Below are positions 1 to 64,000 of a DNA stretch of 64,000 nucleotides, one piece after another. The position numbers and the translations under genes were made by a program. The DNA lies in contig JAQTTZ010000010.1 in the NCBI GenBank assembly GCA_028710485.1, positions 1 to 64,000 of the forward strand. The letters are read 5' to 3'. Numbering within the stretch: position 1 is the first letter of the stretch; the number at the start of each line of letters is the position of its first letter. Below the pieces are notes generated by a model that did not search any database, was not told the DNA's origin, and saw only the letters and a list, made by a program, of their open reading frames with translations. The DNA comes from Bacteriovorax sp. GTDB lineage: Bacteria > Bdellovibrionota > Bacteriovoracia > Bacteriovoracales > Bacteriovoracaceae.

Positions 1-278
1 GTATAGGCGGCGGATACATAGTAGAAAGCAATGGTCTCAGATTTGGCCTTTTCATTATTCTTGATTTCATTGAATAGATCGCGCATTTCGATATAGGGAA
101 TCTTTTTAAGAAAGTGGTAGGCCTGCCCCTGTGCCTTCCCCATGGAATTGGCCTTCTTTAGAGTGTCGTCAATATCGGAAATAACAATGGTTTTTGAAAA
201 TGCTTGAAAGGAATATGAGAACAAACAAAGAACTAGGACGGATAAACCTAAAAGGCCCAATTTTAAATCACATTTCAT
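1..278 (-). CDS. HAD-like phosphatase, possibly App1/DUF2183-like, secreted (C-terminus truncated by window edge)
   Basis: Reverse-strand reading from ATG at 278 gives MKCDLKLGLLGLSVLVLCLFSYSFQAFSKTIVISDIDDTLKKANS...; signal peptide followed by HAD motif DIDDT; open to window start. Confidence 0.6.
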   Translation of the reverse strand, partial: MKCDLKLGLLGLSVLVLCLFSYSFQAFSKTIVISDIDDTLKKANSMGKAQGQAYHFLKKIPYIEMRDLFNEIKNNEKAKSETIAFYYVSAAY

Positions 279-373
279 TCGTCCTCCATTGCAAAAGATC
301 TTTATTTTCTAAACGGTAGCTTCTATGATAACACGCCCTATAAAAACTTCTAAATCTAAGGATAAAACCAACA

Positions 374-961
374 ATGGGACTCATGTATATATTCCCCACA
401 GCGATTGAAGAAAGTGACCGCGTAGAAGTCATCTCAAGTGAAACACGGCCAACCAAGAAGACAATTATTCTTAAAACCTATGGCCTGCCCATGGTTTTTT
501 GGAGTTACCTAGCGGCAATTTTAGTCGTTATTGGATCTATGTGGCTAGCTTCTAAATCGGCGATTCAGAAACTTTTGTCTTATGAAGACCACGGCCTTCA
601 GGCCCTTGCCTACTTAGTGCAATTCACTTTGATTTTAACCCCAATTGTTTTATTGGGTTTCTTTTTTTACGAAAAACAATTAAAGAAAACCGGCAAAGAA
701 TTACAATTAGTTTTTAAAGTTTTTTTTATCCAACTTTTTTCTAAAAATATTATTCTCGATTCTACTGATTCTCTTTCTGTGGATCATTTTATGGATTCAC
801 CCAATATTGCCAAAATTCACAACCAGAGCGAACTCAAGCATTTTGAGAACAAAGGTTATTTTGAATTACATGCAATTAGCGGAGGAAAAAGTATTTTAAT
901 TGATCGTCATTCAAGAAAAGCTGATCTCATAAAGCTTAAAGAGTTATTGAGCAAATACTAA
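374..961 (+). CDS. hypothetical membrane protein
   Basis: 195-aa ORF with two hydrophobic segments; no recognised family. Confidence 0.6.
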   Translation: MGLMYIFPTAIEESDRVEVISSETRPTKKTIILKTYGLPMVFWSYLAAILVVIGSMWLASKSAIQKLLSYEDHGLQALAYLVQFTLILTPIVLLGFFFYEKQLKKTGKELQLVFKVFFIQLFSKNIILDSTDSLSVDHFMDSPNIAKIHNQSELKHFENKGYFELHAISGGKSILIDRHSRKADLIKLKELLSKY

Positions 962-979
962 TAACTCTTTCCATGAAAA

Positions 980-1990
980 TTAATTAAAAAAATCACTCAA
1001 TTCACGAATGACGATATTGCGGTTTACATCTCTATCCATCATAACTTCATGTTTAGATGTTTCAAGAAAGGTTCTTTTGCAATTAACAGCTTCATCACAT
1101 AACTTGATCATTTCAGAAGGTTCTGAATAAACCTCGATACCAGCGTTGAAGACGTGCATAGGAACGCTTATTTCATGGTAGCGAGAACGCAATGGATTGG
1201 TTCCTTTCATAACTTCCAGGATCCAACGATTGGCCACACCGCCTAATCTGGACTTGGGATAAAGATCAAACATAGACATGGTCATGCTAAAGCGCTCAGG
1301 ACTGGTTGTGAAAGTATTCTCTTCAAATTTTGAGTCAGGGTTAAAACTTTTTTGACCAATGGCAAATTTTGCTCCACGACCAGCGATAGTGGATGCTTCA
1401 ACAATGGTTCTTGCAACACCGTATGGATAAGGCGCGGTCTTAATCTTTAGCATTGGTGAACTAAATGCCACTCGATCAAAAGTATGAGGATTTTTTAAAA
1501 TAAAGGCCGTGGCAATTCCCGCTCCAAGTGAGTGGGCCAGAAGAAATTTTTGATCGCAGTTCTGATCAAGTTTTTGCAAGGTTACGAAGGATTCAACATC
1601 AGCAACGTAGTTTTCAAAACGATCGACATATCCCATGTCCAAAGGCGCCTTCATGCGATCAGATGATCCCTGTCCTCTATGATCCATGAGATAAAAGTTT
1701 AAATTTTTTCCAGCATTGGTTTGAAGAAGATCGTAAACGACTTCGGCGTATTTTTCCACAGGCTCCGTGCGCCCTGGAAGGATCACCAGGCAGTTATTGG
1801 CCTTTTGACTGATGAGAGTTCTGTAGTGAATAGCGACACCATTTTTGCCGATAAAGGAACCTTCACGCAACGTCTTGATGAAGGGAGAAATTTTTTCTTG
1901 ATAATTTTTTTGGTATCCGATTTCGCTAAGAGCGAAAACATTACTTGATAGGAGAATGAAGGTCACAATAGGTTTCAAGAAACTTTTCAT
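980..1990 (-). CDS. alpha/beta hydrolase, lysophospholipase-like (serine aminopeptidase S33 type)
   Basis: Signal peptide; MDHRGQGSSDR and nucleophile elbow LLAHSLGAGIA; C-terminal SKHEVMMDRD. Confidence 0.8.
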   Translation of the reverse strand: MKSFLKPIVTFILLSSNVFALSEIGYQKNYQEKISPFIKTLREGSFIGKNGVAIHYRTLISQKANNCLVILPGRTEPVEKYAEVVYDLLQTNAGKNLNFYLMDHRGQGSSDRMKAPLDMGYVDRFENYVADVESFVTLQKLDQNCDQKFLLAHSLGAGIATAFILKNPHTFDRVAFSSPMLKIKTAPYPYGVARTIVEASTIAGRGAKFAIGQKSFNPDSKFEENTFTTSPERFSMTMSMFDLYPKSRLGGVANRWILEVMKGTNPLRSRYHEISVPMHVFNAGIEVYSEPSEMIKLCDEAVNCKRTFLETSKHEVMMDRDVNRNIVIRELSDFFN

Positions 1991-2010
1991 ATAGACTCCC
2001 TGATTAAATT

Positions 2011-2718
2011 TTATTCTCTAAATTTTTTATATTCCTTGTCAGAAGCGATGATTTTTTTGTCGTTTTCAGCTTTCAATTTTTCAGTTTCTAAACGCTCGTC
2101 ACGAAGTTTTTGTTTTTCTGCTGAGAGAGGACGAGTGTAATCATTTTTTTCATAATCTACTTTGTCGGTGTCAAAAAACTTAGGGCGCTTTCCACCGGCA
2201 AGACTCTTAGGTGCATTTGAAGTGTCAGCATCTGGATTTTTTTCCCAGTGTTTCTTCCAAACTTCAGCTTTTGACAGATTTTCAATTGCTTCTTTAGCTC
2301 GTTCATCTGCGCGCTCAGATCTTATTTTTTTGATATCAGGTTCTTTTCTGATTTTTATATGTTGCTTTTTTTTTGAGAAATTTGAAGTTTTATTTTTTAA
2401 TTTTGCTTCATCACTAACCCTATCGTGTTTAGTTATATCGATCGTCACATCCCCTGTCAAACAGGTCTGGCAAGCAAGGCGCTCTTTGGTGATATGAAAA
2501 ACATTCCCTAAAAGTTTTAATTCAGAAAATGGAGGTGGAGTAATATAATCTTCACCTGAAACAATTTTAATAATGCAATCAGTGCATGTCGCATGTCCGC
2601 CACAGCTCGATTTTATATAGATATTTTGTTCGCGAAGAGCGACCAGAAGATTTTTTCCTTCTTCGACTTCAACGACCTCGCCCGAGGGCTGTAGAGTGAC
2701 TTTGTATGTTTTAGACAT
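2011..2718 (-). CDS. 2Fe-2S ferredoxin-domain protein with long charged C-terminal tail
   Basis: CGGHATCTDC...LACQTC cluster ligands, then about 140 aa of K/E/D-rich sequence. Confidence 0.75.
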   Translation of the reverse strand: MSKTYKVTLQPSGEVVEVEEGKNLLVALREQNIYIKSSCGGHATCTDCIIKIVSGEDYITPPPFSELKLLGNVFHITKERLACQTCLTGDVTIDITKHDRVSDEAKLKNKTSNFSKKKQHIKIRKEPDIKKIRSERADERAKEAIENLSKAEVWKKHWEKNPDADTSNAPKSLAGGKRPKFFDTDKVDYEKNDYTRPLSAEKQKLRDERLETEKLKAENDKKIIASDKEYKKFRE

Positions 2719-2725
2719 ATTTACC

Positions 2726-3010
2726 TTATAAATTTTTTATTATCTGATCTTCAATCTTTGCCAAAATTTTTGATTTCAGCGCTCGTAAAAGCAAAGAGAG
2801 CTCTAGATCCACATCGCAATGAGTATCGAGAAAACTCAGTGTTAAAGTAAACCCAGATCCAGTTGCTTTAACAATTTTTTTAGCATCGTCGTAAGTGACA
2901 ACTGCTTTCACTTGAAATTTTTGAATATATTCAGGAGTTATATGTGATTTAATTTTGGAAAAAGCTTCATCACGGTTGGTTACATTTTTGTAATTAACTT
3001 TTATTCCCAT
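2726..3010 (-). CDS. polyhydroxyalkanoic acid system family-like small protein
   Basis: 94 aa; overall pattern KATGSGFTLTLSF...DVDLELSLLLRALKSKI resembles PF09650-type proteins; recognition only. Confidence 0.45.
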   Translation of the reverse strand: MGIKVNYKNVTNRDEAFSKIKSHITPEYIQKFQVKAVVTYDDAKKIVKATGSGFTLTLSFLDTHCDVDLELSLLLRALKSKILAKIEDQIIKNL

Positions 3011-3022
3011 TAAATCATCCTC

Positions 3023-3493
3023 CTAATTTTTTCCAGTTGAACCAAATCCGCCACCACCGCGAAGAGTTTCAGAAAGTGGCGCTTCGCTCACTACGTAGTG
3101 GGCCTGAGTAACTGGAGCAAGAACTAACTGGGCCACTCGGTCGCCGTGATTAATCACTTCGTCTTTGTTGCTTAGATTTCCGATAATGATTTTTACTTCA
3201 CCACGGTAATCAGAATCGATAGTTCCTGGAGAATTTAAAACCATTAAACCCGTTTTAAATGACAGGCCAGAACGAGGGCGAACTTGTACTTCGAACCCAA
3301 ACGGAATTTCCATAGAAAGCCCTGTGGGAACTAATACGCGCTCGCCTGGTTTAATCAGTTGAGACTCTCCAGTACCAAGGCTGGCGCGAACGTCGGCCCC
3401 TGCAGCACCGCGAGTCTCATAATTTGGAAGAGGAAAGCTCTCATCGTAATGAGAGAGCTTGACCACTAAAACTTTTATTCTGTTATCGTTCAT
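3023..3493 (-). CDS. dut: dUTP diphosphatase
   Basis: AGADVRA, RPRSGLSFKTG, NSPGTIDSDYRGE, GDRVAQLVL and C-terminal RGGGGFGSTG: all five dUTPase motifs. Confidence 0.97.
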   Translation of the reverse strand: MNDNRIKVLVVKLSHYDESFPLPNYETRGAAGADVRASLGTGESQLIKPGERVLVPTGLSMEIPFGFEVQVRPRSGLSFKTGLMVLNSPGTIDSDYRGEVKIIIGNLSNKDEVINHGDRVAQLVLAPVTQAHYVVSEAPLSETLRGGGGFGSTGKN

Positions 3494-3514
3494 TATTATA
3501 TCTCTTACTATTTT

Positions 3515-5635
3515 TTAAGATTTCTTTTTAACCGACTCAACTGCCTTTGCAGACAATTTGATTCTTCCCATTTTATCAATTTCCATAACTTTAACTTTGA
3601 TCATCTGACCTTCAGTTAAGTAATCCCCTACGTTTTGAACTCTATCATCAGATAATTCAGAAACGTGAACTAGACCTGAAATACCAGCGAACTCAACGAA
3701 CGCTCCGTATTCTTTAATCGAGTCAACACGAGCTTCGAAGATTGAACCAATTTCTGGACCATTGATTTGAAGATCGACTGCAGTTACACAAGCTTTAAGA
3801 ACTTCTTTATCAGATCCTAAAACTTTAACCATTCCCTCTTCAGTGATTTCGATTGTTACTTTATATTCTTCTTGAAGTTTCTTGATGTTTTTTCCACCAG
3901 GACCAATCAATGCTCCAATTTTATCAGTTGGAATCATGACTGTCATAATTGTTGGAACACCTGGCTTGAATTCAGCACGAGGTTCTTTCATCGTTTTTTC
4001 CATCTCACCTAGGATATGCATTCTTCCTTTGTAAGCTTGGTTGATAGCGTCTTCGATGATTTGTGGAGTAAGACCAGTTATCTTGATATCCATTTGAATC
4101 GCAGTCACACCATCTTTAGTTCCTGCAACTTTAAAATCCAAATCTCCTAAATGATCTTCATCACCTAAAATATCTGTAAGAATTTTATAATTAGCACCGT
4201 CAGTGATTAGACCCATTGCAATTCCAGCGACAGGGGAAGTGATAGGAATCCCAGCATCCATAAGAGCTAATGATCCAGAACAAACTGATCCCATTGAGCT
4301 TGAACCGTTTGATTCTAAAACTTCACACACAATTCTTGTTGTATATGAGAAAGTTTCTTGAGATGGCATAACAGCTTTAAGCGCGCGCTCTGCAAGATTA
4401 CCATGCCCAAGCTCTCTTCTACCAGCTCCACGAGATCCTTTTGCTTCCCCAACTGAGAATCCAGGAAAGTTATAGTGAAGGTAAAATTTATTATAAGTTA
4501 AACCAGTGATGCGATCTTGCATTTGATCCCCAAGAGATCCACCAACAGTAACTGTGGCCATAACTTGAGTTTCACCGCGAGTAAATAAAGATGAACCGTG
4601 TGGTGCTGCTAGAACTCCAACTTCAGTTTCAATTTTTCTGACTTCGTCTAATTTTCTTCCTGCAATTCTTTTTCCTTCAACTAAAATATCATTTCTCATC
4701 ATATTATAGAGAAGTTCATCAATCCCTTTATAAGCTTCTTTAGAAGCTCCTTTATCGTCTTTTAATCCGAATGCAGAGGGATCAGCTTTGATCGCATCAG
4801 CAGCTGCTTTATTAAGAGCGCGAACTGCATCTTGACGTTGCATTTTGTCGCTGATTCCAAGAGCTGCTCTGGCGTTGGTTGTAAAAGTTGATTTGATTTT
4901 TTCGCTTAAAATTGTGTTTGAGGCAGCTGAAACGTAAACTCGTTTTTTCTTCCCAATTTCTTTTTGCATTTTATCTACAACAACACAAAAAGATTTAATT
5001 TGTTCATGACCAAAATTGATCGCGGCCAAAACATCTTTCTCTGGAACGATATGAGCTTCACCTTCAACCATTAAGATTGCTTCAGAAGAAGCAGTGATCG
5101 CAATTTCTAAATCCGATTTTGCCCATTCTTCTAAGTTTGGGTTAACTAAAAGTTTTCCATCAATGCGGGCAACTTTACATGTTCCAAGACTCGCTGAAAA
5201 TGGAATGTCTGAAATAGCGATAGCAGCACTTGCCCCAAGACCAGCTAGAACTTCAGGATCTCCCGCTGGGTTGTACGAAAGCACAGAACATGTAACGACA
5301 GTGTCGAACATATAATCACTTGGGAACATTGGGCGAAGACCGCGGTCAATAATTCTACAAGTTAAAATCTCAGCTGTTGAAGGGCGGTTTTCGCGCTTCA
5401 TGAATCCACCTAGAAATTTTCCTGCACCATAAAATTTTTCTTGATATTCAACTAAAAGCGGAAAGAAATCTTGTCCGTCTTTTAATTCTCTTGCTGAACA
5501 AACAGCAACAAGTACTTGTGTTCCGTTACAGCTTACTAGCACCGCTCCGTCTGCTTGTTTTGCCAAGCGACCGGTTTCGATTACGACTTCTTTTCCACCG
5601 TAATTGAGTTTGTACTCTTTTTTGTTTTCGTTCAT
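3515..5635 (-). CDS. pnp: polyribonucleotide nucleotidyltransferase
   Basis: Two RNase PH domains, KH (IGALIGPGGKNIKKLQEE) and S1 domains; start placed at internal ATG 5635 (MNENKKEYK) preceded by GGAG rather than the 5677 ORF start. Confidence 0.97.
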   Translation of the reverse strand: MNENKKEYKLNYGGKEVVIETGRLAKQADGAVLVSCNGTQVLVAVCSARELKDGQDFFPLLVEYQEKFYGAGKFLGGFMKRENRPSTAEILTCRIIDRGLRPMFPSDYMFDTVVTCSVLSYNPAGDPEVLAGLGASAAIAISDIPFSASLGTCKVARIDGKLLVNPNLEEWAKSDLEIAITASSEAILMVEGEAHIVPEKDVLAAINFGHEQIKSFCVVVDKMQKEIGKKKRVYVSAASNTILSEKIKSTFTTNARAALGISDKMQRQDAVRALNKAAADAIKADPSAFGLKDDKGASKEAYKGIDELLYNMMRNDILVEGKRIAGRKLDEVRKIETEVGVLAAPHGSSLFTRGETQVMATVTVGGSLGDQMQDRITGLTYNKFYLHYNFPGFSVGEAKGSRGAGRRELGHGNLAERALKAVMPSQETFSYTTRIVCEVLESNGSSSMGSVCSGSLALMDAGIPITSPVAGIAMGLITDGANYKILTDILGDEDHLGDLDFKVAGTKDGVTAIQMDIKITGLTPQIIEDAINQAYKGRMHILGEMEKTMKEPRAEFKPGVPTIMTVMIPTDKIGALIGPGGKNIKKLQEEYKVTIEITEEGMVKVLGSDKEVLKACVTAVDLQINGPEIGSIFEARVDSIKEYGAFVEFAGISGLVHVSELSDDRVQNVGDYLTEGQMIKVKVMEIDKMGRIKLSAKAVESVKKKS

Positions 5636-5846
5636 TTGAATTTTCTCCATCGAAAATAATAATGCCATTAGCGGCATTGTGTGATGGAAAGCAATTAAAG
5701 ATTTTTTGTGAGACTTAAAAGATATTTCAATAAAGCGATTTAGAAACTAAGGAGAATTTCTAAGGCAGCAGTATTCAAATATCCCTCAAATTCCCAACTT
5801 AAAAAATTTAACGACTTTCCTGTGTAATATTTTAACCTTTAAAAAC

Positions 5847-5874
5847 AAAAAAGGAACCCGAAGGTTCCTTTTTT
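5847..5874 (-). terminator. intrinsic terminator / stem-loop between rpsO and pnp
   Basis: aaaaaaggaacc-cgaa-ggttcctttttt perfect stem with tetraloop just downstream of rpsO. Confidence 0.85.
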
Positions 5875-5884
5875 GGTAAGTTTT

Positions 5885-6163
5885 TTATTTTCTTAAACCT
5901 AATTTCTTAATTAAAGCTTGATACTTAGGAGCATTAGTTCTTGAGAGATAAGTCAAAAGTCTTTTTCTCTGACCGATAAGTTTTAATAAACCACGGTTCC
6001 CAGTATAGTCGTGCTTATGTTTAGCAAAGTGTGGTGCAAGATTAGCAATTCTTGCCGTGATCAACGCAACTTGTACAGCTGTGCATCCACTGTCTTTTTC
6101 GCTTGAACCAAATTCTTTTCCGAATTCGGCCACTACTTGCTTTGATTGTTCTAAAGAAATCAT
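5885..6163 (-). CDS. rpsO: 30S ribosomal protein S15
   Basis: DSGCTAVQVALITARI, HFAKHKHDYTGNRGLLKLIGQRKRLLTYL; next to pnp. Confidence 0.96.
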   Translation of the reverse strand: MISLEQSKQVVAEFGKEFGSSEKDSGCTAVQVALITARIANLAPHFAKHKHDYTGNRGLLKLIGQRKRLLTYLSRTNAPKYQALIKKLGLRK

Positions 6164-6241
6164 AAATGTCTCCTCGCCAATGTCTCAGTTGAATCGTTTT
6201 CATCAACCAAAATAAAGGTGTTTAATAATAGTTTTAGTGTT

Positions 6242-7252
6242 TTAGCGGATAAACTCGGACATGTAAACCTTTAAATTATTGATCAGCCTCTCCTCAATTT
6301 GGCGTATTCTCTCCCGAGAAACCCCGTATTGATCAGCAATGCTTTGCAGCGATGCTGGAACTTCAGAAAGCAGCCTTTTTTCAAAGATTTCGCGATCTCG
6401 TTGTTTTAAATCTTCCAAAAAAGTCTTGAGATGATCCCGTAAAATCTCGATCCCTTGCAAATCAGCTAGACGGTCATCCACTGGAATTTCGTCAAGATTT
6501 GTAAGACTATCTCCTAAACTAGGCCCTTCGTCGTCGACTCTCGCTTCAATGGAAAGTTCAGAGCCTCCACTTCCAAGACGGCGGTCCATGACTGCCACGG
6601 ATTTTTCCGAAACTCCAAGGGTACTGGAAATTATTTTATGATCGGGATTAATTCCCATTCCAATCAAGCGCTCTTTTTCTTTTAAGAGATTAAAGAAAAG
6701 TTTTTTCTGCTCGTTGGTTGTCCCAATTTTTACCAGACGAAAATTATCGAGAATATATTTTAAAATATAGGAGCGGATCCACCAGCTGGCATAATAAGAA
6801 AGCTTGGCCCCTTTAGTCGCATCGTATTTAGAGACGGCCTTCATCAAACCAATATTGCCTTCTTGAATAAGATCCATCACGTTTTGCCAGGCAGAACGGT
6901 ATTCAAGGGCGATTTTTACAACCAGGCGCAGGTTGGCAAGCACAAGTTTTTTGGCGACTTCGATGTCTCCTGATTCTTGCATTTCCTTGATCAGTATTTC
7001 TTCTTCTTCAATCGTTAGAAGTTTATAACGGCTGATTTCTTTTACGTATTGAGTAAGCGGGTCTTGGGAGGCAGTAGAGGGAAGATCAGCTCCGCCATTT
7101 AAAACTCGGGCCACGATTTCTAGTTCGTTCGACATGGAATTGAGAACTGCCGGTAGAGAGGAATCTGATTTTAGTGCCTTAGTTACTTTGGAACTTTTAG
7201 TAACTTTTGTCGTGTTTTTAGCGCTATCTGTGGTTACAAGTTTTTTTGACAT
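6242..7252 (-). CDS. rpoH: RNA polymerase sigma factor, RpoH (sigma-32)-like
   Basis: Sigma-70 region 2 (DLIQEGNIGLMKAV), region 4 HTH (GVSRERIRQIEERL), RpoH-box-like EQKKLFFNLLKEK. Confidence 0.8.
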   Translation of the reverse strand: MSKKLVTTDSAKNTTKVTKSSKVTKALKSDSSLPAVLNSMSNELEIVARVLNGGADLPSTASQDPLTQYVKEISRYKLLTIEEEEILIKEMQESGDIEVAKKLVLANLRLVVKIALEYRSAWQNVMDLIQEGNIGLMKAVSKYDATKGAKLSYYASWWIRSYILKYILDNFRLVKIGTTNEQKKLFFNLLKEKERLIGMGINPDHKIISSTLGVSEKSVAVMDRRLGSGGSELSIEARVDDEGPSLGDSLTNLDEIPVDDRLADLQGIEILRDHLKTFLEDLKQRDREIFEKRLLSEVPASLQSIADQYGVSRERIRQIEERLINNLKVYMSEFIR

Positions 7253-7306
7253 GGAGAAAGTTTAAACGATTCGCAAACCTTTGTCATTTAGAGATCTGCT
7301 CATTAT

Positions 7307-8977
7307 TTACTTACTATTTATTGCTCGAGCATTTTGAACAGTTTTTTGATGATTAATATATTTTAAAGCGAAGAGTCCATAATTGAGTTCTACAGTTATG
7401 GGCTCAAAACCAATAGTTGGCATCTTAAAATTGCCGTCAGAAATAAGTAGTAATTGGGTTGTGAGTTCGCTAGCGATCAGCGCCTCAAGGTCACCTTTCC
7501 AAGGAGGAATAATAAATTTGTCTCGCGCCAGAGTTACGTCCTTAGTCATCTGAATTTTAAATCTTTTTAATAATCGCTCTTTTTCGGCAGTGTTGCGCGG
7601 ATCCAGATTTTTTAGAGTTTCACGGTAGTAATGAAGAAAACTCCTCTGAATAAGAATATTAAACATGACTCTCACTTTTCCCGTTCTTTGATTAATGCGA
7701 TCAAACTCTCCAAGGCTTACATCGAAGGCCGCTTTGATTTGTGCTTTTTGTGGTTTGAAATAGAGCCCTCTCTCGACAAGCTCCAAGGTTAGTGGCTCCT
7801 CAAAATAAAGTTCACGATTGAGCATATCGGTTTGGGCCTTTGCCCATTTGTCCCAAGTATAATCCACGCTTGATCGCAGAACATCTTCACCTCGAGAAAA
7901 TTTATCTGCGCGCAGAAGAAAATCAGGAACGCCGGTTAAAAGAGCAATAAATTGTGAATTGATAAAATTTTCTTCATCAAAAGTTCTGGAGTTCATTATT
8001 TTTGATAACCGATCATCACTATCGGCGGGTTTATAATCGAGTGTTCTAAATTCTTCGCAATACAGTCGTCTTAAATCTTCACTCAAGTTTGTTCCACCGA
8101 CTGAATAATAAATTTTATGATAGAAGTTATCGCGGAAAGTTTTTCGGCAAATTAAATTATCGCACCAGACCTGCACAGTATTATTATCTTCTTTAAGAAA
8201 AAGAGTATTATTTAATTCTTTCCAATCAATCGCCTGATTATTCATTTGGCGAGTAAAAAAAGACATTAATGCGGGATTTTTTAAAATGGGAACCAGTAGT
8301 CCTGGATTAGTGGGATTCCCTCCCCAAGAACAAATAGATTGAAATAGTTTTACAGTGTATTTAAATTCCTGTTCGAGTGCTAGTTTAGGTGGAAGATAAG
8401 CATCCATGTTTAAGGGAAAATATGGGTTGCCGGTAACATTGGGGAGTTTGAAATTATTTTCTTTATCAAATTTGACCAAAAGATTATTTAGCAATTCTTT
8501 TTTACTGATGATCGAAAGATTGGCCGAACAATAATTTCCAACCAAACCAGTGATTAAATTATTGTATTCATCTCTGGTAAATTCCAAGGCCTTGGCGTAT
8601 TGAGGTAATGCTCTGCTGGTGATATCAAGGCCTATATATTGAATTTCAGAAAGCATTGACCGCATGACTTGAACTTTTTGCCACTCCGTTGAGTAACGAA
8701 TTTCCCGATTGCCTTTGCAATAATTAAGAGTGTTCTTCCCCTCTTCATAAAAACCGCGATACAAGGCCAATTCACGCTTATGGCCGGCGTTTGTACTTCG
8801 ATCTTTGTTTTGATATTTATCTCTGGCAAAAACATAATTTAAGGGATCAGATTCATTTTCAGAATAACTTTCTGAAAAATTTCCGAGAACCAGACTCTCA
8901 ATAGGTGCTAATGCCCAAACTCTACTCAACGGAGCTGCTAAAAATAAAATAAATAAGAAACTCAATAACGTTTTCAC
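7307..8977 (-). CDS. hypothetical secreted protein
   Basis: 556 aa with signal peptide MKTLLSFLFILFLAAPLSRVWA. Confidence 0.6.
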   Translation of the reverse strand: MKTLLSFLFILFLAAPLSRVWALAPIESLVLGNFSESYSENESDPLNYVFARDKYQNKDRSTNAGHKRELALYRGFYEEGKNTLNYCKGNREIRYSTEWQKVQVMRSMLSEIQYIGLDITSRALPQYAKALEFTRDEYNNLITGLVGNYCSANLSIISKKELLNNLLVKFDKENNFKLPNVTGNPYFPLNMDAYLPPKLALEQEFKYTVKLFQSICSWGGNPTNPGLLVPILKNPALMSFFTRQMNNQAIDWKELNNTLFLKEDNNTVQVWCDNLICRKTFRDNFYHKIYYSVGGTNLSEDLRRLYCEEFRTLDYKPADSDDRLSKIMNSRTFDEENFINSQFIALLTGVPDFLLRADKFSRGEDVLRSSVDYTWDKWAKAQTDMLNRELYFEEPLTLELVERGLYFKPQKAQIKAAFDVSLGEFDRINQRTGKVRVMFNILIQRSFLHYYRETLKNLDPRNTAEKERLLKRFKIQMTKDVTLARDKFIIPPWKGDLEALIASELTTQLLLISDGNFKMPTIGFEPITVELNYGLFALKYINHQKTVQNARAINSK

Positions 8978-9035
8978 TCTAATACCTTTTTAGATCATTA
9001 CTCAAGTTATCGGGAGTTTATCCGAAAAATTGAGT

Positions 9036-10493
9036 ATGAATACTTTTACTAGAATTCTATTCCTGAGCTTACTAGTAAGCTTTTATATTCTTAAGCCTAC
9101 GGCCTTTGCCGATGAAGCTGGCCTTTTGTCTACGGCAAACCTCAAAGAGATCTGGTTTAAAGATGATGAATTCGCCGATGCTGCGGCCTTTGAAGCTGAG
9201 CTGCAAAACGAAACATTTGAGCGAGGCAGTGATATCGACAATCTTATTCGTGCCAAATATAGAATGATTGGCGGAGATTTAAAATTAGCAAAATTTTATC
9301 TCAATCGGATCGACGATAAAAAAAGCCGGGTCTATCCTATCAAAAAAAGATACCTCGCCATAATCTCTTTTATCGAAGGACATTTTGATCAATCCCTTGA
9401 ACATTTAAAAGACAAACACTTTTACGATAATTCTATATACCCACAAATTTGCCTTTTAAAATTGATTAATTTTATGGCAGTCAACGATACTGAGTCCCTT
9501 AGGCGCGAAAAGGAATCGTGCATGTATTACACAGAACTTACCTCTAAAAACGATGCCTACTGGCTCGATACAATGATTAAATTAAAACTTAAAGACCAGC
9601 AGGGATTAAAAAGAAATCTCATTACCGATGTAGAGAAGACTTTATCCGATGACGAGATGTCGAAGCTTTGGCTTAAGACTGGTTTATATTTAAATAAAGA
9701 AAAAGATCTACTCAATCTCTTAACAATTCTTCCTGAGAGTTCCTATCAATCTAAAAGACTTCGCGAAATTATCGCCTTCATGTACTTAAGATCCAACACT
9801 CCAGGAGACATTCAAAAGGCACTCTCCTTTGTCGACGATATTGATTCGGCCAATGCTGAAAACATAAAAGGAAATATTAATCTTCAAAATAAAGAATACG
9901 AACTGGCCTTTGGACACTTCAGACTAGCTCTTCAAAAAAAACAAGATTCCAATAATTCGCTCGAGCGTGCAATTCCCCTGGCCTGGATTTTAAACCAATG
10001 GAAAGACGGCCTTAGTATGTTGGAAAATAACACCAACAAAGGACTCGATCCTAGAAATAAGCGTGCAGTCAGAGTGGCCTTTCTTATTCGCGAGAAAAAT
10101 TTTACTGAGGCGGAAAGAGAGCTTACTCTCCTAAAAATTGACTTCCAAAATGAACCTCCCTTTGAAGTAAACATTATGGACAGTTATGTTTCTTTGATTA
10201 TGGGAGAAAAGGACAAAAAATTTGATAAGAGAAAAGTTGAAGAAACGACTGAAAAGGCCTGTCGATCTTTTGATGGAATTAGTTGCTGGATTTCTCTGCA
10301 ATATATTCAATGGGAGAATTTGGGAAAAACGATAAAGCGCGATGAAGAAATTTTCACGGATAAAGAGATGACTATCGATTCACTTAAAGAAAAAAAAGTG
10401 CTCATTCCTCTCAAAGAAACCATCACCGTAGACCAAAGAGACATAGAAGAGCTCGACGGTTCAGGCATCCAGCTCTTAAAAAATAACAAATAA
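9036..10493 (+). CDS. secreted TPR-like repeat protein
   Basis: Signal peptide; helical repeat pattern (NIKGNINLQNKEYELAFGHFRLALQKK); ATG at 9036 preferred over TTG at 9030. Confidence 0.6.
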   Translation: MNTFTRILFLSLLVSFYILKPTAFADEAGLLSTANLKEIWFKDDEFADAAAFEAELQNETFERGSDIDNLIRAKYRMIGGDLKLAKFYLNRIDDKKSRVYPIKKRYLAIISFIEGHFDQSLEHLKDKHFYDNSIYPQICLLKLINFMAVNDTESLRREKESCMYYTELTSKNDAYWLDTMIKLKLKDQQGLKRNLITDVEKTLSDDEMSKLWLKTGLYLNKEKDLLNLLTILPESSYQSKRLREIIAFMYLRSNTPGDIQKALSFVDDIDSANAENIKGNINLQNKEYELAFGHFRLALQKKQDSNNSLERAIPLAWILNQWKDGLSMLENNTNKGLDPRNKRAVRVAFLIREKNFTEAERELTLLKIDFQNEPPFEVNIMDSYVSLIMGEKDKKFDKRKVEETTEKACRSFDGISCWISLQYIQWENLGKTIKRDEEIFTDKEMTIDSLKEKKVLIPLKETITVDQRDIEELDGSGIQLLKNNK

Positions 10494-12368
10494 TTAAAAA
10501 TCAGAAATATACTTAAGCTCTACTCCGCCAGTATTTCGATCTTGACGGTTAACGCCAACAGAACTGGCGACTCTCTGGAATTGATTTTCGATCTTGATTC
10601 CTAATCCCAACCATTTTTGTTCCGATAATTTGTACTTTGGCAAGAGTTCTAAAATGACCCCCGCTCCTTCATGGATCACTAAATTATTAATGCCTTTTCT
10701 AAAAGTGAATACCCCTCCGGCACTCCCATCCATAGACCATTTTTTCAGTCTCCAGAACTCAGCATTGGCCCCAAGACTTAATCGGGTTAAAACCACTTTT
10801 CTCAAAGTATAGGCATTATTTCCACTAGCAGTTTGATCGAGGTAATGCTCTTGGTGAAGGCCAAGTTTAGAATAAAAATTAATATTTTTGGTGGCCGCAT
10901 ATTGAATTCCATACGAGAGTCCCAATAATTTATCCGAGGCCTGAGTAACTCCCTTGATTGCCTGATCTTTAAATTTTACAATGCCGTAATCAATTCCAAC
11001 TAGTGGACTGAAGCGGTTATTTGTTGCCATTTGCCACTCAAATTGAAAACGAACAGATCCAGAAGAGTTCAATTCGAGAAAAGAGGCATTATTAGAATTT
11101 TTGTTGGCCGTTATATTTTGATTCATCGTCCAGAGCGAGAAACTAACCCGGTCGCGGATAAATTTTTCATTAATATTAAAACTTTTTTCGGCCTCTTCTT
11201 CCAGTCCACCAACCACGATATCTTTAGCAATACTGTGATTTAGATCTTGTCTAAGTGCTAAGAGTTCCGGCCTCTTTTCAACTTTAGAATCTCCTTCGCC
11301 TTCTGCCAGGATAAATCCTTTTTTCGCGTCGAGGATAAGACCCTTTGGAGCTATATACTGGCCAGTATCAGCATCGATATCACCTATCTTACTGGCGACA
11401 TACACACCTGACTTAGCATCTAATTTTGCATCATTAGTGGGAGCGACATAAAGACCAGTATTCAAATCAATGAATCCTCCGGCCTTCGGAGCGAAATCCC
11501 CAGTCTTCTCGTTGTATAGGCCTTCAGCAGGGGCAACTTGGTTTGCCACTTTTAATGTAGGCTTAAAAATGGCATCTGTGGCAGATTGCAAATTGAGATT
11601 GCTCACTGATTTTTCTTGAAAATCTTGGTTTTTATAAAGTGCCTCAAGCTGAACAGGCGAAATTTTAACAGGAAGTGAAGTCTTCTTTAAGCTGTCAGAA
11701 GAAAATGCATTTTGTCCGGAAGGAACAAGAACAGCTCCTTTACTTTTTAAAACTTTATTAAGTTCTTCGATTTCATCGAATTGTTTAATTTTAGCTTTTT
11801 TAATTTCTGGGACCTTGGTCAATTCATCCCGCTCAACAGTTAAAACCTTAGATTCTTCTAAGTTTTTATAGGTAGTCTCATCTACTTTTGCCATCGCGAC
11901 CTCTCCACGGTAAGTCAGAAGAGAAGTCATTTTATTTTCAGGATTATAGATGGTTTGAAAATCTGTTCCACGAACTCCCAATGCAGCAGTTCTGGTTTTA
12001 ACAAAAAATTTATTGGAATTAGGTTTTGCCGAATCTTTTTCCACCTCCGTTCTGATTCTTCCCTTCAGCAAAGAGATAATTCCTACAGAATTTTTTTTCA
12101 TTTCGGAAATAACAATTTTACTTTCAGGTCCGAGATTAATTTCAGAATTATCAATTAACTTGATCTTAATAAAGCTCTTCGCTCCAGTAAGAATAGAAGT
12201 ATCTTCAACAAATTTATCACCCAGGATTACGACGCGAGCAAGACGAGCGCCTGGAGATAATTGTGTGGCCTCCCCTCTAATTTTTACCACTTCGGCAATA
12301 GTATTACTGGGAGTATTAGCGAAAAGAATCGTAGGAATAAGAAGAGCAATGCAAATGATATGTCTCAT
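10494..12368 (-). CDS. FecR-domain protein with internal repeats and predicted C-terminal outer-membrane beta-barrel
   Basis: FecR features (GDKFVEDTSILTGAKSFIKIKLIDNSEINLGPESKI, TRTAALGVRGTDFQ); amphipathic aromatic-rich strands ending ...GGVELKYISDF. Confidence 0.75.
   Translation of the reverse strand: MRHIICIALLIPTILFANTPSNTIAEVVKIRGEATQLSPGARLARVVILGDKFVEDTSILTGAKSFIKIKLIDNSEINLGPESKIVISEMKKNSVGIISLLKGRIRTEVEKDSAKPNSNKFFVKTRTAALGVRGTDFQTIYNPENKMTSLLTYRGEVAMAKVDETTYKNLEESKVLTVERDELTKVPEIKKAKIKQFDEIEELNKVLKSKGAVLVPSGQNAFSSDSLKKTSLPVKISPVQLEALYKNQDFQEKSVSNLNLQSATDAIFKPTLKVANQVAPAEGLYNEKTGDFAPKAGGFIDLNTGLYVAPTNDAKLDAKSGVYVASKIGDIDADTGQYIAPKGLILDAKKGFILAEGEGDSKVEKRPELLALRQDLNHSIAKDIVVGGLEEEAEKSFNINEKFIRDRVSFSLWTMNQNITANKNSNNASFLELNSSGSVRFQFEWQMATNNRFSPLVGIDYGIVKFKDQAIKGVTQASDKLLGLSYGIQYAATKNINFYSKLGLHQEHYLDQTASGNNAYTLRKVVLTRLSLGANAEFWRLKKWSMDGSAGGVFTFRKGINNLVIHEGAGVILELLPKYKLSEQKWLGLGIKIENQFQRVASSVGVNRQDRNTGGVELKYISDF
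11310..11535 (-). repeat. intragenic tandem degenerate repeat (LD-x-x-S/T-G-x-Y/F-V/I-A-P type)
   Basis: Translation GLYNEKTGDFAPKAGGFIDLNTGLYVAPTNDAKLDAKSGVYVASKIGDIDADTGQYIAPKGLILDAKKGFILAEG. Confidence 0.75.
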
Positions 12369-12443
12369 GACATCCTTTCATGATAAAAATCGAGTTGATA
12401 TTTTTAAAATTAATTCTACTCTGATTATGAAAGACGTCTAGAG

Positions 12444-13943
12444 TTATTTAGTTTGCTTGAACTCGTGTCCATCGAAACTTAAAGTAAGCGTTTGCTCTTC
12501 TTGTTTACTCACAATATTCACTGGACGTTTCCATAAAGCATACAAGTTTTTAAGTGTGTCAGAAGCGTACCCAAAATCTAAATCCACTCCAAGGTGTTTA
12601 TGCCGAAGCAGAAGCTCGCCGCGATTTTGATAGTTTCCACTTTCAACTTCAATCACCGGAGAACCAAAGTTTGATAATTGAGTCAGCAGCTTGTTTTTTA
12701 TTTCAAGAAAATCGCGTGTTTCAATCTCGCTTCGCCCTGTGCGAGGATTGTATTTGTAAGTAAATAATTGCTGGCGTTCACAAAATTCTGGCGTGAAAAA
12801 TTCGTCAATAAAACTAACGTCATTATGAGTTTTTCTTACTTCAAAGATTTTTTGGCGACCAAGATTAAGCTCTTTGTTCCAATTGTGTTTCACATGCATG
12901 TCTTCACAATCGTTATACTCTTTTCCAAAGCGTCCGGTGTTCCAGCGGTATTCAATATCCCTATAAAGTTCAATTCCAATCTTATAAGGATTGATATTTT
13001 GCTTACTCATTGCCATTACACCTGCGTGATGATCGGCATAATCTATGATCTCAGAGGCCTTGAGAGCTCTGTTAGTCATAATATGAGAATGCCAATAACT
13101 GGCCCAGCCCTCATTCATGATTTTGGTTAATCTTTGAGGAAGAAAATAATAAGCTTCATCTCTAAGAATTCCCAATATATCAGACTCCCACTCTTCAAGT
13201 GGGGCATTTTCTAAAAGATAAAACATAACATCGCGAGGAGTATTAATTTTTTTATCTCGAAGGTCAGTCACTTCTTCTTCTTCTTTTGGCCCATTCATCT
13301 TTCCAGTTCTTTCTTTTACACGCATAAAAGACTTCAAGGCAGTTGAACGTTCATCGGCTTCGTTGGCAATCTCCGCAGCCGAAGTTTTCATTCTTTCATC
13401 GCTCTGACGTCTTAGTTCCTGAGTTTCAAAAAGAACTCCAACATCTATTAAGTTTTCAATTGATAAGACCCGGTCAACAAATTCTTCAACTTTGTTTTGA
13501 CCATAGCGCTCCATATAACGACGAATTTTTGTACCATGATTGGCCATAACCGCCATCATGTTTCGATCAGTATTTGAAAACCAGGCATTATTTTTAAAAA
13601 AATCAGCGTGCCCATAAACATGGGCCATAACGATTTTCTGATCGACGATATGATTGGCATTTAAGAGATAAGCATAACAAGGATTTGTATTGATCACCAT
13701 TTCATAAATTTTTTGAAGACCGTAAGCGTAGCCTTTTGAAAGTTGATCGTAATCCATTCCAAAACGCCAGTGAGGATAGCGATTCGGAAATCCGCCTTGA
13801 GCAGCTAAAATATTAATAGTGTCATAGTCGCAAACTTCAAAACGCACTGGATGAAAATCCAAACCGAACTCAAGAGCGTAGCCGTGAATTTCTTCACGAA
13901 TTCTAAGAAGTTCACCAGAAATCTGCTTTGTTCTAGTACTCAT
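12444..13943 (-). CDS. SpoVR family protein
   Basis: NEGWASYWHSHIM, MSKQNINPYKIGIELYRDIE, PCYAYLLNAN; typical SpoVR/YcgB. Confidence 0.93.
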   Translation of the reverse strand: MSTRTKQISGELLRIREEIHGYALEFGLDFHPVRFEVCDYDTINILAAQGGFPNRYPHWRFGMDYDQLSKGYAYGLQKIYEMVINTNPCYAYLLNANHIVDQKIVMAHVYGHADFFKNNAWFSNTDRNMMAVMANHGTKIRRYMERYGQNKVEEFVDRVLSIENLIDVGVLFETQELRRQSDERMKTSAAEIANEADERSTALKSFMRVKERTGKMNGPKEEEEVTDLRDKKINTPRDVMFYLLENAPLEEWESDILGILRDEAYYFLPQRLTKIMNEGWASYWHSHIMTNRALKASEIIDYADHHAGVMAMSKQNINPYKIGIELYRDIEYRWNTGRFGKEYNDCEDMHVKHNWNKELNLGRQKIFEVRKTHNDVSFIDEFFTPEFCERQQLFTYKYNPRTGRSEIETRDFLEIKNKLLTQLSNFGSPVIEVESGNYQNRGELLLRHKHLGVDLDFGYASDTLKNLYALWKRPVNIVSKQEEQTLTLSFDGHEFKQTK

Positions 13944-13947
13944 AAAA

Positions 13948-15105
13948 TTATTTTCCCTTACCTAAAAAATCTTTTATTGAATCTAAAATGGCCTCTTTAT
14001 TTTTAATTTTACTTAAAATAACTTTTTCATCATCTTCGCCGTAACGCGAGACCAGATCTTTGTAAAATTGCCCCGAACCATAACGGCTTTCAACTTGTCC
14101 GTAACAAAATACGTTGGAAGCAGGAAGCAAATCCTGATCTAAGATCTCCAGGCATAGTTTAGTATCGTCTGCCGACCAGTTATCACCGTCAGAAAAATGA
14201 AAAGGATAAATATTCCATTCACTAGGATCGTAATCAGTTTGAATAATTTCCCGACAAAGCTTGAGAGCACTTGAAATCAATGTTCCCCCGCTTTCACGAG
14301 TTTTAAAAAAAGTTTCGGCATCTACTTCTTTCGCTGTGGCATCGTGGATGATGTAGCGGACTTCAATGTCTTTATATTGGCTTTTTAACCAGAGGTTAAT
14401 CCAGAAACTTTCCGTACGAACAATTTCTTTTTGTTCGTCCCCCATCGATCCGGAAACATCCATCATATAAATAACGACGGCTGAATTTTCAAATTCAACT
14501 TTGGCGTCACTTGCTCTATAGCGAAAATCGCGTTTGATGGGAATAACTTTTGGATCGAGAAAATCATAAGACCCCGAAGCGATCTGTCGCTTCATGGCCT
14601 CTCTATAAGTGCGCTTAAAATGTTTTAATGAATTGGGACCGGTCATTCCAATCGAGGTGTACTTATTAGTCACCGAAGGCATGGCCTTTTTTCCTTTGGG
14701 TTCAATTTTGGGAAGAGCTAACTCTTCACCCAAAATACTTGCGAGTTCATCCAGGCTTAAATCAACTTCAAGCTCTTTATTGCCGGCAGAATTTCCAACT
14801 TCTTTCCCAGAACCCGGACCTTCGCCTTCTTGGCCGTCAACAGGATCACCTTCTTCTCCGTTACCTTGCCCCATTCCACCTTGATTTCTATCTCCGAATT
14901 TAAATCTCGGAGTGTCGATTGAAGGCATAGGAATTTTAAAGGTGCCATCTCCTTTCGGAGATGGCATTTCACCTTTTGATACGTATTTTCGAAGATTATC
15001 TCTTATGCGACCTTTAACGATTTTTCTAAAACGTGCATGGTCTCTTTTTATTGGATGATCCATTCTTTCTCGTCCTCTATGATTTAGCCGAATCACCTTT
15101 AGCAA
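13948..15105 (-). CDS. DUF444 / YeaH-YhbH family protein (VWA-like)
   Basis: [54 protein letters not shown]; between SpoVR and PrkA. Confidence 0.93.
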
Positions 15106-17134
15106 AAATCGAAGCTACAAAATTAAGTGCATCTGTTGCACAAATTTCACAGTAACCATGATTTTTAATTAAACGTGACTTAACAACATCAATCTTCTCT
15201 TGAGTTTCTTTATCGACAACTTTTGAAATAATAGTGGTTAGCTTAATTGAATCTTTTTGGTCTTCAAAAAGTTTTAATTCCAGAGCTCTATGCAGACGCT
15301 CATTCATTTTATAATCAAAAACTTTTCCCTCAATCGCTAACGCCCCGATGTAATTCATGATTTCTCTTCTAAAATCATCTTTTCTCGACTCTGGAATATC
15401 GATTTTTTCTTCGATGCTTCTCATGAATCTCTCATCAGCATCTTCTAATTTATTAGAATATTTATTTCTGATTTTTTCTTTTTGAGTAAAGGCCTTAACG
15501 TTGTCGATATAGTTTGCACATAATGTTTGAATCGCTGATTCATCAACTGAAATAGCTTTTTGCACATCATTTTTAACAATATCTTCATACTCCTGACGAG
15601 CAATCGCCAGCATTTCTCTGTAATGATCTAGTTGCTCAGGAGAATTGATCAGACCGTGGTGCTTTAGTCCCGACTCAAGTTCATTAAAAACCATGAATGG
15701 ATTTAAACATCCGACGTGACCGTTTTTAACCAGAGAGTTTGACAATTTATCTTGGATATAACGAGGAGAAATCCCTTCTAATCCTTCTCTGATAGCTTCT
15801 TTTCTTAATTCCTTCACATTGTCTTCGTTATAACCAGGCAAAGTTTTACCATTATACAACTTCAATTTTTGCAATTTGGTTAGATCAGATTTTTTTGGTT
15901 CTTCTAATCTCGTTAAAATTGACCAGGTCGCTGCCATCTCAATAGTATGAGGCGCAATATGAACGTGTGGAATTTTTTCAGAGTTAAAATCTTTTTGATA
16001 AATTTTAACTTCCTGGTCGAGGCGAGTGATGTATGGAACATCGATCTTCACAGTTCTGTCGCGAAGAGCTTCCATGAATTCATTTGATTGAAGTTTTCTA
16101 AATTCAGGCTCGTTGGTATGGCCTAAAATAACTTCATCGATATCGGTTTGGGCAAACTTTTTAGGTTTGATGGACTGCTCTTGTGAAGCACCAAGAAGAT
16201 CGTAGAGAAAAGCTACGTCCAATTTCAACATCTCGATAAATTCAACGATACCGCGGTTAGCGATATTGAATTCTCCATCGAAGTTAAAAGCGCGTGGATC
16301 TGAATCCGATCCGTACTGAGCAATTTTTCTGTAGTTGATATCACCAGTTAACTCTGTTGAATCCTGGTTTTTCTCATCTTTTGGTTGGAATGTACCAATC
16401 CCAATGCGGTCTTTTTCCGACAGAAGAAGTCTCTTCACTCTTACGTGACTTAAAACTTTTTTCCAATCGCCATTATATTTTTTTAAATATGCTCCTAAGA
16501 TATAACGGTCGGCCGGACAAACTTCGGCCTTAATATTTACTTTATATCCTTCTTTTTTTCCTTTGTTTATTTCATCCAAGAAAGCTTTTCTCACATCAAT
16601 AGGAAGAAGTTTAAGTGGTTCTTCATGCATCGGTGAAGGAAAGATTTTTTGTCCGCCTAAAATATCCGATTCATGATCATCAAACCATTCAAAGGTATAA
16701 AGTGCGCCTTGATCAGTTTTAGAGTAATGCTCTAAGCCTTTTTTAATCATTCGCGAGATAGACGATTTCGCCGATCCAACCGGACCGTGTAAAAGTAATA
16801 CGCGTTTTTCTGTTCCGTAACCTGCGGCCGCCGACTTAAAAAAGTTTACTAACTTCATTAAGTGAACATCGATACCAAAGACTGCATCTTTTCCGTTTTG
16901 AATAGGATCATCAAAAAAGTGGTAACGTAAAACTTCTTTTTTGTATTCTGTATAATTAGTTGATCCGTAAGTCATAATCATATCGTGAACGCGTTGAAAC
17001 GCATTTCTCGTTATGCGAGGATTTTCCGTAACTAAATCTAAATAATCTTGAAATGTTCCAGTCCAGTGGAGATGAGAAAAATCTGAAATTTTATAATTCT
17101 CATCCATGAATTTATTAATATCTAACTTCGACAT
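15077..17134 (-). CDS. prkA: PrkA family serine protein kinase (AAA+)
   Basis: Walker [51 protein letters not shown] at 17134 preceded by GGGGG RBS chosen over ORF start 17167. Confidence 0.93.
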
Positions 17135-17334
17135 TGATCCCCCTAACTTAATATTGGTCGTTTTCAATTTTAATTATGACATAGAAAAAATAAATTTCCT
17201 AAAATTATAAACCCGACTAAAAAACTTAAGAAGCAGTTTCTTGCAAACTCGTAGTTGACAAAAATTCACCGGGCCTTGAGAATAATTAAATAAGATTTTT
17301 TCAAATAAGATTCTGCTAAAAGATTAGGAATAAA

Positions 17335-18078
17335 ATGGGACTAATTGCCTCAGGCAATACCGACATCGGTAAGAAAAGAAAAACTAATCAAGATTCATGG
17401 TACATGGGTCTTGAAACAAAACTTTTCGTTGTGGCAGACGGAATGGGTGGACATAACGGCGGCGACATCGCTTCGCAGATGGCAGTTAAGGTGCTTCCGG
17501 AATATGTTGAAAAAAATCTTAATATGGAACCTGTTTTACTTTTAACTGGATCTATTAAGGAATCTAACCGGACCATTAAAAGTTTTGGCGAAGCAAACGC
17601 AGAATTAACAGGCATGGGTACTACAATTGTTTGTTTTTTCTTTAAAGGTCAAAATATTTATATCGGAAACGTCGGAGACTCTCGGGCCTATTTAATAAAT
17701 CAAAAAAGAATATTCCAGCTCTCGCGCGACCACTCTTTAGTCCAAGAAAAGCTCAATTACGGGGTTTACACCCGCGAGCAAGCGGCACTAGATCCCCAAA
17801 AAAATGTTTTGGTGCGCACTGTTGGATTCGAGGACGACGTTGAGGTCGACGTCTTTGTTTATAAAGTGAATAAGAACGATATTTTTCTTTGCTGCACAGA
17901 CGGATTACATGGAAAAGTCAGTGACGAAGACATGCTTTATATCGTTAATAAGCATATCCCCGATCCCTCAACTGCCACTCAAAAAGATGCCGATAAAGTC
18001 GTACAAGCTTTAATTGACCAGGCAAATGAAAATGGTGGTCAAGACAACATCACGGCAATTCTTGTCATCGCACAATAA
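17335..18078 (+). CDS. PP2C family Ser/Thr protein phosphatase
   Basis: GKKRKTNQDSW, VVADGMGGHNGGDIAS, GNVGDSRAYL, LCCTDGLHG, ENGGQDNITAIL. Confidence 0.93.
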   Translation: MGLIASGNTDIGKKRKTNQDSWYMGLETKLFVVADGMGGHNGGDIASQMAVKVLPEYVEKNLNMEPVLLLTGSIKESNRTIKSFGEANAELTGMGTTIVCFFFKGQNIYIGNVGDSRAYLINQKRIFQLSRDHSLVQEKLNYGVYTREQAALDPQKNVLVRTVGFEDDVEVDVFVYKVNKNDIFLCCTDGLHGKVSDEDMLYIVNKHIPDPSTATQKDADKVVQALIDQANENGGQDNITAILVIAQ

Positions 18079-18177
18079 TTATTGCCATATCCCCCTTAAG
18101 AAACTTACAATTTACTATAGTTAAAAACTGCCATTTCCTTCTCGCTTTAAGTTATTTTTAAAAAATGGAGAATCCCA

Positions 18178-19299
18178 TTGGATCGCTATTATACATTGAT
18201 GATTATTCCCGAAAAAAACAAAGAAGTAAGATCGATCAAGATCCCGCGCTTAGTTTTTAAAAGTTTAATATTCTTAGTTGTTACTTTCGTTATTCTTTTA
18301 GGGATTCTGACTTACGATTATTGGAATGTTCTAAGTCAGGTCTATGAGAATAAACATTTATTGGTTGAAAACCGACAGCTCAAAGAACAAGTTCAATTAT
18401 TTCAGATGAAGCTCAATTCAATTACAGAAGATTTGGAGCGCATAAATGTTTTCGAAAGAAAACTTCGGGCCATTACAGGTCTTGAGGCCATACGAGCAAC
18501 TACCGTTGACGCGGGCTCTGGTGCCGATAAATCTATGCTGCCTTCAAAACTTCAATCTAATTCCATTGCTGAACCCGATCGCGATTATTCGCCGGGAGCT
18601 ATGATTAAGGTTTTTAAGTCCGTTCCAAAAAAAGCGTCTGAAAAATTAGTACAGTTTGAAGAAGATAAAAAATACCAAGAAACAAAAAAATTATATGAAG
18701 AAAAAATCGCCAACTCATTTGGAAGTGGGGGTGAATTCAGCTATACCAAAGAATGGTCTTTTCTCACTCGCCAAACTTTATCGATGGCACCACTCTATGC
18801 CGAGTTTGATTTTAAGTACGATGTGGTAGTTAACTTTTTAAAAGAAGTGGAAGTTCATGTCCATGAACTCGATCAATATTTATTGGATAAAGAATCTTTC
18901 ATGCACTCAACTCCTTCACTTTTGCCTGCCGTCGGGGGCCATCTCACCTCCAACTACGGACCTCGAATGAGTCCTTACGCCAGAAGAATTAAAATGCACG
19001 AAGGCTTAGATATAGGAGCACCAAATGGAACTCCTATCGTGGCTCCCGCTGATGGTGTTGTCACTTTCTCGGGAGCGAAACAAGGGTTTGGAAATTTTGT
19101 CCAGATCGATCATGGTTATGGAGTAGAAACTATTTTTGGTCATGCTTCATCAGTCTCTGTTAAAAAAGGCCAAAAAGTATATCGCGGAGATAAAATCGCA
19201 ACAGTTGGAAGCACTGGTAATTCAACGGGACCTCATGTTCACTACGAGGTTCGTGTCAACGGGACTCCCGTTGACCCACTTTACTACGTTCTAAATTAA
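18178..19299 (+). CDS. M23 family peptidase (LytM-like) with membrane anchor and coiled coil
   Basis: TM segment, coiled coil, then KMHEGLDIGAPNGTPIVAPADGVV...IDHGYGVETIFGHAS...TGPHVHYEVR; TTG start with GGAG upstream. Confidence 0.9.
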   Translation: MDRYYTLMIIPEKNKEVRSIKIPRLVFKSLIFLVVTFVILLGILTYDYWNVLSQVYENKHLLVENRQLKEQVQLFQMKLNSITEDLERINVFERKLRAITGLEAIRATTVDAGSGADKSMLPSKLQSNSIAEPDRDYSPGAMIKVFKSVPKKASEKLVQFEEDKKYQETKKLYEEKIANSFGSGGEFSYTKEWSFLTRQTLSMAPLYAEFDFKYDVVVNFLKEVEVHVHELDQYLLDKESFMHSTPSLLPAVGGHLTSNYGPRMSPYARRIKMHEGLDIGAPNGTPIVAPADGVVTFSGAKQGFGNFVQIDHGYGVETIFGHASSVSVKKGQKVYRGDKIATVGSTGNSTGPHVHYEVRVNGTPVDPLYYVLN

Positions 19300-19365
19300 A
19301 TTTTTATTTAAACTTTTTTATAAAATGAAAATATATATTGTTAAGATTTTTAGGAGCTAATTAGC

Positions 19366-21930
19366 ATGAACCCTCTACAACTGATTTTTGGTACTAAGTA
19401 CGACCGCGATTTAAAAAAATTAAAACCTTTCGTTGAACTTATCAATGCTCTTGAACCAAAGATGCAAAAGATGACTGACGACGAACTAAAGGCCCAAACT
19501 CCAAAGTTAAAAGAACTGCTTGCCAAGGGAACACCTAGTGTTGATCTTTTGCCCGAAGCTTTTGCTACGATTAGAGAAGCTTCAAAAAGGGTCTTGGGAA
19601 TGAGACATTTTGACGTGCAGCTAATGGGAGGAGTTACTCTCTATAATGCTTCAATTGCTGAAATGAAGACGGGTGAAGGTAAGACTCTTACAGCAACCCT
19701 TCCGCTTTATTTAGTGGCCCTTGAAGGTCGTGGCGCTCACGTTGTAACGGTCAACGACTACCTCGCAAAACGAGATGCTGCAGAAATGGGCGTTCTCTAT
19801 AATTGGTTGGGATTAACTGTTGGTTGTATTCTTTCTCAAATTTCTGACGAAGAAAGACAAGTGGCCTATAACGCCGACATTACTTACGGGACAAATAACG
19901 AATTTGCTTTTGATTATCTGCGCGACAATATGAAATTTTCGCTCGAAGAATATGTTCAACGTGAACACCATTTCTGTATTGTAGATGAGGTCGATTCAAT
20001 TTTAATCGATGAAGCGAGAACTCCCCTTCTTATTTCTGGACCAAGCGAGGGCGACGCTTCATTGTACTATGTGGCCAACGATATTATTCCTCAATTACAA
20101 AAAGACGTTCACTACACGGTTGATGAGAAAGCTCGTAATGCCATGTTCACTGATGATGGTATTGTGAAAGTTCAAGAAATCACAAAAATTGAGAACCTCT
20201 TCAATGTTGAACACTCAAATCTTCTTCACCATTTAAACCAAGCTCTAAAAGCTCACAGTCTTTTTAAAAAGGACGTGGACTATGTTAACCGCGACGGACA
20301 AATCATTATTGTAGATGAGTTTACCGGAAGACTTAAAGAAGGCTCTCGCTGGTCTGATGGACTTCACCAGTCTGTTGAGGCCAAAGAAGGTGTTCAGATT
20401 AAATCTGAAAACCAAACTCTCGCTTCAATCACTTTCCAAAATTACTTCAAACTTTATAAGAAGCTCTCTGGTATGACCGGGACAGCTGATACGGAAGCAG
20501 AAGAATTTCAAAAAATTTACAACCTAGATGTTGTCGTTATCCCGACTAACCTTCCCTTAATAAGAGATGACCAGGCAGATATCATCTACAAAAACCGTGC
20601 GGCCAAGTACCGTGCAGTTGTAGAATTGATCAAAACTCTTCATGAAAAAGGACAGCCAGTTCTCGTTGGTACCATTGCCATTGAAACATCAGAATTGCTA
20701 TCAGCAGAATTATCAAAAGCTGGTGTGCCTCATGAAGTATTAAATGCAAAACAACATGAACGTGAAGCTGAAATCATTAAAAATGCCGGTCAAAAAGGCT
20801 CTATTACCATTGCGACCAACATGGCCGGACGCGGAACAGACATTAAACTAAGTGAAGAGACAAAATTACTTGGTGGACTTTATATTCTAGGAACTGAACG
20901 CCATGAATCTCGCCGTATCGACAACCAGCTCCGCGGTAGATCTGGACGCCAAGGTGACCCGGGTACTTCTAAATTCTTTTTGTCATTAGAAGATGACCTG
21001 ATGAGAATTTTTGGTTCAGATAAAATCGCAGGCCTCATGAATACCTTGGGGATGAAGGAAGACGAGCCTATTGAACACAAAATGATTTCAAATGCTATTG
21101 CTAAAGCTCAGAAAAAAGTTGAGGCGCATAACTTTGATATCAGAAAACATTTGCTAGAATACGATAACGTTATGAACGAGCAACGTCGTATTATTTATAA
21201 AATCCGTCGCGATATTTTAAATGATACTGACAATCTTGGATTCATTAGCGAGATGGTTGAAGACGTTGCAGTAGAATTGTTAAATGTTTACCGTCCAGAT
21301 AAAAAGGTTCCTCTGGAATCTTGGGACTGGCCTGAAATGAAGACTGGATTCAAAGTTGCCTTCAATACTAATTATGAAGTCAGTCTTCAAGAATGCATTA
21401 AGTCTTACGATGGCGAGCTTGAGCATTATTTTGGTGAAATAGCTAAAGGCATAATGACTGAAAAATTTGCACAATATGAACCTGAGCAAGTTAAGTACGC
21501 TCTTCGCGAAATTCTTCTTTCAGCATTTGATCAACATTGGAAAGACCATCTTCTTCAAATGGATCATATTAAAGAAGGGATTAATCTTCGGGCTTACGCT
21601 CAGAAAGATCCACTTACTGAATACAAGAAAGAATCATTTGGACTTTTCGAAACAATGAAAGGCGAGGTTAAAAAATCAATCGTTACTAATATCTTCACAG
21701 TAAGACTTTATACTAAAGAAGAAATAGACGAGCTTCAAAGACGTCACACAGAAGAACTAGAAGAGCAACTTGAAGCTCACAAGAGAATGATTGAAGCAGA
21801 AACGATAAAAGAAGAAACAAAGGCGATCCAGTCTGCCATCAAGCGCGGAGCTACCAAAGTCGGTCGCAACGATCCATGCCCTTGTGGCTCTGGGAAAAAG
21901 TTTAAGCAATGTCATGGAGTGGATGCTTAA
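19366..21930 (+). CDS. secA: preprotein translocase subunit SecA
   Basis: [36 protein letters not shown]-like, [13 protein letters not shown]-terminal SEC-C motif [19 protein letters not shown]. Confidence 0.98.
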
Positions 21931-23273
21931 TGACCAATGGTAATAACGACGACGACAATCGCCGCGACTTAACACGCATTGAAGATCTTTCTGAGTTTCT
22001 TCACGAAGAAGATTCCAATGTGGATAATTTGTTTGGCAGTTTTGAGACAGAAACCAGTGGTCATGCTGACATGACTACTGGAATAAGTCTTGATGATCTC
22101 GATAGCTCCCAAGGCGAAGAGTTGCCGCCTGAATTACCAGAGTCGGAAGAAGCAGAACAGGAAGCAGAACAAAATGATGAAGTCAGTTTTTTTGATGAAT
22201 CAAATGAATTAAATGAATTAAATGACGATCTCAACTTTCAATACGAGAGCGAATCTCCCATTGCAGATTTCGGTGACTCACTAGAATCGGCCTCAACACA
22301 AGACTCACCTTTTGAGCTTTCGTCTGATGATACTAATGATTTCTCTTTTGCAAATGAGTCTAATCAGTCCTCTGAAGACCTGATAGCAGATGAAGCACTC
22401 GTTTATGAAGATGTAACACCCTACACGCCCGCTTCTCTTAATGAAGAAGCCCCATCCCAAGAAGGATTTGAAGAAGTAAAAAACTTCGCCCAGAATTTTT
22501 CTTACGGACAAATCCAAGGCGGAGGAAATCCTCCCTTTAGCTTAGTCATTAGAAACTTAAAATATTCTGAAGAGGCCGAAGATATTTTGATTATTCTTCG
22601 CGAATTTGGTCTAGTGACAGATCAAAATACTCCGGACACAGCAAAAAGTCTGGAACTCGGATCATTACTCGTTCCTCAGATCAGTGAATACAGCGCTATC
22701 GTTTTGGCCCATAAACTAAGACGATACGATTGCGATATAGAAGTTGGCCTATCGGACGAAGTTCATCCCTCTAAATCCGGTGATACTAATCCTCGCGGCC
22801 TCGTGAAAAAAAATAGCCTTCGACAAAATATTGCAGAAAGCTTCAAAAGGGATGAAGACGATACTCCAGTTAAAGAAATCATTGTCAGTACCACTTCGGC
22901 ACTCGAAGGCCACGTGATAAAAAAATACATCGGTGTTCAAACCAGTTTTGCAATTGTCGACGAAGAAGAATTAGAGCGATTAAAGTTCGTTCAAAAAACG
23001 GCGAGAATGAATATTGAACTTCTGGACTATAAAACTGATGAATCCGTTACAAGTGAACGAGCATTCAAAGACTATCAAAATTCATTTAATCTGCTCTTTA
23101 CTGATCTTTGCGATCAGTTAAAAGTCAAAGCGATGAAAGAAAAGGCCAATGCTCTTCTGGGTCTAAACTATCAACTCACCTCCCTACCTTTTGAAAAATC
23201 TGCACAAGGAAGTATTTGTTATCAACTCACATGCAGCGCTACTCTCGCTGTTGTAAGGCCCGAATATAAATGA
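21930..23273 (+). CDS. hypothetical protein: acidic disordered N-terminus with C-terminal YbjQ/DUF74-like domain
   Basis: ATG at 21930 overlaps secA stop, RBS GGAG; N-terminal ~170 aa D/E/S-rich; C-terminus STTSALEGHVIKKYIGV...AMKEKANALLGLNYQLT...CYQLTCSATLAVV. Confidence 0.6.
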   Translation: MTNGNNDDDNRRDLTRIEDLSEFLHEEDSNVDNLFGSFETETSGHADMTTGISLDDLDSSQGEELPPELPESEEAEQEAEQNDEVSFFDESNELNELNDDLNFQYESESPIADFGDSLESASTQDSPFELSSDDTNDFSFANESNQSSEDLIADEALVYEDVTPYTPASLNEEAPSQEGFEEVKNFAQNFSYGQIQGGGNPPFSLVIRNLKYSEEAEDILIILREFGLVTDQNTPDTAKSLELGSLLVPQISEYSAIVLAHKLRRYDCDIEVGLSDEVHPSKSGDTNPRGLVKKNSLRQNIAESFKRDEDDTPVKEIIVSTTSALEGHVIKKYIGVQTSFAIVDEEELERLKFVQKTARMNIELLDYKTDESVTSERAFKDYQNSFNLLFTDLCDQLKVKAMKEKANALLGLNYQLTSLPFEKSAQGSICYQLTCSATLAVVRPEYK

Positions 23274-24694
23274 AACCACAACACTACAAAACGGTCGTAA
23301 TCGGAGGAGGAATTGTTGGAGCTGGAATTTTCCGCGACCTCGCTCTCCACGGTGTAGATACGCTTTTAATTGAAAAAAAAGATTTCTCTTCACAAACTAG
23401 CGAGCGCAGCTCAAAAATGCTCCATGGTGGCATCCGCTACCTCGAAAATTTGGATTTTGCTCTAGTCTTTGAGGCCCTCCACGAAAAAAACTTATGGCTG
23501 AAGCTTACACCCCATCTCGCCCAGGAAGTTCCTTTTTATCTTCCAGTTTTTAAAGATGCTAAACGCCCGTTGTGGATGATTCGACTTGGAATGTTTCTCT
23601 ATGATTTTTTATCGAGTTTTGAAAACTCTCCTCATCAAATAAAGTCCGCGCAAGATGTCCACGCTCTAATTCCCGATTTAAAAACATCCGGGCTTGCAGG
23701 GGCCGGAGTTTATTATGACGGAATTATGGATGATGCCAAAATCACTCTAGAAGTCATCTATGATGCTTTAAAAGAAAATTGCGCTCACGCCATGACTTAT
23801 ACTGAAGTGACAACTGTTACCAAAGTTCACGATAAAAATATTATTCATTGTAAAAATGTTTTAACAGGTAAGGTCTTCACTGTGACCTGTGACCAAGTGG
23901 TTTATGCCCTTGGCCCTTTTACCGATCGCTTTTTAAATTCCATTCCGATGTATAACTGGCAAAATGTTCTTCTTCCTTCCAAAGGCTCTCACCTATGGAT
24001 TTCAAATAAGGATTTGCCACTTAAATACCCAATCGTTATAACCACCAATGATGACCGTGTGATTTTCGTTATTCCTCACGGCGATCAAATATTAGTTGGA
24101 ACAACTGAAGTCGCTTTTAACGGCGATTATTTTGATGTAAAACCCTCTGAAGCTGAAATCGACTATCTGCTATCCGCACTTAATGATTATTTCCCAAAAC
24201 TTGGCCTCTCTCACAATCATATCCTTTCATCCTTTGCGGGCATCAGACCGCTGGTAAAAGAAAATGGCGATGGAAATCGCGGCAAGACTTCTCGCGAACA
24301 TAAAATTTTTCAACCGATGAGCGATACTTATGTGATCGCCGGTGGAAAATACACAACGTTTAGAGTGATGGGCCAGGATATTACCCGCGAAATTTGTCAT
24401 AAATTTGGAAGGAGCTACAACCAGGATATTTCCAAACAGATACTTCGTCAAAGATCAGTGCTACTTCCGTTTGACTGGAAAGTTCCAACCAAAGAGGAAT
24501 TGATTCGTATTTGTGAAACTGAAGGACCGCAAACCTTTCTCGATTTAGTAGTCAGAAGGTTGTCGATTCCGAGTCGTAAGATTTGGGAATTAAGAGCAGC
24601 TGGGGTGGATTTTAATCAGTACTTTATGACCAATTTAAATGATCTAAAAAAGTATTTAGTAATTTCAGAAGAAGATATTAAGAACTTTATTTAA
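23270..24694 (+). CDS. glpD: FAD-dependent glycerol-3-phosphate dehydrogenase
   Basis: VIGGGIVGAGIFRDLALHGVDTLLIEKKDFSSQTSERSSKMLHGGIRYLE; HGDQILVGTTEVAFNGD; GGKYTTFRVMGQD. Confidence 0.93.
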   Translation: MKPQHYKTVVIGGGIVGAGIFRDLALHGVDTLLIEKKDFSSQTSERSSKMLHGGIRYLENLDFALVFEALHEKNLWLKLTPHLAQEVPFYLPVFKDAKRPLWMIRLGMFLYDFLSSFENSPHQIKSAQDVHALIPDLKTSGLAGAGVYYDGIMDDAKITLEVIYDALKENCAHAMTYTEVTTVTKVHDKNIIHCKNVLTGKVFTVTCDQVVYALGPFTDRFLNSIPMYNWQNVLLPSKGSHLWISNKDLPLKYPIVITTNDDRVIFVIPHGDQILVGTTEVAFNGDYFDVKPSEAEIDYLLSALNDYFPKLGLSHNHILSSFAGIRPLVKENGDGNRGKTSREHKIFQPMSDTYVIAGGKYTTFRVMGQDITREICHKFGRSYNQDISKQILRQRSVLLPFDWKVPTKEELIRICETEGPQTFLDLVVRRLSIPSRKIWELRAAGVDFNQYFMTNLNDLKKYLVISEEDIKNFI

Positions 24695-24719
24695 ATAAAA
24701 ATTACAATGCAAGATTAGC

Positions 24720-25904
24720 TTAAAAGCGATATGAAATTCCATACTCTATTCGCGGCCCGGAGTAAGTGTTCTTAACTGTTTGATCATCTGGATAACTTAA
24801 ACTCTCACTAGCATTATAATATTGAAGCGAAGCTCTCATCCCAAGACCATTGATTAGAACATATTTTAATCCAAGACCACCTAAGATTAAAGTACTTGAT
24901 CCTTTTGCCGAAATATCTGGTGAAGTGCCGCTACTGCTAGTTAACGTGCCGGTCCCACCTCCGAAGCGGAATTCGCCAAAACAAATAATTTTATTGGTCG
25001 ATGCCGCAGAATTGTAGAAATGATAAAATGCACCTCCACCAAATCTTAACCAATCAATTGTATCTTTAGTGATATCTAAACCGCTCGATTCTACTGCCTT
25101 ATTAAGAAAAGCAAAAATTGAAACATCCTTAAGAAAACTATCTGAATTTAAAAAATAGCGCTCGAGACCTAACGTAAAATCAAATTTCGAAGATGTTAAA
25201 TCTTTCGAAACACTAGTGGTACTCGTAGTATTGGTCTGTGTTCCAGAAATTGAATCTAGATTTAATAATCCCCATACTTCCCAATTTTTGGATTTGTTTG
25301 TTCCGCCATGAACAGGAGTCTCCTCCATTATGCTTACTTCTTTTGATTCTTTCCCTTTAGTCGACTTTGCCGGAGTTTCTTTTTTCGCAGGCCTTCCTGA
25401 TTCTTCCAGCCCCATACCTTCTAATTCTTTTTGCTCATCTTCGTTAATTTTAGAAGTGGTTGTTGCTTCTGCAGCTGCATCCCCCATATCCATTTTATCA
25501 GTTCCGGCCGGAATCGGTTCGTCTTTCATGCTTTTAGACGGGTCATCTGTAATTTTAACCGGACTTGCGATTTTTAAATTTAAAACTTTTCCATCGGTAA
25601 TTTCAGCTGGATCGACAACTCGGTACAACGACCAAATAGACCTAGATGGAGAAACTTTTTCGGCCACTCCGCGAGCAATAACTCCTGAAGTAATAAAAAA
25701 CTTTGCGTGATTACCCACGACCACTCCATCTTCCGCCCCTCGGTTAATAAGGACTGTTTTTTTGGAGTTTGAAACTTTTAAAAAGCGAAGAGTTAATTTC
25801 TCATCGATATCTAAAGCAGAGACAGAGTTTAAGCTTAAAAAATATAGAACTAAAAGAAGACGAACTAAAAGAACTCTCATGATCTTATCCCCTAAACTAT
25901 TCAT
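24720..25904 (-). CDS. hypothetical envelope protein, predicted C-terminal beta-barrel
   Basis: Signal peptide, N-terminal TVLINRGAEDGVVVGNHAKFFIT domain, disordered linker, barrel-like C-terminus ending GPRIEYGISYRF. Confidence 0.6.
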   Translation of the reverse strand: MNSLGDKIMRVLLVRLLLVLYFLSLNSVSALDIDEKLTLRFLKVSNSKKTVLINRGAEDGVVVGNHAKFFITSGVIARGVAEKVSPSRSIWSLYRVVDPAEITDGKVLNLKIASPVKITDDPSKSMKDEPIPAGTDKMDMGDAAAEATTTSKINEDEQKELEGMGLEESGRPAKKETPAKSTKGKESKEVSIMEETPVHGGTNKSKNWEVWGLLNLDSISGTQTNTTSTTSVSKDLTSSKFDFTLGLERYFLNSDSFLKDVSIFAFLNKAVESSGLDITKDTIDWLRFGGGAFYHFYNSAASTNKIICFGEFRFGGGTGTLTSSSGTSPDISAKGSSTLILGGLGLKYVLINGLGMRASLQYYNASESLSYPDDQTVKNTYSGPRIEYGISYRF

Positions 25905-27469
25905 TAAAAATAAACACTCATCCCTATAAGATATTTTATGTCGTTGATGGAAATTTTTCCATTAATATTGTCATCCAGAGAGTCAATAACACTCAAGCGC
26001 TTCATGTCCAGATTGATTCCGGCATTAAAACTTGCCCCTACATTAACCGTATCTTCAGTGAGATCACCTGTTCTGAAGCGGTATTTGCTCAACACTTGCA
26101 AGGCAGGCAGAGCTAACACTTGATAAGTATACTTTTTTGATAAACCAGTAGCACTCATATCAATCGAACCCGCTTTCAGCCCTATCCCACCCAGAAAAAT
26201 AAATGAATTAAGAGTCAATGGATTATTGATGAAATAATAATTTAGATAAGCTCCATAATAACCTTCCTGTCCACGAGCATTCAGACCGCCAACATCATAG
26301 TCAGACACACCTCTTTCCAGAACAAATTGTAGAGACCAGTTTATTAAATCTTTTGAGGTGCGAGATAAATGCAGATCATAACCAAGGCCTAAACTATAAC
26401 CAAGACTTCTATAATTTTGATCAACACTAGTGGTGTGATCAACCATTGAGCCAGAATAATGGAACAAGACTTCATTTCCATCAAGTTCATTCATCACTAG
26501 CTCACGTCTGCGCTCTTCATGTTCAAGACCGGTGCGAATAAAATAGCGACGCAAAGTAGTATCGTCCATATCTTCTGACCACGCAAGGCCATCGCGCTTA
26601 ATTTTTGCCACGGCCAAAGGATTGATTTGTTCATGGATTTTCTTTTCTTCCTTAATGGTATCGTAAACTGATGTCACAGTGATTCTGTTATTAATATCTC
26701 TAACTCCAGGAGTCTTTTCTTGATCTTTATAAAGGCCATGCATCAGTCCATATTTTTGAGAATTAATTTTTTCAACATATCCAGCGGCCATTGAATCAAG
26801 AAGTTTTTTATCTTCATCCTTGGTAATATCGGCCAGTTTTACTTCGCGATTTCCAACAAAATATTTTTCTTCGGTATCATCGTTGTATTGATCACTGAAT
26901 TGAACACCTGCTTTTTTTCTCATCTGTTCATAAGTTTGGATTTGCAAATCGGCCTCAGGTACTTTTTTTGTCTCATACAGCTCATCCGATTCCTCATAGC
27001 TGGTTGCATCTTGCAAAAGGCGATCGGGCACATTGTTTTTATTTTCTTCGAGATATTGATCAACGCTTCCATATTCATTTGGAGAAAGCACAACATGGCG
27101 CTGCTTAACTTTCATAGATCTTCCAACTTTGACTTGATTGGAAGTTAAAACCAGCAAATGCCCATTCATTTTAATAAAGTTAGGAGCATAAATTTTACTC
27201 ATAAACCAAATAGATTTTTGGGGAAAAATTTTAACCAATTTTCCTTCGGCCACTAAAAAAATTTTGGGAAATTTATAATCGCCAATTTGGATGAAAAATT
27301 TACCGTAGGCGCCCTCGCTATATTTCTCTAGGAGACCCCGGTCTATGATTACCGTTTGCGCCGAGCTGCTGGTCTCCTGAAGCACAACTTCATCGAGGCT
27401 TACGGCATAAACTTTGGGTGTTTGTAGGCATAAGGCCAATAACAATGTAGTCAGGCTTAAAATTTTCAT
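25904..27469 (-). CDS. hypothetical envelope protein, predicted C-terminal beta-barrel (related N-terminus to 24720-25904)
   Basis: Signal peptide, TVIIDRGLLEKYSEGAYGKFFIQIG domain, barrel-like C-terminus ending YLIGMSVYF. Confidence 0.6.
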   Translation of the reverse strand: MKILSLTTLLLALCLQTPKVYAVSLDEVVLQETSSSAQTVIIDRGLLEKYSEGAYGKFFIQIGDYKFPKIFLVAEGKLVKIFPQKSIWFMSKIYAPNFIKMNGHLLVLTSNQVKVGRSMKVKQRHVVLSPNEYGSVDQYLEENKNNVPDRLLQDATSYEESDELYETKKVPEADLQIQTYEQMRKKAGVQFSDQYNDDTEEKYFVGNREVKLADITKDEDKKLLDSMAAGYVEKINSQKYGLMHGLYKDQEKTPGVRDINNRITVTSVYDTIKEEKKIHEQINPLAVAKIKRDGLAWSEDMDDTTLRRYFIRTGLEHEERRRELVMNELDGNEVLFHYSGSMVDHTTSVDQNYRSLGYSLGLGYDLHLSRTSKDLINWSLQFVLERGVSDYDVGGLNARGQEGYYGAYLNYYFINNPLTLNSFIFLGGIGLKAGSIDMSATGLSKKYTYQVLALPALQVLSKYRFRTGDLTEDTVNVGASFNAGINLDMKRLSVIDSLDDNINGKISINDIKYLIGMSVYF

Positions 27470-27599
27470 AATAGGTCAAGTTTATCATGAGAATACGCCC
27501 TGCATACATTAGGGAAATCCTTGCTTCACAGCACTTTTTTAACTATAATTAGTAGGTAAAAATATGTTCAAAAGATAGCGGATTCTCCCGAGGATTATC

Positions 27600-27818
27600 A
27601 TGAGTAAAAAGAAGATCAAAAAAATTTATAAATATGAATGCACCATTACAGGTGAAATGTTCAAAACAACTGCCGAAGCACCTCATCCAGATGAGTTAAC
27701 AACGGTGAGCGCTTATTACCAAATGCATCCTGATAAAGACGATCGCCCAGTGGAAATCAAGGTAAAGGTTAAGGCAAAAGAAGAAGATGACGCGGCTTTT
27801 AAAGCTTTAACCGTGTAA
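27600..27818 (+). CDS. small conserved-looking hypothetical protein
   Basis: 72 aa ORF with own intergenic spacing upstream of trxB; family not recognised. Confidence 0.55.
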   Translation: MSKKKIKKIYKYECTITGEMFKTTAEAPHPDELTTVSAYYQMHPDKDDRPVEIKVKVKAKEEDDAAFKALTV

Positions 27819-27843
27819 ATCAACCTTCATTCGGACAATACAC

Positions 27844-28788
27844 ATGGAAACTAAACAAGTAATCATTATCGGATCTGGCCCTGCAGGTTATACTGCTGCC
27901 CTTTATGCATCTCGTGCTGGTTTAAAACCAATCATAATTGAAGGGCATGAACCAGGCGGACAATTAACAACCACTACTGACGTTGAAAATTTTCCAGGAT
28001 TCCCAGAAGGGATTATGGGGCCAGACCTCATGGCCAATATGAAGAACCAAGTATTGCGTTTTGGAACTGAATTCCTTTCTACAAAAGTTGTCGATATAGC
28101 TTTGGCCAAACGACCTTTCCACGTCAAGTGTGAAAATGGACAAGGGTTCTTAGCAGAAACAATTATTATCTCAACGGGTGCTTCAGCTAAATACTTAGGC
28201 CTTCCCAACGAAATGCAGTTGATCGGTAAAGGTGTTTCAGCGTGCGCGACTTGTGATGGATTCTTCTATCGCGGCAAGATCGTTCATGTCGTTGGCGGTG
28301 GAGACACTGCTTTAGAAGAGGCAAACTTCCTTACTCGCTTTGCTGATAAAGTCATTCTTCTTCATAGAAAAGAGCATTTTCGTGCTACAAGGCCAATGCA
28401 AGATCGCACATTCAACAACCCAAAAATTGAAGTTATTTGGAATACTGAAGTAAAAGAAATTCTCTTCGATGACTCCGGTGTGAATGGTTTAAGAGTTTGG
28501 AACAATAAGACTAATCAAATGACTGAACGAAAAACAGATGGGTTCTTTTTGGGAATCGGTCATGAGCCCAATACAAAATTTCTTAAAGGTCAGCTCGCTC
28601 TTGATGATCACGGATATATTCTCACTCAAGGAAAACATCCTGATACATCTATACCGGGAGTATTTGCTTGTGGTGACGTTCAAGACCCTTACTACCGCCA
28701 AGCTATTTCGGCAGCGGGATCAGGTTGTCAGGCAGCGATTAGAGCGGAACGTTTTCTTGAAGCTGAACACGATAAAAAAAATAACTAA
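27844..28788 (+). CDS. trxB: thioredoxin-disulfide reductase
   Basis: IIGSGPAGYTAALYASRAGL, redox CATCDG, GGGDTALEEANFLTRFA, GVFACGDVQDPYYRQAISAAGSGC. Confidence 0.97.
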   Translation: METKQVIIIGSGPAGYTAALYASRAGLKPIIIEGHEPGGQLTTTTDVENFPGFPEGIMGPDLMANMKNQVLRFGTEFLSTKVVDIALAKRPFHVKCENGQGFLAETIIISTGASAKYLGLPNEMQLIGKGVSACATCDGFFYRGKIVHVVGGGDTALEEANFLTRFADKVILLHRKEHFRATRPMQDRTFNNPKIEVIWNTEVKEILFDDSGVNGLRVWNNKTNQMTERKTDGFFLGIGHEPNTKFLKGQLALDDHGYILTQGKHPDTSIPGVFACGDVQDPYYRQAISAAGSGCQAAIRAERFLEAEHDKKNN

Positions 28789-28800
28789 TAAGCTCTTTAA

Positions 28801-28825
28801 TAGCCCGACGGGCTTCGTCGGGCTA
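28801..28825. terminator. stem-loop, possible terminator downstream of trxB
   Basis: tagcccgac-gggcttc-gtcgggcta, 9-bp perfect stem; no strong U-tract. Confidence 0.4.
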
Positions 28826-28987
28826 CGTATCTAACTCTTCGATTTAATTTCAAATTCACATTATTATTTAAATTTTGCAAAATAATCGTAATGCACCTTT
28901 GACATACATTTTTAATTCTTGAAAGAATGGTTGTATGGGAAGAATGGATTTTTCCCGCAACAGTGTTAGATAACCAAGGAAGGTTTA

Positions 28988-29779
28988 ATGAAAGCACTCT
29001 CAAGAGTTCCGATTTTCAGCTACAACACAATCGCAACTACGCTTCTCATTCCAACCAAGTCTCTTGAAATCAAATTCCGTCAAAATTTTCTAAATGCCGA
29101 AACACTTTTTGAACTTGAATCCATCCTTGCGTGGGCAGCGACTCATACTGAAGTTCAAAGTTTATTCATCACAAGTTTTGGTGATGAGTTTATACAGGGA
29201 TTTGATCCGGCAGAAATAAAAAGCTTGTCTGAAGAAAAACTAAAAAAACAATTTACTAAAATCTCAACAATCGCCCAGTCCTTTCTCTGTCTTTCACAAA
29301 CGATTGTCGTCGACATGAAAAAAGGAACTCGCGGAGTAGGTCTTGAACTAAGCCTTGCCGCTGATATTCGCATTGCTAAAAGCGATGCTGTCTTTTGCTT
29401 TGACCATCTATCTCTTGGACTCACTCCCACTTGCGGAATGTTTTCGTTTTTAAAATCCTACCTCAACCAAAATGTTCTTCGCTCCCTTTTATTATCAGGT
29501 GTAGAATTTGGCAAAGACAGCTTCCTGGCCCTCGGTGGCTGGTGCGAATTTGATAAAGACGCCTGCTCGATCCTCACCAATATTTTTACCCAGGCACCGA
29601 TTGCTCGCATGCAGGCCAAGCGTGGTCTTTATGGAATCAATCAAACAGCTCATCAAAAAGATTTGGAAGTGGAAAACCAATTATTCAATGCTGTTGTGCA
29701 CTCTAAGGATTACACCAAAGAAGCTGATTTTATGAATCCATCTGAGTTTAAAGAGAAAGTGGCCGAAACTAGAAACTAA
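28988..29779 (+). CDS. enoyl-CoA hydratase/isomerase family protein
   Basis: Crotonase-like: FGDEFIQGFDPAEI, TRGVGLELSLAADIRIAKSDAVFCFDHLSLGLTPTCG. Confidence 0.85.
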   Translation: MKALSRVPIFSYNTIATTLLIPTKSLEIKFRQNFLNAETLFELESILAWAATHTEVQSLFITSFGDEFIQGFDPAEIKSLSEEKLKKQFTKISTIAQSFLCLSQTIVVDMKKGTRGVGLELSLAADIRIAKSDAVFCFDHLSLGLTPTCGMFSFLKSYLNQNVLRSLLLSGVEFGKDSFLALGGWCEFDKDACSILTNIFTQAPIARMQAKRGLYGINQTAHQKDLEVENQLFNAVVHSKDYTKEADFMNPSEFKEKVAETRN

Positions 29780-30689
29780 GTATCAGTCTTATTTCGTGGC
29801 CCGCGAGGACTCGTTTTACTTTTTGGAAATCATCAGTGATGCCCATCAGAAAACCTCCTCCGCCGGCCCCACATAATTTAAAAGAATAATCATTAGAAGA
29901 AAGGCCCGCACTCCAAAGATCACGATAAAGTTTAGGAATCATCGGGGAGAAATGCTCGTGCTGAAAAGCTGAAAGCAATTTAAAATTCTTTAATAATAAC
30001 TCAATATTCACATTCAAAAAATTATCAATACAGTGATTTGTAATTGGAGTTAAAACATCTTCACAAAGATTGAAATAACTCTCATTGCGAGATTTTTCTA
30101 AAAATAAGTTTACCAACGGTTCAGTCTTTCTCGATCGTTTAGTATTCAATAGAAAAATACCACCTTTGCCTTTTGAAAACTTAGGAATAGAGACTGGTCC
30201 CAGCTCATTTTTATTTTTTATCAAGATTGGCGAGTTTAAATAACTAATCAGAGGATCCACCCCCGAACTTGATCCATGAAAATGAGATTCCAATTGTGAA
30301 AAAATATTTTTCAAACGTTTGATATCAAGGATTGAAGGATTCTCTTGCTCATAACGGGCAAAGATAGCTGCGACCAAAGCTCCTGAGCTTCCGACACCAT
30401 AACCTTGTGGAATGGTCGAATCAAAAAAGAGACCTTGAGAAATATCAAATTCAAATGAAGATTGATCGAATTGAAAATTGAGCTGGCTAGAGTCTAAGAG
30501 TTGTTTTAAATAAAGCGAGAAGGCCTTAAGCTCGGGGTCAATGACGGAAGTATTATCTCTTCTAAAGGTAAGCTTCCCTTCAAAAAGAGAATAAGGAATC
30601 AAAAGCGCCATGGAGTTTTGAATTACGCTGTATTCACCGAAAAGAATTATTTTAGAATAGAATTTTTTGTCGCTAATTGTCTGAGTCAC
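29769..30689 (-). CDS. mevalonate kinase-like GHMP kinase
   Basis: SKIILFGEYSVI, IPQGYGVGSSGALVAAI, LCGAGGGGFLMG; last gene of mevalonate operon. Confidence 0.82.
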   Translation of the reverse strand: MTQTISDKKFYSKIILFGEYSVIQNSMALLIPYSLFEGKLTFRRDNTSVIDPELKAFSLYLKQLLDSSQLNFQFDQSSFEFDISQGLFFDSTIPQGYGVGSSGALVAAIFARYEQENPSILDIKRLKNIFSQLESHFHGSSSGVDPLISYLNSPILIKNKNELGPVSIPKFSKGKGGIFLLNTKRSRKTEPLVNLFLEKSRNESYFNLCEDVLTPITNHCIDNFLNVNIELLLKNFKLLSAFQHEHFSPMIPKLYRDLWSAGLSSNDYSFKLCGAGGGGFLMGITDDFQKVKRVLAGHEIRLILSF

Positions 30690-31733
30690 CTAGTACAACT
30701 CCTCAATACTGGCAGGTCCATTACCTACTTCATCATGAATCCATTTTATGCCAACAAGACTCCCTGCCAACTCAGTTTGGATCCAAGCTCGCACTATGGA
30801 TTTATAAGATTGTGGATAAAGAAGATGAATATTAGGGCCGGCATCAATAGTAAAGCAAACTGGAATATTTTTTTCTAGCCGAAATTTCTTTATCCGATCA
30901 ATTAGCCACAAGCTCTGGGGTCTAAGCAGAATATATGAAGGGATCGAGGTCATCATAAGGGCATGAAGAGTTAAGGCCTCTTCTTCCACGATCTCAATAA
31001 AGCTGTTGAGATCCCCCGACTGAAGGGCCGCAACAAGCTGAATTAAATTATTTTTAGCGCGAAGAAATCTCTGATCTTTATAAGGATGATTTTCCATTAA
31101 ACCATGCCCAGCGCGACTAGAGACTGATTTTTCTCCATCATCTACAATCAGAATCGAATCGCAGTAGTCTCGAAAGACTTCATCAGCAGTACAAAACGGA
31201 GTCGCAAATTGATTTGAGCTCGAAGGAATTGCCGAACTATCACCCCAGGAAGCAAGGCCCGCATAAACAGAGCGGGAGGCCGATCCGGAGGCCAGTCTTG
31301 AGAGTTCAGAAGCTGATTCAAAAAATTTAGTTCTATCTAATTTTATTCCAGTGAGAAATTCATCAACTGATAAGAGCGACAGACAAAGAGCACTCATCGA
31401 AGACGCGGAAGACGCAATTCCTGAAGAATGAGGAAAGGTATTGCTGGAGTGTATTTCCAAATGGTGATCGGCCAGCCAAGGAAAACGTAATTGTTGACTA
31501 TGTAAAAATTTAGAAATTTTATCCAAAAATTTTTTATTCTCAGTCCCTTCAAAGTAAAAGCTTACTGAAGCTTTTGAGCTTTTTGTGACGGACATTGAAA
31601 GAGTTGTCACCGAATGCTTCAACGTAAAACTGAGAGATGGATTCTGAGGCAGTTGAACGCCAAATTTTCCCCAGTATTTTACCAGTGCAATATTCGAAGG
31701 TGAGGTCCAAGTAATTTTAAATACCGGATTCAT
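30690..31733 (-). CDS. mvaD: diphosphomevalonate decarboxylase
   Basis: SPSNIALVKYWGKFGVQLPQNPSLSFTL, FPHSSGIASSASSMSAL, TIDAGPNIHLLY (family Asp motif DAGPN). Confidence 0.9.
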   Translation of the reverse strand: MNPVFKITWTSPSNIALVKYWGKFGVQLPQNPSLSFTLKHSVTTLSMSVTKSSKASVSFYFEGTENKKFLDKISKFLHSQQLRFPWLADHHLEIHSSNTFPHSSGIASSASSMSALCLSLLSVDEFLTGIKLDRTKFFESASELSRLASGSASRSVYAGLASWGDSSAIPSSSNQFATPFCTADEVFRDYCDSILIVDDGEKSVSSRAGHGLMENHPYKDQRFLRAKNNLIQLVAALQSGDLNSFIEIVEEEALTLHALMMTSIPSYILLRPQSLWLIDRIKKFRLEKNIPVCFTIDAGPNIHLLYPQSYKSIVRAWIQTELAGSLVGIKWIHDEVGNGPASIEELY

Positions 31734-31735
31734 AT

Positions 31736-32779
31736 TTAATGGATTAAGTGGTTTGAGAATCCCATTTTCACCGAATCTTTCGACATCGCTTCAGCAGGTT
31801 CTGAAATTAAATCATTATAACTATAAACCACATCAAGACCTTTACTTAAAAAATAGGTCTTAACAAGGCCTAAGTCCTCTTCTGTCGCAACCATTACGAA
31901 ATCTCCTCCCCAAGCTCCAAGAGATTTAATGGCACCTTTGAAATCAGAGAACAATCGCTCTTTTACCGGAACTTGCTCCAGAGACTCTCCTACAACTTTT
32001 TCATGAGCAATCATTGCCGCTTGAAATTGTTTAAGCGTCTGAGCATTTAGGAATTCCGTTGTTAGTTCTGTAATTTGAGAAATTGTAGACTGCTCTATTG
32101 GACGTTTTTTGGAATAGTCCGCAACAGCTTCGCGAGAGTTCTGCTTTTTACCTAAATAGATGAAGTAAATATTTTCTCTGAAACTAGGATGGAAATAAAT
32201 CGGAGACCAATTAGGGCCAGTCGCGATTTTTTTATAGGCAATGGGCCCATCTGATTGAGCGCAAGCAATATCGTATCCAGAACCACCATGAGTTTTAAAA
32301 AGAAGCTCAAATGGAGAAATATAGGCCCACTGAGCGATATTATAAATGAGTGAAGAACTGCTTCCCAATCCCCACGAAAGAGGAAAACCCAAACGGGTTT
32401 CAACTTTTACGTCCACATCATCTCTTAAAAAATGAGAATTCTGTTTGCGAACTTGTTGGAGAATTTTTTGTAAAAAAAGTGCTTCCTCTGAAGGATATTC
32501 ATCGAGGCATTTGAAATGCCAGAATTCAAATTTACTGTCAAACCAGCAATTGCCTTTTACATCAAAAGATTTCCAACTAAGAGTTGGTGAAAATGATGGA
32601 GTGTAATTTACCGCCAAAGACTGGCCTACTTTTGTAGGAAGTGCCAAAGCCAGGGCACCATCCAATACGAAATACTCTCCAGAAAGGAGAAGTTTTCCAT
32701 GCCCAAAAAAATACTGGTTTTTTTCAGGACAAGATTTTTTTAAGTCGCTATTGATCTGATTCAAGTTAATCTCGTTCAT
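31736..32779 (-). CDS. GYDIA-type GHMP kinase, probable phosphomevalonate kinase role
   Basis: FGHGKLLLSGEYFVLDGALALALPTKVGQSL, FPLSWGLGSSSSLIYNIAQWA, signature GGSGYDIACAQSDGPI. Confidence 0.8.
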   Translation of the reverse strand: MNEINLNQINSDLKKSCPEKNQYFFGHGKLLLSGEYFVLDGALALALPTKVGQSLAVNYTPSFSPTLSWKSFDVKGNCWFDSKFEFWHFKCLDEYPSEEALFLQKILQQVRKQNSHFLRDDVDVKVETRLGFPLSWGLGSSSSLIYNIAQWAYISPFELLFKTHGGSGYDIACAQSDGPIAYKKIATGPNWSPIYFHPSFRENIYFIYLGKKQNSREAVADYSKKRPIEQSTISQITELTTEFLNAQTLKQFQAAMIAHEKVVGESLEQVPVKERLFSDFKGAIKSLGAWGGDFVMVATEEDLGLVKTYFLSKGLDVVYSYNDLISEPAEAMSKDSVKMGFSNHLIH

Positions 32780-34125
32780 TTTATGTAATTCCTTAAACCA
32801 GAGACAAATTCCCTGACTGATTTGTAGGAAATAACTTCGTTTTCAAAATATTTTTTTGCTTGTTCGCTCTCTTTCTCGCTGGCCTCAAGATGATTCAAAA
32901 TATTCATCAAATGCATTTTCATATGCCCTTTTTGAATACCGGAAGTGATCAGGGACCTCACTGCTGCAAAGTTTTGAGCAAGACCAATAGTGGCCACAAT
33001 TTGCATCAACTCAGGGGCCTTTGGTCTTCCAAGCATATTGAGAGAGAGTCTAGCTAATGGATGGAGTGAAGTAAGACCTCCAACCGTTCCAATCGCCAAA
33101 GGCATCTCTAAGCTAAAGCGGAATTTGCCATTTTCAAGACTCACATCACTGAGACCACGGTATTGTCCATCTCTGGCGGCATAGGCATGCCCACAAGCTT
33201 CAACTGCACGATAATCATTTCCGGTGGCCACCACCACGGCATCTATCCCGTTAAAAATTCCTTTATTATGAGTTGTCGCGCGAGTGATATCAACTTTTGA
33301 AATGCGGATGGCGCGAGCAAATTTTTCAGCGAATTCTTCCGCCGACATTCCTAAGCTTGGGTCATTCAAATCCGAAATATCGCATTCAACATAAGTTTTA
33401 ACTCGACAGTTAGGCGTATAGTTAGAAAGAATCGCCATGATAATTTGCAGATCTTTTTCTTCGTCTGTAAAATTTTTGGCAGTGGTCACGATCTCTTTAA
33501 ACTTTCTGCCGATTACCTCAAGGATTGAATTAATAAAATTCGCACCCATCGCATCGCAAGTTTCAAACTCAGCAAGCAGTTGGTAATAGCCTGGTTCATC
33601 GAGTGTTCTATCAATCAAGTTAAGAGAGATTATTCCCCCTCCACGCTTTTCCATATTATCAGTCAGAGATTTTGTGCTAGTGATAAGTTCATCTTTAATT
33701 TCATTAAAGAGGTCACACAACTTTGAAGTTTCGCCATTCCAGATGAAATGAACCTGGCCAATCTTAGTAGTAGAAATCACTTCGGCGTGAAAGCCTCCGC
33801 GAGTTAGCCAAAAATTAGCAGAGCGCGCACTGGCCGCAACCACCGAGCTCTCTTCAATGACCATAGGAACGCAGAGCAGTTCTCCATTTAACAAAATATT
33901 GGGAACTACGCCTAAGGGAAATAGAAAATTAGTTAATGTATTTTCACTGAATTCATCAATCGTTTTTTGAATTGTTTCATCGGCATGCCAGTATTTTTTA
34001 AACTGTCCGCGAGCGGCTTCGGAATCTGAAAAAAAATTTTTAACAACTAAATCAATTTTCTCAAATTTAGAAAGTTTTGAAAAACCTGACATTGGAGACA
34101 ATTGTTGGTTAGACGTATTTTTCAT
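32776..34125 (-). CDS. hydroxymethylglutaryl-CoA reductase (class II-like)
   Basis: ENTLTNFLFPLGVVPNILLNG, DAMGANFINSILE, THNKGIFNGIDAVVVATGNDYRAVEACGHAYAARDG, GTVGGLTSLHPLA. Confidence 0.94.
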   Translation of the reverse strand: MKNTSNQQLSPMSGFSKLSKFEKIDLVVKNFFSDSEAARGQFKKYWHADETIQKTIDEFSENTLTNFLFPLGVVPNILLNGELLCVPMVIEESSVVAASARSANFWLTRGGFHAEVISTTKIGQVHFIWNGETSKLCDLFNEIKDELITSTKSLTDNMEKRGGGIISLNLIDRTLDEPGYYQLLAEFETCDAMGANFINSILEVIGRKFKEIVTTAKNFTDEEKDLQIIMAILSNYTPNCRVKTYVECDISDLNDPSLGMSAEEFAEKFARAIRISKVDITRATTHNKGIFNGIDAVVVATGNDYRAVEACGHAYAARDGQYRGLSDVSLENGKFRFSLEMPLAIGTVGGLTSLHPLARLSLNMLGRPKAPELMQIVATIGLAQNFAAVRSLITSGIQKGHMKMHLMNILNHLEASEKESEQAKKYFENEVISYKSVREFVSGLRNYIK

Positions 34126-35159
34126 AGATAATCCTCATTCAATGCCTGAGAAGAATTTAGGGGTCTTGCCACTAAAAATACTTTTGCTATTTTAAGACCA
34201 TTGACTAGGCCTTCAGTAAACCTTTGAAGCTCTTTATAATCTTGTGCATGAGAGAGAAAGTTTTTCGCTTGCCCTATAACTGAAGTAAACATCAAATTTT
34301 CACGAAGAAAATATCCGTCGAGAATATTTTCAACACCTCCAGAAATGATAATTTGTTTCTGTTTATATTCGGGATGAGCTCTCAGCAGTAAGTTTAACAT
34401 TGAAACCATCTCGGGAGCAGTATGACCGACTTTAGACAGGGACTCCATCCAAACCCCTTCGCCTCTCATCTGCTCTAGCTTGGTAAAGTTTGTCCCACCA
34501 AAGGCCGCTAACTCAATGGCCTCAATCGGTAAATCCAAAAGTGCTTTTAAACTCTCGGGCCCAAAACCTTGACCAACTTCTTTCACAATGATTTTACTTT
34601 TAAAAAAATCGCACAGCTTCGCTAGAGTTTCTATTGGACTATTTTTAAGACGGTCCCCTTCAGGTTGAAACCATTCCTGAAGTGGATTGATATGAACGAC
34701 CAGGCCGTCGGCATCCAGGCGTGTAATCAGATCTGTAATTTTTTGATGTTTTCGCTCGGCAAGCAAGTTTTCAATTTGAGCGATTCCCAGATTGGCATAC
34801 AAGGGAAGATCGGGCCCTAGGATTGGGCGAAGATTAAAATCTTTGAAGTAAGTATCATCGTCTAGTAAAACTCTGCATGATCCAAGTCCCATTCCCAAAC
34901 CAAATTCATGGCATAAGCGGGCCAGGTTTTGATTGATATGCCGAGCGGGACCTACGCCGCCTGTCATACTTGAAACCCAAAGAGGCGCTTTAAGTTTTTT
35001 TCCTAAAAATAGGAGAGAAAGATCCGTTTCTTCATTGGGATGAGCAGACATTAAGGGCTCATAAAAAAAGCGATGGTCAACTTCCACGCGCTTGGTCTGG
35101 GCCGCGATCGCCAGATCAATATGATCCATTTTTCTAGTCTCTTGTATTACTCTTGGCAT
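34122..35159 (-). CDS. fni: type 2 isopentenyl-diphosphate delta-isomerase
   Basis: RKMDHIDLA, APLWVSSMTGGVGPARHINQNLARLCHEFGLGMGLGSCR, VKEVGQGFGPESLKALLDLPIEAIELAAFGGTNF. Confidence 0.94.
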   Translation of the reverse strand: MPRVIQETRKMDHIDLAIAAQTKRVEVDHRFFYEPLMSAHPNEETDLSLLFLGKKLKAPLWVSSMTGGVGPARHINQNLARLCHEFGLGMGLGSCRVLLDDDTYFKDFNLRPILGPDLPLYANLGIAQIENLLAERKHQKITDLITRLDADGLVVHINPLQEWFQPEGDRLKNSPIETLAKLCDFFKSKIIVKEVGQGFGPESLKALLDLPIEAIELAAFGGTNFTKLEQMRGEGVWMESLSKVGHTAPEMVSMLNLLLRAHPEYKQKQIIISGGVENILDGYFLRENLMFTSVIGQAKNFLSHAQDYKELQRFTEGLVNGLKIAKVFLVARPLNSSQALNEDYL

Positions 35160-35235
35160 AAATCCTTTCTTATCACGGCAGCGGTGCTCTAGTCATGTCT
35201 TTTTAAAGGCTTAACTGTGTGAAACTATTGTGTAA

Positions 35236-35949
35236 TTATTCAGATACTATCATCACGAACTCACGTTTCATAGACGCGATAGAACTAAGGAGCTCGTTTG
35301 GAGTGCCAAGCTTTAATTCTTCAGTTTCACTATTTAAATCCATCGCTAAAAAAAGCTTTTTGCCAGCAGTATTACTCCCCCAACATTCTGCAAATTCTTC
35401 TAGCACTCGCTTCATTCGATAAGGAGTGTCCATTAAAATACTAGTATGTTTTTGAGCGAGCAATTTTTTTATAACGGTACTTCTCTCAGCTGCATCTAGT
35501 GGCAAGAATCCTTCAAACCAGAATTTCTTGTGGGAAAAACCCGAGAGGGCCAAGGCCAGAACAACTGAATTGCAAAAAGGAGTTGACGTCACCTTGATGC
35601 GATTTTGGTGGCACATTTTGACTAATTCTACTCCCGGATCATAGAAGGCCGGAAGGCCGCCATCGCTCATTAAAAAAACATTTTTCCCCGATTCAAGAGC
35701 GCTCAATAATTCACGGGCAACCACACTCGCAGTGTGTTCGTTATAAAGAACAAAACTATCGACTGTTTCTCGAGGGAGTTTAAATTGCAACCACCGCCGA
35801 CGCCCAGGTTTTAAATCTTCGATGACAAAAACAGAATTTGCACTATCTTCAAGTGCTGCCATGGCAAGCTTTCTAAAGGCCACAGGTTCTAGCTCTCCTC
35901 CTTCGGAAAGAGGAGTGGGAATAAGGGTCAGGGTTCCAGAATTTTTCAT
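35236..35949 (-). CDS. RsmI-like SAM-dependent (tetrapyrrole-fold) methyltransferase
   Basis: GTLTLIPTPL...FVIEDLKPGRRRWL, LMSDGGLPAFYDPGVELVKMC, STPFCNSVVLALALSGF. Confidence 0.82.
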   Translation of the reverse strand: MKNSGTLTLIPTPLSEGGELEPVAFRKLAMAALEDSANSVFVIEDLKPGRRRWLQFKLPRETVDSFVLYNEHTASVVARELLSALESGKNVFLMSDGGLPAFYDPGVELVKMCHQNRIKVTSTPFCNSVVLALALSGFSHKKFWFEGFLPLDAAERSTVIKKLLAQKHTSILMDTPYRMKRVLEEFAECWGSNTAGKKLFLAMDLNSETEELKLGTPNELLSSIASMKREFVMIVSE

Positions 35950-36091
35950 AGCAGGAATCTATCAAAAAGCTGCCCGAACTTATAGCAGTTTAAAGAAACC
36001 GTGAAAAAAAGATCCCTAAATATTACATTGTGTCTTAAAATTTATGATTTCTTGAATTGGGTTTTAGTGACAAAAGTAATAATTTTATAAA

Positions 36092-36928
36092 ATGATTATT
36101 ATTTTAAGATTGCTATTCATTAATTTGAACAGATTGGCCCTTGTAACGTGTCTGCTCTTAAGTACTGGCCTTTCTGCCAAAGAGCTTAAAATCAATACAA
36201 TTGATATTTTTCCATTTGGTTACACTTCTCCCGATGGTCAAGCGACCGGACTGATTTATGAAATTAGCAATAAAATCGCCCAAACAGCGGGTTTCACCTT
36301 TACAAATATCCTGGCCCCTTATCCAAGAACAATTATCAATTTAAAAAATGGAAACGCTGATTTCGTCATCAGATATACAAATGCTGAGCTTAATAAGATC
36401 GCCTTTCCCGTAGCTTCCATTATTAGTTTTCAAACAATTATTTTTGGCAATAAAGACGGCCATTTTAAATCCCTTAAAGATCTTCGCGGTAAAACAATTG
36501 GCAAGATTAGAGGAGGAATTTTCGATGATCATTTCGAGGAAGATAAAGAAATTGAAAAATATGAGGTCAATGATTATGATCAATTATTTAAAATGCTCTT
36601 AGCAAAACGATATGATGCTATCATTGGATCGAGCATTGGGTTATATTCTAATGCAAAAAAAATGAATATATCAAGAAAGGAATTAGGCCGACCTCTGCAT
36701 TTGCAACACAAATTTTTTGTACTGCATTTGACCAAAAAAAATATCGATCAAAAAACGATAGAAGCGCTAAAACTGGCCATCCATAAATTAGAAGCAAATG
36801 GTGAAATTTTAAGAATTGTAAAATCTTACGAAGAAAGTATTTTAAAAAAAGGTGATAAAGGCCCCAAGAGCAGCCAACAATTTAATCTTCTCACTTCTAA
36901 TGATTGCAATACTTGTCTTAAAGATTAA
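36092..36928 (+). CDS. periplasmic substrate-binding (SBP_bac_3-like) protein
   Basis: Signal peptide; IDIFPFGYTSPDGQATGLIYEISNKIA, LKDLRGKTIGKIRGGIFD, LLAKRYDAIIGS. Confidence 0.8.
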   Translation: MIIILRLLFINLNRLALVTCLLLSTGLSAKELKINTIDIFPFGYTSPDGQATGLIYEISNKIAQTAGFTFTNILAPYPRTIINLKNGNADFVIRYTNAELNKIAFPVASIISFQTIIFGNKDGHFKSLKDLRGKTIGKIRGGIFDDHFEEDKEIEKYEVNDYDQLFKMLLAKRYDAIIGSSIGLYSNAKKMNISRKELGRPLHLQHKFFVLHLTKKNIDQKTIEALKLAIHKLEANGEILRIVKSYEESILKKGDKGPKSSQQFNLLTSNDCNTCLKD

Positions 36929-37065
36929 AATTGATAATTCAGCACCGTGCAATACTACCTCAATAAACTCAATTATTAATACTCTTCTATGGTTCTGATC
37001 TTGCATTATTAGATTATCAGAAGAAGAAAGTTCTATTACGAGAGCTATTAAAAAGAGGAGTCATT

Positions 37066-38190
37066 ATGGCAGTAAGCGAAAGTTTATTCAGTTCCACTCA
37101 AAATTTATTATCACCAGATATAGTTCAAAAATTTAGCAGCGAAATTCAACGGCCAATTGATAAAACCAAAGTGATCTTAAAATCAATCATCCCGACAGTA
37201 TTAATGGGAATTATAAGTAAGGGCTCCACGCCCGAGGGAGCAGAAAGTTTAGTTAATCTGGCAAACAAACAAGGTCCTGTTGTCTCTCCTGAAAGTATCA
37301 ATCAAAATCAAAGTACTGAAGTGGTGAATGGAATTTTTGGAAGTAATATTAATAATGTCGTTACCAATCTGGGCCTTTCAACCGGTTTGAATTCTGGAAG
37401 CATAACTAAAATCTTGGGCATGGTTACGCCTATGATTATGAGTGTACTTGGTACAAAAATAAAAAGTGAAAAGCTCAATGCTTCTGGTTTGATGAATTTT
37501 CTAGGGCAACAAAAATCTTCTCTTGTAGGAATGGTTCCAGCAAGTTTATCAGGTTTATTTGGAGGACTGACTGGTGCAAGTGCTAGCGTTAGTTCAACTG
37601 CAGGCGCATTACAAGACCAAATCAGCAAGAAAAGCTCATGGGGAAAAGTTGGACTTGCGGCCCTCGTGGCCCTTGGCCTCTTGTGGTGGTTTAATGCGCG
37701 CCAAACAGGTGTTAAAATTATCCCTACTGCTCCGAGAGCTATCACCCAATTCCAGGCGCCTGCTCCTGCTCCTGCTCCTGCTCCGGAAGTAACCCAGGCA
37801 CTCAGCGGACTTGATAATTTTATGAGTTCGCCCACAGCTGGTCTTGTTAAGCGTTTTCGCTTTGAGCATTTAAATTTTGAAATGGGCACAACTGCATTAG
37901 TGCCCGGCTCTGAAGTTGAGCTAAATCAAATCGCCGCGACTTTGAAAAATTATCCTGCCGCAACAGTAAAAATTGAAGGTTTCACAGATAATGTCGGACC
38001 AACGCTTAATAATCTTGCTCTCTCAACAAGCAGGGCCTTAGAAGTTAAGAATGAACTTATGGCCCGTGGTATCGAGGCCGGCAGAATTGAGGCCACAGGA
38101 GTAGGATCGGCCTCTCCAATAGCGACCAACACTACAGCAGAAGGACGTGCTGAAAACCGTAGAATTGAATTAATTATTAAACGTCAGTAG
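37066..38190 (+). CDS. DUF937-like / OmpA peptidoglycan-binding fusion protein
   Basis: N-terminal helical G/S-rich DUF937-like region, TM (VGLAALVALGLLWWF), PAPAPAPAPE linker, OmpA domain (IEGFTDNVGPTLNNLALSTSRALEVKNELMARGI...NRRIELIIK). Confidence 0.85.
   Translation: MAVSESLFSSTQNLLSPDIVQKFSSEIQRPIDKTKVILKSIIPTVLMGIISKGSTPEGAESLVNLANKQGPVVSPESINQNQSTEVVNGIFGSNINNVVTNLGLSTGLNSGSITKILGMVTPMIMSVLGTKIKSEKLNASGLMNFLGQQKSSLVGMVPASLSGLFGGLTGASASVSSTAGALQDQISKKSSWGKVGLAALVALGLLWWFNARQTGVKIIPTAPRAITQFQAPAPAPAPAPEVTQALSGLDNFMSSPTAGLVKRFRFEHLNFEMGTTALVPGSEVELNQIAATLKNYPAATVKIEGFTDNVGPTLNNLALSTSRALEVKNELMARGIEAGRIEATGVGSASPIATNTTAEGRAENRRIELIIKRQ
37755..37785 (+). repeat. hexanucleotide tandem repeat (cctgct)n coding Pro-Ala linker
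   Basis: gcgcctgctcctgctcctgctcctgctccg. Confidence 0.8.
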
Positions 38191-38208
38191 CAAATAGAAA
38201 TAATATCA

Positions 38209-38250
38209 GAATTCTCCCCAGCTTAAAATTGGTTTTACTGGGGAGAATTC
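38209..38250. terminator. stem-loop between convergent OmpA and ZrgA-like genes
   Basis: gaattctccccag - 16 nt - ctggggagaattc, 13-bp perfect stem. Confidence 0.65.
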
Positions 38251-38254
38251 AAAA

Positions 38255-38806
38255 TTAGATCTTAAAAGACTGAACTGCTTTTGTGATCTCAACACTTTTG
38301 CTTTCGTTGCTGATAATTTCCACTGTTAATTTTTTAATATTTTGGAAGTATTTTTTGAGTGCGACTTCAACATTACTTCCCACTAAATTAGAAGCACATG
38401 TAACCTTTGCTTTTGCTTCAATATCACTATGCACGCCAGATGCTTTTTTAGCTGTCTCTTTAATTTTCGACTGAGCTTCTGCCGTTTCTTTTTGGTCGAT
38501 AATTTGTTTAAAACTTGTTTCCGTGATTTTGCAGTTTAATTTCTTATCAAATGTTATGAGTTCAAAAAGTTTTTTATTCCATTGATTTTCGACTGCAGCA
38601 AAAATCTTTTTTTCTTTTTCGGTTTTTGGTAAATATTCGAAACTGATAAAAGATTCTGTTGGTCCATCTAGATCTATATCTACGATATTTTTTTCTACGG
38701 CCATACCAAGTTTAATTGATCCATGCTCATGGGCCCCGAGCGAGTGCTCGCTGGCCATTGTCTGCACTGAAAGTAAGAATCCTATAACCAAAAAGTGAGT
38801 TTTCAT
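38255..38806 (-). CDS. DUF2796 / ZrgA-like periplasmic zinc-associated protein
   Basis: Signal peptide; HSLGAHEHGSIKLGMAVEKNIVDIDLDGPTESFISFEY; EKKIFAAVENQW. Confidence 0.75.
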   Translation of the reverse strand: MKTHFLVIGFLLSVQTMASEHSLGAHEHGSIKLGMAVEKNIVDIDLDGPTESFISFEYLPKTEKEKKIFAAVENQWNKKLFELITFDKKLNCKITETSFKQIIDQKETAEAQSKIKETAKKASGVHSDIEAKAKVTCASNLVGSNVEVALKKYFQNIKKLTVEIISNESKSVEITKAVQSFKI

Positions 38807-38880
38807 CTGTTTTCTCCTAATAAATTAATCAGTATGTACTTGAGCTTATAAATTTAAGCATACTAAAACAATAATGCAAA

Positions 38881-38905
38881 TCAATTGCAATTAACTTGTA
38901 ATTGA
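38881..38905. promoter_or_regulatory. near-palindromic AT-rich site upstream of ZrgA-like gene, candidate Fur/Zur-family operator
   Basis: TCAATTGCAATTAACTTGTAATTGA, ends TCAATT/AATTGA, 20 of 24 non-centre positions self-complementary by hand alignment. Confidence 0.3.
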
Positions 38906-38917
38906 ATCGAAGGGGAA

Positions 38918-38968
38918 ATGATAAAAGTCGTGACAAAGCAGGCCCTTCGCCTGATAAAAGATTTATGA
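38918..38968 (+). CDS. candidate 16-aa upstream ORF (MIKVVTKQALRLIKDL) coupled to methyltransferase start
   Basis: ATG at 38918 preceded by AAGGGG; TGA at 38966-38968 overlaps ATG at 38965. Confidence 0.35.
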   Translation: MIKVVTKQALRLIKDL

Positions 38969-40155
38969 ATTTAATTGACCAGGCACGCTTTTTTATTGTT
39001 TATCCCATGGACTTAGAAGACCTAGGTTTAGCGGAATTAAAAGAAAAATTTGTTCAGCATTTTAGTGCTGACACTTTCACATTAGTCAGTCTTATCCCCG
39101 GCGGCCTTGAAATCGATTGCCCTCAACATATTGGTCTTAGCTTAAATACTGTTCTTCGCACTCCCACTCGTATTCTATTGCGCCTTGGGGAATTTAAGTG
39201 CAGGGACGCCCCGAAGCTCTACCAAAAAATTTCAAAATTTAATTGGTCTCCGTGGCTTATAGGTCAGACTCCAGACGTTATTAGTGCCGCAACAAATTCG
39301 AGACTTTTTGATTCGAGAAAAATTGAGAAGGCCATTCAAGATGGAGTTCTTCAGTACTATCGACATAAACCTGTTAAGAAAAAATACTTAGAGCATCTGG
39401 CCCTTGTTGATTTAAAAAATCTCCCTAAAATTTATTTTAGAGCTGTTGACGATATTTGCACCCTAAGCCTAGACACAACCGGGGAGCGCCTCCACAAACG
39501 CCATGAGAAGACACTCACCGGTCTAGCACCTATTCGAGAGAGTTTGGCCGCACTCCTTTTAAGAGAACTTCAATCGCATATGCGGACAACAGATGCCGCT
39601 ACCTATACTTTAATTGATCCGATGTGCGGCTCAGGAACATTTCTACTGGAAGCACATGAATCAAATGCGGTGACGACTGGCCGCGATTTTTCTTATCTTC
39701 ACACTCCAGTGGCCTTCGATGATAAAACCATTTTGAAAAAACTGGAAAAAAAGGAAAAAAGTCTCCTGGAACCTTTTAAGGAGTTTTTAGGATTTGAAGT
39801 TAATCCTGAGGTGGTTAAACAGGCCCTCAAGAATTGTGAAGGGACCAAAATAAAAATAGAAGCTGGGGATCTTTTTCAAGGGGCCCCACAGATTAATAAT
39901 CATTCAGTGGTTATCATCAATCCTCCATACGGCATTCGTGTGGGAGAGCGAGGAAGCGGCGAAGAAGAAATCAATTTACCCTATTATTTAAAAGTGATCG
40001 CGGCGATCAAAAAGAAATTCTCGCCTGAGCTTTTAGGAATCATTGTGCCTAATGATTATAAATTAAAATCCAATAAAGACTTTACCATTCATTCAGCTAG
40101 AGCTTTTAAAAATGGTGGCCTTGAAGTCGTCTTTTATGTCTTAGGATTTAAATAA
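38965..40155 (+). CDS. RlmL-like 23S rRNA (guanine-N2)-methyltransferase (THUMP domain)
   Basis: THUMP region, TTGERLHKRHEKTLTGLAPIRESLAALLL, DPMCGSGTFLLEA, VIINPPYGIRVGE; ATG at 38965 proposed, ORF extends to TTG 38902. Confidence 0.88.
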   Translation: MNLIDQARFFIVYPMDLEDLGLAELKEKFVQHFSADTFTLVSLIPGGLEIDCPQHIGLSLNTVLRTPTRILLRLGEFKCRDAPKLYQKISKFNWSPWLIGQTPDVISAATNSRLFDSRKIEKAIQDGVLQYYRHKPVKKKYLEHLALVDLKNLPKIYFRAVDDICTLSLDTTGERLHKRHEKTLTGLAPIRESLAALLLRELQSHMRTTDAATYTLIDPMCGSGTFLLEAHESNAVTTGRDFSYLHTPVAFDDKTILKKLEKKEKSLLEPFKEFLGFEVNPEVVKQALKNCEGTKIKIEAGDLFQGAPQINNHSVVIINPPYGIRVGERGSGEEEINLPYYLKVIAAIKKKFSPELLGIIVPNDYKLKSNKDFTIHSARAFKNGGLEVVFYVLGFK

Positions 40156-41333
40156 ACCTGCGTTTTTACCGTCACACCATTGGTGTAAGGAATCAAAACT
40201 AAATCATTTTTTTGAGCAAATATTTTACTCTCCCCGAGAGAAGATTTCATCCAGCTCAGTTGAACCATTTTTTCTTTTCCTTCGGGAGTAATCATTTTAA
40301 TTTCTTGAAGGGAACCCATTTCAAAACCATTAGTCTTTATCAATAGGGCCAACTGCTGATCGCGCTCAACGTCGACAATTTCGCCAAGATAGTTTTGATC
40401 GAGGCGCTGAATTCTTTTATTCTTAAGTTTTGTGAAAAGGACATCGGTTTTATTGATATTGTAAAAACCTTTTATCAATGGTCTTGGGTGCATTTTCCTA
40501 ATAGGAAGCTCGCTTTCGGAGACCTTTCCTGAAAATAAGTTAAAAACACTTTCAGCGTAATTATCAAATGATTCATCAAAGCGAAGATCGACTCGTTGAT
40601 GCTCAATTCCCATTTCACGAATTTCATCAAGATGATCCAAAAGATAAAGATCTTTTACATTAAACATAAAAGTTCCATGAGTATTTTCAATCAAAGGAAA
40701 ACCAGAGTGAGGACTTTCTTCGCTTGAGCCGCTTGCTTCAATTGATTTTGATTCAATATTCTTTTTTTCCAGAGGAGATAAAAGTTTACGAGGACTATAA
40801 AAAAGAAGAATTCGCCCAAAGGCCAACACTTCAAGAGGTATTGTTAGAACTTTAGCATAGTCTCGTAGCATTTCTCTTGAGAGTTCATTAGAGAGCACTA
40901 AGCGTTCACACTGCTTACCGAGATACTCACTCCACTTGGTTAACCCAATAAGATTATGATTACCATTTTCCAAGATCAATTGGATTTTAAGCCATGGGTA
41001 AATATGTTTAATGTATTCAACTGCCCCAGGGTCTTGCACGCGGATCGCTTTGAAGTCGTGCAAAGGGAGACGATCAATAACTGAACATGTACTTAAAAAT
41101 TTTTCTTCCTGGTTAAGGGCATCCCATTCTAGAACAACCTCAAAATTATTTTTTTTCGCCTGTTGAGTAAGTTCTAGCATTTCTTCGAGTGAGGTTTTTG
41201 AGTAGCGAGTTAGCTCCCTTGCCCCCACAATGATTTCAACTGGAGTTTCGCTATGAAGAGCTTTAAGTACAATTAGTTTTTCTAACTCAGAAAAATTCTC
41301 AATATAAGTAACAAGCCTGGATTGTTTATTCAC
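40134..41333 (-). CDS. U32 peptidase-like protein, diverged
   Basis: U32-like layout without the Cys cluster; ATG overlaps upstream U32 gene. Confidence 0.65.
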   Translation of the reverse strand: MNKQSRLVTYIENFSELEKLIVLKALHSETPVEIIVGARELTRYSKTSLEEMLELTQQAKKNNFEVVLEWDALNQEEKFLSTCSVIDRLPLHDFKAIRVQDPGAVEYIKHIYPWLKIQLILENGNHNLIGLTKWSEYLGKQCERLVLSNELSREMLRDYAKVLTIPLEVLAFGRILLFYSPRKLLSPLEKKNIESKSIEASGSSEESPHSGFPLIENTHGTFMFNVKDLYLLDHLDEIREMGIEHQRVDLRFDESFDNYAESVFNLFSGKVSESELPIRKMHPRPLIKGFYNINKTDVLFTKLKNKRIQRLDQNYLGEIVDVERDQQLALLIKTNGFEMGSLQEIKMITPEGKEKMVQLSWMKSSLGESKIFAQKNDLVLIPYTNGVTVKTQVYLNPKT

Positions 41334-42541
41334 GACACTGCTCTCTTTCGAATGATATTAAATTTTTCAGCACCGGCCTGATAAGGAATCTTCACCACAC
41401 TGCCGGGTTTAGATTTTTCAAGACTTACTCCCGAGAGACTCTTGAGAAAATCAACTTTCAATTTTTCGGTCTGGCCTATAAAGGGCATCACTTCTAAAAT
41501 GTCTCCGGGATGAAAAGCACTTTTAACATCGACCAATAAATGCTGACCGACACTCGCCTCTAAAACAATTCCTGAAACCACATATTCGTTATCATCTTGT
41601 TCGCGATGATTATAAATAGAATCGAGGCCGGCATATTCGTCTAAACTCCCTGTAGTGTAATCGCGGTGAGAAACTTTTCGAAGTTCCTCTTCCCAGACAA
41701 GCATATCACTCGAGAGAAAATTGCCATGACTTTGATAATAGCGAAGAGCTTCTGAATAGACTTTGGAAATAGTTCCTGCATAATGATGGCTTTTATTTCG
41801 TCCTTCAACTTTTAGTGAATCAATTCCTGCTTCAATAAATTCAGGGAGCATGCGAATGCCTTCCAAATCTTTTGAACTCATGAAATAAGCTTTTTTAAGA
41901 TCGGAAGATTCATTGGACCCATTCTTAAAATCGATTGAATACTCAAATCGACAAGAGTGCGCGCACCCGCCGCGGTTTGAATCACGCCCTTGAGTGTAAT
42001 TGGAAATTACGCAATTTCCAGAGAAGGACATACACATTGATCCATGCACGAACATTTCGATCTCAAGACCGGTGGCCATTTTAATTTTTGCAGCTTCTTT
42101 AATCGTCACTTCGCGACCGAGCACAATTCTTTGAGCGCCCATTTTTTGCCATAATTTTGCGGACTCAATATTTAAGCAGCTGGCCTGAGTTGATAAATGC
42201 ACGACTAATTTGGAATGTTTTTGAAGGGTGGCGATAACACCTAAGTCAGACACGATTACGGCATCGACTTTAAGTTCTTCTAACAGGCCCAGGAATTCAG
42301 GCAGCTCTTCTAAGTCTTTATCGTGTAAAAAACTATTGAGCACCACATATACTTTTGAATCGCGCGAGTGAGCAAACTCTACTCCCTCAGCTAGCTCTTC
42401 ATAAGTAAAATTGTCGGAAGCTTGGCGAAGGCCAAATTTTTGTCCACCCAAATAGACCGCGTCCGCTCCATATAAAACAGAGACCTTTAGCTTTTCTAAA
42501 CTTCCGGCCGGTGAAAGCAGCTCTGGTGTCCAATAACTCAT
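41330..42541 (-). CDS. U32 family peptidase (TrhP/RlhA-like)
   Basis: ELLSPAGSLEKLKVSVLYGADAVYLGGQKFGLR, EMFVHGSMCMSFSGNCVISNYTQGRDSNRGGCAHSCRFEY, DSLKVEGRNKS; ATG 42541 with AAGGAAA RBS preferred. Confidence 0.92.
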   Translation of the reverse strand: MSYWTPELLSPAGSLEKLKVSVLYGADAVYLGGQKFGLRQASDNFTYEELAEGVEFAHSRDSKVYVVLNSFLHDKDLEELPEFLGLLEELKVDAVIVSDLGVIATLQKHSKLVVHLSTQASCLNIESAKLWQKMGAQRIVLGREVTIKEAAKIKMATGLEIEMFVHGSMCMSFSGNCVISNYTQGRDSNRGGCAHSCRFEYSIDFKNGSNESSDLKKAYFMSSKDLEGIRMLPEFIEAGIDSLKVEGRNKSHHYAGTISKVYSEALRYYQSHGNFLSSDMLVWEEELRKVSHRDYTTGSLDEYAGLDSIYNHREQDDNEYVVSGIVLEASVGQHLLVDVKSAFHPGDILEVMPFIGQTEKLKVDFLKSLSGVSLEKSKPGSVVKIPYQAGAEKFNIIRKRAVS

Positions 42542-42599
42542 ATGCAATTTCCTTTTTATTAAGCTTTTAGATACCAAAATTTTTGAATACAATCAAAGA

Positions 42600-43736
42600 A
42601 TGATCAAAAAGTTTTTCATAATCCTTCTGGTACTACTCCTAGGCGCGGCCGCTTTCCTATATTTTGAGTATTCTGCCAAAAAAACCCTTATCATTCCCTA
42701 CCCCTATAGCTTCAATGCTAACGCCAAAATGGCCTTGGAAAAAGAGATAGTTGAAGCAGGAAATGCCAAAATTCTCATTGTGGGCGACCGGCTAGGTGAG
42801 GCTCTTTCCAAATATACACCCGAATTAATCGATGAATTGGCAAAAAGTTTTAAATATCCGCCTAAAATTTATAACTGGTCCAAACCTCACGAGGGGCTCC
42901 ACCGAACCCTCAATAAATTAAAATCACTTAAAAAATTTCCCTCAATTATTATTTACCATGGGGCGAGTTCAGAATTGTTTGAAAAGACTTTTGAAGTAGC
43001 GGATAAAGAGGCCATCTTTAAAAATTTTTCGTTATATGACGACGAAAAAATTATTTCATTAATTATCACCTTTCCCGGGCTTTCTAAAATTATTTATAAA
43101 AAAATGCAATACCTGGAATTGGGGCCAGTTAAGGAATATCAAAACCGACTTCCGAGCACTTCTAAAATCTTAGAAAAAGAGGTCTCATTTAAACTTTTTG
43201 ATTACGAACTTCGAGAGCTGATTGATTTGGTGAAAGATAAAAAAAGCAATTTGATCCTGATTACCACCCCTCTTAATTTAGAAGTTCGCCCACATGAAAT
43301 TTGCTCTCACTCGACCACTAACGGAGTGATTGAAATGCAGCAAGAAATAGAAGAATTACTTAAAGAAGGAAATTTTAAGAAGGCCTATCCCATGGCACTG
43401 GCCTTAAGTAATGAAACTTTTAGTAACGCTCTTTCATTTTATCTACTGGGTCAAGCGAGCATGGGGCTGGGAGATCTGGCGATGGCACGGGAGTCCTTTC
43501 AAAAAGCGACTGTCTTTGACTGTACTCATTGGAGAGGAAACGCAGTCTATAATTCCATCATGAAATCAACTGCCAAAAAGCGTCAGGTGACACTGATTGA
43601 TTTCGACCAGTACATGGCCTCAGCACTTTCAAGAGATGGATTATTTATGGATGATATATTTCCACAAAATGTTTTTTACCAAACAATGATTGCAGAATTA
43701 AAAGAAAGCTTAAAAAAAATACTAAGTGTCGACTAG
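42600..43736 (+). CDS. hypothetical membrane-anchored protein, SGNH-like fold with TPR-like segment
   Basis: N-terminal TM; KILIVGDRLGEAL, IIYHGASSE, C-terminal DGLFMDDIFPQNVFYQTM. Confidence 0.5.
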   Translation: MIKKFFIILLVLLLGAAAFLYFEYSAKKTLIIPYPYSFNANAKMALEKEIVEAGNAKILIVGDRLGEALSKYTPELIDELAKSFKYPPKIYNWSKPHEGLHRTLNKLKSLKKFPSIIIYHGASSELFEKTFEVADKEAIFKNFSLYDDEKIISLIITFPGLSKIIYKKMQYLELGPVKEYQNRLPSTSKILEKEVSFKLFDYELRELIDLVKDKKSNLILITTPLNLEVRPHEICSHSTTNGVIEMQQEIEELLKEGNFKKAYPMALALSNETFSNALSFYLLGQASMGLGDLAMARESFQKATVFDCTHWRGNAVYNSIMKSTAKKRQVTLIDFDQYMASALSRDGLFMDDIFPQNVFYQTMIAELKESLKKILSVD

Positions 43737-43745
43737 GAGATCTAA

Positions 43746-44195
43746 ATGGAAGATGGGACTCAAACTATTGCCTTAAAAAAAGATGATATTCTTTTTCTTG
43801 CAGAGGAAAAAGATAATGATCTTTATATTGTTCAAAAAGGTAAGGTTATGGTCTTTGTCCAAAAAGGTAGCGAGATTATTCCAGTTGCTTATCTTGGTAA
43901 GGGTGAATATATCGGCGAGCTTTCATTCTTTGATAATGATGCACGCAGCGCTAGTATCATCTGCTTGGAAGACAGTGAGTTTATCAAAATTAGCACCACT
44001 GAGATGAATGAGAATTTTCCCGCTTGGCTTAAAACGGTAGGCCTTCAGCTGACTAAAAAGATTCGTGCTGGCGATGAGTTAATCAGGTCAAAAGGTATCC
44101 GTAAAAAAAATTTAGAGTCTATTAAGCCACTCGCAATTGAAGAGCAAACTCGTTGTTTTAAGTTGGTCGATCGCTTTAAGTCCAAAAATAAATAA
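43746..44195 (+). CDS. cyclic nucleotide-binding domain protein
   Basis: cNMP-binding fold LYIVQKGKVMVFVQKG...VAYLGKGEYIGELSFFDNDARSASIICLEDSEFIKI. Confidence 0.85.
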   Translation: MEDGTQTIALKKDDILFLAEEKDNDLYIVQKGKVMVFVQKGSEIIPVAYLGKGEYIGELSFFDNDARSASIICLEDSEFIKISTTEMNENFPAWLKTVGLQLTKKIRAGDELIRSKGIRKKNLESIKPLAIEEQTRCFKLVDRFKSKNK

Positions 44196-44308
44196 AATAC
44201 TCGGTGAATATCTGACACCGAATCTAGCGTTAAATATTGGCATAGAACTAGCAAATGTAAGATGTAAGCAAAGAAAAGATTTTTTTGCGTAGTTTACAGG
44301 GAGGTTTT

Positions 44309-44503
44309 ATGGGTTTGTTATTATCAAAAGAAGTTTTCTACCTGTCTCTTTGTTTGATCACACTTTTTTCATTGGCCAGTTGTGCAAGCACCTCTAGAAG
44401 TGTTGCAGAGGAAAGTGCAGTCAAACGCTCTCCGGAAGGAGACTCACGTAATAGCTTTAATAGCAAAATCGTTAACACACAATACGTTCGAGATAGAAAT
44501 TAA
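44309..44503 (+). CDS. small lipoprotein
   Basis: ATG 44309 with GGAGG; signal with lipobox LASC. Confidence 0.65.
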   Translation: MGLLLSKEVFYLSLCLITLFSLASCASTSRSVAEESAVKRSPEGDSRNSFNSKIVNTQYVRDRN

Positions 44504-44552
44504 AATAGGTTCCAGGAGCCTTTTTTTAAAAAAGGCTCCTGGAACCTATTTT
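44502..44552. terminator. long bidirectional hairpin terminator
   Basis: aaaataggttccaggagcctttttt t aaaaaaggctcctggaacctatttt: 25-bp perfect arms between convergent genes. Confidence 0.9.
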
Positions 44553-44559
44553 TTTTATA

Positions 44560-45552
44560 TTAAATCAGGCCTAATTCTTTAACAGTATCTCTTTCTGAAC
44601 GAAGTTCATTCAAAGTAAGATTGAATTTTTCCATTGAGAAGTCATTGTGTTTAATTCCATCAACAACGCTCAATTTTCCATTAACCAATGTACATGGGAA
44701 TGAGAAAATTAATCCTTTATCAACTCCGTACTGGCCATCACTTGCCAAGCACATAGAAAATGTATTCCCAGTTTTTGTCTCATGAGTAAGAGCAAAAATT
44801 CCATCAACAACAGCGTTTGCCGCTGAAGCTGCTGAAGAAAGACCACGAGCTTTAATGACAGCTGCTCCTCTTTTTTGGACTGTTTCAATGAAAGTTGTTT
44901 TTAGCCATTCAGTGTCAGTGATAACTTCACTAGCTGATTTGCCATTAATTTTAGCAGTGTAAAAATCTGGGTATTGAGTTGCTGAGTGATTCCCCCAGAT
45001 GGCCATATTAGTGATTGCTGTGACATCAACGCCGGCCTTTTGAGCAAGTTGAGTTTTAGCACGGTTTTCATCAAGCATAGTCATAGCATAAAATCTATCA
45101 GCTGGAATTCCTTTAGCTGCATTCATACAAATCAGTGCATTGGTATTGCATGGGTTACCAACAACAAAGATGCGAACATCTTTTGCGGCATTAGCGGCAA
45201 TTGCCTGTCCTTGAGTGGTAAAAATTCCACCATTGATTTTCAAGAGATCAGCTCGCTCCATACCGTCCTTACGTGGGACAGATCCAACTAGAATGGCCCA
45301 GTTAACATTGCCAAATCCAACTGCGTAATCACTTGTACAAACTATTTTTTTGAGAAGAGGAAAAGCACAATCCTCCAATTCCATCGCTACACCTTTCAGA
45401 GCAGGAATCGCCGCTTCAAGTTCTATCAATTGCAATTCCACTTCAGTTTCAGGTCCAAACATTTGCACTGAAGCGATTCTAAACAATAAAGCATATCCAA
45501 TTTGGCCAGCGGCACCTGTGACAGCAACTTTAACGCGATTTTTTGCGCTCAT
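44560..45552 (-). CDS. mdh: malate dehydrogenase
   Basis: [61 protein letters not shown] 45552 preceded by GGAG preferred. Confidence 0.96.
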
Positions 45553-45768
45553 AAATTCTCCAGTGGGTAAAAACATATTTAGGAATTAAACTTGAAGCAA
45601 TACTAACCAAAAGTATATCCTTGGTAAATAAGCATAAATTGGAATTTTATGAGAGAATTTTAGATGTGCGAATTGACTAAAAAATATTATAACCAATAAT
45701 AGCTTTAATAAAAGTCTTAAACTTAAATCTTAACTTACATAAGATGAAAATCACTAGATAGGAAATCC

Positions 45769-46566
45769 ATGAGCGATCAACCAGCTTCAGGCAATAATAA
45801 CGACACTAGACCACCGGCCAGTAATAATCCAAATAATAACAGTCGGCGTAATCAAAATTCACGACGTCGTCCCCAAGGTGGCGGTGGTGGACCAAGACCA
45901 CAGCAGCAACAAGGACAGGCTCAGCCCCAAGGACAAAGTCCTCAAGGTAGCGGTGGACCAAGACCACCACAGCAACAGCAAGGACAAGGTCGACCACCAG
46001 GACAAAGTCCTCAGGGGGGTGGTGGACCGAGACCACAACTACAACAACAAGGACAAAACCCTCAGGGTGGCGGTGGACAACGAAGACGCCCAAATAGAAA
46101 TAGTAACCGCCCGAGAAATCCCAATCCGGGAGCGAATCCAAACCAAAATATTAATGGGCCACAGGGAATTAATATTGAACGCATTTATGAAAAGTATTTA
46201 AATCTTCTCGATCAGCATTTAATTGCCAGAAGAAAATACCATGATCTCTTTTTTAGAGCTGACCCAGGTCAGAAAAATAAATTAGAGAGAAATTTCTATA
46301 ATACTTTGAACGATATTAGAGATTTTGAAAGCAAACTTGCTCCGGAAGCGCGCGAGCTCTTTGAGAAAAGAAATAATGGGCTAAGCCCAGACAATATTTA
46401 TACGTCGAATCATGAAATTCCGATGACTGGAGAGAATCCTCCACCTGAAGCAGAATGGGCAGATCCGCACTTCACTTACTCTCAACAGCTTGCGGACTAT
46501 GCCGGTGATAAAGAGGAAAGTACGGGTTCGCTAGATGACTATTTAAAATACAAAAATCTTATTTAG
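45769..46566 (+). CDS. R/G/P/Q-rich repetitive, disordered N-terminus protein of unknown function
   Basis: 265 aa; N-terminal ~130 aa low complexity; ordered C-terminal IERIYEKYLNLLDQHLIARRKYHDLFF. Confidence 0.75.
   Translation: MSDQPASGNNNDTRPPASNNPNNNSRRNQNSRRRPQGGGGGPRPQQQQGQAQPQGQSPQGSGGPRPPQQQQGQGRPPGQSPQGGGGPRPQLQQQGQNPQGGGGQRRRPNRNSNRPRNPNPGANPNQNINGPQGINIERIYEKYLNLLDQHLIARRKYHDLFFRADPGQKNKLERNFYNTLNDIRDFESKLAPEARELFEKRNNGLSPDNIYTSNHEIPMTGENPPPEAEWADPHFTYSQQLADYAGDKEESTGSLDDYLKYKNLI
45871..46085 (+). repeat. in-frame degenerate tandem repeats (~50-70 bp units)
   Basis: Units PQGGGGGPRPQQQQGQAQPQGQS / PQGSGGPRPPQQQQGQGRPPGQS / PQGGGGPRPQLQQQGQN / PQGGGGQRRRP. Confidence 0.85.
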
Positions 46567-46568
46567 GA

Positions 46569-46883
46569 TTAAACAACTTCTACATTTTCAAGATCTCTAG
46601 TAGGACCTTTTTTTGTAGAGTTGGCTTTGTTAAAATAATTAGTCAGAGTCTCTTCATGATCTTTTAGAATAGCTGCTTTAAGTTCATCAGGGTTGATATC
46701 AAGGACCTCAGAAATTCTCTTCATCATCTTTAAGGGTACATTGCATAAACCGCGCTCAACGTTAGAGATGAACTGGCCATTTTTGTAACCTAATAATAGC
46801 GATAAATCTGATTGAGAATAATTTTTTGGGTGTCCAATTCTCTTAGATCGTATTAATGTTGCGATATTTTTAAATGATCTCAT
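46569..46883 (-). CDS. XRE-family HTH transcriptional regulator
   Basis: LIRSKRIGHPKNYSQSDLSLLLGYKNGQFISNVERGLCNVPLKMMKRISEVLDINPDEL. Confidence 0.85.
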   Translation of the reverse strand: MRSFKNIATLIRSKRIGHPKNYSQSDLSLLLGYKNGQFISNVERGLCNVPLKMMKRISEVLDINPDELKAAILKDHEETLTNYFNKANSTKKGPTRDLENVEVV

Positions 46884-46904
46884 TTTAGTATTCCTCCGAA
46901 TTTG

Positions 46905-46962
46905 TTTATCTTTTTTATCTTTGTTGTTTATCTTTATTTATCTTTATTTATCTTTGTTTAGT
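46905..46962 (-). repeat. phased direct repeats TTTATCTT upstream of XRE gene
   Basis: TTTATC starts at 46905, 46914, 46927, 46937, 46947 plus degenerate TTTAGT at 46957. Confidence 0.8.
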
Positions 46963-47090
46963 AAAATTTTTTTGATTTCTAAACTGTTAAGAAAGAAATC
47001 TTTAGACTAACTTAACATTAAATATAGAAAACTTAAACAAAGAATTAATGGGAAACAAAAATAAGTGATAAATAACAAAAAGGCGCATCA

Positions 47091-47870
47091 ATGATTTTTA
47101 CTAGCTGGAATGTAAACGGATTACGCTCAGTGTCGACAAAAGGTTTCGAACTTTGGTTCAGGCAAAATTTACCTGACGTTATTGCTTTACAGGAAATAAA
47201 AGCGACTGAAAAGGATGTTGAGGCCCTCATTTTGAACTGGAGTGATGTGTATGATGTGCATCTTTATCCGGCCGTCAAAAAAGGATACTCTGGAACCGCT
47301 TTGCTGATAAAAAAAACGGCCGCCCCTCTCTACGTCAAACGCGGAATAGGAGTCTCTGAATACGATAATGAAGGACGATTGATATACGCTGAATTTGAAA
47401 ATATCATTTTTATCAATGGCTACTTTCCCAACGGACAACGGGATCACACTCGAGTGGAATTTAAATTAGATTTTTCAAGACGTGTAGTGGCCTTGGCCCA
47501 CGAACTTCACCTGAAAACAAAAAAGGAAGTCATTATCACGGGTGATATCAATACAGCTCATTGCGAAATTGATCTGTCTAACCCCAAGGCCAATAGCAAA
47601 ACTACCGGCTTTCTTCCTAATGAACGAGCTTTCATCGATGAAATGATTGTTGGTGGGCTCACAGATGTCTTCCGCCACTTTCACCCGGGGCTTCCCGATC
47701 AATATACATGGTGGACTTACCGAGGTGACTGCAGGGAAAGAAATATTGGTTGGCGACTGGATTATTTTTTTGCCACCAAAAATCTATTATCAAAGGTAAA
47801 AACAGTTGAGCATCATCATCAAGTTTTAGGGAGCGATCACTGCCCTATCTTGCTTGAGATTGAACCCTGA
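47091..47870 (+). CDS. xth: exodeoxyribonuclease III
   Basis: SWNVNGLRS, IALQEIKATEKD, GYSGTALLIKK, TGDINTAHCEIDLSNPK, YTWWTYRGDCRERNIGWRLDYF, GSDHCPILLEI. Confidence 0.94.
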   Translation: MIFTSWNVNGLRSVSTKGFELWFRQNLPDVIALQEIKATEKDVEALILNWSDVYDVHLYPAVKKGYSGTALLIKKTAAPLYVKRGIGVSEYDNEGRLIYAEFENIIFINGYFPNGQRDHTRVEFKLDFSRRVVALAHELHLKTKKEVIITGDINTAHCEIDLSNPKANSKTTGFLPNERAFIDEMIVGGLTDVFRHFHPGLPDQYTWWTYRGDCRERNIGWRLDYFFATKNLLSKVKTVEHHHQVLGSDHCPILLEIEP

Positions 47871-47928
47871 TCCGTATTGGAGAAAAAAGACAATTTCTCA
47901 AAATTTATAAAATTTAAAAGGTATACAA

Positions 47929-48468
47929 ATGGCAAAATTTTCCCTAATCCCTTTCACACAAGAAAATGCTCCAGACATCACGATCGAAGCGGAACTCAAT
48001 TATAATGAAGAATCTGTTTATGTAAGTTATAGAATAAAAAAGGGCACACCATTAATTGATTTAGGGTGCTCTACCCCCAACAAGTCCCGCGTATTAAAAC
48101 TCTGGGAAAAAACTTGTTTTGAGCTCTTTATAAAAAATAAAAATGACCAGTACATTGAATTTAATTTTTCACCAAACTTTGAATGGAATTGTTTTTATTT
48201 TGATAAAAAAGGTGACGTCCTCAAAGAATGGGATGACATGGCAATGCCTGTAACTGATATTTTATTAAGCAGCGAACATTTTTTACTATTCGTTGATATT
48301 AAAAAAGCATTTTTTCCCAAAGAATTTTTTAATGCTGATTCTGAATTGAATGCGGGAATAACGAGTGTAATAAAAGATAAGTCGGGGGCCATGAGTTATT
48401 GGGCCTTAGCACATGCAGATACCAGGCCCAATTTTCATCATTTTGATTCTTTTAAATATAAGTTTTAA
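47929..48468 (+). CDS. hypothetical protein, DOMON/CBM9-like
   Basis: LWEKTCFELFIKNKNDQYIEFNFSPNFEWNCFYFD; ALAHADTRPNFHHFDSFKYKF. Confidence 0.6.
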   Translation: MAKFSLIPFTQENAPDITIEAELNYNEESVYVSYRIKKGTPLIDLGCSTPNKSRVLKLWEKTCFELFIKNKNDQYIEFNFSPNFEWNCFYFDKKGDVLKEWDDMAMPVTDILLSSEHFLLFVDIKKAFFPKEFFNADSELNAGITSVIKDKSGAMSYWALAHADTRPNFHHFDSFKYKF

Positions 48469-48841
48469 TGGCGATGGTGTATTCCTTCTCAGTTATTTTA
48501 CTAACCAGGCCGGTCACTAACAATTCTTGAAAACAAGAGCTTGTTAATTTTTTTCCCATATCGTCCATCACTACACTATAAATTTTATCTTCAGTTTTAA
48601 AATCTAGTGAAACAACTTTTCCTTCTTTGGATCTCTCGCGAGGCCTGATCGTTCCAGAAAGTTGAACTAGTTTGTCTTTATAGAAATAATAGTTATCGCG
48701 ATTAAATCCCGATCCCTCTGCTTTATCTTTTTTACCTGAAGGTTTCCCTTCACCATCTTCATCAAATTCTTCATCTCCACCTTCGGTATCAGTATCAATT
48801 TCTTCATCACCATCTTCAAATTCGTCTTTGAATCCACCCAT
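48452..48841 (-). CDS. hypothetical protein with D/E-rich N-terminus
   Basis: 129 aa, MGGFKDEFEDGDEEIDTDTEGGDEEFDEDGEG then folded-looking C-terminus. Confidence 0.55.
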   Translation of the reverse strand: MGGFKDEFEDGDEEIDTDTEGGDEEFDEDGEGKPSGKKDKAEGSGFNRDNYYFYKDKLVQLSGTIRPRERSKEGKVVSLDFKTEDKIYSVVMDDMGKKLTSSCFQELLVTGLVSKITEKEYTIAIKTYI

Positions 48842-49010
48842 AAATAGGTATTCCCCTTAATAAATTACTTCTCTTTTTGGTTACAGTTATATCTTAGACT
48901 AAAAAATTCAGAATAATCACTAGAAAATCAACACTTTGGTGAAATTTTTAAGGTTTCTCCCAAACTCGGCAAGTGCTATACTGATATCAGGAACATGTAT
49001 GGAGGATTAT

Positions 49011-49229
49011 GTGCGCAAAATAAAATACTTATCTCATTTCTCTTATTTATTTATAATCGCTTTTATTGCGGTAATGGCGATAACAACACCTATAAGATCG
49101 ATGGCCCAAGACGATATGCCCAACGATGAGGAAACAATAATTCCTTCAAGCAATAATAGTGCGCCTCCGCCAATTATTGATGAAAGTGATTCTGGTGCAG
49201 TCAATGATGTTGAAGAATACGATGGCTAA
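49011..49229 (+). CDS. small secreted/membrane hypothetical protein
   Basis: GTG 49011 with GGAGG; hydrophobic signal, D/E/S-rich mature part; followed by terminator. Confidence 0.5.
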   Translation: MRKIKYLSHFSYLFIIAFIAVMAITTPIRSMAQDDMPNDEETIIPSSNNSAPPPIIDESDSGAVNDVEEYDG

Positions 49230-49245
49230 ATAACCCCATATGAAG

Positions 49246-49277
49246 GACCGGTGCCTAAACTTGCACCGGTCTTTTTA
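49246..49277 (+). terminator. intrinsic terminator
   Basis: gaccggtgc-ctaaactt-gcaccggtc followed by ttttt. Confidence 0.88.
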
Positions 49278-49284
49278 TTTAGGA

Positions 49285-49554
49285 TTAAGCTTTCTTAAAG
49301 GTCCCTTTCTTCTCTTTGCACACTTTTTCGGATGTTTTCAGCCATCCTTTTGCCTTGCATGCGTTAGTCCCAGCACAAGAATTTTTCTCGCTATGGCACG
49401 CTGACGTACCTTTACAAGAATTAATTCCATGGCATTGACCTTCGATCGCTTTTGCTTCTTGCTGAGGGGCGACTGCCTTTGCAACGTCGGCCGCTGTTGC
49501 CGATAGAGCTAATCCTGAAAGTGCTGCTGCTAGTAATAAATTTCTTGAGTCCAT
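49285..49554 (-). CDS. BufA2-type periplasmic bufferin-like Cys-rich protein
   Basis: Signal peptide; GQCHGINSCKGTSACHSEKNSCAGTNACKAKGWLKTSEKVCKEKKG; GGAGG RBS. Confidence 0.8.
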   Translation of the reverse strand: MDSRNLLLAAALSGLALSATAADVAKAVAPQQEAKAIEGQCHGINSCKGTSACHSEKNSCAGTNACKAKGWLKTSEKVCKEKKGTFKKA

Positions 49555-49674
49555 GAAACCTCCTAAAAGTTAGATTTTGTGATAATAATAACAAAGTTCT
49601 GGACATTCTAAACACAAATCGCAGATATTCTATTTATTATATTTTTGTAATACAAGATAATCAACAGGTGTCAT

Positions 49675-50313
49675 GTGTTTATTGAACCAGAGATTTTAAA
49701 AGAACTGCCGCATTTTGAAATGTTTTTTAATCGAATAGGTTTTAAGCGCATTGATGGATCAGTTTTTGGTCTTTTGGTCTTGGCCCAAAAGCCGCTGACT
49801 TCTGAAGAAATTGAAGAGGCCCTGAAGCTCTCTCAAAGTGCGGTGTCCCTTTCTCTTAAAACTCTCGCCCATTTTGGGGCGATTGAAACTAAAGACCTCA
49901 GAGAAAATTCGAAGGCCCGCGTTCATACAGCAAAAGAAGATTCTTTAAATATTGTAGCTTCGCTTTTTAGAAAGCGCGAAGAAGAATATATTGTCGATTT
50001 TAAACTGATGGCCCAAAGAGTATTAGATAAATCCAATGGTGCGGACAATTTAGCTCGCAAAAAACGCATGCAATCTATCATCAGCACTTGCGAGATAGCA
50101 GAATCAGTCATGAACTTCGTTATCACAATAGCTCAAAATAAATCGAGAGAAAATCACGAACAATATGCCGCTCAATACGAAGCGATCGTAAAGCGATTGC
50201 CAAAGGCGCTGGATTTGATTGCCACTACGGCCGGTCCGTTAGCTGATATGACAATAAGCTTAAAAGAAACTTTAACCACAACATTTAAAAATAATTTTAA
50301 AGGACTACGCTGA
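49675..50313 (+). CDS. GbsR/MarR-like HTH transcriptional regulator
   Basis: FNRIGFKRIDGSVFGLLVLAQKPLTSEEIEEALKLSQSAVSLSLKTLAHFGAIETKD; GTG start. Confidence 0.8.
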   Translation: MFIEPEILKELPHFEMFFNRIGFKRIDGSVFGLLVLAQKPLTSEEIEEALKLSQSAVSLSLKTLAHFGAIETKDLRENSKARVHTAKEDSLNIVASLFRKREEEYIVDFKLMAQRVLDKSNGADNLARKKRMQSIISTCEIAESVMNFVITIAQNKSRENHEQYAAQYEAIVKRLPKALDLIATTAGPLADMTISLKETLTTTFKNNFKGLR

Positions 50314-50314
50314 A

Positions 50315-51568
50315 ATGAAACCAGAGAATTGCAAAGACACTCAAAGAATTGTTATTACCGGTATCGGTCTCACTTCCCCAATGGGAAATAATTTATCAGA
50401 ATTTAGAGATGGTCTTTTAAATAATGGCTCGGGAATTACCCATACCGAAATTCGCCATATGGGCGTGGTCGCGGCCGGACTTTGTAAATTCGATGAAGCC
50501 CGCTACCAGCCTAAAAAAATGAGAAGACGTGGAACTCGCGCTGGTGCTATTTCAATTTATTGTGCCAATGAAGCCGTTGTTGATTCAGGAATTGATTTTG
50601 CTGGCGTCGATAAGAATCGAGTGGGAGTTTATCTCGGAATTACAGAACACGGAAACGTTGAAACAGAAAACGAAATCCACGATCTCTATAACGAGCATAA
50701 AATGGATGTGTCGTTATGGTCCCATCACCATAACCCCAGAACAGTGGCCAATAATCCAGCAGGAGAAGTCACTCTTAATATGGGAATCACGGGAGCTCAT
50801 TATACTATCGGCGCCGCTTGTGCCGCTGGAAATTTAGGCATTATCCAAGGAGTGCAGCAACTTTTATTAGACGAAGTTGATATTGCTCTCGCCGGTGGAG
50901 TTTCTGAATCTACTGAAACTTTTGGAATTTTTGCGGCCTTCAAGGCCCAAGGTGCTCTTGGTCACCATGAAGATCCAGCTCTGGCCACTCGCCCACTTGA
51001 TGTCAATAGAAATGGAATTGTCGTTTCTGAAGGTGGTGCGGTTTATGTATTAGAGCGATTAAGTGATGCGAAAAAAAGAAAGGCAAAAATTTACGGAGAA
51101 ATTATAGGGTATCACAGCAATAGTGATGCCAGCGATTTCGTTCTTCCCAATACAGAACGCCAAATTGAATGTATAAGAATGGCCATAAAAAAAGCAGGCA
51201 TCGAGATTAACGAAATTGATATTGTTAATATGCACGCCACAGGAACAGTTCTAGGAGATATTCAAGAATGTGATGCTGTTCAAAAACTTTTTGGTGAATG
51301 CCCAAACGTATACGTGAATGCCACTAAAGGATTTATCGGTCACGCCATGGGAGCGGCCGGAGCACTGGAACTAGCAGGAAATATTCCTTCGTTTACTGAT
51401 GGTTATATTCACCCTTGTAAGAAAATAGAAAACCTCGATCCCCTATGTAGCGTTCGCAATTTAGTCAACGGCGAGAAAGTCGCTCGCGATGTAAAAATCA
51501 TATTAAATAATTCTTTCGGAATGCTCGGAATAAATTCAACGTTAATTGTGCAAAAGTTTAAGGAGTAG
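50315..51568 (+). CDS. beta-ketoacyl-ACP synthase (FabF/KAS II-like)
   Basis: Catalytic Cys TIGAACAAGNLG, His NMHATGTVLGD and GHAMGAAGALE. Confidence 0.92.
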   Translation: MKPENCKDTQRIVITGIGLTSPMGNNLSEFRDGLLNNGSGITHTEIRHMGVVAAGLCKFDEARYQPKKMRRRGTRAGAISIYCANEAVVDSGIDFAGVDKNRVGVYLGITEHGNVETENEIHDLYNEHKMDVSLWSHHHNPRTVANNPAGEVTLNMGITGAHYTIGAACAAGNLGIIQGVQQLLLDEVDIALAGGVSESTETFGIFAAFKAQGALGHHEDPALATRPLDVNRNGIVVSEGGAVYVLERLSDAKKRKAKIYGEIIGYHSNSDASDFVLPNTERQIECIRMAIKKAGIEINEIDIVNMHATGTVLGDIQECDAVQKLFGECPNVYVNATKGFIGHAMGAAGALELAGNIPSFTDGYIHPCKKIENLDPLCSVRNLVNGEKVARDVKIILNNSFGMLGINSTLIVQKFKE

Positions 51569-51570
51569 TT

Positions 51571-51822
51571 ATGCTAACAAATGAAGAAGTAAGATCAAAA
51601 GTTTTAGATATTATTGCAGATATCGCTCTTGATGATGATGTATCAAACTTGAAAGATGAAGTTGCGTTGAGAGAACAACTTGACCTGGATTCAATGGACT
51701 TTTTAGACATCGTAATGGAATTAAAAAAACGTCATAAGATTGAAGTTCCTCAAGAAGACTACAGTCGTCTGGTGTCTATGCAGTCTTGTGTTGAATATCT
51801 TGCACCAAAATTCAACGCTTAA
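51571..51822 (+). CDS. acyl carrier protein
   Basis: 83 aa acidic; phosphopantetheine site LDLDSMDFLDIVMEL. Confidence 0.93.
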   Translation: MLTNEEVRSKVLDIIADIALDDDVSNLKDEVALREQLDLDSMDFLDIVMELKKRHKIEVPQEDYSRLVSMQSCVEYLAPKFNA

Positions 51823-51827
51823 TTAAA

Positions 51828-53240
51828 ATGGCCAAATACGATTGCGTAATTATCGGAGCTGGAATGTCAGGCCTTGCGGCCGGCATCCGGCTCTCGATGT
51901 ATAACAAAAAAGTAGTGATTCTCGAAAAACACACTATTAGCGGTGGACTCAATTCCTATTATGCCCGTGGAAAAAGAAAATTTGATGTTGGACTTCATGC
52001 TCTAACCAATTTTATCGATCCCACAGAGCGAGGAAAACCTTTTAATAAATTGATGAAACAACTGCGCATTCCTTATGATCAGTTTAAACTTCATCCGCAA
52101 AATTATTCGGTCATTCAGTTTCCTGATAAAAAATTGAAATTTACCAATGATATTGATTTTTTAATTGAAGAAGTTAGAATCAATTTCCCCCACGAAATTG
52201 ATGGGTTCATGAGTCTGCTTAATCATATTCAGAATTTTAATGAAGTTGATTTGTCTAATAAAATGGCCATGGCAAAAATTGTTGTGAAAAACTTCATTAA
52301 AGATGAATCTCTCATTGAAATGATATTTTGCCCCCTTTTGATTTACGGAAGTGCCTGGGAAAACGATATGGATTTTTCTCAGTTTGTGGTTATGTTTAAA
52401 AGTATTTTCCTTGAAGGATTTTCTCGCCCCGAAGGTGGAGTGAGAACAATTATTGATTTGCTTTTAAAAAGATTTGAAGAATGTGGAGGAGAGCTTCGTT
52501 TCAAATCTGAGGTGACCCGGATTATTTCGGCCAATGCTCAAGTGTCTGCTGTTGAAATTAACGGAAATGAAATTATTGAATGTGATAATATCCTCTCATC
52601 AATGGGGTTGCCTGAAACAATATCGGTTTTGGATCAGGATTCTGCTTACTCGCCACGAGTTGGAAATCTCTCTTTTACTGAAAGTATTTTGATTACTGAT
52701 AAAAAGCCAAAAGATCTGGGAATAGATGCAACTATTATTTTTTATAATAATCGTCCTGAGTACCATTACCAAAAACCAAAGACTATTTTTGATAGTGAGA
52801 GTGCTGTGGTTTGTTTTCCCAATAACTTCTTATATGGATCCCATGGGGACGACTACAACGAAGGAGTTCTCCGAGTGACAAATATTGCGAATTTTGAATT
52901 ATGGAATAAGCAAAAACTAATATCGCTTGAGGCCTATAAAGAAAGCAAAATGGAAGTTTTTAATCAAAGTCTTCGCATTTTAAAAAATTGTGGTCTTGGA
53001 TCTAATGATTCAAATTATGAAATTCTTTTTAAAGATATTTTTACTCCCACTACAATCAAGCGCTATACCGGTCATTTCGGTGGAACGGTTTATGGATCTA
53101 TCGATAAAACCAGAAACGGAACAACTGATATTGGCGGTCTGTTTATCTGTGGAACTGACCAGGGATTCTTAGGAATTGTGGGCTCTATACTTTCTGGAAT
53201 TTCCATGGCCAATCTTCATATCCTATCGAGTAATTTATGA
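51828..53240 (+). CDS. NAD(P)/FAD-dependent oxidoreductase, phytoene desaturase (CrtI) / retinol saturase-like
   Basis: CVIIGAGMSGLAAGIRLSMYNKKVVILEKHTISGGLNSYYARGKRKFDVGLHAL; C-terminal GGLFICGTDQGFLGIVGSILSG. Confidence 0.85.
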   Translation: MAKYDCVIIGAGMSGLAAGIRLSMYNKKVVILEKHTISGGLNSYYARGKRKFDVGLHALTNFIDPTERGKPFNKLMKQLRIPYDQFKLHPQNYSVIQFPDKKLKFTNDIDFLIEEVRINFPHEIDGFMSLLNHIQNFNEVDLSNKMAMAKIVVKNFIKDESLIEMIFCPLLIYGSAWENDMDFSQFVVMFKSIFLEGFSRPEGGVRTIIDLLLKRFEECGGELRFKSEVTRIISANAQVSAVEINGNEIIECDNILSSMGLPETISVLDQDSAYSPRVGNLSFTESILITDKKPKDLGIDATIIFYNNRPEYHYQKPKTIFDSESAVVCFPNNFLYGSHGDDYNEGVLRVTNIANFELWNKQKLISLEAYKESKMEVFNQSLRILKNCGLGSNDSNYEILFKDIFTPTTIKRYTGHFGGTVYGSIDKTRNGTTDIGGLFICGTDQGFLGIVGSILSGISMANLHILSSNL

Positions 53241-54268
53241 AATTTAATAATGTAGTCATTGAATCTTTTGCTTATTCGATCTCTGAGCAACTGATGACTT
53301 CTAATATGATTGAAGAAGCTCTTGCTCCTCTTTATCAAAAACTAAAACTTCCGGAAGGAAGATTGGAGTTGATGACAGGCATTCAGTCCCGGCGAGTGTG
53401 GCCATCAGGGACTAAACCAAGTGACTTATCAACTCTGGCCTCCGAAAAATTATTTTTAAAATCTAATATAAAAAAAACAGACATCGATCTTTTGATTCAC
53501 GCTTCTGTATGTCGAGATTTTTTAGAACCAGCAACTGCCTCTGTCGTTCACGCTAATCTAGGCCTTCCTCGTAAAACAATGATTTTTGATTTATCCAATG
53601 CTTGTTTGGGTGTGATCAATGCCATCGTCGTTGCAGGAAATATGATTGATAATGGACAAATTAAAACGGCCTTGATTGTTTCAGGTGAAAACGGCGGGCC
53701 TCTAATTGAAAATACGATTCGTGAATTATTGAGCAATCCCAATATTGATCGCAAGAGTATTAAAAAATACATCGCCAATTTAACGATTGGTTCTGCGGCC
53801 ACTGCTATACTTCTGACTCATCGGGATTGTGCACCATCCGGCCATACTATTTTAGGTGGTGCTGTTGAGACAGATTCAAGTGCCAATCATCTTTGCAGAG
53901 GAGATGGCAATACTCACTCCCTCGTGATGCAAACAGATTCAGAAGAATTATTAAAATATGGCGTGATCCTGGCCAAGTCAACCTGGCAGGGTCTTTTGAC
54001 TGAACTTGCCTGGGATAATAATACTCCGGATTTAGTTCTCACTCATCAAGTGGGTACGGCCCATGAAAAACTATCGTTAGAGTCCTTAGAGTTAACTCAC
54101 GTTAAGACCTTTAGAACTTATCCCTTCCTTGGCAATACAGGATCGAGTGCACTCCCTATCACACTAATGATGGCCCATGAAGATGGAAAAATTAAAAAGG
54201 GTGAAAAAGTTGCATTGCTTGGAATTGGTTCTGGATTAAGTTCAATCATGCTGGGAGTAGAGTGGTAA
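53237..54268 (+). CDS. oleA: OleA-like beta-ketoacid-forming thiolase-fold synthase (KAS III-like)
   Basis: LMTGIQSRRVWPSGTKPS, catalytic Cys LSNACLGVINAI, LTHQVGTAHEK, FLGNTGSSALP; position before OleB/C/D. Confidence 0.85.
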   Translation: MKFNNVVIESFAYSISEQLMTSNMIEEALAPLYQKLKLPEGRLELMTGIQSRRVWPSGTKPSDLSTLASEKLFLKSNIKKTDIDLLIHASVCRDFLEPATASVVHANLGLPRKTMIFDLSNACLGVINAIVVAGNMIDNGQIKTALIVSGENGGPLIENTIRELLSNPNIDRKSIKKYIANLTIGSAATAILLTHRDCAPSGHTILGGAVETDSSANHLCRGDGNTHSLVMQTDSEELLKYGVILAKSTWQGLLTELAWDNNTPDLVLTHQVGTAHEKLSLESLELTHVKTFRTYPFLGNTGSSALPITLMMAHEDGKIKKGEKVALLGIGSGLSSIMLGVEW

Positions 54269-55158
54269 TGAGTACACAAAATAATATGCAAAAAATGATT
54301 ACGATACCCGCCGAATTAAAAGGGGAATACCCTTTTGATTCTCATTTTATGCCGATTCAAAATAATAATTTACACTATATAGACGTGGGAAGCGGGCAAA
54401 CCATTCTTATGCTTCATGGAAACCCAACCTGGTCATTTTTTTATCGCAATCTTGCCAAGCATTTTTCAAAAGATTTTCGAGTGGTTGTTCCTGATCATAT
54501 GGGTTGTGGACTTTCGAGCAAACCACAAGACTATGAGTACACATTAAAAACTCATATTGAAAATCTTTGCTTGTTAGTTGAAAAATTAAATTTATCCGAC
54601 ATCACCTTGGTCGTTCACGATTGGGGAGGGGCCATTGGAATGGGCCTCGCGACAAGATATCCTCATCTTATTAAAAAAATGGTAGTGATGAACACCGCGG
54701 CCTTTAGGTCGATGGAAATTCCGGCACGAATAAATATTTTAAAAAATCCAATTGGCCAGTGGTTTATAAGATCGTTTAATGGTTTTGCTGGTCCCGCGAC
54801 TTTTATGGCCACCACCAAAGGACTTAGTCCTCTGGTCAAAAAAGGATTCACACTTCCCTATCATGATTATGAATCAAGAATTGCCACCGCAAAATTTGTT
54901 CAAGATATTCCAATGAATGATACTCATCCTACTTATCAGACACTAAAAGATATTGAAGAAAAACTCCCAACGATCAAAGCTCCAATACTTCTTCTTTGGG
55001 GAGAAAAAGATTTTTGTTTCACCATGAACTTTCAAAAGCGCTGGTTAAATATTTTTCCAAATGCCAAGTCCATCACTTACCCGGAAGCAGGACACTACTT
55101 AATTGAGGACGAGAAGTCCGCAGTCATTAGCGAGATCGAAAAATTTTTAAAGGAATAA
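54268..55158 (+). CDS. oleB: OleB-like alpha/beta hydrolase (haloalkane dehalogenase fold; beta-lactone decarboxylase)
   Basis: LHGNPTWSFFYRNL, Asp nucleophile elbow VVHDWGGAIGMG, PEAGHYLIED. Confidence 0.85.
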   Translation: MSTQNNMQKMITIPAELKGEYPFDSHFMPIQNNNLHYIDVGSGQTILMLHGNPTWSFFYRNLAKHFSKDFRVVVPDHMGCGLSSKPQDYEYTLKTHIENLCLLVEKLNLSDITLVVHDWGGAIGMGLATRYPHLIKKMVVMNTAAFRSMEIPARINILKNPIGQWFIRSFNGFAGPATFMATTKGLSPLVKKGFTLPYHDYESRIATAKFVQDIPMNDTHPTYQTLKDIEEKLPTIKAPILLLWGEKDFCFTMNFQKRWLNIFPNAKSITYPEAGHYLIEDEKSAVISEIEKFLKE

Positions 55159-55162
55159 TTTA

Positions 55163-56809
55163 GTGAATATTTCTTCTCGACTAACGGTGAACGCCAAGGC
55201 CACTCCCGATAAAAAGGCAGTGGTTTTCCCCCGTTTTAATAAAAAAACCAAACGCTATGATTATAGCTCTTTAACTTTTAAAGAGCTTGATATTCTCTCA
55301 AACAAATATGCCTTACAACTTCAAAAGCTTGGATTAAAAAAAGGCGACAGGACTCTCCTATTCTTAAAACCAAGTCTCGATTTTTCGGCGATGACCTTTG
55401 CTTTATTTAAGTTAGGAGTTGTTCCCGTCTTTATCGATCCGGGAATGGGAATTTCAAATCTTCTTAAATGTATCAAAGAATCACGGCCCGTAGGTCTGAT
55501 TGCCGAAAAACAAATTCACTTTCTTAAACTTTTTTATCCTGATGTTTTTAAAACGGTAAAGATGAATATCACGAATGGATCATTGACCTGGGGAAAAATG
55601 ATCAGCATTAAAAAGATGAAAAAGGAAAAGGTTCAAAGCTTTAGTCCCGTTGAATTTGACCCCGAAGATACAGCGGCCATTCTTTTTACTTCAGGTGGGA
55701 CAGGCACTCCAAAGGGTGTGGTCTATACTCATAATATTTTCGATCAACAAACAACTATGCTGCAAGATCTTTATAAATTAACTAAGAATGATATTGATAT
55801 GCCCGGTTTTCCTCTTTTTTCTCTTTTTACAATTGCAATGGGTATGACTAGTTGTATCCCGGACATGGATCCTACCAAGCCTGGAAGCTGTGACCCAAAA
55901 AAATTAGTACAAAATATCTACGATCAGTCCCCTACCTTTGTCGCTGGATCTCCCGCAATTTGGGAGAGAGTGGCCGACTACTGTTTGGAGGAAGGATTAG
56001 TTTTACCAACAATAAAATATGTCGTCATGTTTGGAGCACCTGTTTCAGTTAAACTTCATCGCAAATTTAAAACTCTATTGCCCAACGGAACCACTTATAC
56101 ACCTTACGGTGCGACAGAAGCTCTCCCTGTCAGTAATATTTCCGGTGAATTTGTTTTAAAAAATACCGCCCAACTAACTGATGAGGGTCATGGAACTTGT
56201 ATTGGACAAGCGGCCCCCGGTGTAGAAATAAAAATAATTAAAATTACGGATGATGTGATTTCTCGCTTCAATGAAAATTTAGAACTACCACTCAAAGAAG
56301 TTGGCGAGATTATCATTAAAGGCCCCGTTGCCTCCAGAGAGTATTTAAATCTTCCAGATAAAACTCGCGAAGCTAAAATCTACGACGTGAATGATACTTT
56401 TTGGCATCGTATGGGAGATTTAGGATTCATCGACGAGAATGGACTTTTATGGTTTTGCGGACGAAAAGCTCATATGGTAACCACTAAAACTCAAAAACTT
56501 TTTCCTATTCCTTGTGAAGCTATTTTTAATAAGCACCCTGCAGTTAAAAGATCGGCACTCGTGGGCCTTGGAGTTCCCGGTAACCAAATCCCGGCAATCG
56601 TAATTGAGCGCCGTGATGGCCAATACCTATCAGGTAAAGGACGCTCTATTTTTGAAAGTGAGCTTCTTTCTGTAGCGAAAAAATATCCACATACTAAAAA
56701 CATTCAAAAAATATATTTGAGTAAATCTTTTCCCGTAGATGTTAGACATAATATCAAAATCGACCGATTAAAATTAAAAGAAGAAATTGAACATCATGAA
56801 ATCAACTAA
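55163..56809 (+). CDS. oleC: OleC-like AMP-dependent ligase family beta-lactone synthetase
   Basis: AILFTSGGTGTPKGVVYTHNIFDQQ, TYTPYGATEALPVS, WHRMGDLGFIDENGLLWFCGRKAHMV. Confidence 0.87.
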   Translation: MNISSRLTVNAKATPDKKAVVFPRFNKKTKRYDYSSLTFKELDILSNKYALQLQKLGLKKGDRTLLFLKPSLDFSAMTFALFKLGVVPVFIDPGMGISNLLKCIKESRPVGLIAEKQIHFLKLFYPDVFKTVKMNITNGSLTWGKMISIKKMKKEKVQSFSPVEFDPEDTAAILFTSGGTGTPKGVVYTHNIFDQQTTMLQDLYKLTKNDIDMPGFPLFSLFTIAMGMTSCIPDMDPTKPGSCDPKKLVQNIYDQSPTFVAGSPAIWERVADYCLEEGLVLPTIKYVVMFGAPVSVKLHRKFKTLLPNGTTYTPYGATEALPVSNISGEFVLKNTAQLTDEGHGTCIGQAAPGVEIKIIKITDDVISRFNENLELPLKEVGEIIIKGPVASREYLNLPDKTREAKIYDVNDTFWHRMGDLGFIDENGLLWFCGRKAHMVTTKTQKLFPIPCEAIFNKHPAVKRSALVGLGVPGNQIPAIVIERRDGQYLSGKGRSIFESELLSVAKKYPHTKNIQKIYLSKSFPVDVRHNIKIDRLKLKEEIEHHEIN

Positions 56810-57797
56810 AGTTTTAATTACTGGTGCTGGCGGCTTTCTCGGAAGTTATATTGCCCGGGAATTGATTAAAAAAAATTACCAGGTTTTTAGTTTTTCAAGA
56901 TCTGAGTATTCTTTTTTGGGTGAGCTTGGAGTTAGTCAACGTTTGGGTGATTTGAAAAATTATCATGATGTTAAAAATGCCCTAAATGGAATGGATGCTG
57001 TTATTCATACTGCTTCGATGGTTGGTATGTGGGGGCGCTATGAAGATTTTTTTGCCACCAATGTGACGGGGACGGAAAATGTTTTGAGGGCGATGAAAGA
57101 GCTTGGGATTCGCAAGTTAGTTTATACGAGTACACCGAGTGTTGTTTTTGGGAGAGAGAGTTTGTGTGGAGTGGATGAGACGACGCCTTATCCGGAGCAC
57201 TATCTTACTTATTATGCAAAGACTAAGGCCATTGCGGAGAAGATGGTACTGAGGGCAAATCAGGACCTCGATGTGAATGGTTTGTGTGCGGTTGCTTTGC
57301 GACCGCACTTAATCTTTGGACCGGGTGACATGAATCTGGTGCCTCGAGTGATTGAGGCCCAAAAAAAGGGTCGTTTAAAAATCATTGGAGATGGGGAAAA
57401 TTTAGTTGATGTCCTCTATGTGGAAAATGCAGCGGCAGCTCATGTCATGGCCCTTGAAAAATTAGAATTCAATCACCCTATTGCAGGACATGCTTATTTT
57501 TTAGGGCAAGGACCAATCAAATTATGGGATTTTACCAATACGATTTTAACTAAGGCCGGGCATCCGATTGTCACAAAAAAAATGACTCTCAAAAAAGCTT
57601 ATGCCATCGGATTTATGATTGAGTGCTTTTTAAAATTTTTCCGCATCTATAATGTCCATCCACCCATGACAAGATTTGTGGCCTTGCAGTTAGCAAAATC
57701 TCACTATTTTAGTCATCATAATCTTGAAGCGGACTTGGGATATGGCCCGAGTATTTCTATTGAAGAAGGCATAAATAGATTATTCGCATCTAAATAA
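56796..57797 (+). CDS. oleD: OleD-like NAD(P)-dependent 2-alkyl-3-ketoacid reductase (SDR/3beta-HSD-like)
   Basis: VLITGAGGFLGSYIARELIKKNYQV, TSTPSVVFG, YAKTKAIAEKMV, GDGENLVDVLYVENAAAAHVMALE. Confidence 0.87.
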   Translation: MKSTKVLITGAGGFLGSYIARELIKKNYQVFSFSRSEYSFLGELGVSQRLGDLKNYHDVKNALNGMDAVIHTASMVGMWGRYEDFFATNVTGTENVLRAMKELGIRKLVYTSTPSVVFGRESLCGVDETTPYPEHYLTYYAKTKAIAEKMVLRANQDLDVNGLCAVALRPHLIFGPGDMNLVPRVIEAQKKGRLKIIGDGENLVDVLYVENAAAAHVMALEKLEFNHPIAGHAYFLGQGPIKLWDFTNTILTKAGHPIVTKKMTLKKAYAIGFMIECFLKFFRIYNVHPPMTRFVALQLAKSHYFSHHNLEADLGYGPSISIEEGINRLFASK

Positions 57798-57857
57798 AAA
57801 AATCGTTCGGTTTTATAAGCTTATTGTGAGTGTGATTAAAGGCCTGAAGAAAACCAA

Positions 57858-59963
57858 CTACTGATCAACAACAACAGAAGCTGGAGAGCGAAGGTTTTCA
57901 AGTCGCATATAATGGTCAACTGCTCCTAAACCTTTGAAAGCTCCTTCATGAAAGCTTGTGGTAAAATCATGGCCATCAGGAGTTACCGCATTAAAATTGC
58001 CGTAGAAGAAAACATTCTGAACACCAAAAAGATTATAGTAATGAACCTTGCTGTTTGAATTATTCACAATATTATTGGTTAAGTTTTTCAAAGGCCATAG
58101 TGGAATTTCTACCCAATCGGCCTTGTCTTTAAAAGTCATTTGAGAAAGACATTGTTTTAAGAAGGCCCGAGACTTCGATGCAGAAAAAATATACTTCCTC
58201 GACTTAGACTCACAGGCATTGATGGTATCGGCAGTTATTTTTTCATGTGAGAGGTCTTTGAAATATTCAATATAATCATTTTGCAAAGAACGGCGACAGT
58301 TATCAAAAAGATTTCTAAAATTAAAAAACTTTGATTTTGGGTACTCGTCACATAATCCATTAATATGATCAAAAACATCACCCACGCTCAATGAATTTAA
58401 ATAACGTATTCCTTCAGTGTTGACCTGGTACTGGCCAGTGATAGAAAATGGAGCGATCAAATATTCATTTTGAACCAAATCTACGGCCAATGGATCAATT
58501 CCAGAGTAACGTTCAAGAATAAAGACAGCGCGGTCGCGGTATTTTTTTCCAAAAGTACCTTTGCTTTTTTTCGTTGTGAATTCCGCACTGAAAGTCATAG
58601 AGAGTTTTTGTTCATTGTCTAAAATATTCAAATCCTCATGATTTTCCAGAAGATTTCTTTCACTGTCATATTCGATGGTAACTTTTTTGCTATCACTGGC
58701 CATTTTAGCAGCACTCGCTTCAGAGTTAGTAATGGCATAAATAACGCTCGCAAAAAGTCTAGAAACTATATCTTCAGTGTACTTAACTTTTTCATAATAA
58801 TGTCTGAAGAAAACTTTTACTCGTCCATCGGTTGTGACTTCTATCTGTTGAGTTTTTGAACTTTTACTTCCTCCCAAAAGAAGGAAATTGTATTTGTGTT
58901 CAATTGTTTGGGCAATTTTCTTTTCTTCGGAAATAATATAAGGAGCAAGTATCCTTAAATCCCCTTCGCGGTTTTTAAGAAGTTGTCCAATTTCATCTGC
59001 AACAGGATTTCCTGGAACCATTTCACGTAAATTATTTTGATTAAAATTTAAATATATTTTGTAGCTTGTTGCTAGGTCATAACTAAAATCATAAGAAAGA
59101 AGAGTAAATTTTAGAATTTTTAAAAAGTCGGCCTGTATTCCAACGGAGACACCTGCCATTACCATTTTAGTTTTTTCATAAGACATATGAACATCGTCGC
59201 CAACGCCTGTCTTACTTGGACTTGAAACGACTTCTACTCTTGATAATTTTTCAAACTTGGCCAGCACTCCGGCCATCCCTGATATTCCGGTATAGAGAGG
59301 AACGGAAACCATGCCTCCGGCCTTTACTGAGAGAGAGTCTTCTTTAAAAACCATCTCATTGGTTTGCATATTTGAGATTTTATTAAATTGAAGAGCATTA
59401 AAAGGTAAAAATAATTTTTCGAAATGAGTAGTAAGTCCTTCATTGTAAGAATCGGCGTAATGGACCCAGGTATAAGTTCGTTTAAAAACAATTCCCGCAA
59501 ATGCCGCAAGGTTATTTTGAGTTATATCGATAACTTTTTGGTCTTTAAGATTGCTCATTATTTTTGAAGCATCAATGAAAATGGAGAATGTATCTGTAAC
59601 GATCCAGCGTTTAGCATCAAACAAGTCGGGAGCAAGGTTTCTGTCAGCACTGATTGAAAAATCGACAAAGGGCCTTCTATAAGAGAACCCAATACTATTT
59701 AGACCACCTGTTACTGAAGTTGTACCATTTTGAAGTACTCTCCCCGCTTCTCTTTGTCCGATATGATCATATTCTAAATTCATCTCATCAAGAATCTGTT
59801 GATAGAGATTACTTTTAGTTTCGATTGGATTAACTATATTTAAATAGTTAAACGATGAATTAGAATTAGGAGCGGATTGAGCGTGAACACTTGAAAATAC
59901 TCCGAGAGAACATAGCGTGGCGATTGTGCAAATTTTTCTGAATTTTATTTTCATATTGATCAT
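57858..59963 (-). CDS. large secreted hypothetical protein
   Basis: 701 aa with signal peptide; no family recognised. Confidence 0.6.
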   Translation of the reverse strand: MINMKIKFRKICTIATLCSLGVFSSVHAQSAPNSNSSFNYLNIVNPIETKSNLYQQILDEMNLEYDHIGQREAGRVLQNGTTSVTGGLNSIGFSYRRPFVDFSISADRNLAPDLFDAKRWIVTDTFSIFIDASKIMSNLKDQKVIDITQNNLAAFAGIVFKRTYTWVHYADSYNEGLTTHFEKLFLPFNALQFNKISNMQTNEMVFKEDSLSVKAGGMVSVPLYTGISGMAGVLAKFEKLSRVEVVSSPSKTGVGDDVHMSYEKTKMVMAGVSVGIQADFLKILKFTLLSYDFSYDLATSYKIYLNFNQNNLREMVPGNPVADEIGQLLKNREGDLRILAPYIISEEKKIAQTIEHKYNFLLLGGSKSSKTQQIEVTTDGRVKVFFRHYYEKVKYTEDIVSRLFASVIYAITNSEASAAKMASDSKKVTIEYDSERNLLENHEDLNILDNEQKLSMTFSAEFTTKKSKGTFGKKYRDRAVFILERYSGIDPLAVDLVQNEYLIAPFSITGQYQVNTEGIRYLNSLSVGDVFDHINGLCDEYPKSKFFNFRNLFDNCRRSLQNDYIEYFKDLSHEKITADTINACESKSRKYIFSASKSRAFLKQCLSQMTFKDKADWVEIPLWPLKNLTNNIVNNSNSKVHYYNLFGVQNVFFYGNFNAVTPDGHDFTTSFHEGAFKGLGAVDHYMRLENLRSPASVVVDQ

Positions 59964-60109
59964 TGCCTCTGAACGCCATTATGACAGACTCATCGGCAGG
60001 ACAAAGGCAATACTTGACTGTTTTGGTATTAATTACTTAGCTCTAAAAAATTTTAGGTAAAGTGCCATAAATATTCCTCATTGAAACCCAAGCTGTTAGA
60101 ATAGTTATT

Positions 60110-60928
60110 ATGAAAGGGACACGTCTTATAATTTTGATCTTATCGATTCTTCTATTAACAATTAGTAGTGGGCTCTTATTTTATAAGAACCTATTTCTTC
60201 TTGAATCCCCCACCACTGGCGGCAAAGTTGATTTTGAAGAACTTCGCTATACCGATCTGCAGATTAATGCGTCAGCGGCAATGCTGAGAAAAAATTTAAG
60301 TGCCGATTCAACGCTGCTGGAATCGGAAGTCTCGCGCATTAAAGAATTAATGAATATTGTAACTGATGTTAACAAAAGTACTCCGGAACTCAGTAACTCA
60401 ATCACAAAAATCCGTTTGTATTTTGATAAAAAAATAAGAGATTTGGATAATTTTCAAACGGGACTGATCGAATTAAAAAAAGCCGTAGACGCTCTCAATC
60501 CCGCCTATAATGAATTAAATCGAAACAAAATAAAATTCTCGCTAGATAATAGAGATTTTTACCGCGAGTGTGTAGTGGACGCACTTTTCTATATTTCGCT
60601 ATCCAATAAGGATAATGAAGCCCGTCTTAGTGAAGATAAAAAAATTCTTGGCCAAATCCTAAGTTTTGCCAAAGCACCAAATCCTTATATTCAAAAGTTT
60701 AGCGTTTATATCGATATCATTTTAAAGCGAACCAAAGAGATTGACCACTTGACTGAAAATTTTAATAAAGACATTTCAATAAATAATGAATTGATGATTG
60801 TTGGTAAATACTATAAGGAATCTCAAGATGCGAAGGTTCATGATGGAGAAGTTTTTCTTTCCATGATTTTTGGCGCTATCGTCCTGTACTTAATTGCAGT
60901 GGTAGTCATTTTGAGAAAACTTACTTAG
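60110..60928 (+). CDS. two-TM protein with all-helical extracytoplasmic domain (DAHL-like sensor module, tentative)
   Basis: N-terminal TM, ~210 aa helical region, C-terminal TM then stop (VVVILRKLT). Confidence 0.5.
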   Translation: MKGTRLIILILSILLLTISSGLLFYKNLFLLESPTTGGKVDFEELRYTDLQINASAAMLRKNLSADSTLLESEVSRIKELMNIVTDVNKSTPELSNSITKIRLYFDKKIRDLDNFQTGLIELKKAVDALNPAYNELNRNKIKFSLDNRDFYRECVVDALFYISLSNKDNEARLSEDKKILGQILSFAKAPNPYIQKFSVYIDIILKRTKEIDHLTENFNKDISINNELMIVGKYYKESQDAKVHDGEVFLSMIFGAIVLYLIAVVVILRKLT

Positions 60929-61722
60929 GACTGACGAGAATAGGCCGCAACCACTTTTTCATCAAAATAATTTGCACTCATCCCCGCATCCACCAAGACA
61001 CCACTTGCATTGATCCCACTAGAGCGCTGACTCAAGAGAAAGGCCACGGTATTGGCAACTTCAGATGTCTCGAGGGCCTGTCTTCTCATAGTAAGTTGTT
61101 CAGCATAGAGATAATTTTCAATATAACCCGGAATTCCCGCTGAAGCCGAAGTCTTTAATGGACCCGCGCAAACAGCATTAAAACGAACCGAGCTGATGCT
61201 TGAAAAAGATTTGGCAAGGAATGCAATAGTAGCGTCCAGAGAGGCCTTAATAGGTCCCATATAGCCGTAATTGGTGGCGCGAGTACTGGAGATAGAAATG
61301 GTAACCACTGAAGCATGAGGGTCTAGGATATCTTTAATAGCATTTGAGATGGCGATTAATGAGAAAGTTGAGATAGTAGAAGCTTGAAGATAATCTTGTA
61401 GTTTTGTTTCATGAAATGGTTTCATGCCTTCTGAGTAGTTGGCAAAGGCAATCGAGTGTAAAAAACCGTGTAGCTTTACTCCATCAGTTTTGAGCTGTTC
61501 ACCAAACACTTTAATAGCTGCTTCATTTTCTACGTTTAGCAGATAAATCTTTTTTTCTGGAAAAAGTTTTTCAACTCTCTCTTTAATTTCTGCATTTTGA
61601 ACTGTGAAAATTAAATCGGCCCCGTTTTCTTGTAAGATTTTTGCGGAAAAATAGGCGACAGATTTTTTATTGGCCACACCAGTAATCAAAAACGTTTTAT
61701 TTTCTAAATCAAGAAAGCTCAT
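60925..61722 (-). CDS. fabI: enoyl-ACP reductase FabI-like (SDR)
   Basis: FLITGVANKKSVAYFSAKILQENGADL, HSIAFANYSEGMKPF, TNYGYMGPIKASLDATI, NAVCAGPLKTSASAGI. Confidence 0.85.
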   Translation of the reverse strand: MSFLDLENKTFLITGVANKKSVAYFSAKILQENGADLIFTVQNAEIKERVEKLFPEKKIYLLNVENEAAIKVFGEQLKTDGVKLHGFLHSIAFANYSEGMKPFHETKLQDYLQASTISTFSLIAISNAIKDILDPHASVVTISISSTRATNYGYMGPIKASLDATIAFLAKSFSSISSVRFNAVCAGPLKTSASAGIPGYIENYLYAEQLTMRRQALETSEVANTVAFLLSQRSSGINASGVLVDAGMSANYFDEKVVAAYSRQS

Positions 61723-61742
61723 TTTTCAAATCCTCATAATTT

Positions 61743-62150
61743 TTAAATACTGGCGACTGCAAACTCGAGAACTAAAACGACTTTGCCATTAACTCTTGTT
61801 GTCCCTTTCATATAACTGGCATTTGAAAGGCTATCAACTAGCTCGACTTCCATTTCTAATGTTTCCCCGGGACGAACCATATTTTTGAATTTAGCATTTT
61901 GGACTCTGGTGACAACTCCTAATCCTCCGCCTGCTTTCTTGGCCATCAACGCCGCTCCCGATTGAAAAAGAGCTTCTTGTAAAAGAACTCCTGGCATGAT
62001 GGGGTTTCCGGGAAAATGACCTTTAAAAAAATCTTCTTCGCCAGTAAGGTGGAGAGATGTAGAGATCTTTTTTTCATCGAGATTAATAATCTTATCGACA
62101 AATAAAAATGGTGCTCGCTGAGGAATGAGATCTTTGATGTCTGGAAACAT
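61743..62150 (-). CDS. fabZ: 3-hydroxyacyl-ACP dehydratase FabZ
   Basis: IPQRAPFLFVDKI, FFKGHFPGNPIMPGVLLQEALFQ, FKNMVRPGETLEMEVEL. Confidence 0.93.
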   Translation of the reverse strand: MFPDIKDLIPQRAPFLFVDKIINLDEKKISTSLHLTGEEDFFKGHFPGNPIMPGVLLQEALFQSGAALMAKKAGGGLGVVTRVQNAKFKNMVRPGETLEMEVELVDSLSNASYMKGTTRVNGKVVLVLEFAVASI

Positions 62151-62152
62151 TT

Positions 62153-62890
62153 TTATAGGCCCCCTGAAATTTCAAGACTTGCTCCAGTGATATAGCTAGC
62201 TTCTTTACTTGCTAAAAATAAAACTGCAGCTGCCACTTCTTCAACTCGTCCGAAACGTTTCATCGGAACGTCTTTCATATACTCTTTACGTTGATCTTCC
62301 GGAAGATCTGCCAAAAGTTCTGTGTCGATAAATCCAGGACAAATATTATTGACAGTGATACCGCGCTTGGCGACTTCTTTGGAAAGGGACTTCGAAATAG
62401 CAATTTGTCCGGCCTTTGAAGCAGCGTAGTTGGCCTGCCCGGGAAGCCCCAAAGATCCACCAATGGAAGACATATTGACAATGCGACCGTAGCGATTTTT
62501 CATGAACTGCAGGACTGCATGTTTGCTCATTAAAAATGTTCCAGTGAGGTTGGTGCTGATGACATCATTCCACTCGATTAGAGACATCATGGCCGTTAGT
62601 TGGTCTTTTCTGATACCAGAATTATTGATCAGTATTTCTATTTTAGGATGTGCTGCTTCGACTTCAGCAAAAAATTTTATGATGGCGTCTTCATCTCTGA
62701 CATCGCATTTTTTGACGATAAGTTTTTCACCGTACTGAAGACAATCTTCTTTGAATTTCATGGCAGCTGCATCGTTTCCGGCGTAGATAGCAACGACAGT
62801 GGCACCTTCTTTCAAAAAAGCCTCTGCGATTCCTCTGCCAATTCCACGCGTTCCACCTGTAACTATCGCTGTTTGATTTTCAAACTTCAT
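62153..62890 (-). CDS. fabG: 3-oxoacyl-ACP reductase FabG
   Basis: AIVTGGTRGIGRGIAEAFLKEGA, ILINNSGIRKDQL, VNMSSIGGSLGLPGQANYAASKAGQIAISKSLSKEVAKRGITVN, ITGASLEISGG. Confidence 0.93.
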   Translation of the reverse strand: MKFENQTAIVTGGTRGIGRGIAEAFLKEGATVVAIYAGNDAAAMKFKEDCLQYGEKLIVKKCDVRDEDAIIKFFAEVEAAHPKIEILINNSGIRKDQLTAMMSLIEWNDVISTNLTGTFLMSKHAVLQFMKNRYGRIVNMSSIGGSLGLPGQANYAASKAGQIAISKSLSKEVAKRGITVNNICPGFIDTELLADLPEDQRKEYMKDVPMKRFGRVEEVAAAVLFLASKEASYITGASLEISGGL

Positions 62891-63078
62891 TTAATATAAT
62901 CCTGTCTATGGGGTAATCAGACGGAATTCTATAGGGAGAAATGGGGTTTGAGAAGATGGAATTGAGCCGTTGCAATGAGTTTGTTATGTGTCATTCGACT
63001 CCGGCGAGCGATACGTGTCCCTAAGGACACTGTCGATAGCATAATATAATTATTTAGGAATCAAATTGTCGTCTTTTA

Positions 63079-63337
63079 AAATCAAGCATCCTTTACCTAA
63101 TCGAGTAGTGGTGATTTTAAAGAAGATTTGTGTCAGAATTTAGAAGGTAAAAATTTACTGCAACAGAACTGAAATTAGTGAACCTCGGGAGGGTAATTAA
63201 AGATGTCACAAACTATGAAATTAGCATCGGAAACAAACCCAAAAAAGAGGTTCTGTTGCAATAACTATTTTGCCTTTTAGATTCCACAAATCTTGTTTGA
63301 AATCATTACAATCAATGAGGTAAAGGATGCTTGATTT
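63079..63337. repeat. long imperfect inverted repeat / foldback element (arms ~90 nt, loop ~80 nt)
   Basis: Left arm 63079-63169, right arm 63250-63337; terminal 20 bp perfect (aaatcaagcatcctttacct / aggtaaaggatgcttgattt), internal collinear blocks agatttgtg/cacaaatct and tgcaacagaac/gttctgttgca. Confidence 0.85.
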
Positions 63338-63419
63338 ACTACAAATTTACCAGTGATATACTTAAGAAAATGTCATTTCTTTAAAATATTTATTCGATTT
63401 ATTTCACAAAAGAGAAAAT

Positions 63420-64000
63420 ATGAACGACGACTTAATGATTAAAGAATTTAAGATTGAAGCTGCCGAAATGTTTGAAAGCGCGGAAGATGGACTGCTGAAT
63501 ATCGATAAAGGTTTAGATTTTATTTCAAATTACAATAGCATTTTCCGTTCATTTCACTCCTTGAAAGGAGCGGCCGGAATGTTTGGGATGGAAGAGCTTC
63601 AATTGCATATGCATAAATTAGAGTCTCTACTTGAGGCCCAAAAAAAATATGGAGTAATGAATAAAAATCAAATTGACTATTTTTTATATGGAATCGATGG
63701 GGCAAAATCGTTAATTGATGGCAACGCAACTAATTTTGTACATGTCGACTTAGAAAAGTTTAATATAGAAATTCCAGTTGCTAGTTTGATATCTCCAGAA
63801 ATTCCAAAAAATGCACCGATAAAAACTGAAAAAATTATTAGAAAGAATGGGGTTGTATTCATTGTTGATGATGAACCTGAACTGGTAGATATATTGAGCA
63901 GAATTATTGAACAAAATAATTATGTCGTATATAAATTTTATAATGGTGAAGAAGCAGTAAATTCTTTTGAAAAATACAAACCAGATATTATATTGTCAGA
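63420..64000 (+). CDS. HPt domain - response regulator receiver hybrid (truncated at window end)
   Basis: ATG at 63420; HPt motif FRSFHSLKGAAGMFGMEELQ; receiver start GVVFIVDDEPELVDILSRII...KPDIILS. Confidence 0.85.
   Translation, partial: MNDDLMIKEFKIEAAEMFESAEDGLLNIDKGLDFISNYNSIFRSFHSLKGAAGMFGMEELQLHMHKLESLLEAQKKYGVMNKNQIDYFLYGIDGAKSLIDGNATNFVHVDLEKFNIEIPVASLISPEIPKNAPIKTEKIIRKNGVVFIVDDEPELVDILSRIIEQNNYVVYKFYNGEEAVNSFEKYKPDIILS

Follow-up and report, generated by a model that had tools for sequence, protein, structure and literature searches.

A candidate acyl-supply module beside oleABCD in Bacteriovorax and its possible link to polyunsaturated hydrocarbons

Do the genes for head-to-head hydrocarbon synthesis in Bacteriovorax sp. 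come with their own acyl supply, and what kind of chain might be supplied? The question arises from a 64,000-nucleotide stretch of DNA (contig JAQTTZ010000010.1, positions 1 to 64,000), here termed the window, in which genes for a FabF-like ketoacyl-ACP synthase (KAS), an acyl carrier protein (ACP) and a FAD flavoprotein, FX1, directly precede oleABCD. Polyunsaturated chains in bacteria are mostly ascribed to the Pfa synthase. The answer considered probable here is that a type II synthase independent of Pfa gives OleABCD a polyunsaturated chain, leading to a hydrocarbon of the C31:9/C31:8 kind; both the product and the chemistry are inferred.

The four Ole genes are on the forward strand. OleA (53237–54268), the head-to-head acyl condensing thiolase, scores 415.5 bits against NF006720 (cut-off 285) and keeps the catalytic Cys, Glu, His and Asn when aligned to X. 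campestris OleA (3ROW). OleB, the beta-lactone decarboxylase (ATG at 54268, end at 55158), is an alpha/beta hydrolase (PF00561, 107.8 bits) with the nucleophile motif HDWGG. Its nearest NCBIfam models are those of haloalkane dehalogenase and no OleB-specific model is among the matches; its slot between OleA and OleC is conserved across loci of the module described below. OleC (55163–56809), the beta-lactone synthetase, reaches 624 bits with NF006754 (cut-off 478), and 507 and 460 bits with the lineage-specific OlefBLtnSyn models, under their cut-offs. OleD (ATG at 56796, end at 57797), the 2-alkyl-3-oxoalkanoate reductase, is an SDR protein with the sequence YYAKTK, and its best matches, NF042423 and NF042422, give 349.9 and 343 bits, below the cut-off of 580. 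The OleABCD identities proposed in an earlier note are thus upheld, OleA and OleC by NCBIfam cut-offs and OleB and OleD by motif, gene order and best models. Judged from sequence, the window encodes all four head-to-head hydrocarbon enzymes; for the olefin product there are no lipid data.

Upstream and on the same strand are a winged-helix transcriptional regulator (49675–50313, 212 aa), the KAS (50315–51568), the ACP (51571–51822, 83 aa) and FX1 (51828–53240, 470 aa). From the regulator to OleD the genes are tightly packed, with gaps of 1–5 bp or start/stop overlaps (ATGA at 53237 between FX1 and OleA, TAATG at 54268 between OleA and OleB) and a 14 bp overlap of OleC and OleD at 56796. All eight genes, their spacing and their overlaps are as the earlier note described. 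The order KAS-ACP-FX1-OleA-OleB recurs among the relatives fetched, and the arrangement is therefore more than chance. The regulator had been called GbsR/MarR-like. It is a winged-helix protein whose family matches are weak (TrmB/ArsR/GbsR-like, with Pfam TrmB/HTH_5 at about cut-off); it immediately precedes KAS in Bdellovibrionota and in the Planctomycetota loci L096, L105 and L110.

The KAS has PF00109/PF02801 domains and 283.6 bits against the fabF model TIGR03150, below the cut-off of 493.75. Its catalytic Cys-His-His appears intact by sequence, with Cys in GAACAAGN and His in MHATGT and in KGFIGHAMGAAG. The ACP (PF00550) carries a DSMD phosphopantetheine site. Housekeeping FabF and ACP are found elsewhere in the genome, on contig C191, and a housekeeping FabZ is also present. 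The KAS is ∼60–90% identical to its counterparts where the module occurs in other genera and phyla and 32% identical to the organism's own FabF; the ACP is 46–95% identical among module loci and 31% identical to that on C191. The possibility that the two are the genome's housekeeping fabF and acpP is thereby ruled out.

Three further chain-building genes, absent from the earlier note, lie 3 kb downstream of the ole genes on the opposite strand (60925–62890). These encode a FabI-like enoyl-ACP reductase (60925–61722, 265 aa; NCBIfam FabI models up to 171 bits; cluster c8, present in 34 of 80 module loci), a FabZ-like 3-hydroxyacyl-ACP dehydratase (61743–62150, 135 aa; NF000582, 116.1 bits, cut-off 113; cluster c10) and a FabG-like 3-oxoacyl-ACP reductase (62153–62890, 245 aa; NF009466, 258 bits, cut-off 222; TIGR01830, 287.7 bits; cluster c9). 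The FabZ has the FabZ-type Glu, within LLQEALFQ. No FabA-type dehydratase-isomerase is found in the organism's own genome, both PF07977 proteins being FabZ-type with Glu, and a profile search of this genome gave no match to PfaA or a Pfa synthase; thus neither known isomerising dehydratase is present.

KAS, ACP, FX1, its paralogue FX2, FabG, FabZ and FabI form one module that is conserved in several phyla and many genera, as is the KAS-ACP-FX1-Ole arrangement itself. KAS, ACP and FX1 are side by side in 63 of 80 module loci, and the module members show correlated pairwise distances (r 0.52–0.92). FX1 and FX2 occur together in 46 of 97 relatives, with FX1 alone in one genome and FX2 alone in one; OleA is present in 46 of the 47 relatives with FX1. 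In Chloroflexota, a phosphopantetheinyl transferase (the PfaE function) follows the module. The window holds all members except FX2, which a search of the assembly also failed to find, with 16 of 19 candidates scored. Its expected location just past the window was not borne out, as contig C218 has no FX2 up to 69031; synteny with Bacteriovorax sp. LF-bin-345 ends at 62996. All other relatives with FX1 carry FX2. Should the pathway depend on FX2, it may be incomplete here, or the assembly may be broken.

In the proposed pathway, malonyl-ACP would be drawn from the housekeeping pool. On the dedicated ACP, KAS would condense, FabG reduce, FabZ dehydrate and FabI reduce, and FX1, together with FX2 in relatives, would insert or preserve cis double bonds in selected cycles, so that the finished chain would be polyunsaturated, plausibly 16:4. 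OleA would join two such chains head to head, followed by OleD reduction, beta-lactone formation by OleC and decarboxylation to the olefin by OleB. The likely product from two 16:4 chains would be a C31:9/C31:8-kind polyunsaturated hydrocarbon, and the module would fill the role held in Shewanella by the Pfa polyunsaturated fatty-acid synthase. The enzyme order, the hydrocarbon and the flavoprotein chemistry are inferences; the genes, motifs, synteny, co-occurrence and a complementarity with Pfa in one phylum are observed.

The chemistry of the flavoproteins is the least certain part. The best NCBIfam match of FX1 is the carotenoid isomerase model TIGR02730, at 87 bits far under the cut-off of 586.9, and FX2 scores 92–125 bits with CrtI/CrtISO family models, also far below cut-offs. 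AF2 models (pLDDT 88.8 for FX1 and 85.8 for FX2) both match 4rep best in the PDB, with CrtI 4dgk second for FX1. From these models, and for FX1 from family alignments A1/A3 as well, FX1 and FX2 share the CrtI-type FAD-binding fold of the CrtI/CrtISO superfamily. DH-FabA domains of Pfa synthases perform 2,2- and 2,3-isomerisation (PMC9702510), and CRTI catalyses cis-trans isomerisation under anaerobic conditions when its FAD is reduced (PMC3382138). By analogy, FX1 and FX2 may perform trans-2 to cis-3 and trans-2 to cis-2 isomerisations, a tentative assignment that is rather more doubtful than not. A less likely but still viable reading makes them oxidative desaturases of saturated or monounsaturated acyl-ACP, yielding methylene-interrupted or conjugated polyenes, instead of isomerases during elongation; it varies the chemistry and leaves the supply role as it is. 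The solved structures nearest to the predicted models are carotenoid desaturases (4rep, 4dgk, 5mog), and oxidative insertion was put forward in Rattray 2009, where PUHC were found isotopically similar to monounsaturated fatty acids (PMC2649909). However, the best family match is an isomerase model, desaturating a preformed chain would not call for a dedicated FabG/FabZ/FabI cycle, and the anaerobic module hosts (Smithella, Dehalococcoidia) would need an electron sink, for which quinones could serve.

Could the chain be dedicated and yet not polyunsaturated? It might be branched, mono-unsaturated or length-controlled, with FX1 and FX2 acting as saturases or making one modification, and the product an ordinary long-chain olefin. 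The CrtI superfamily includes saturases too, and since both flavoproteins fall far below every characterised-family cut-off, their chemistry remains open. Bare OleABCD without a supply module also exists in Bdellovibrionota. Nevertheless this alternative is unlikely: two conserved flavoproteins and a full FAS cycle exceed the needs of one modification, Desulfotalea psychrophila has C31:8/C31:9 without Pfa (PMC2649909), and the way in which FX1 and PfaA, the latter known to synthesise polyunsaturated chains, are distributed among Planctomycetota disfavours it. Among 395 genomes of this phylum, 146 have a strong OleA; 95 of these have FX1 only, 49 PfaA only, one both and one neither. The PfaA threshold (E<1e-130) was chosen after a gap in the values was seen. 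In G303, the sole genome scoring for both, the PfaA match is weak (647 bits, cut-off 1010) and the gene may be another PKS. In 23 of 24 rows, Pfa-linked OleA belongs to what is essentially a single clade, which leaves about two evolutionary events behind the complementarity; the Fisher p-values (about 1e-32 to 1e-36) make it look stronger than it is.

The pattern does not carry over fully to Bdellovibrionota. Here the best PfaA score among relatives is 348.5 bits (cut-off 1010), with none in those carrying FX1. It had been predicted beforehand that genomes with OleA but no FX1 would carry PfaA, and this half failed, as four such genomes have neither. Three that were inspected (G061, G069 and G089) have a compact bare OleABCD, which presumably draws on the ordinary acyl pool, as would the canonical oleABCD of Xanthomonas. 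Of the earlier suggestion of a polyunsaturated or conjugated product, the first part is favoured by the complementarity, and the second lacks independent support. In other phyla the kit is found where the Pfa synthase is lacking, and so it probably represents another, as yet undescribed means of making polyunsaturated chains.

Almost every Planctomycetota genome with FX1 also has OleA (96 of 98), and the two are often unlinked, e.g., at 2.71 Mb and 0.03 Mb in G155. This co-occurrence even without linkage, the ATGA overlap of FX1 and OleA, and loci L050 and L082 (Smithella and Halobacteriovorax), whose single-strand module is split in two by OleABCD, make it quite improbable that KAS, ACP and FX1 are a separate lipid operon that merely lies beside the ole genes and shares no product with them, although module loci of Nitrospinota and Verrucomicrobiota have no OleA nearby. 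In such lineages the chain may have fates other than Ole. As read here, the Nitrospina genes upstream of KAS resemble an ordinary housekeeping block. Anammox bacteria have clusters that likewise pair FabF, ACP, FabZ and phytoene-desaturase-like genes (PMC2649909, PMC4790861), but a ladderane-like pathway akin to theirs can be dismissed almost entirely. In anammox-type genomes, selected for their hydrazine synthase, homologues score ≤135 bits with the FX1 profile and ≤165 with that of FX2, vs 738–824 and 841–892 within the families, which rules out orthology; their distance from the two families is close to that between FX1 and FX2 themselves. The recurrent module neighbours inspected included no radical SAM gene.

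Comparative evidence from gene content and distribution gives good support to the supply role. The inference of the earlier note, made from KAS, ACP and the CrtI-like enzyme, withstands the sequence-based refutations named there, given the separate housekeeping FabF and ACP and the conserved synteny, and gains further from the dedicated FabG, FabZ and FabI, the FX1/OleA co-occurrence and the near-exclusive presence of FX1 or PfaA. A broader hypothesis, which falls a little short of an even chance, is that of a second bacterial route to polyunsaturated fatty-acid chains, with a dissociated type II synthase and two CrtI-like cis-forming isomerases, which would have taken the place of Pfa in feeding OleABCD across Bdellovibrionota, many Planctomycetota and other phyla; where OleABCD is not involved, as perhaps in Nitrospinota and Verrucomicrobiota, the products may be polyunsaturated lipids. 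If true, it would yield an O2-independent enzyme pair that places cis double bonds on ACP-bound chains. The module is a candidate gene set for Pfa-less C31:9/C31:8 synthesis, occurs in aerobic and anaerobic lineages and is small enough for E. coli expression. Cultured organisms that carry it include Halobacteriovorax marinus and Bacteriovorax sp. BSW11_IV (loci L043 and L041). Literature text searches, which did not extend to subscription papers and preprints, found no description of a KAS-ACP-FX-FabGZI module with oleABCD.

Known systems resemble the module in part. Canonical oleABCD of Xanthomonas and the bare OleABCD of G061, G069 and G089 have the same four enzymes as the window but no adjacent dedicated KAS, ACP, flavoprotein or FabG/Z/I; the earlier statement that canonical loci lack the first three fits these Bdellovibrionota and the gene contexts in PMC7064751. 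CrtI phytoene desaturase and CrtISO carotenoid isomerase share superfamily, fold and FAD-binding motif with FX1, but FX1 is far below their family cut-offs and belongs to a fatty-acid operon; the cluster contains no carotenoid genes.

The FASII clusters of Rattray 2009, in Desulfotalea psychrophila and Kuenenia, bring together FabF paralogues, ACP and CrtI-like flavoproteins as the module does; the shared cluster adds radical SAM and CoA-ligase genes, and no ole link is stated in the text consulted (PMC2649909). The anammox flavoproteins are not FX1/FX2 orthologues. D. psychrophila, with three phytoene-dehydrogenase-like genes, makes C31:8/C31:9 without Pfa, a puzzle open since 2009, and a Pfa-independent route of such a kind was suggested there (PMC2649909). 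Its adjacent pair DP2405/DP2406 could be FX1/FX2.

The closest functional parallel is Pfa with OleABCD in Shewanella and Geobacter, where OleA uses Pfa intermediates to give 31:9 (PMC6463001), i.e., hentriacontanonaene. Both systems have a dedicated acyl supply, OleABCD downstream and a similar presumed product, and a phosphopantetheinyl transferase is also found in some module loci. They differ in architecture: Pfa consists of multidomain PfaA-D proteins with DH-FabA domains, whereas the module is a dissociated type II system with a FabZ-type dehydratase and CrtI-like flavoproteins.

The ole cluster at 49675–57797 (+) comprises eight genes, all on the same strand and with almost no gaps, as the earlier note had described: a regulator, followed by genes that profile searches identify as those of a KAS, an ACP, a CrtI/CrtISO-like FAD protein (FX1, 51828–53240), OleA, an OleB-like alpha/beta hydrolase, OleC and OleD. 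The catalytic motifs claimed are intact; alignment of OleA with Xanthomonas campestris OleA (3ROW) spans its full length. The host is Bacteriovorax-like: among relatives whose records carry a name, Bacteriovorax sp. LF-bin-345 (L036) is closest, at 83% identity across 48535–62996. The system is real and conserved, and is fuller than first described.

Clustering of the open reading frames of 80 loci retrieved by an FX1 profile revealed four further recurrent families: FX2, a second CrtI-like flavoprotein paralogous to FX1, together with FabG, FabZ and FabI. The gene set originally listed stands but is incomplete, as FabI, FabZ and FabG, downstream on the minus strand (60925–62890), had been missed. 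Two genes of 701 aa (57858–59963, minus) and 272 aa (60110–60928, plus) separate them from OleD; neither has a Pfam or NCBIfam match, and both recur at that position in close relatives only. Loci L050 and L082, from Smithella and Halobacteriovorax, have the whole set on a single strand, arranged KAS-ACP-FX1-OleA-B-C-D-FX2-FabG-FabZ-FabI. Among the 80 loci the module is represented in Bdellovibrionota, Thermodesulfobacteriota, Planctomycetota, Chloroflexota, Nitrospinota, Nitrospirota and Verrucomicrobiota, and under the labels Myxococcota or Pseudomonadota, some of them loose MAG names. Pairwise distances of module members are correlated (r 0.52–0.92; 0 of 500 permutations as high).

That KAS and ACP are simply the genome's housekeeping fabF/acpP, which would have refuted the original proposal, is ruled out by a separate FabF and ACP on host contig C191, 32% and 31% identical to the window proteins, respectively. 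The C191 FabF adjoins ACP, FabG and a FabH-like gene; the host genome gives five matches to the ACP domain and no more than two convincing KAS of the FabF type. Module KAS of other phyla share about 60% identity or more with window KAS.

FX2 is found in 47 of 97 relatives, i.e. every FX1-bearing genome except the host's, plus G007; the closest relative has it some 4 kb past FabG. It was not found in the host, either on contig C218 (to 69031) or by genome search, in which 16 of 19 candidates were scored. Synteny with the closest relative ends at 62996, just upstream of FabG, and this break may reflect a rearrangement or an error of MAG assembly. With 234 contigs and an estimated contamination of 8%, the assembly does not prove that FX2 is absent. 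Past the break (62996–64000, and on to 69031 of C218) are response-regulator and tail-fibre-like ORFs. Elsewhere in the window, a mevalonate-pathway cluster (29769–35159, minus) encodes a GHMP kinase, diphosphomevalonate decarboxylase, a GYDIA-family GHMP kinase, HMG-CoA reductase and type 2 IPP isomerase.

FX1 and OleA occur together in 46 of the 97 relatives; FX1 occurs without OleA in one (G045), and OleA without FX1 in four, of another family. Among 395 Planctomycetota genomes, FX1 is present in 98, OleA in 152 and both in 96. There the two genes are often far apart along the chromosome, and coupling is therefore independent of linkage. It is probable that the module supplies an acyl chain to OleABCD, as the earlier note inferred for KAS, ACP and FX1.

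No OleA is found near the Nitrospinota and Verrucomicrobiota module loci. Nitrospinota loci L089–L091, L101, L104, L107, L108, L113 and L114 read KAS-ACP-FX1-FX2-FabG-FabZ-FabI with no ole gene close by, and in these nitrite oxidisers the module may serve a polyunsaturated lipid pathway of its own. Chloroflexota module loci have OleA and lack OleBCD, and four carry a phosphopantetheinyl transferase-cluster gene 3′ of FabI. In L080, L081, L092 and L100 OleA adjoins the module, with no OleB, C or D in the stretches examined; these loci may yield a beta-keto acid or ketone, not an olefin.

PfaA, of the known polyunsaturated fatty-acid synthase Pfa, was searched for in the same 395 genomes at E<1e-130, a threshold at a gap in the values and picked after these had been seen. 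The 146 Planctomycetota with strong OleA divide into FX1 only (95), PfaA only (49), both (1) and neither (1). In the OleA tree 23 of 24 Pfa-linked planctomycete sequences form one fully supported clade, so the pattern rests on few independent events. A prediction for Bdellovibrionota, set beforehand, held in its first half, as no FX1-positive genome has PfaA; the second half failed, with four OleA-positive, FX1-negative genomes lacking PfaA. The three inspected (G061, G069, G089; loci L250–L252), small-genome Bdellovibrionota with neither FX module nor PfaA, have a bare compact OleABCD, and ole genes can therefore also use the ordinary acyl pool. Smithella/Syntrophaceae OleA is nested within the Bdellovibrionota set, adjoining Halobacteriovorax L082, and this tree position suggests a transfer from one phylum to another. 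Multidomain PfaA-like genes, some 2800 aa long and scoring 802–828 bits (below the PfaA cut-off), occur in several anammox-type genomes without OleA: G229, G260, G156 and G213, Planctomycetota positive for hydrazine synthase.

OleA joins two acyl thioesters, and OleD, OleC and OleB complete the olefin. In the host, the dehydratases belong to the FabZ type, with Glu, and no match to FabA or PfaA occurs in the genome; the cis bonds of a polyunsaturated chain would have to come from some other enzyme. FX1 and FX2 are candidates, as the sole module enzymes left without an assigned role. Their nearest solved folds are carotenoid desaturases, and oxidative desaturation is possible; their nearest family model is a carotenoid isomerase, and CRTI with reduced FAD and no oxygen performs cis/trans isomerisation (PMC3382138). 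As isomerases, FX1 and FX2 would make the cis bonds during chain building. A methylene-interrupted chain grown two carbons per step needs two kinds of isomerisation, and two flavoproteins are present, a match that is suggestive only. In Pfa synthases cis bonds arise by 2,2- and 2,3-isomerisation by DH-FabA domains (PMC9702510). A polyunsaturated product of a Pfa-independent route with FX isomerases remains a tentative proposal, without lipid chemistry.

In Shewanella, OleA uses Pfa intermediates to give 31:9 (PMC6463001), and C31:9 is thought to derive from two 16:4 n-3 chains (PMC4882568). No description of the module was found in open-access papers. Desulfotalea psychrophila makes C31:8 and C31:9 without Pfa, and an anaerobic polyunsaturated pathway was proposed from FASII and phytoene-desaturase-like genes common to Kuenenia and D. 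psychrophila (Rattray et al., 2009; PMC2649909). The anammox flavoproteins are neither FX1 nor FX2, in line with a separate function. Besides the genes shared with Kuenenia, D. psychrophila has the adjacent pair DP2405/DP2406, which, judged from adjacency alone, could be FX1/FX2. What is new is the module as a defined unit, fused with OleABCD, together with where it is distributed and the near exclusion between it and Pfa among Planctomycetota.
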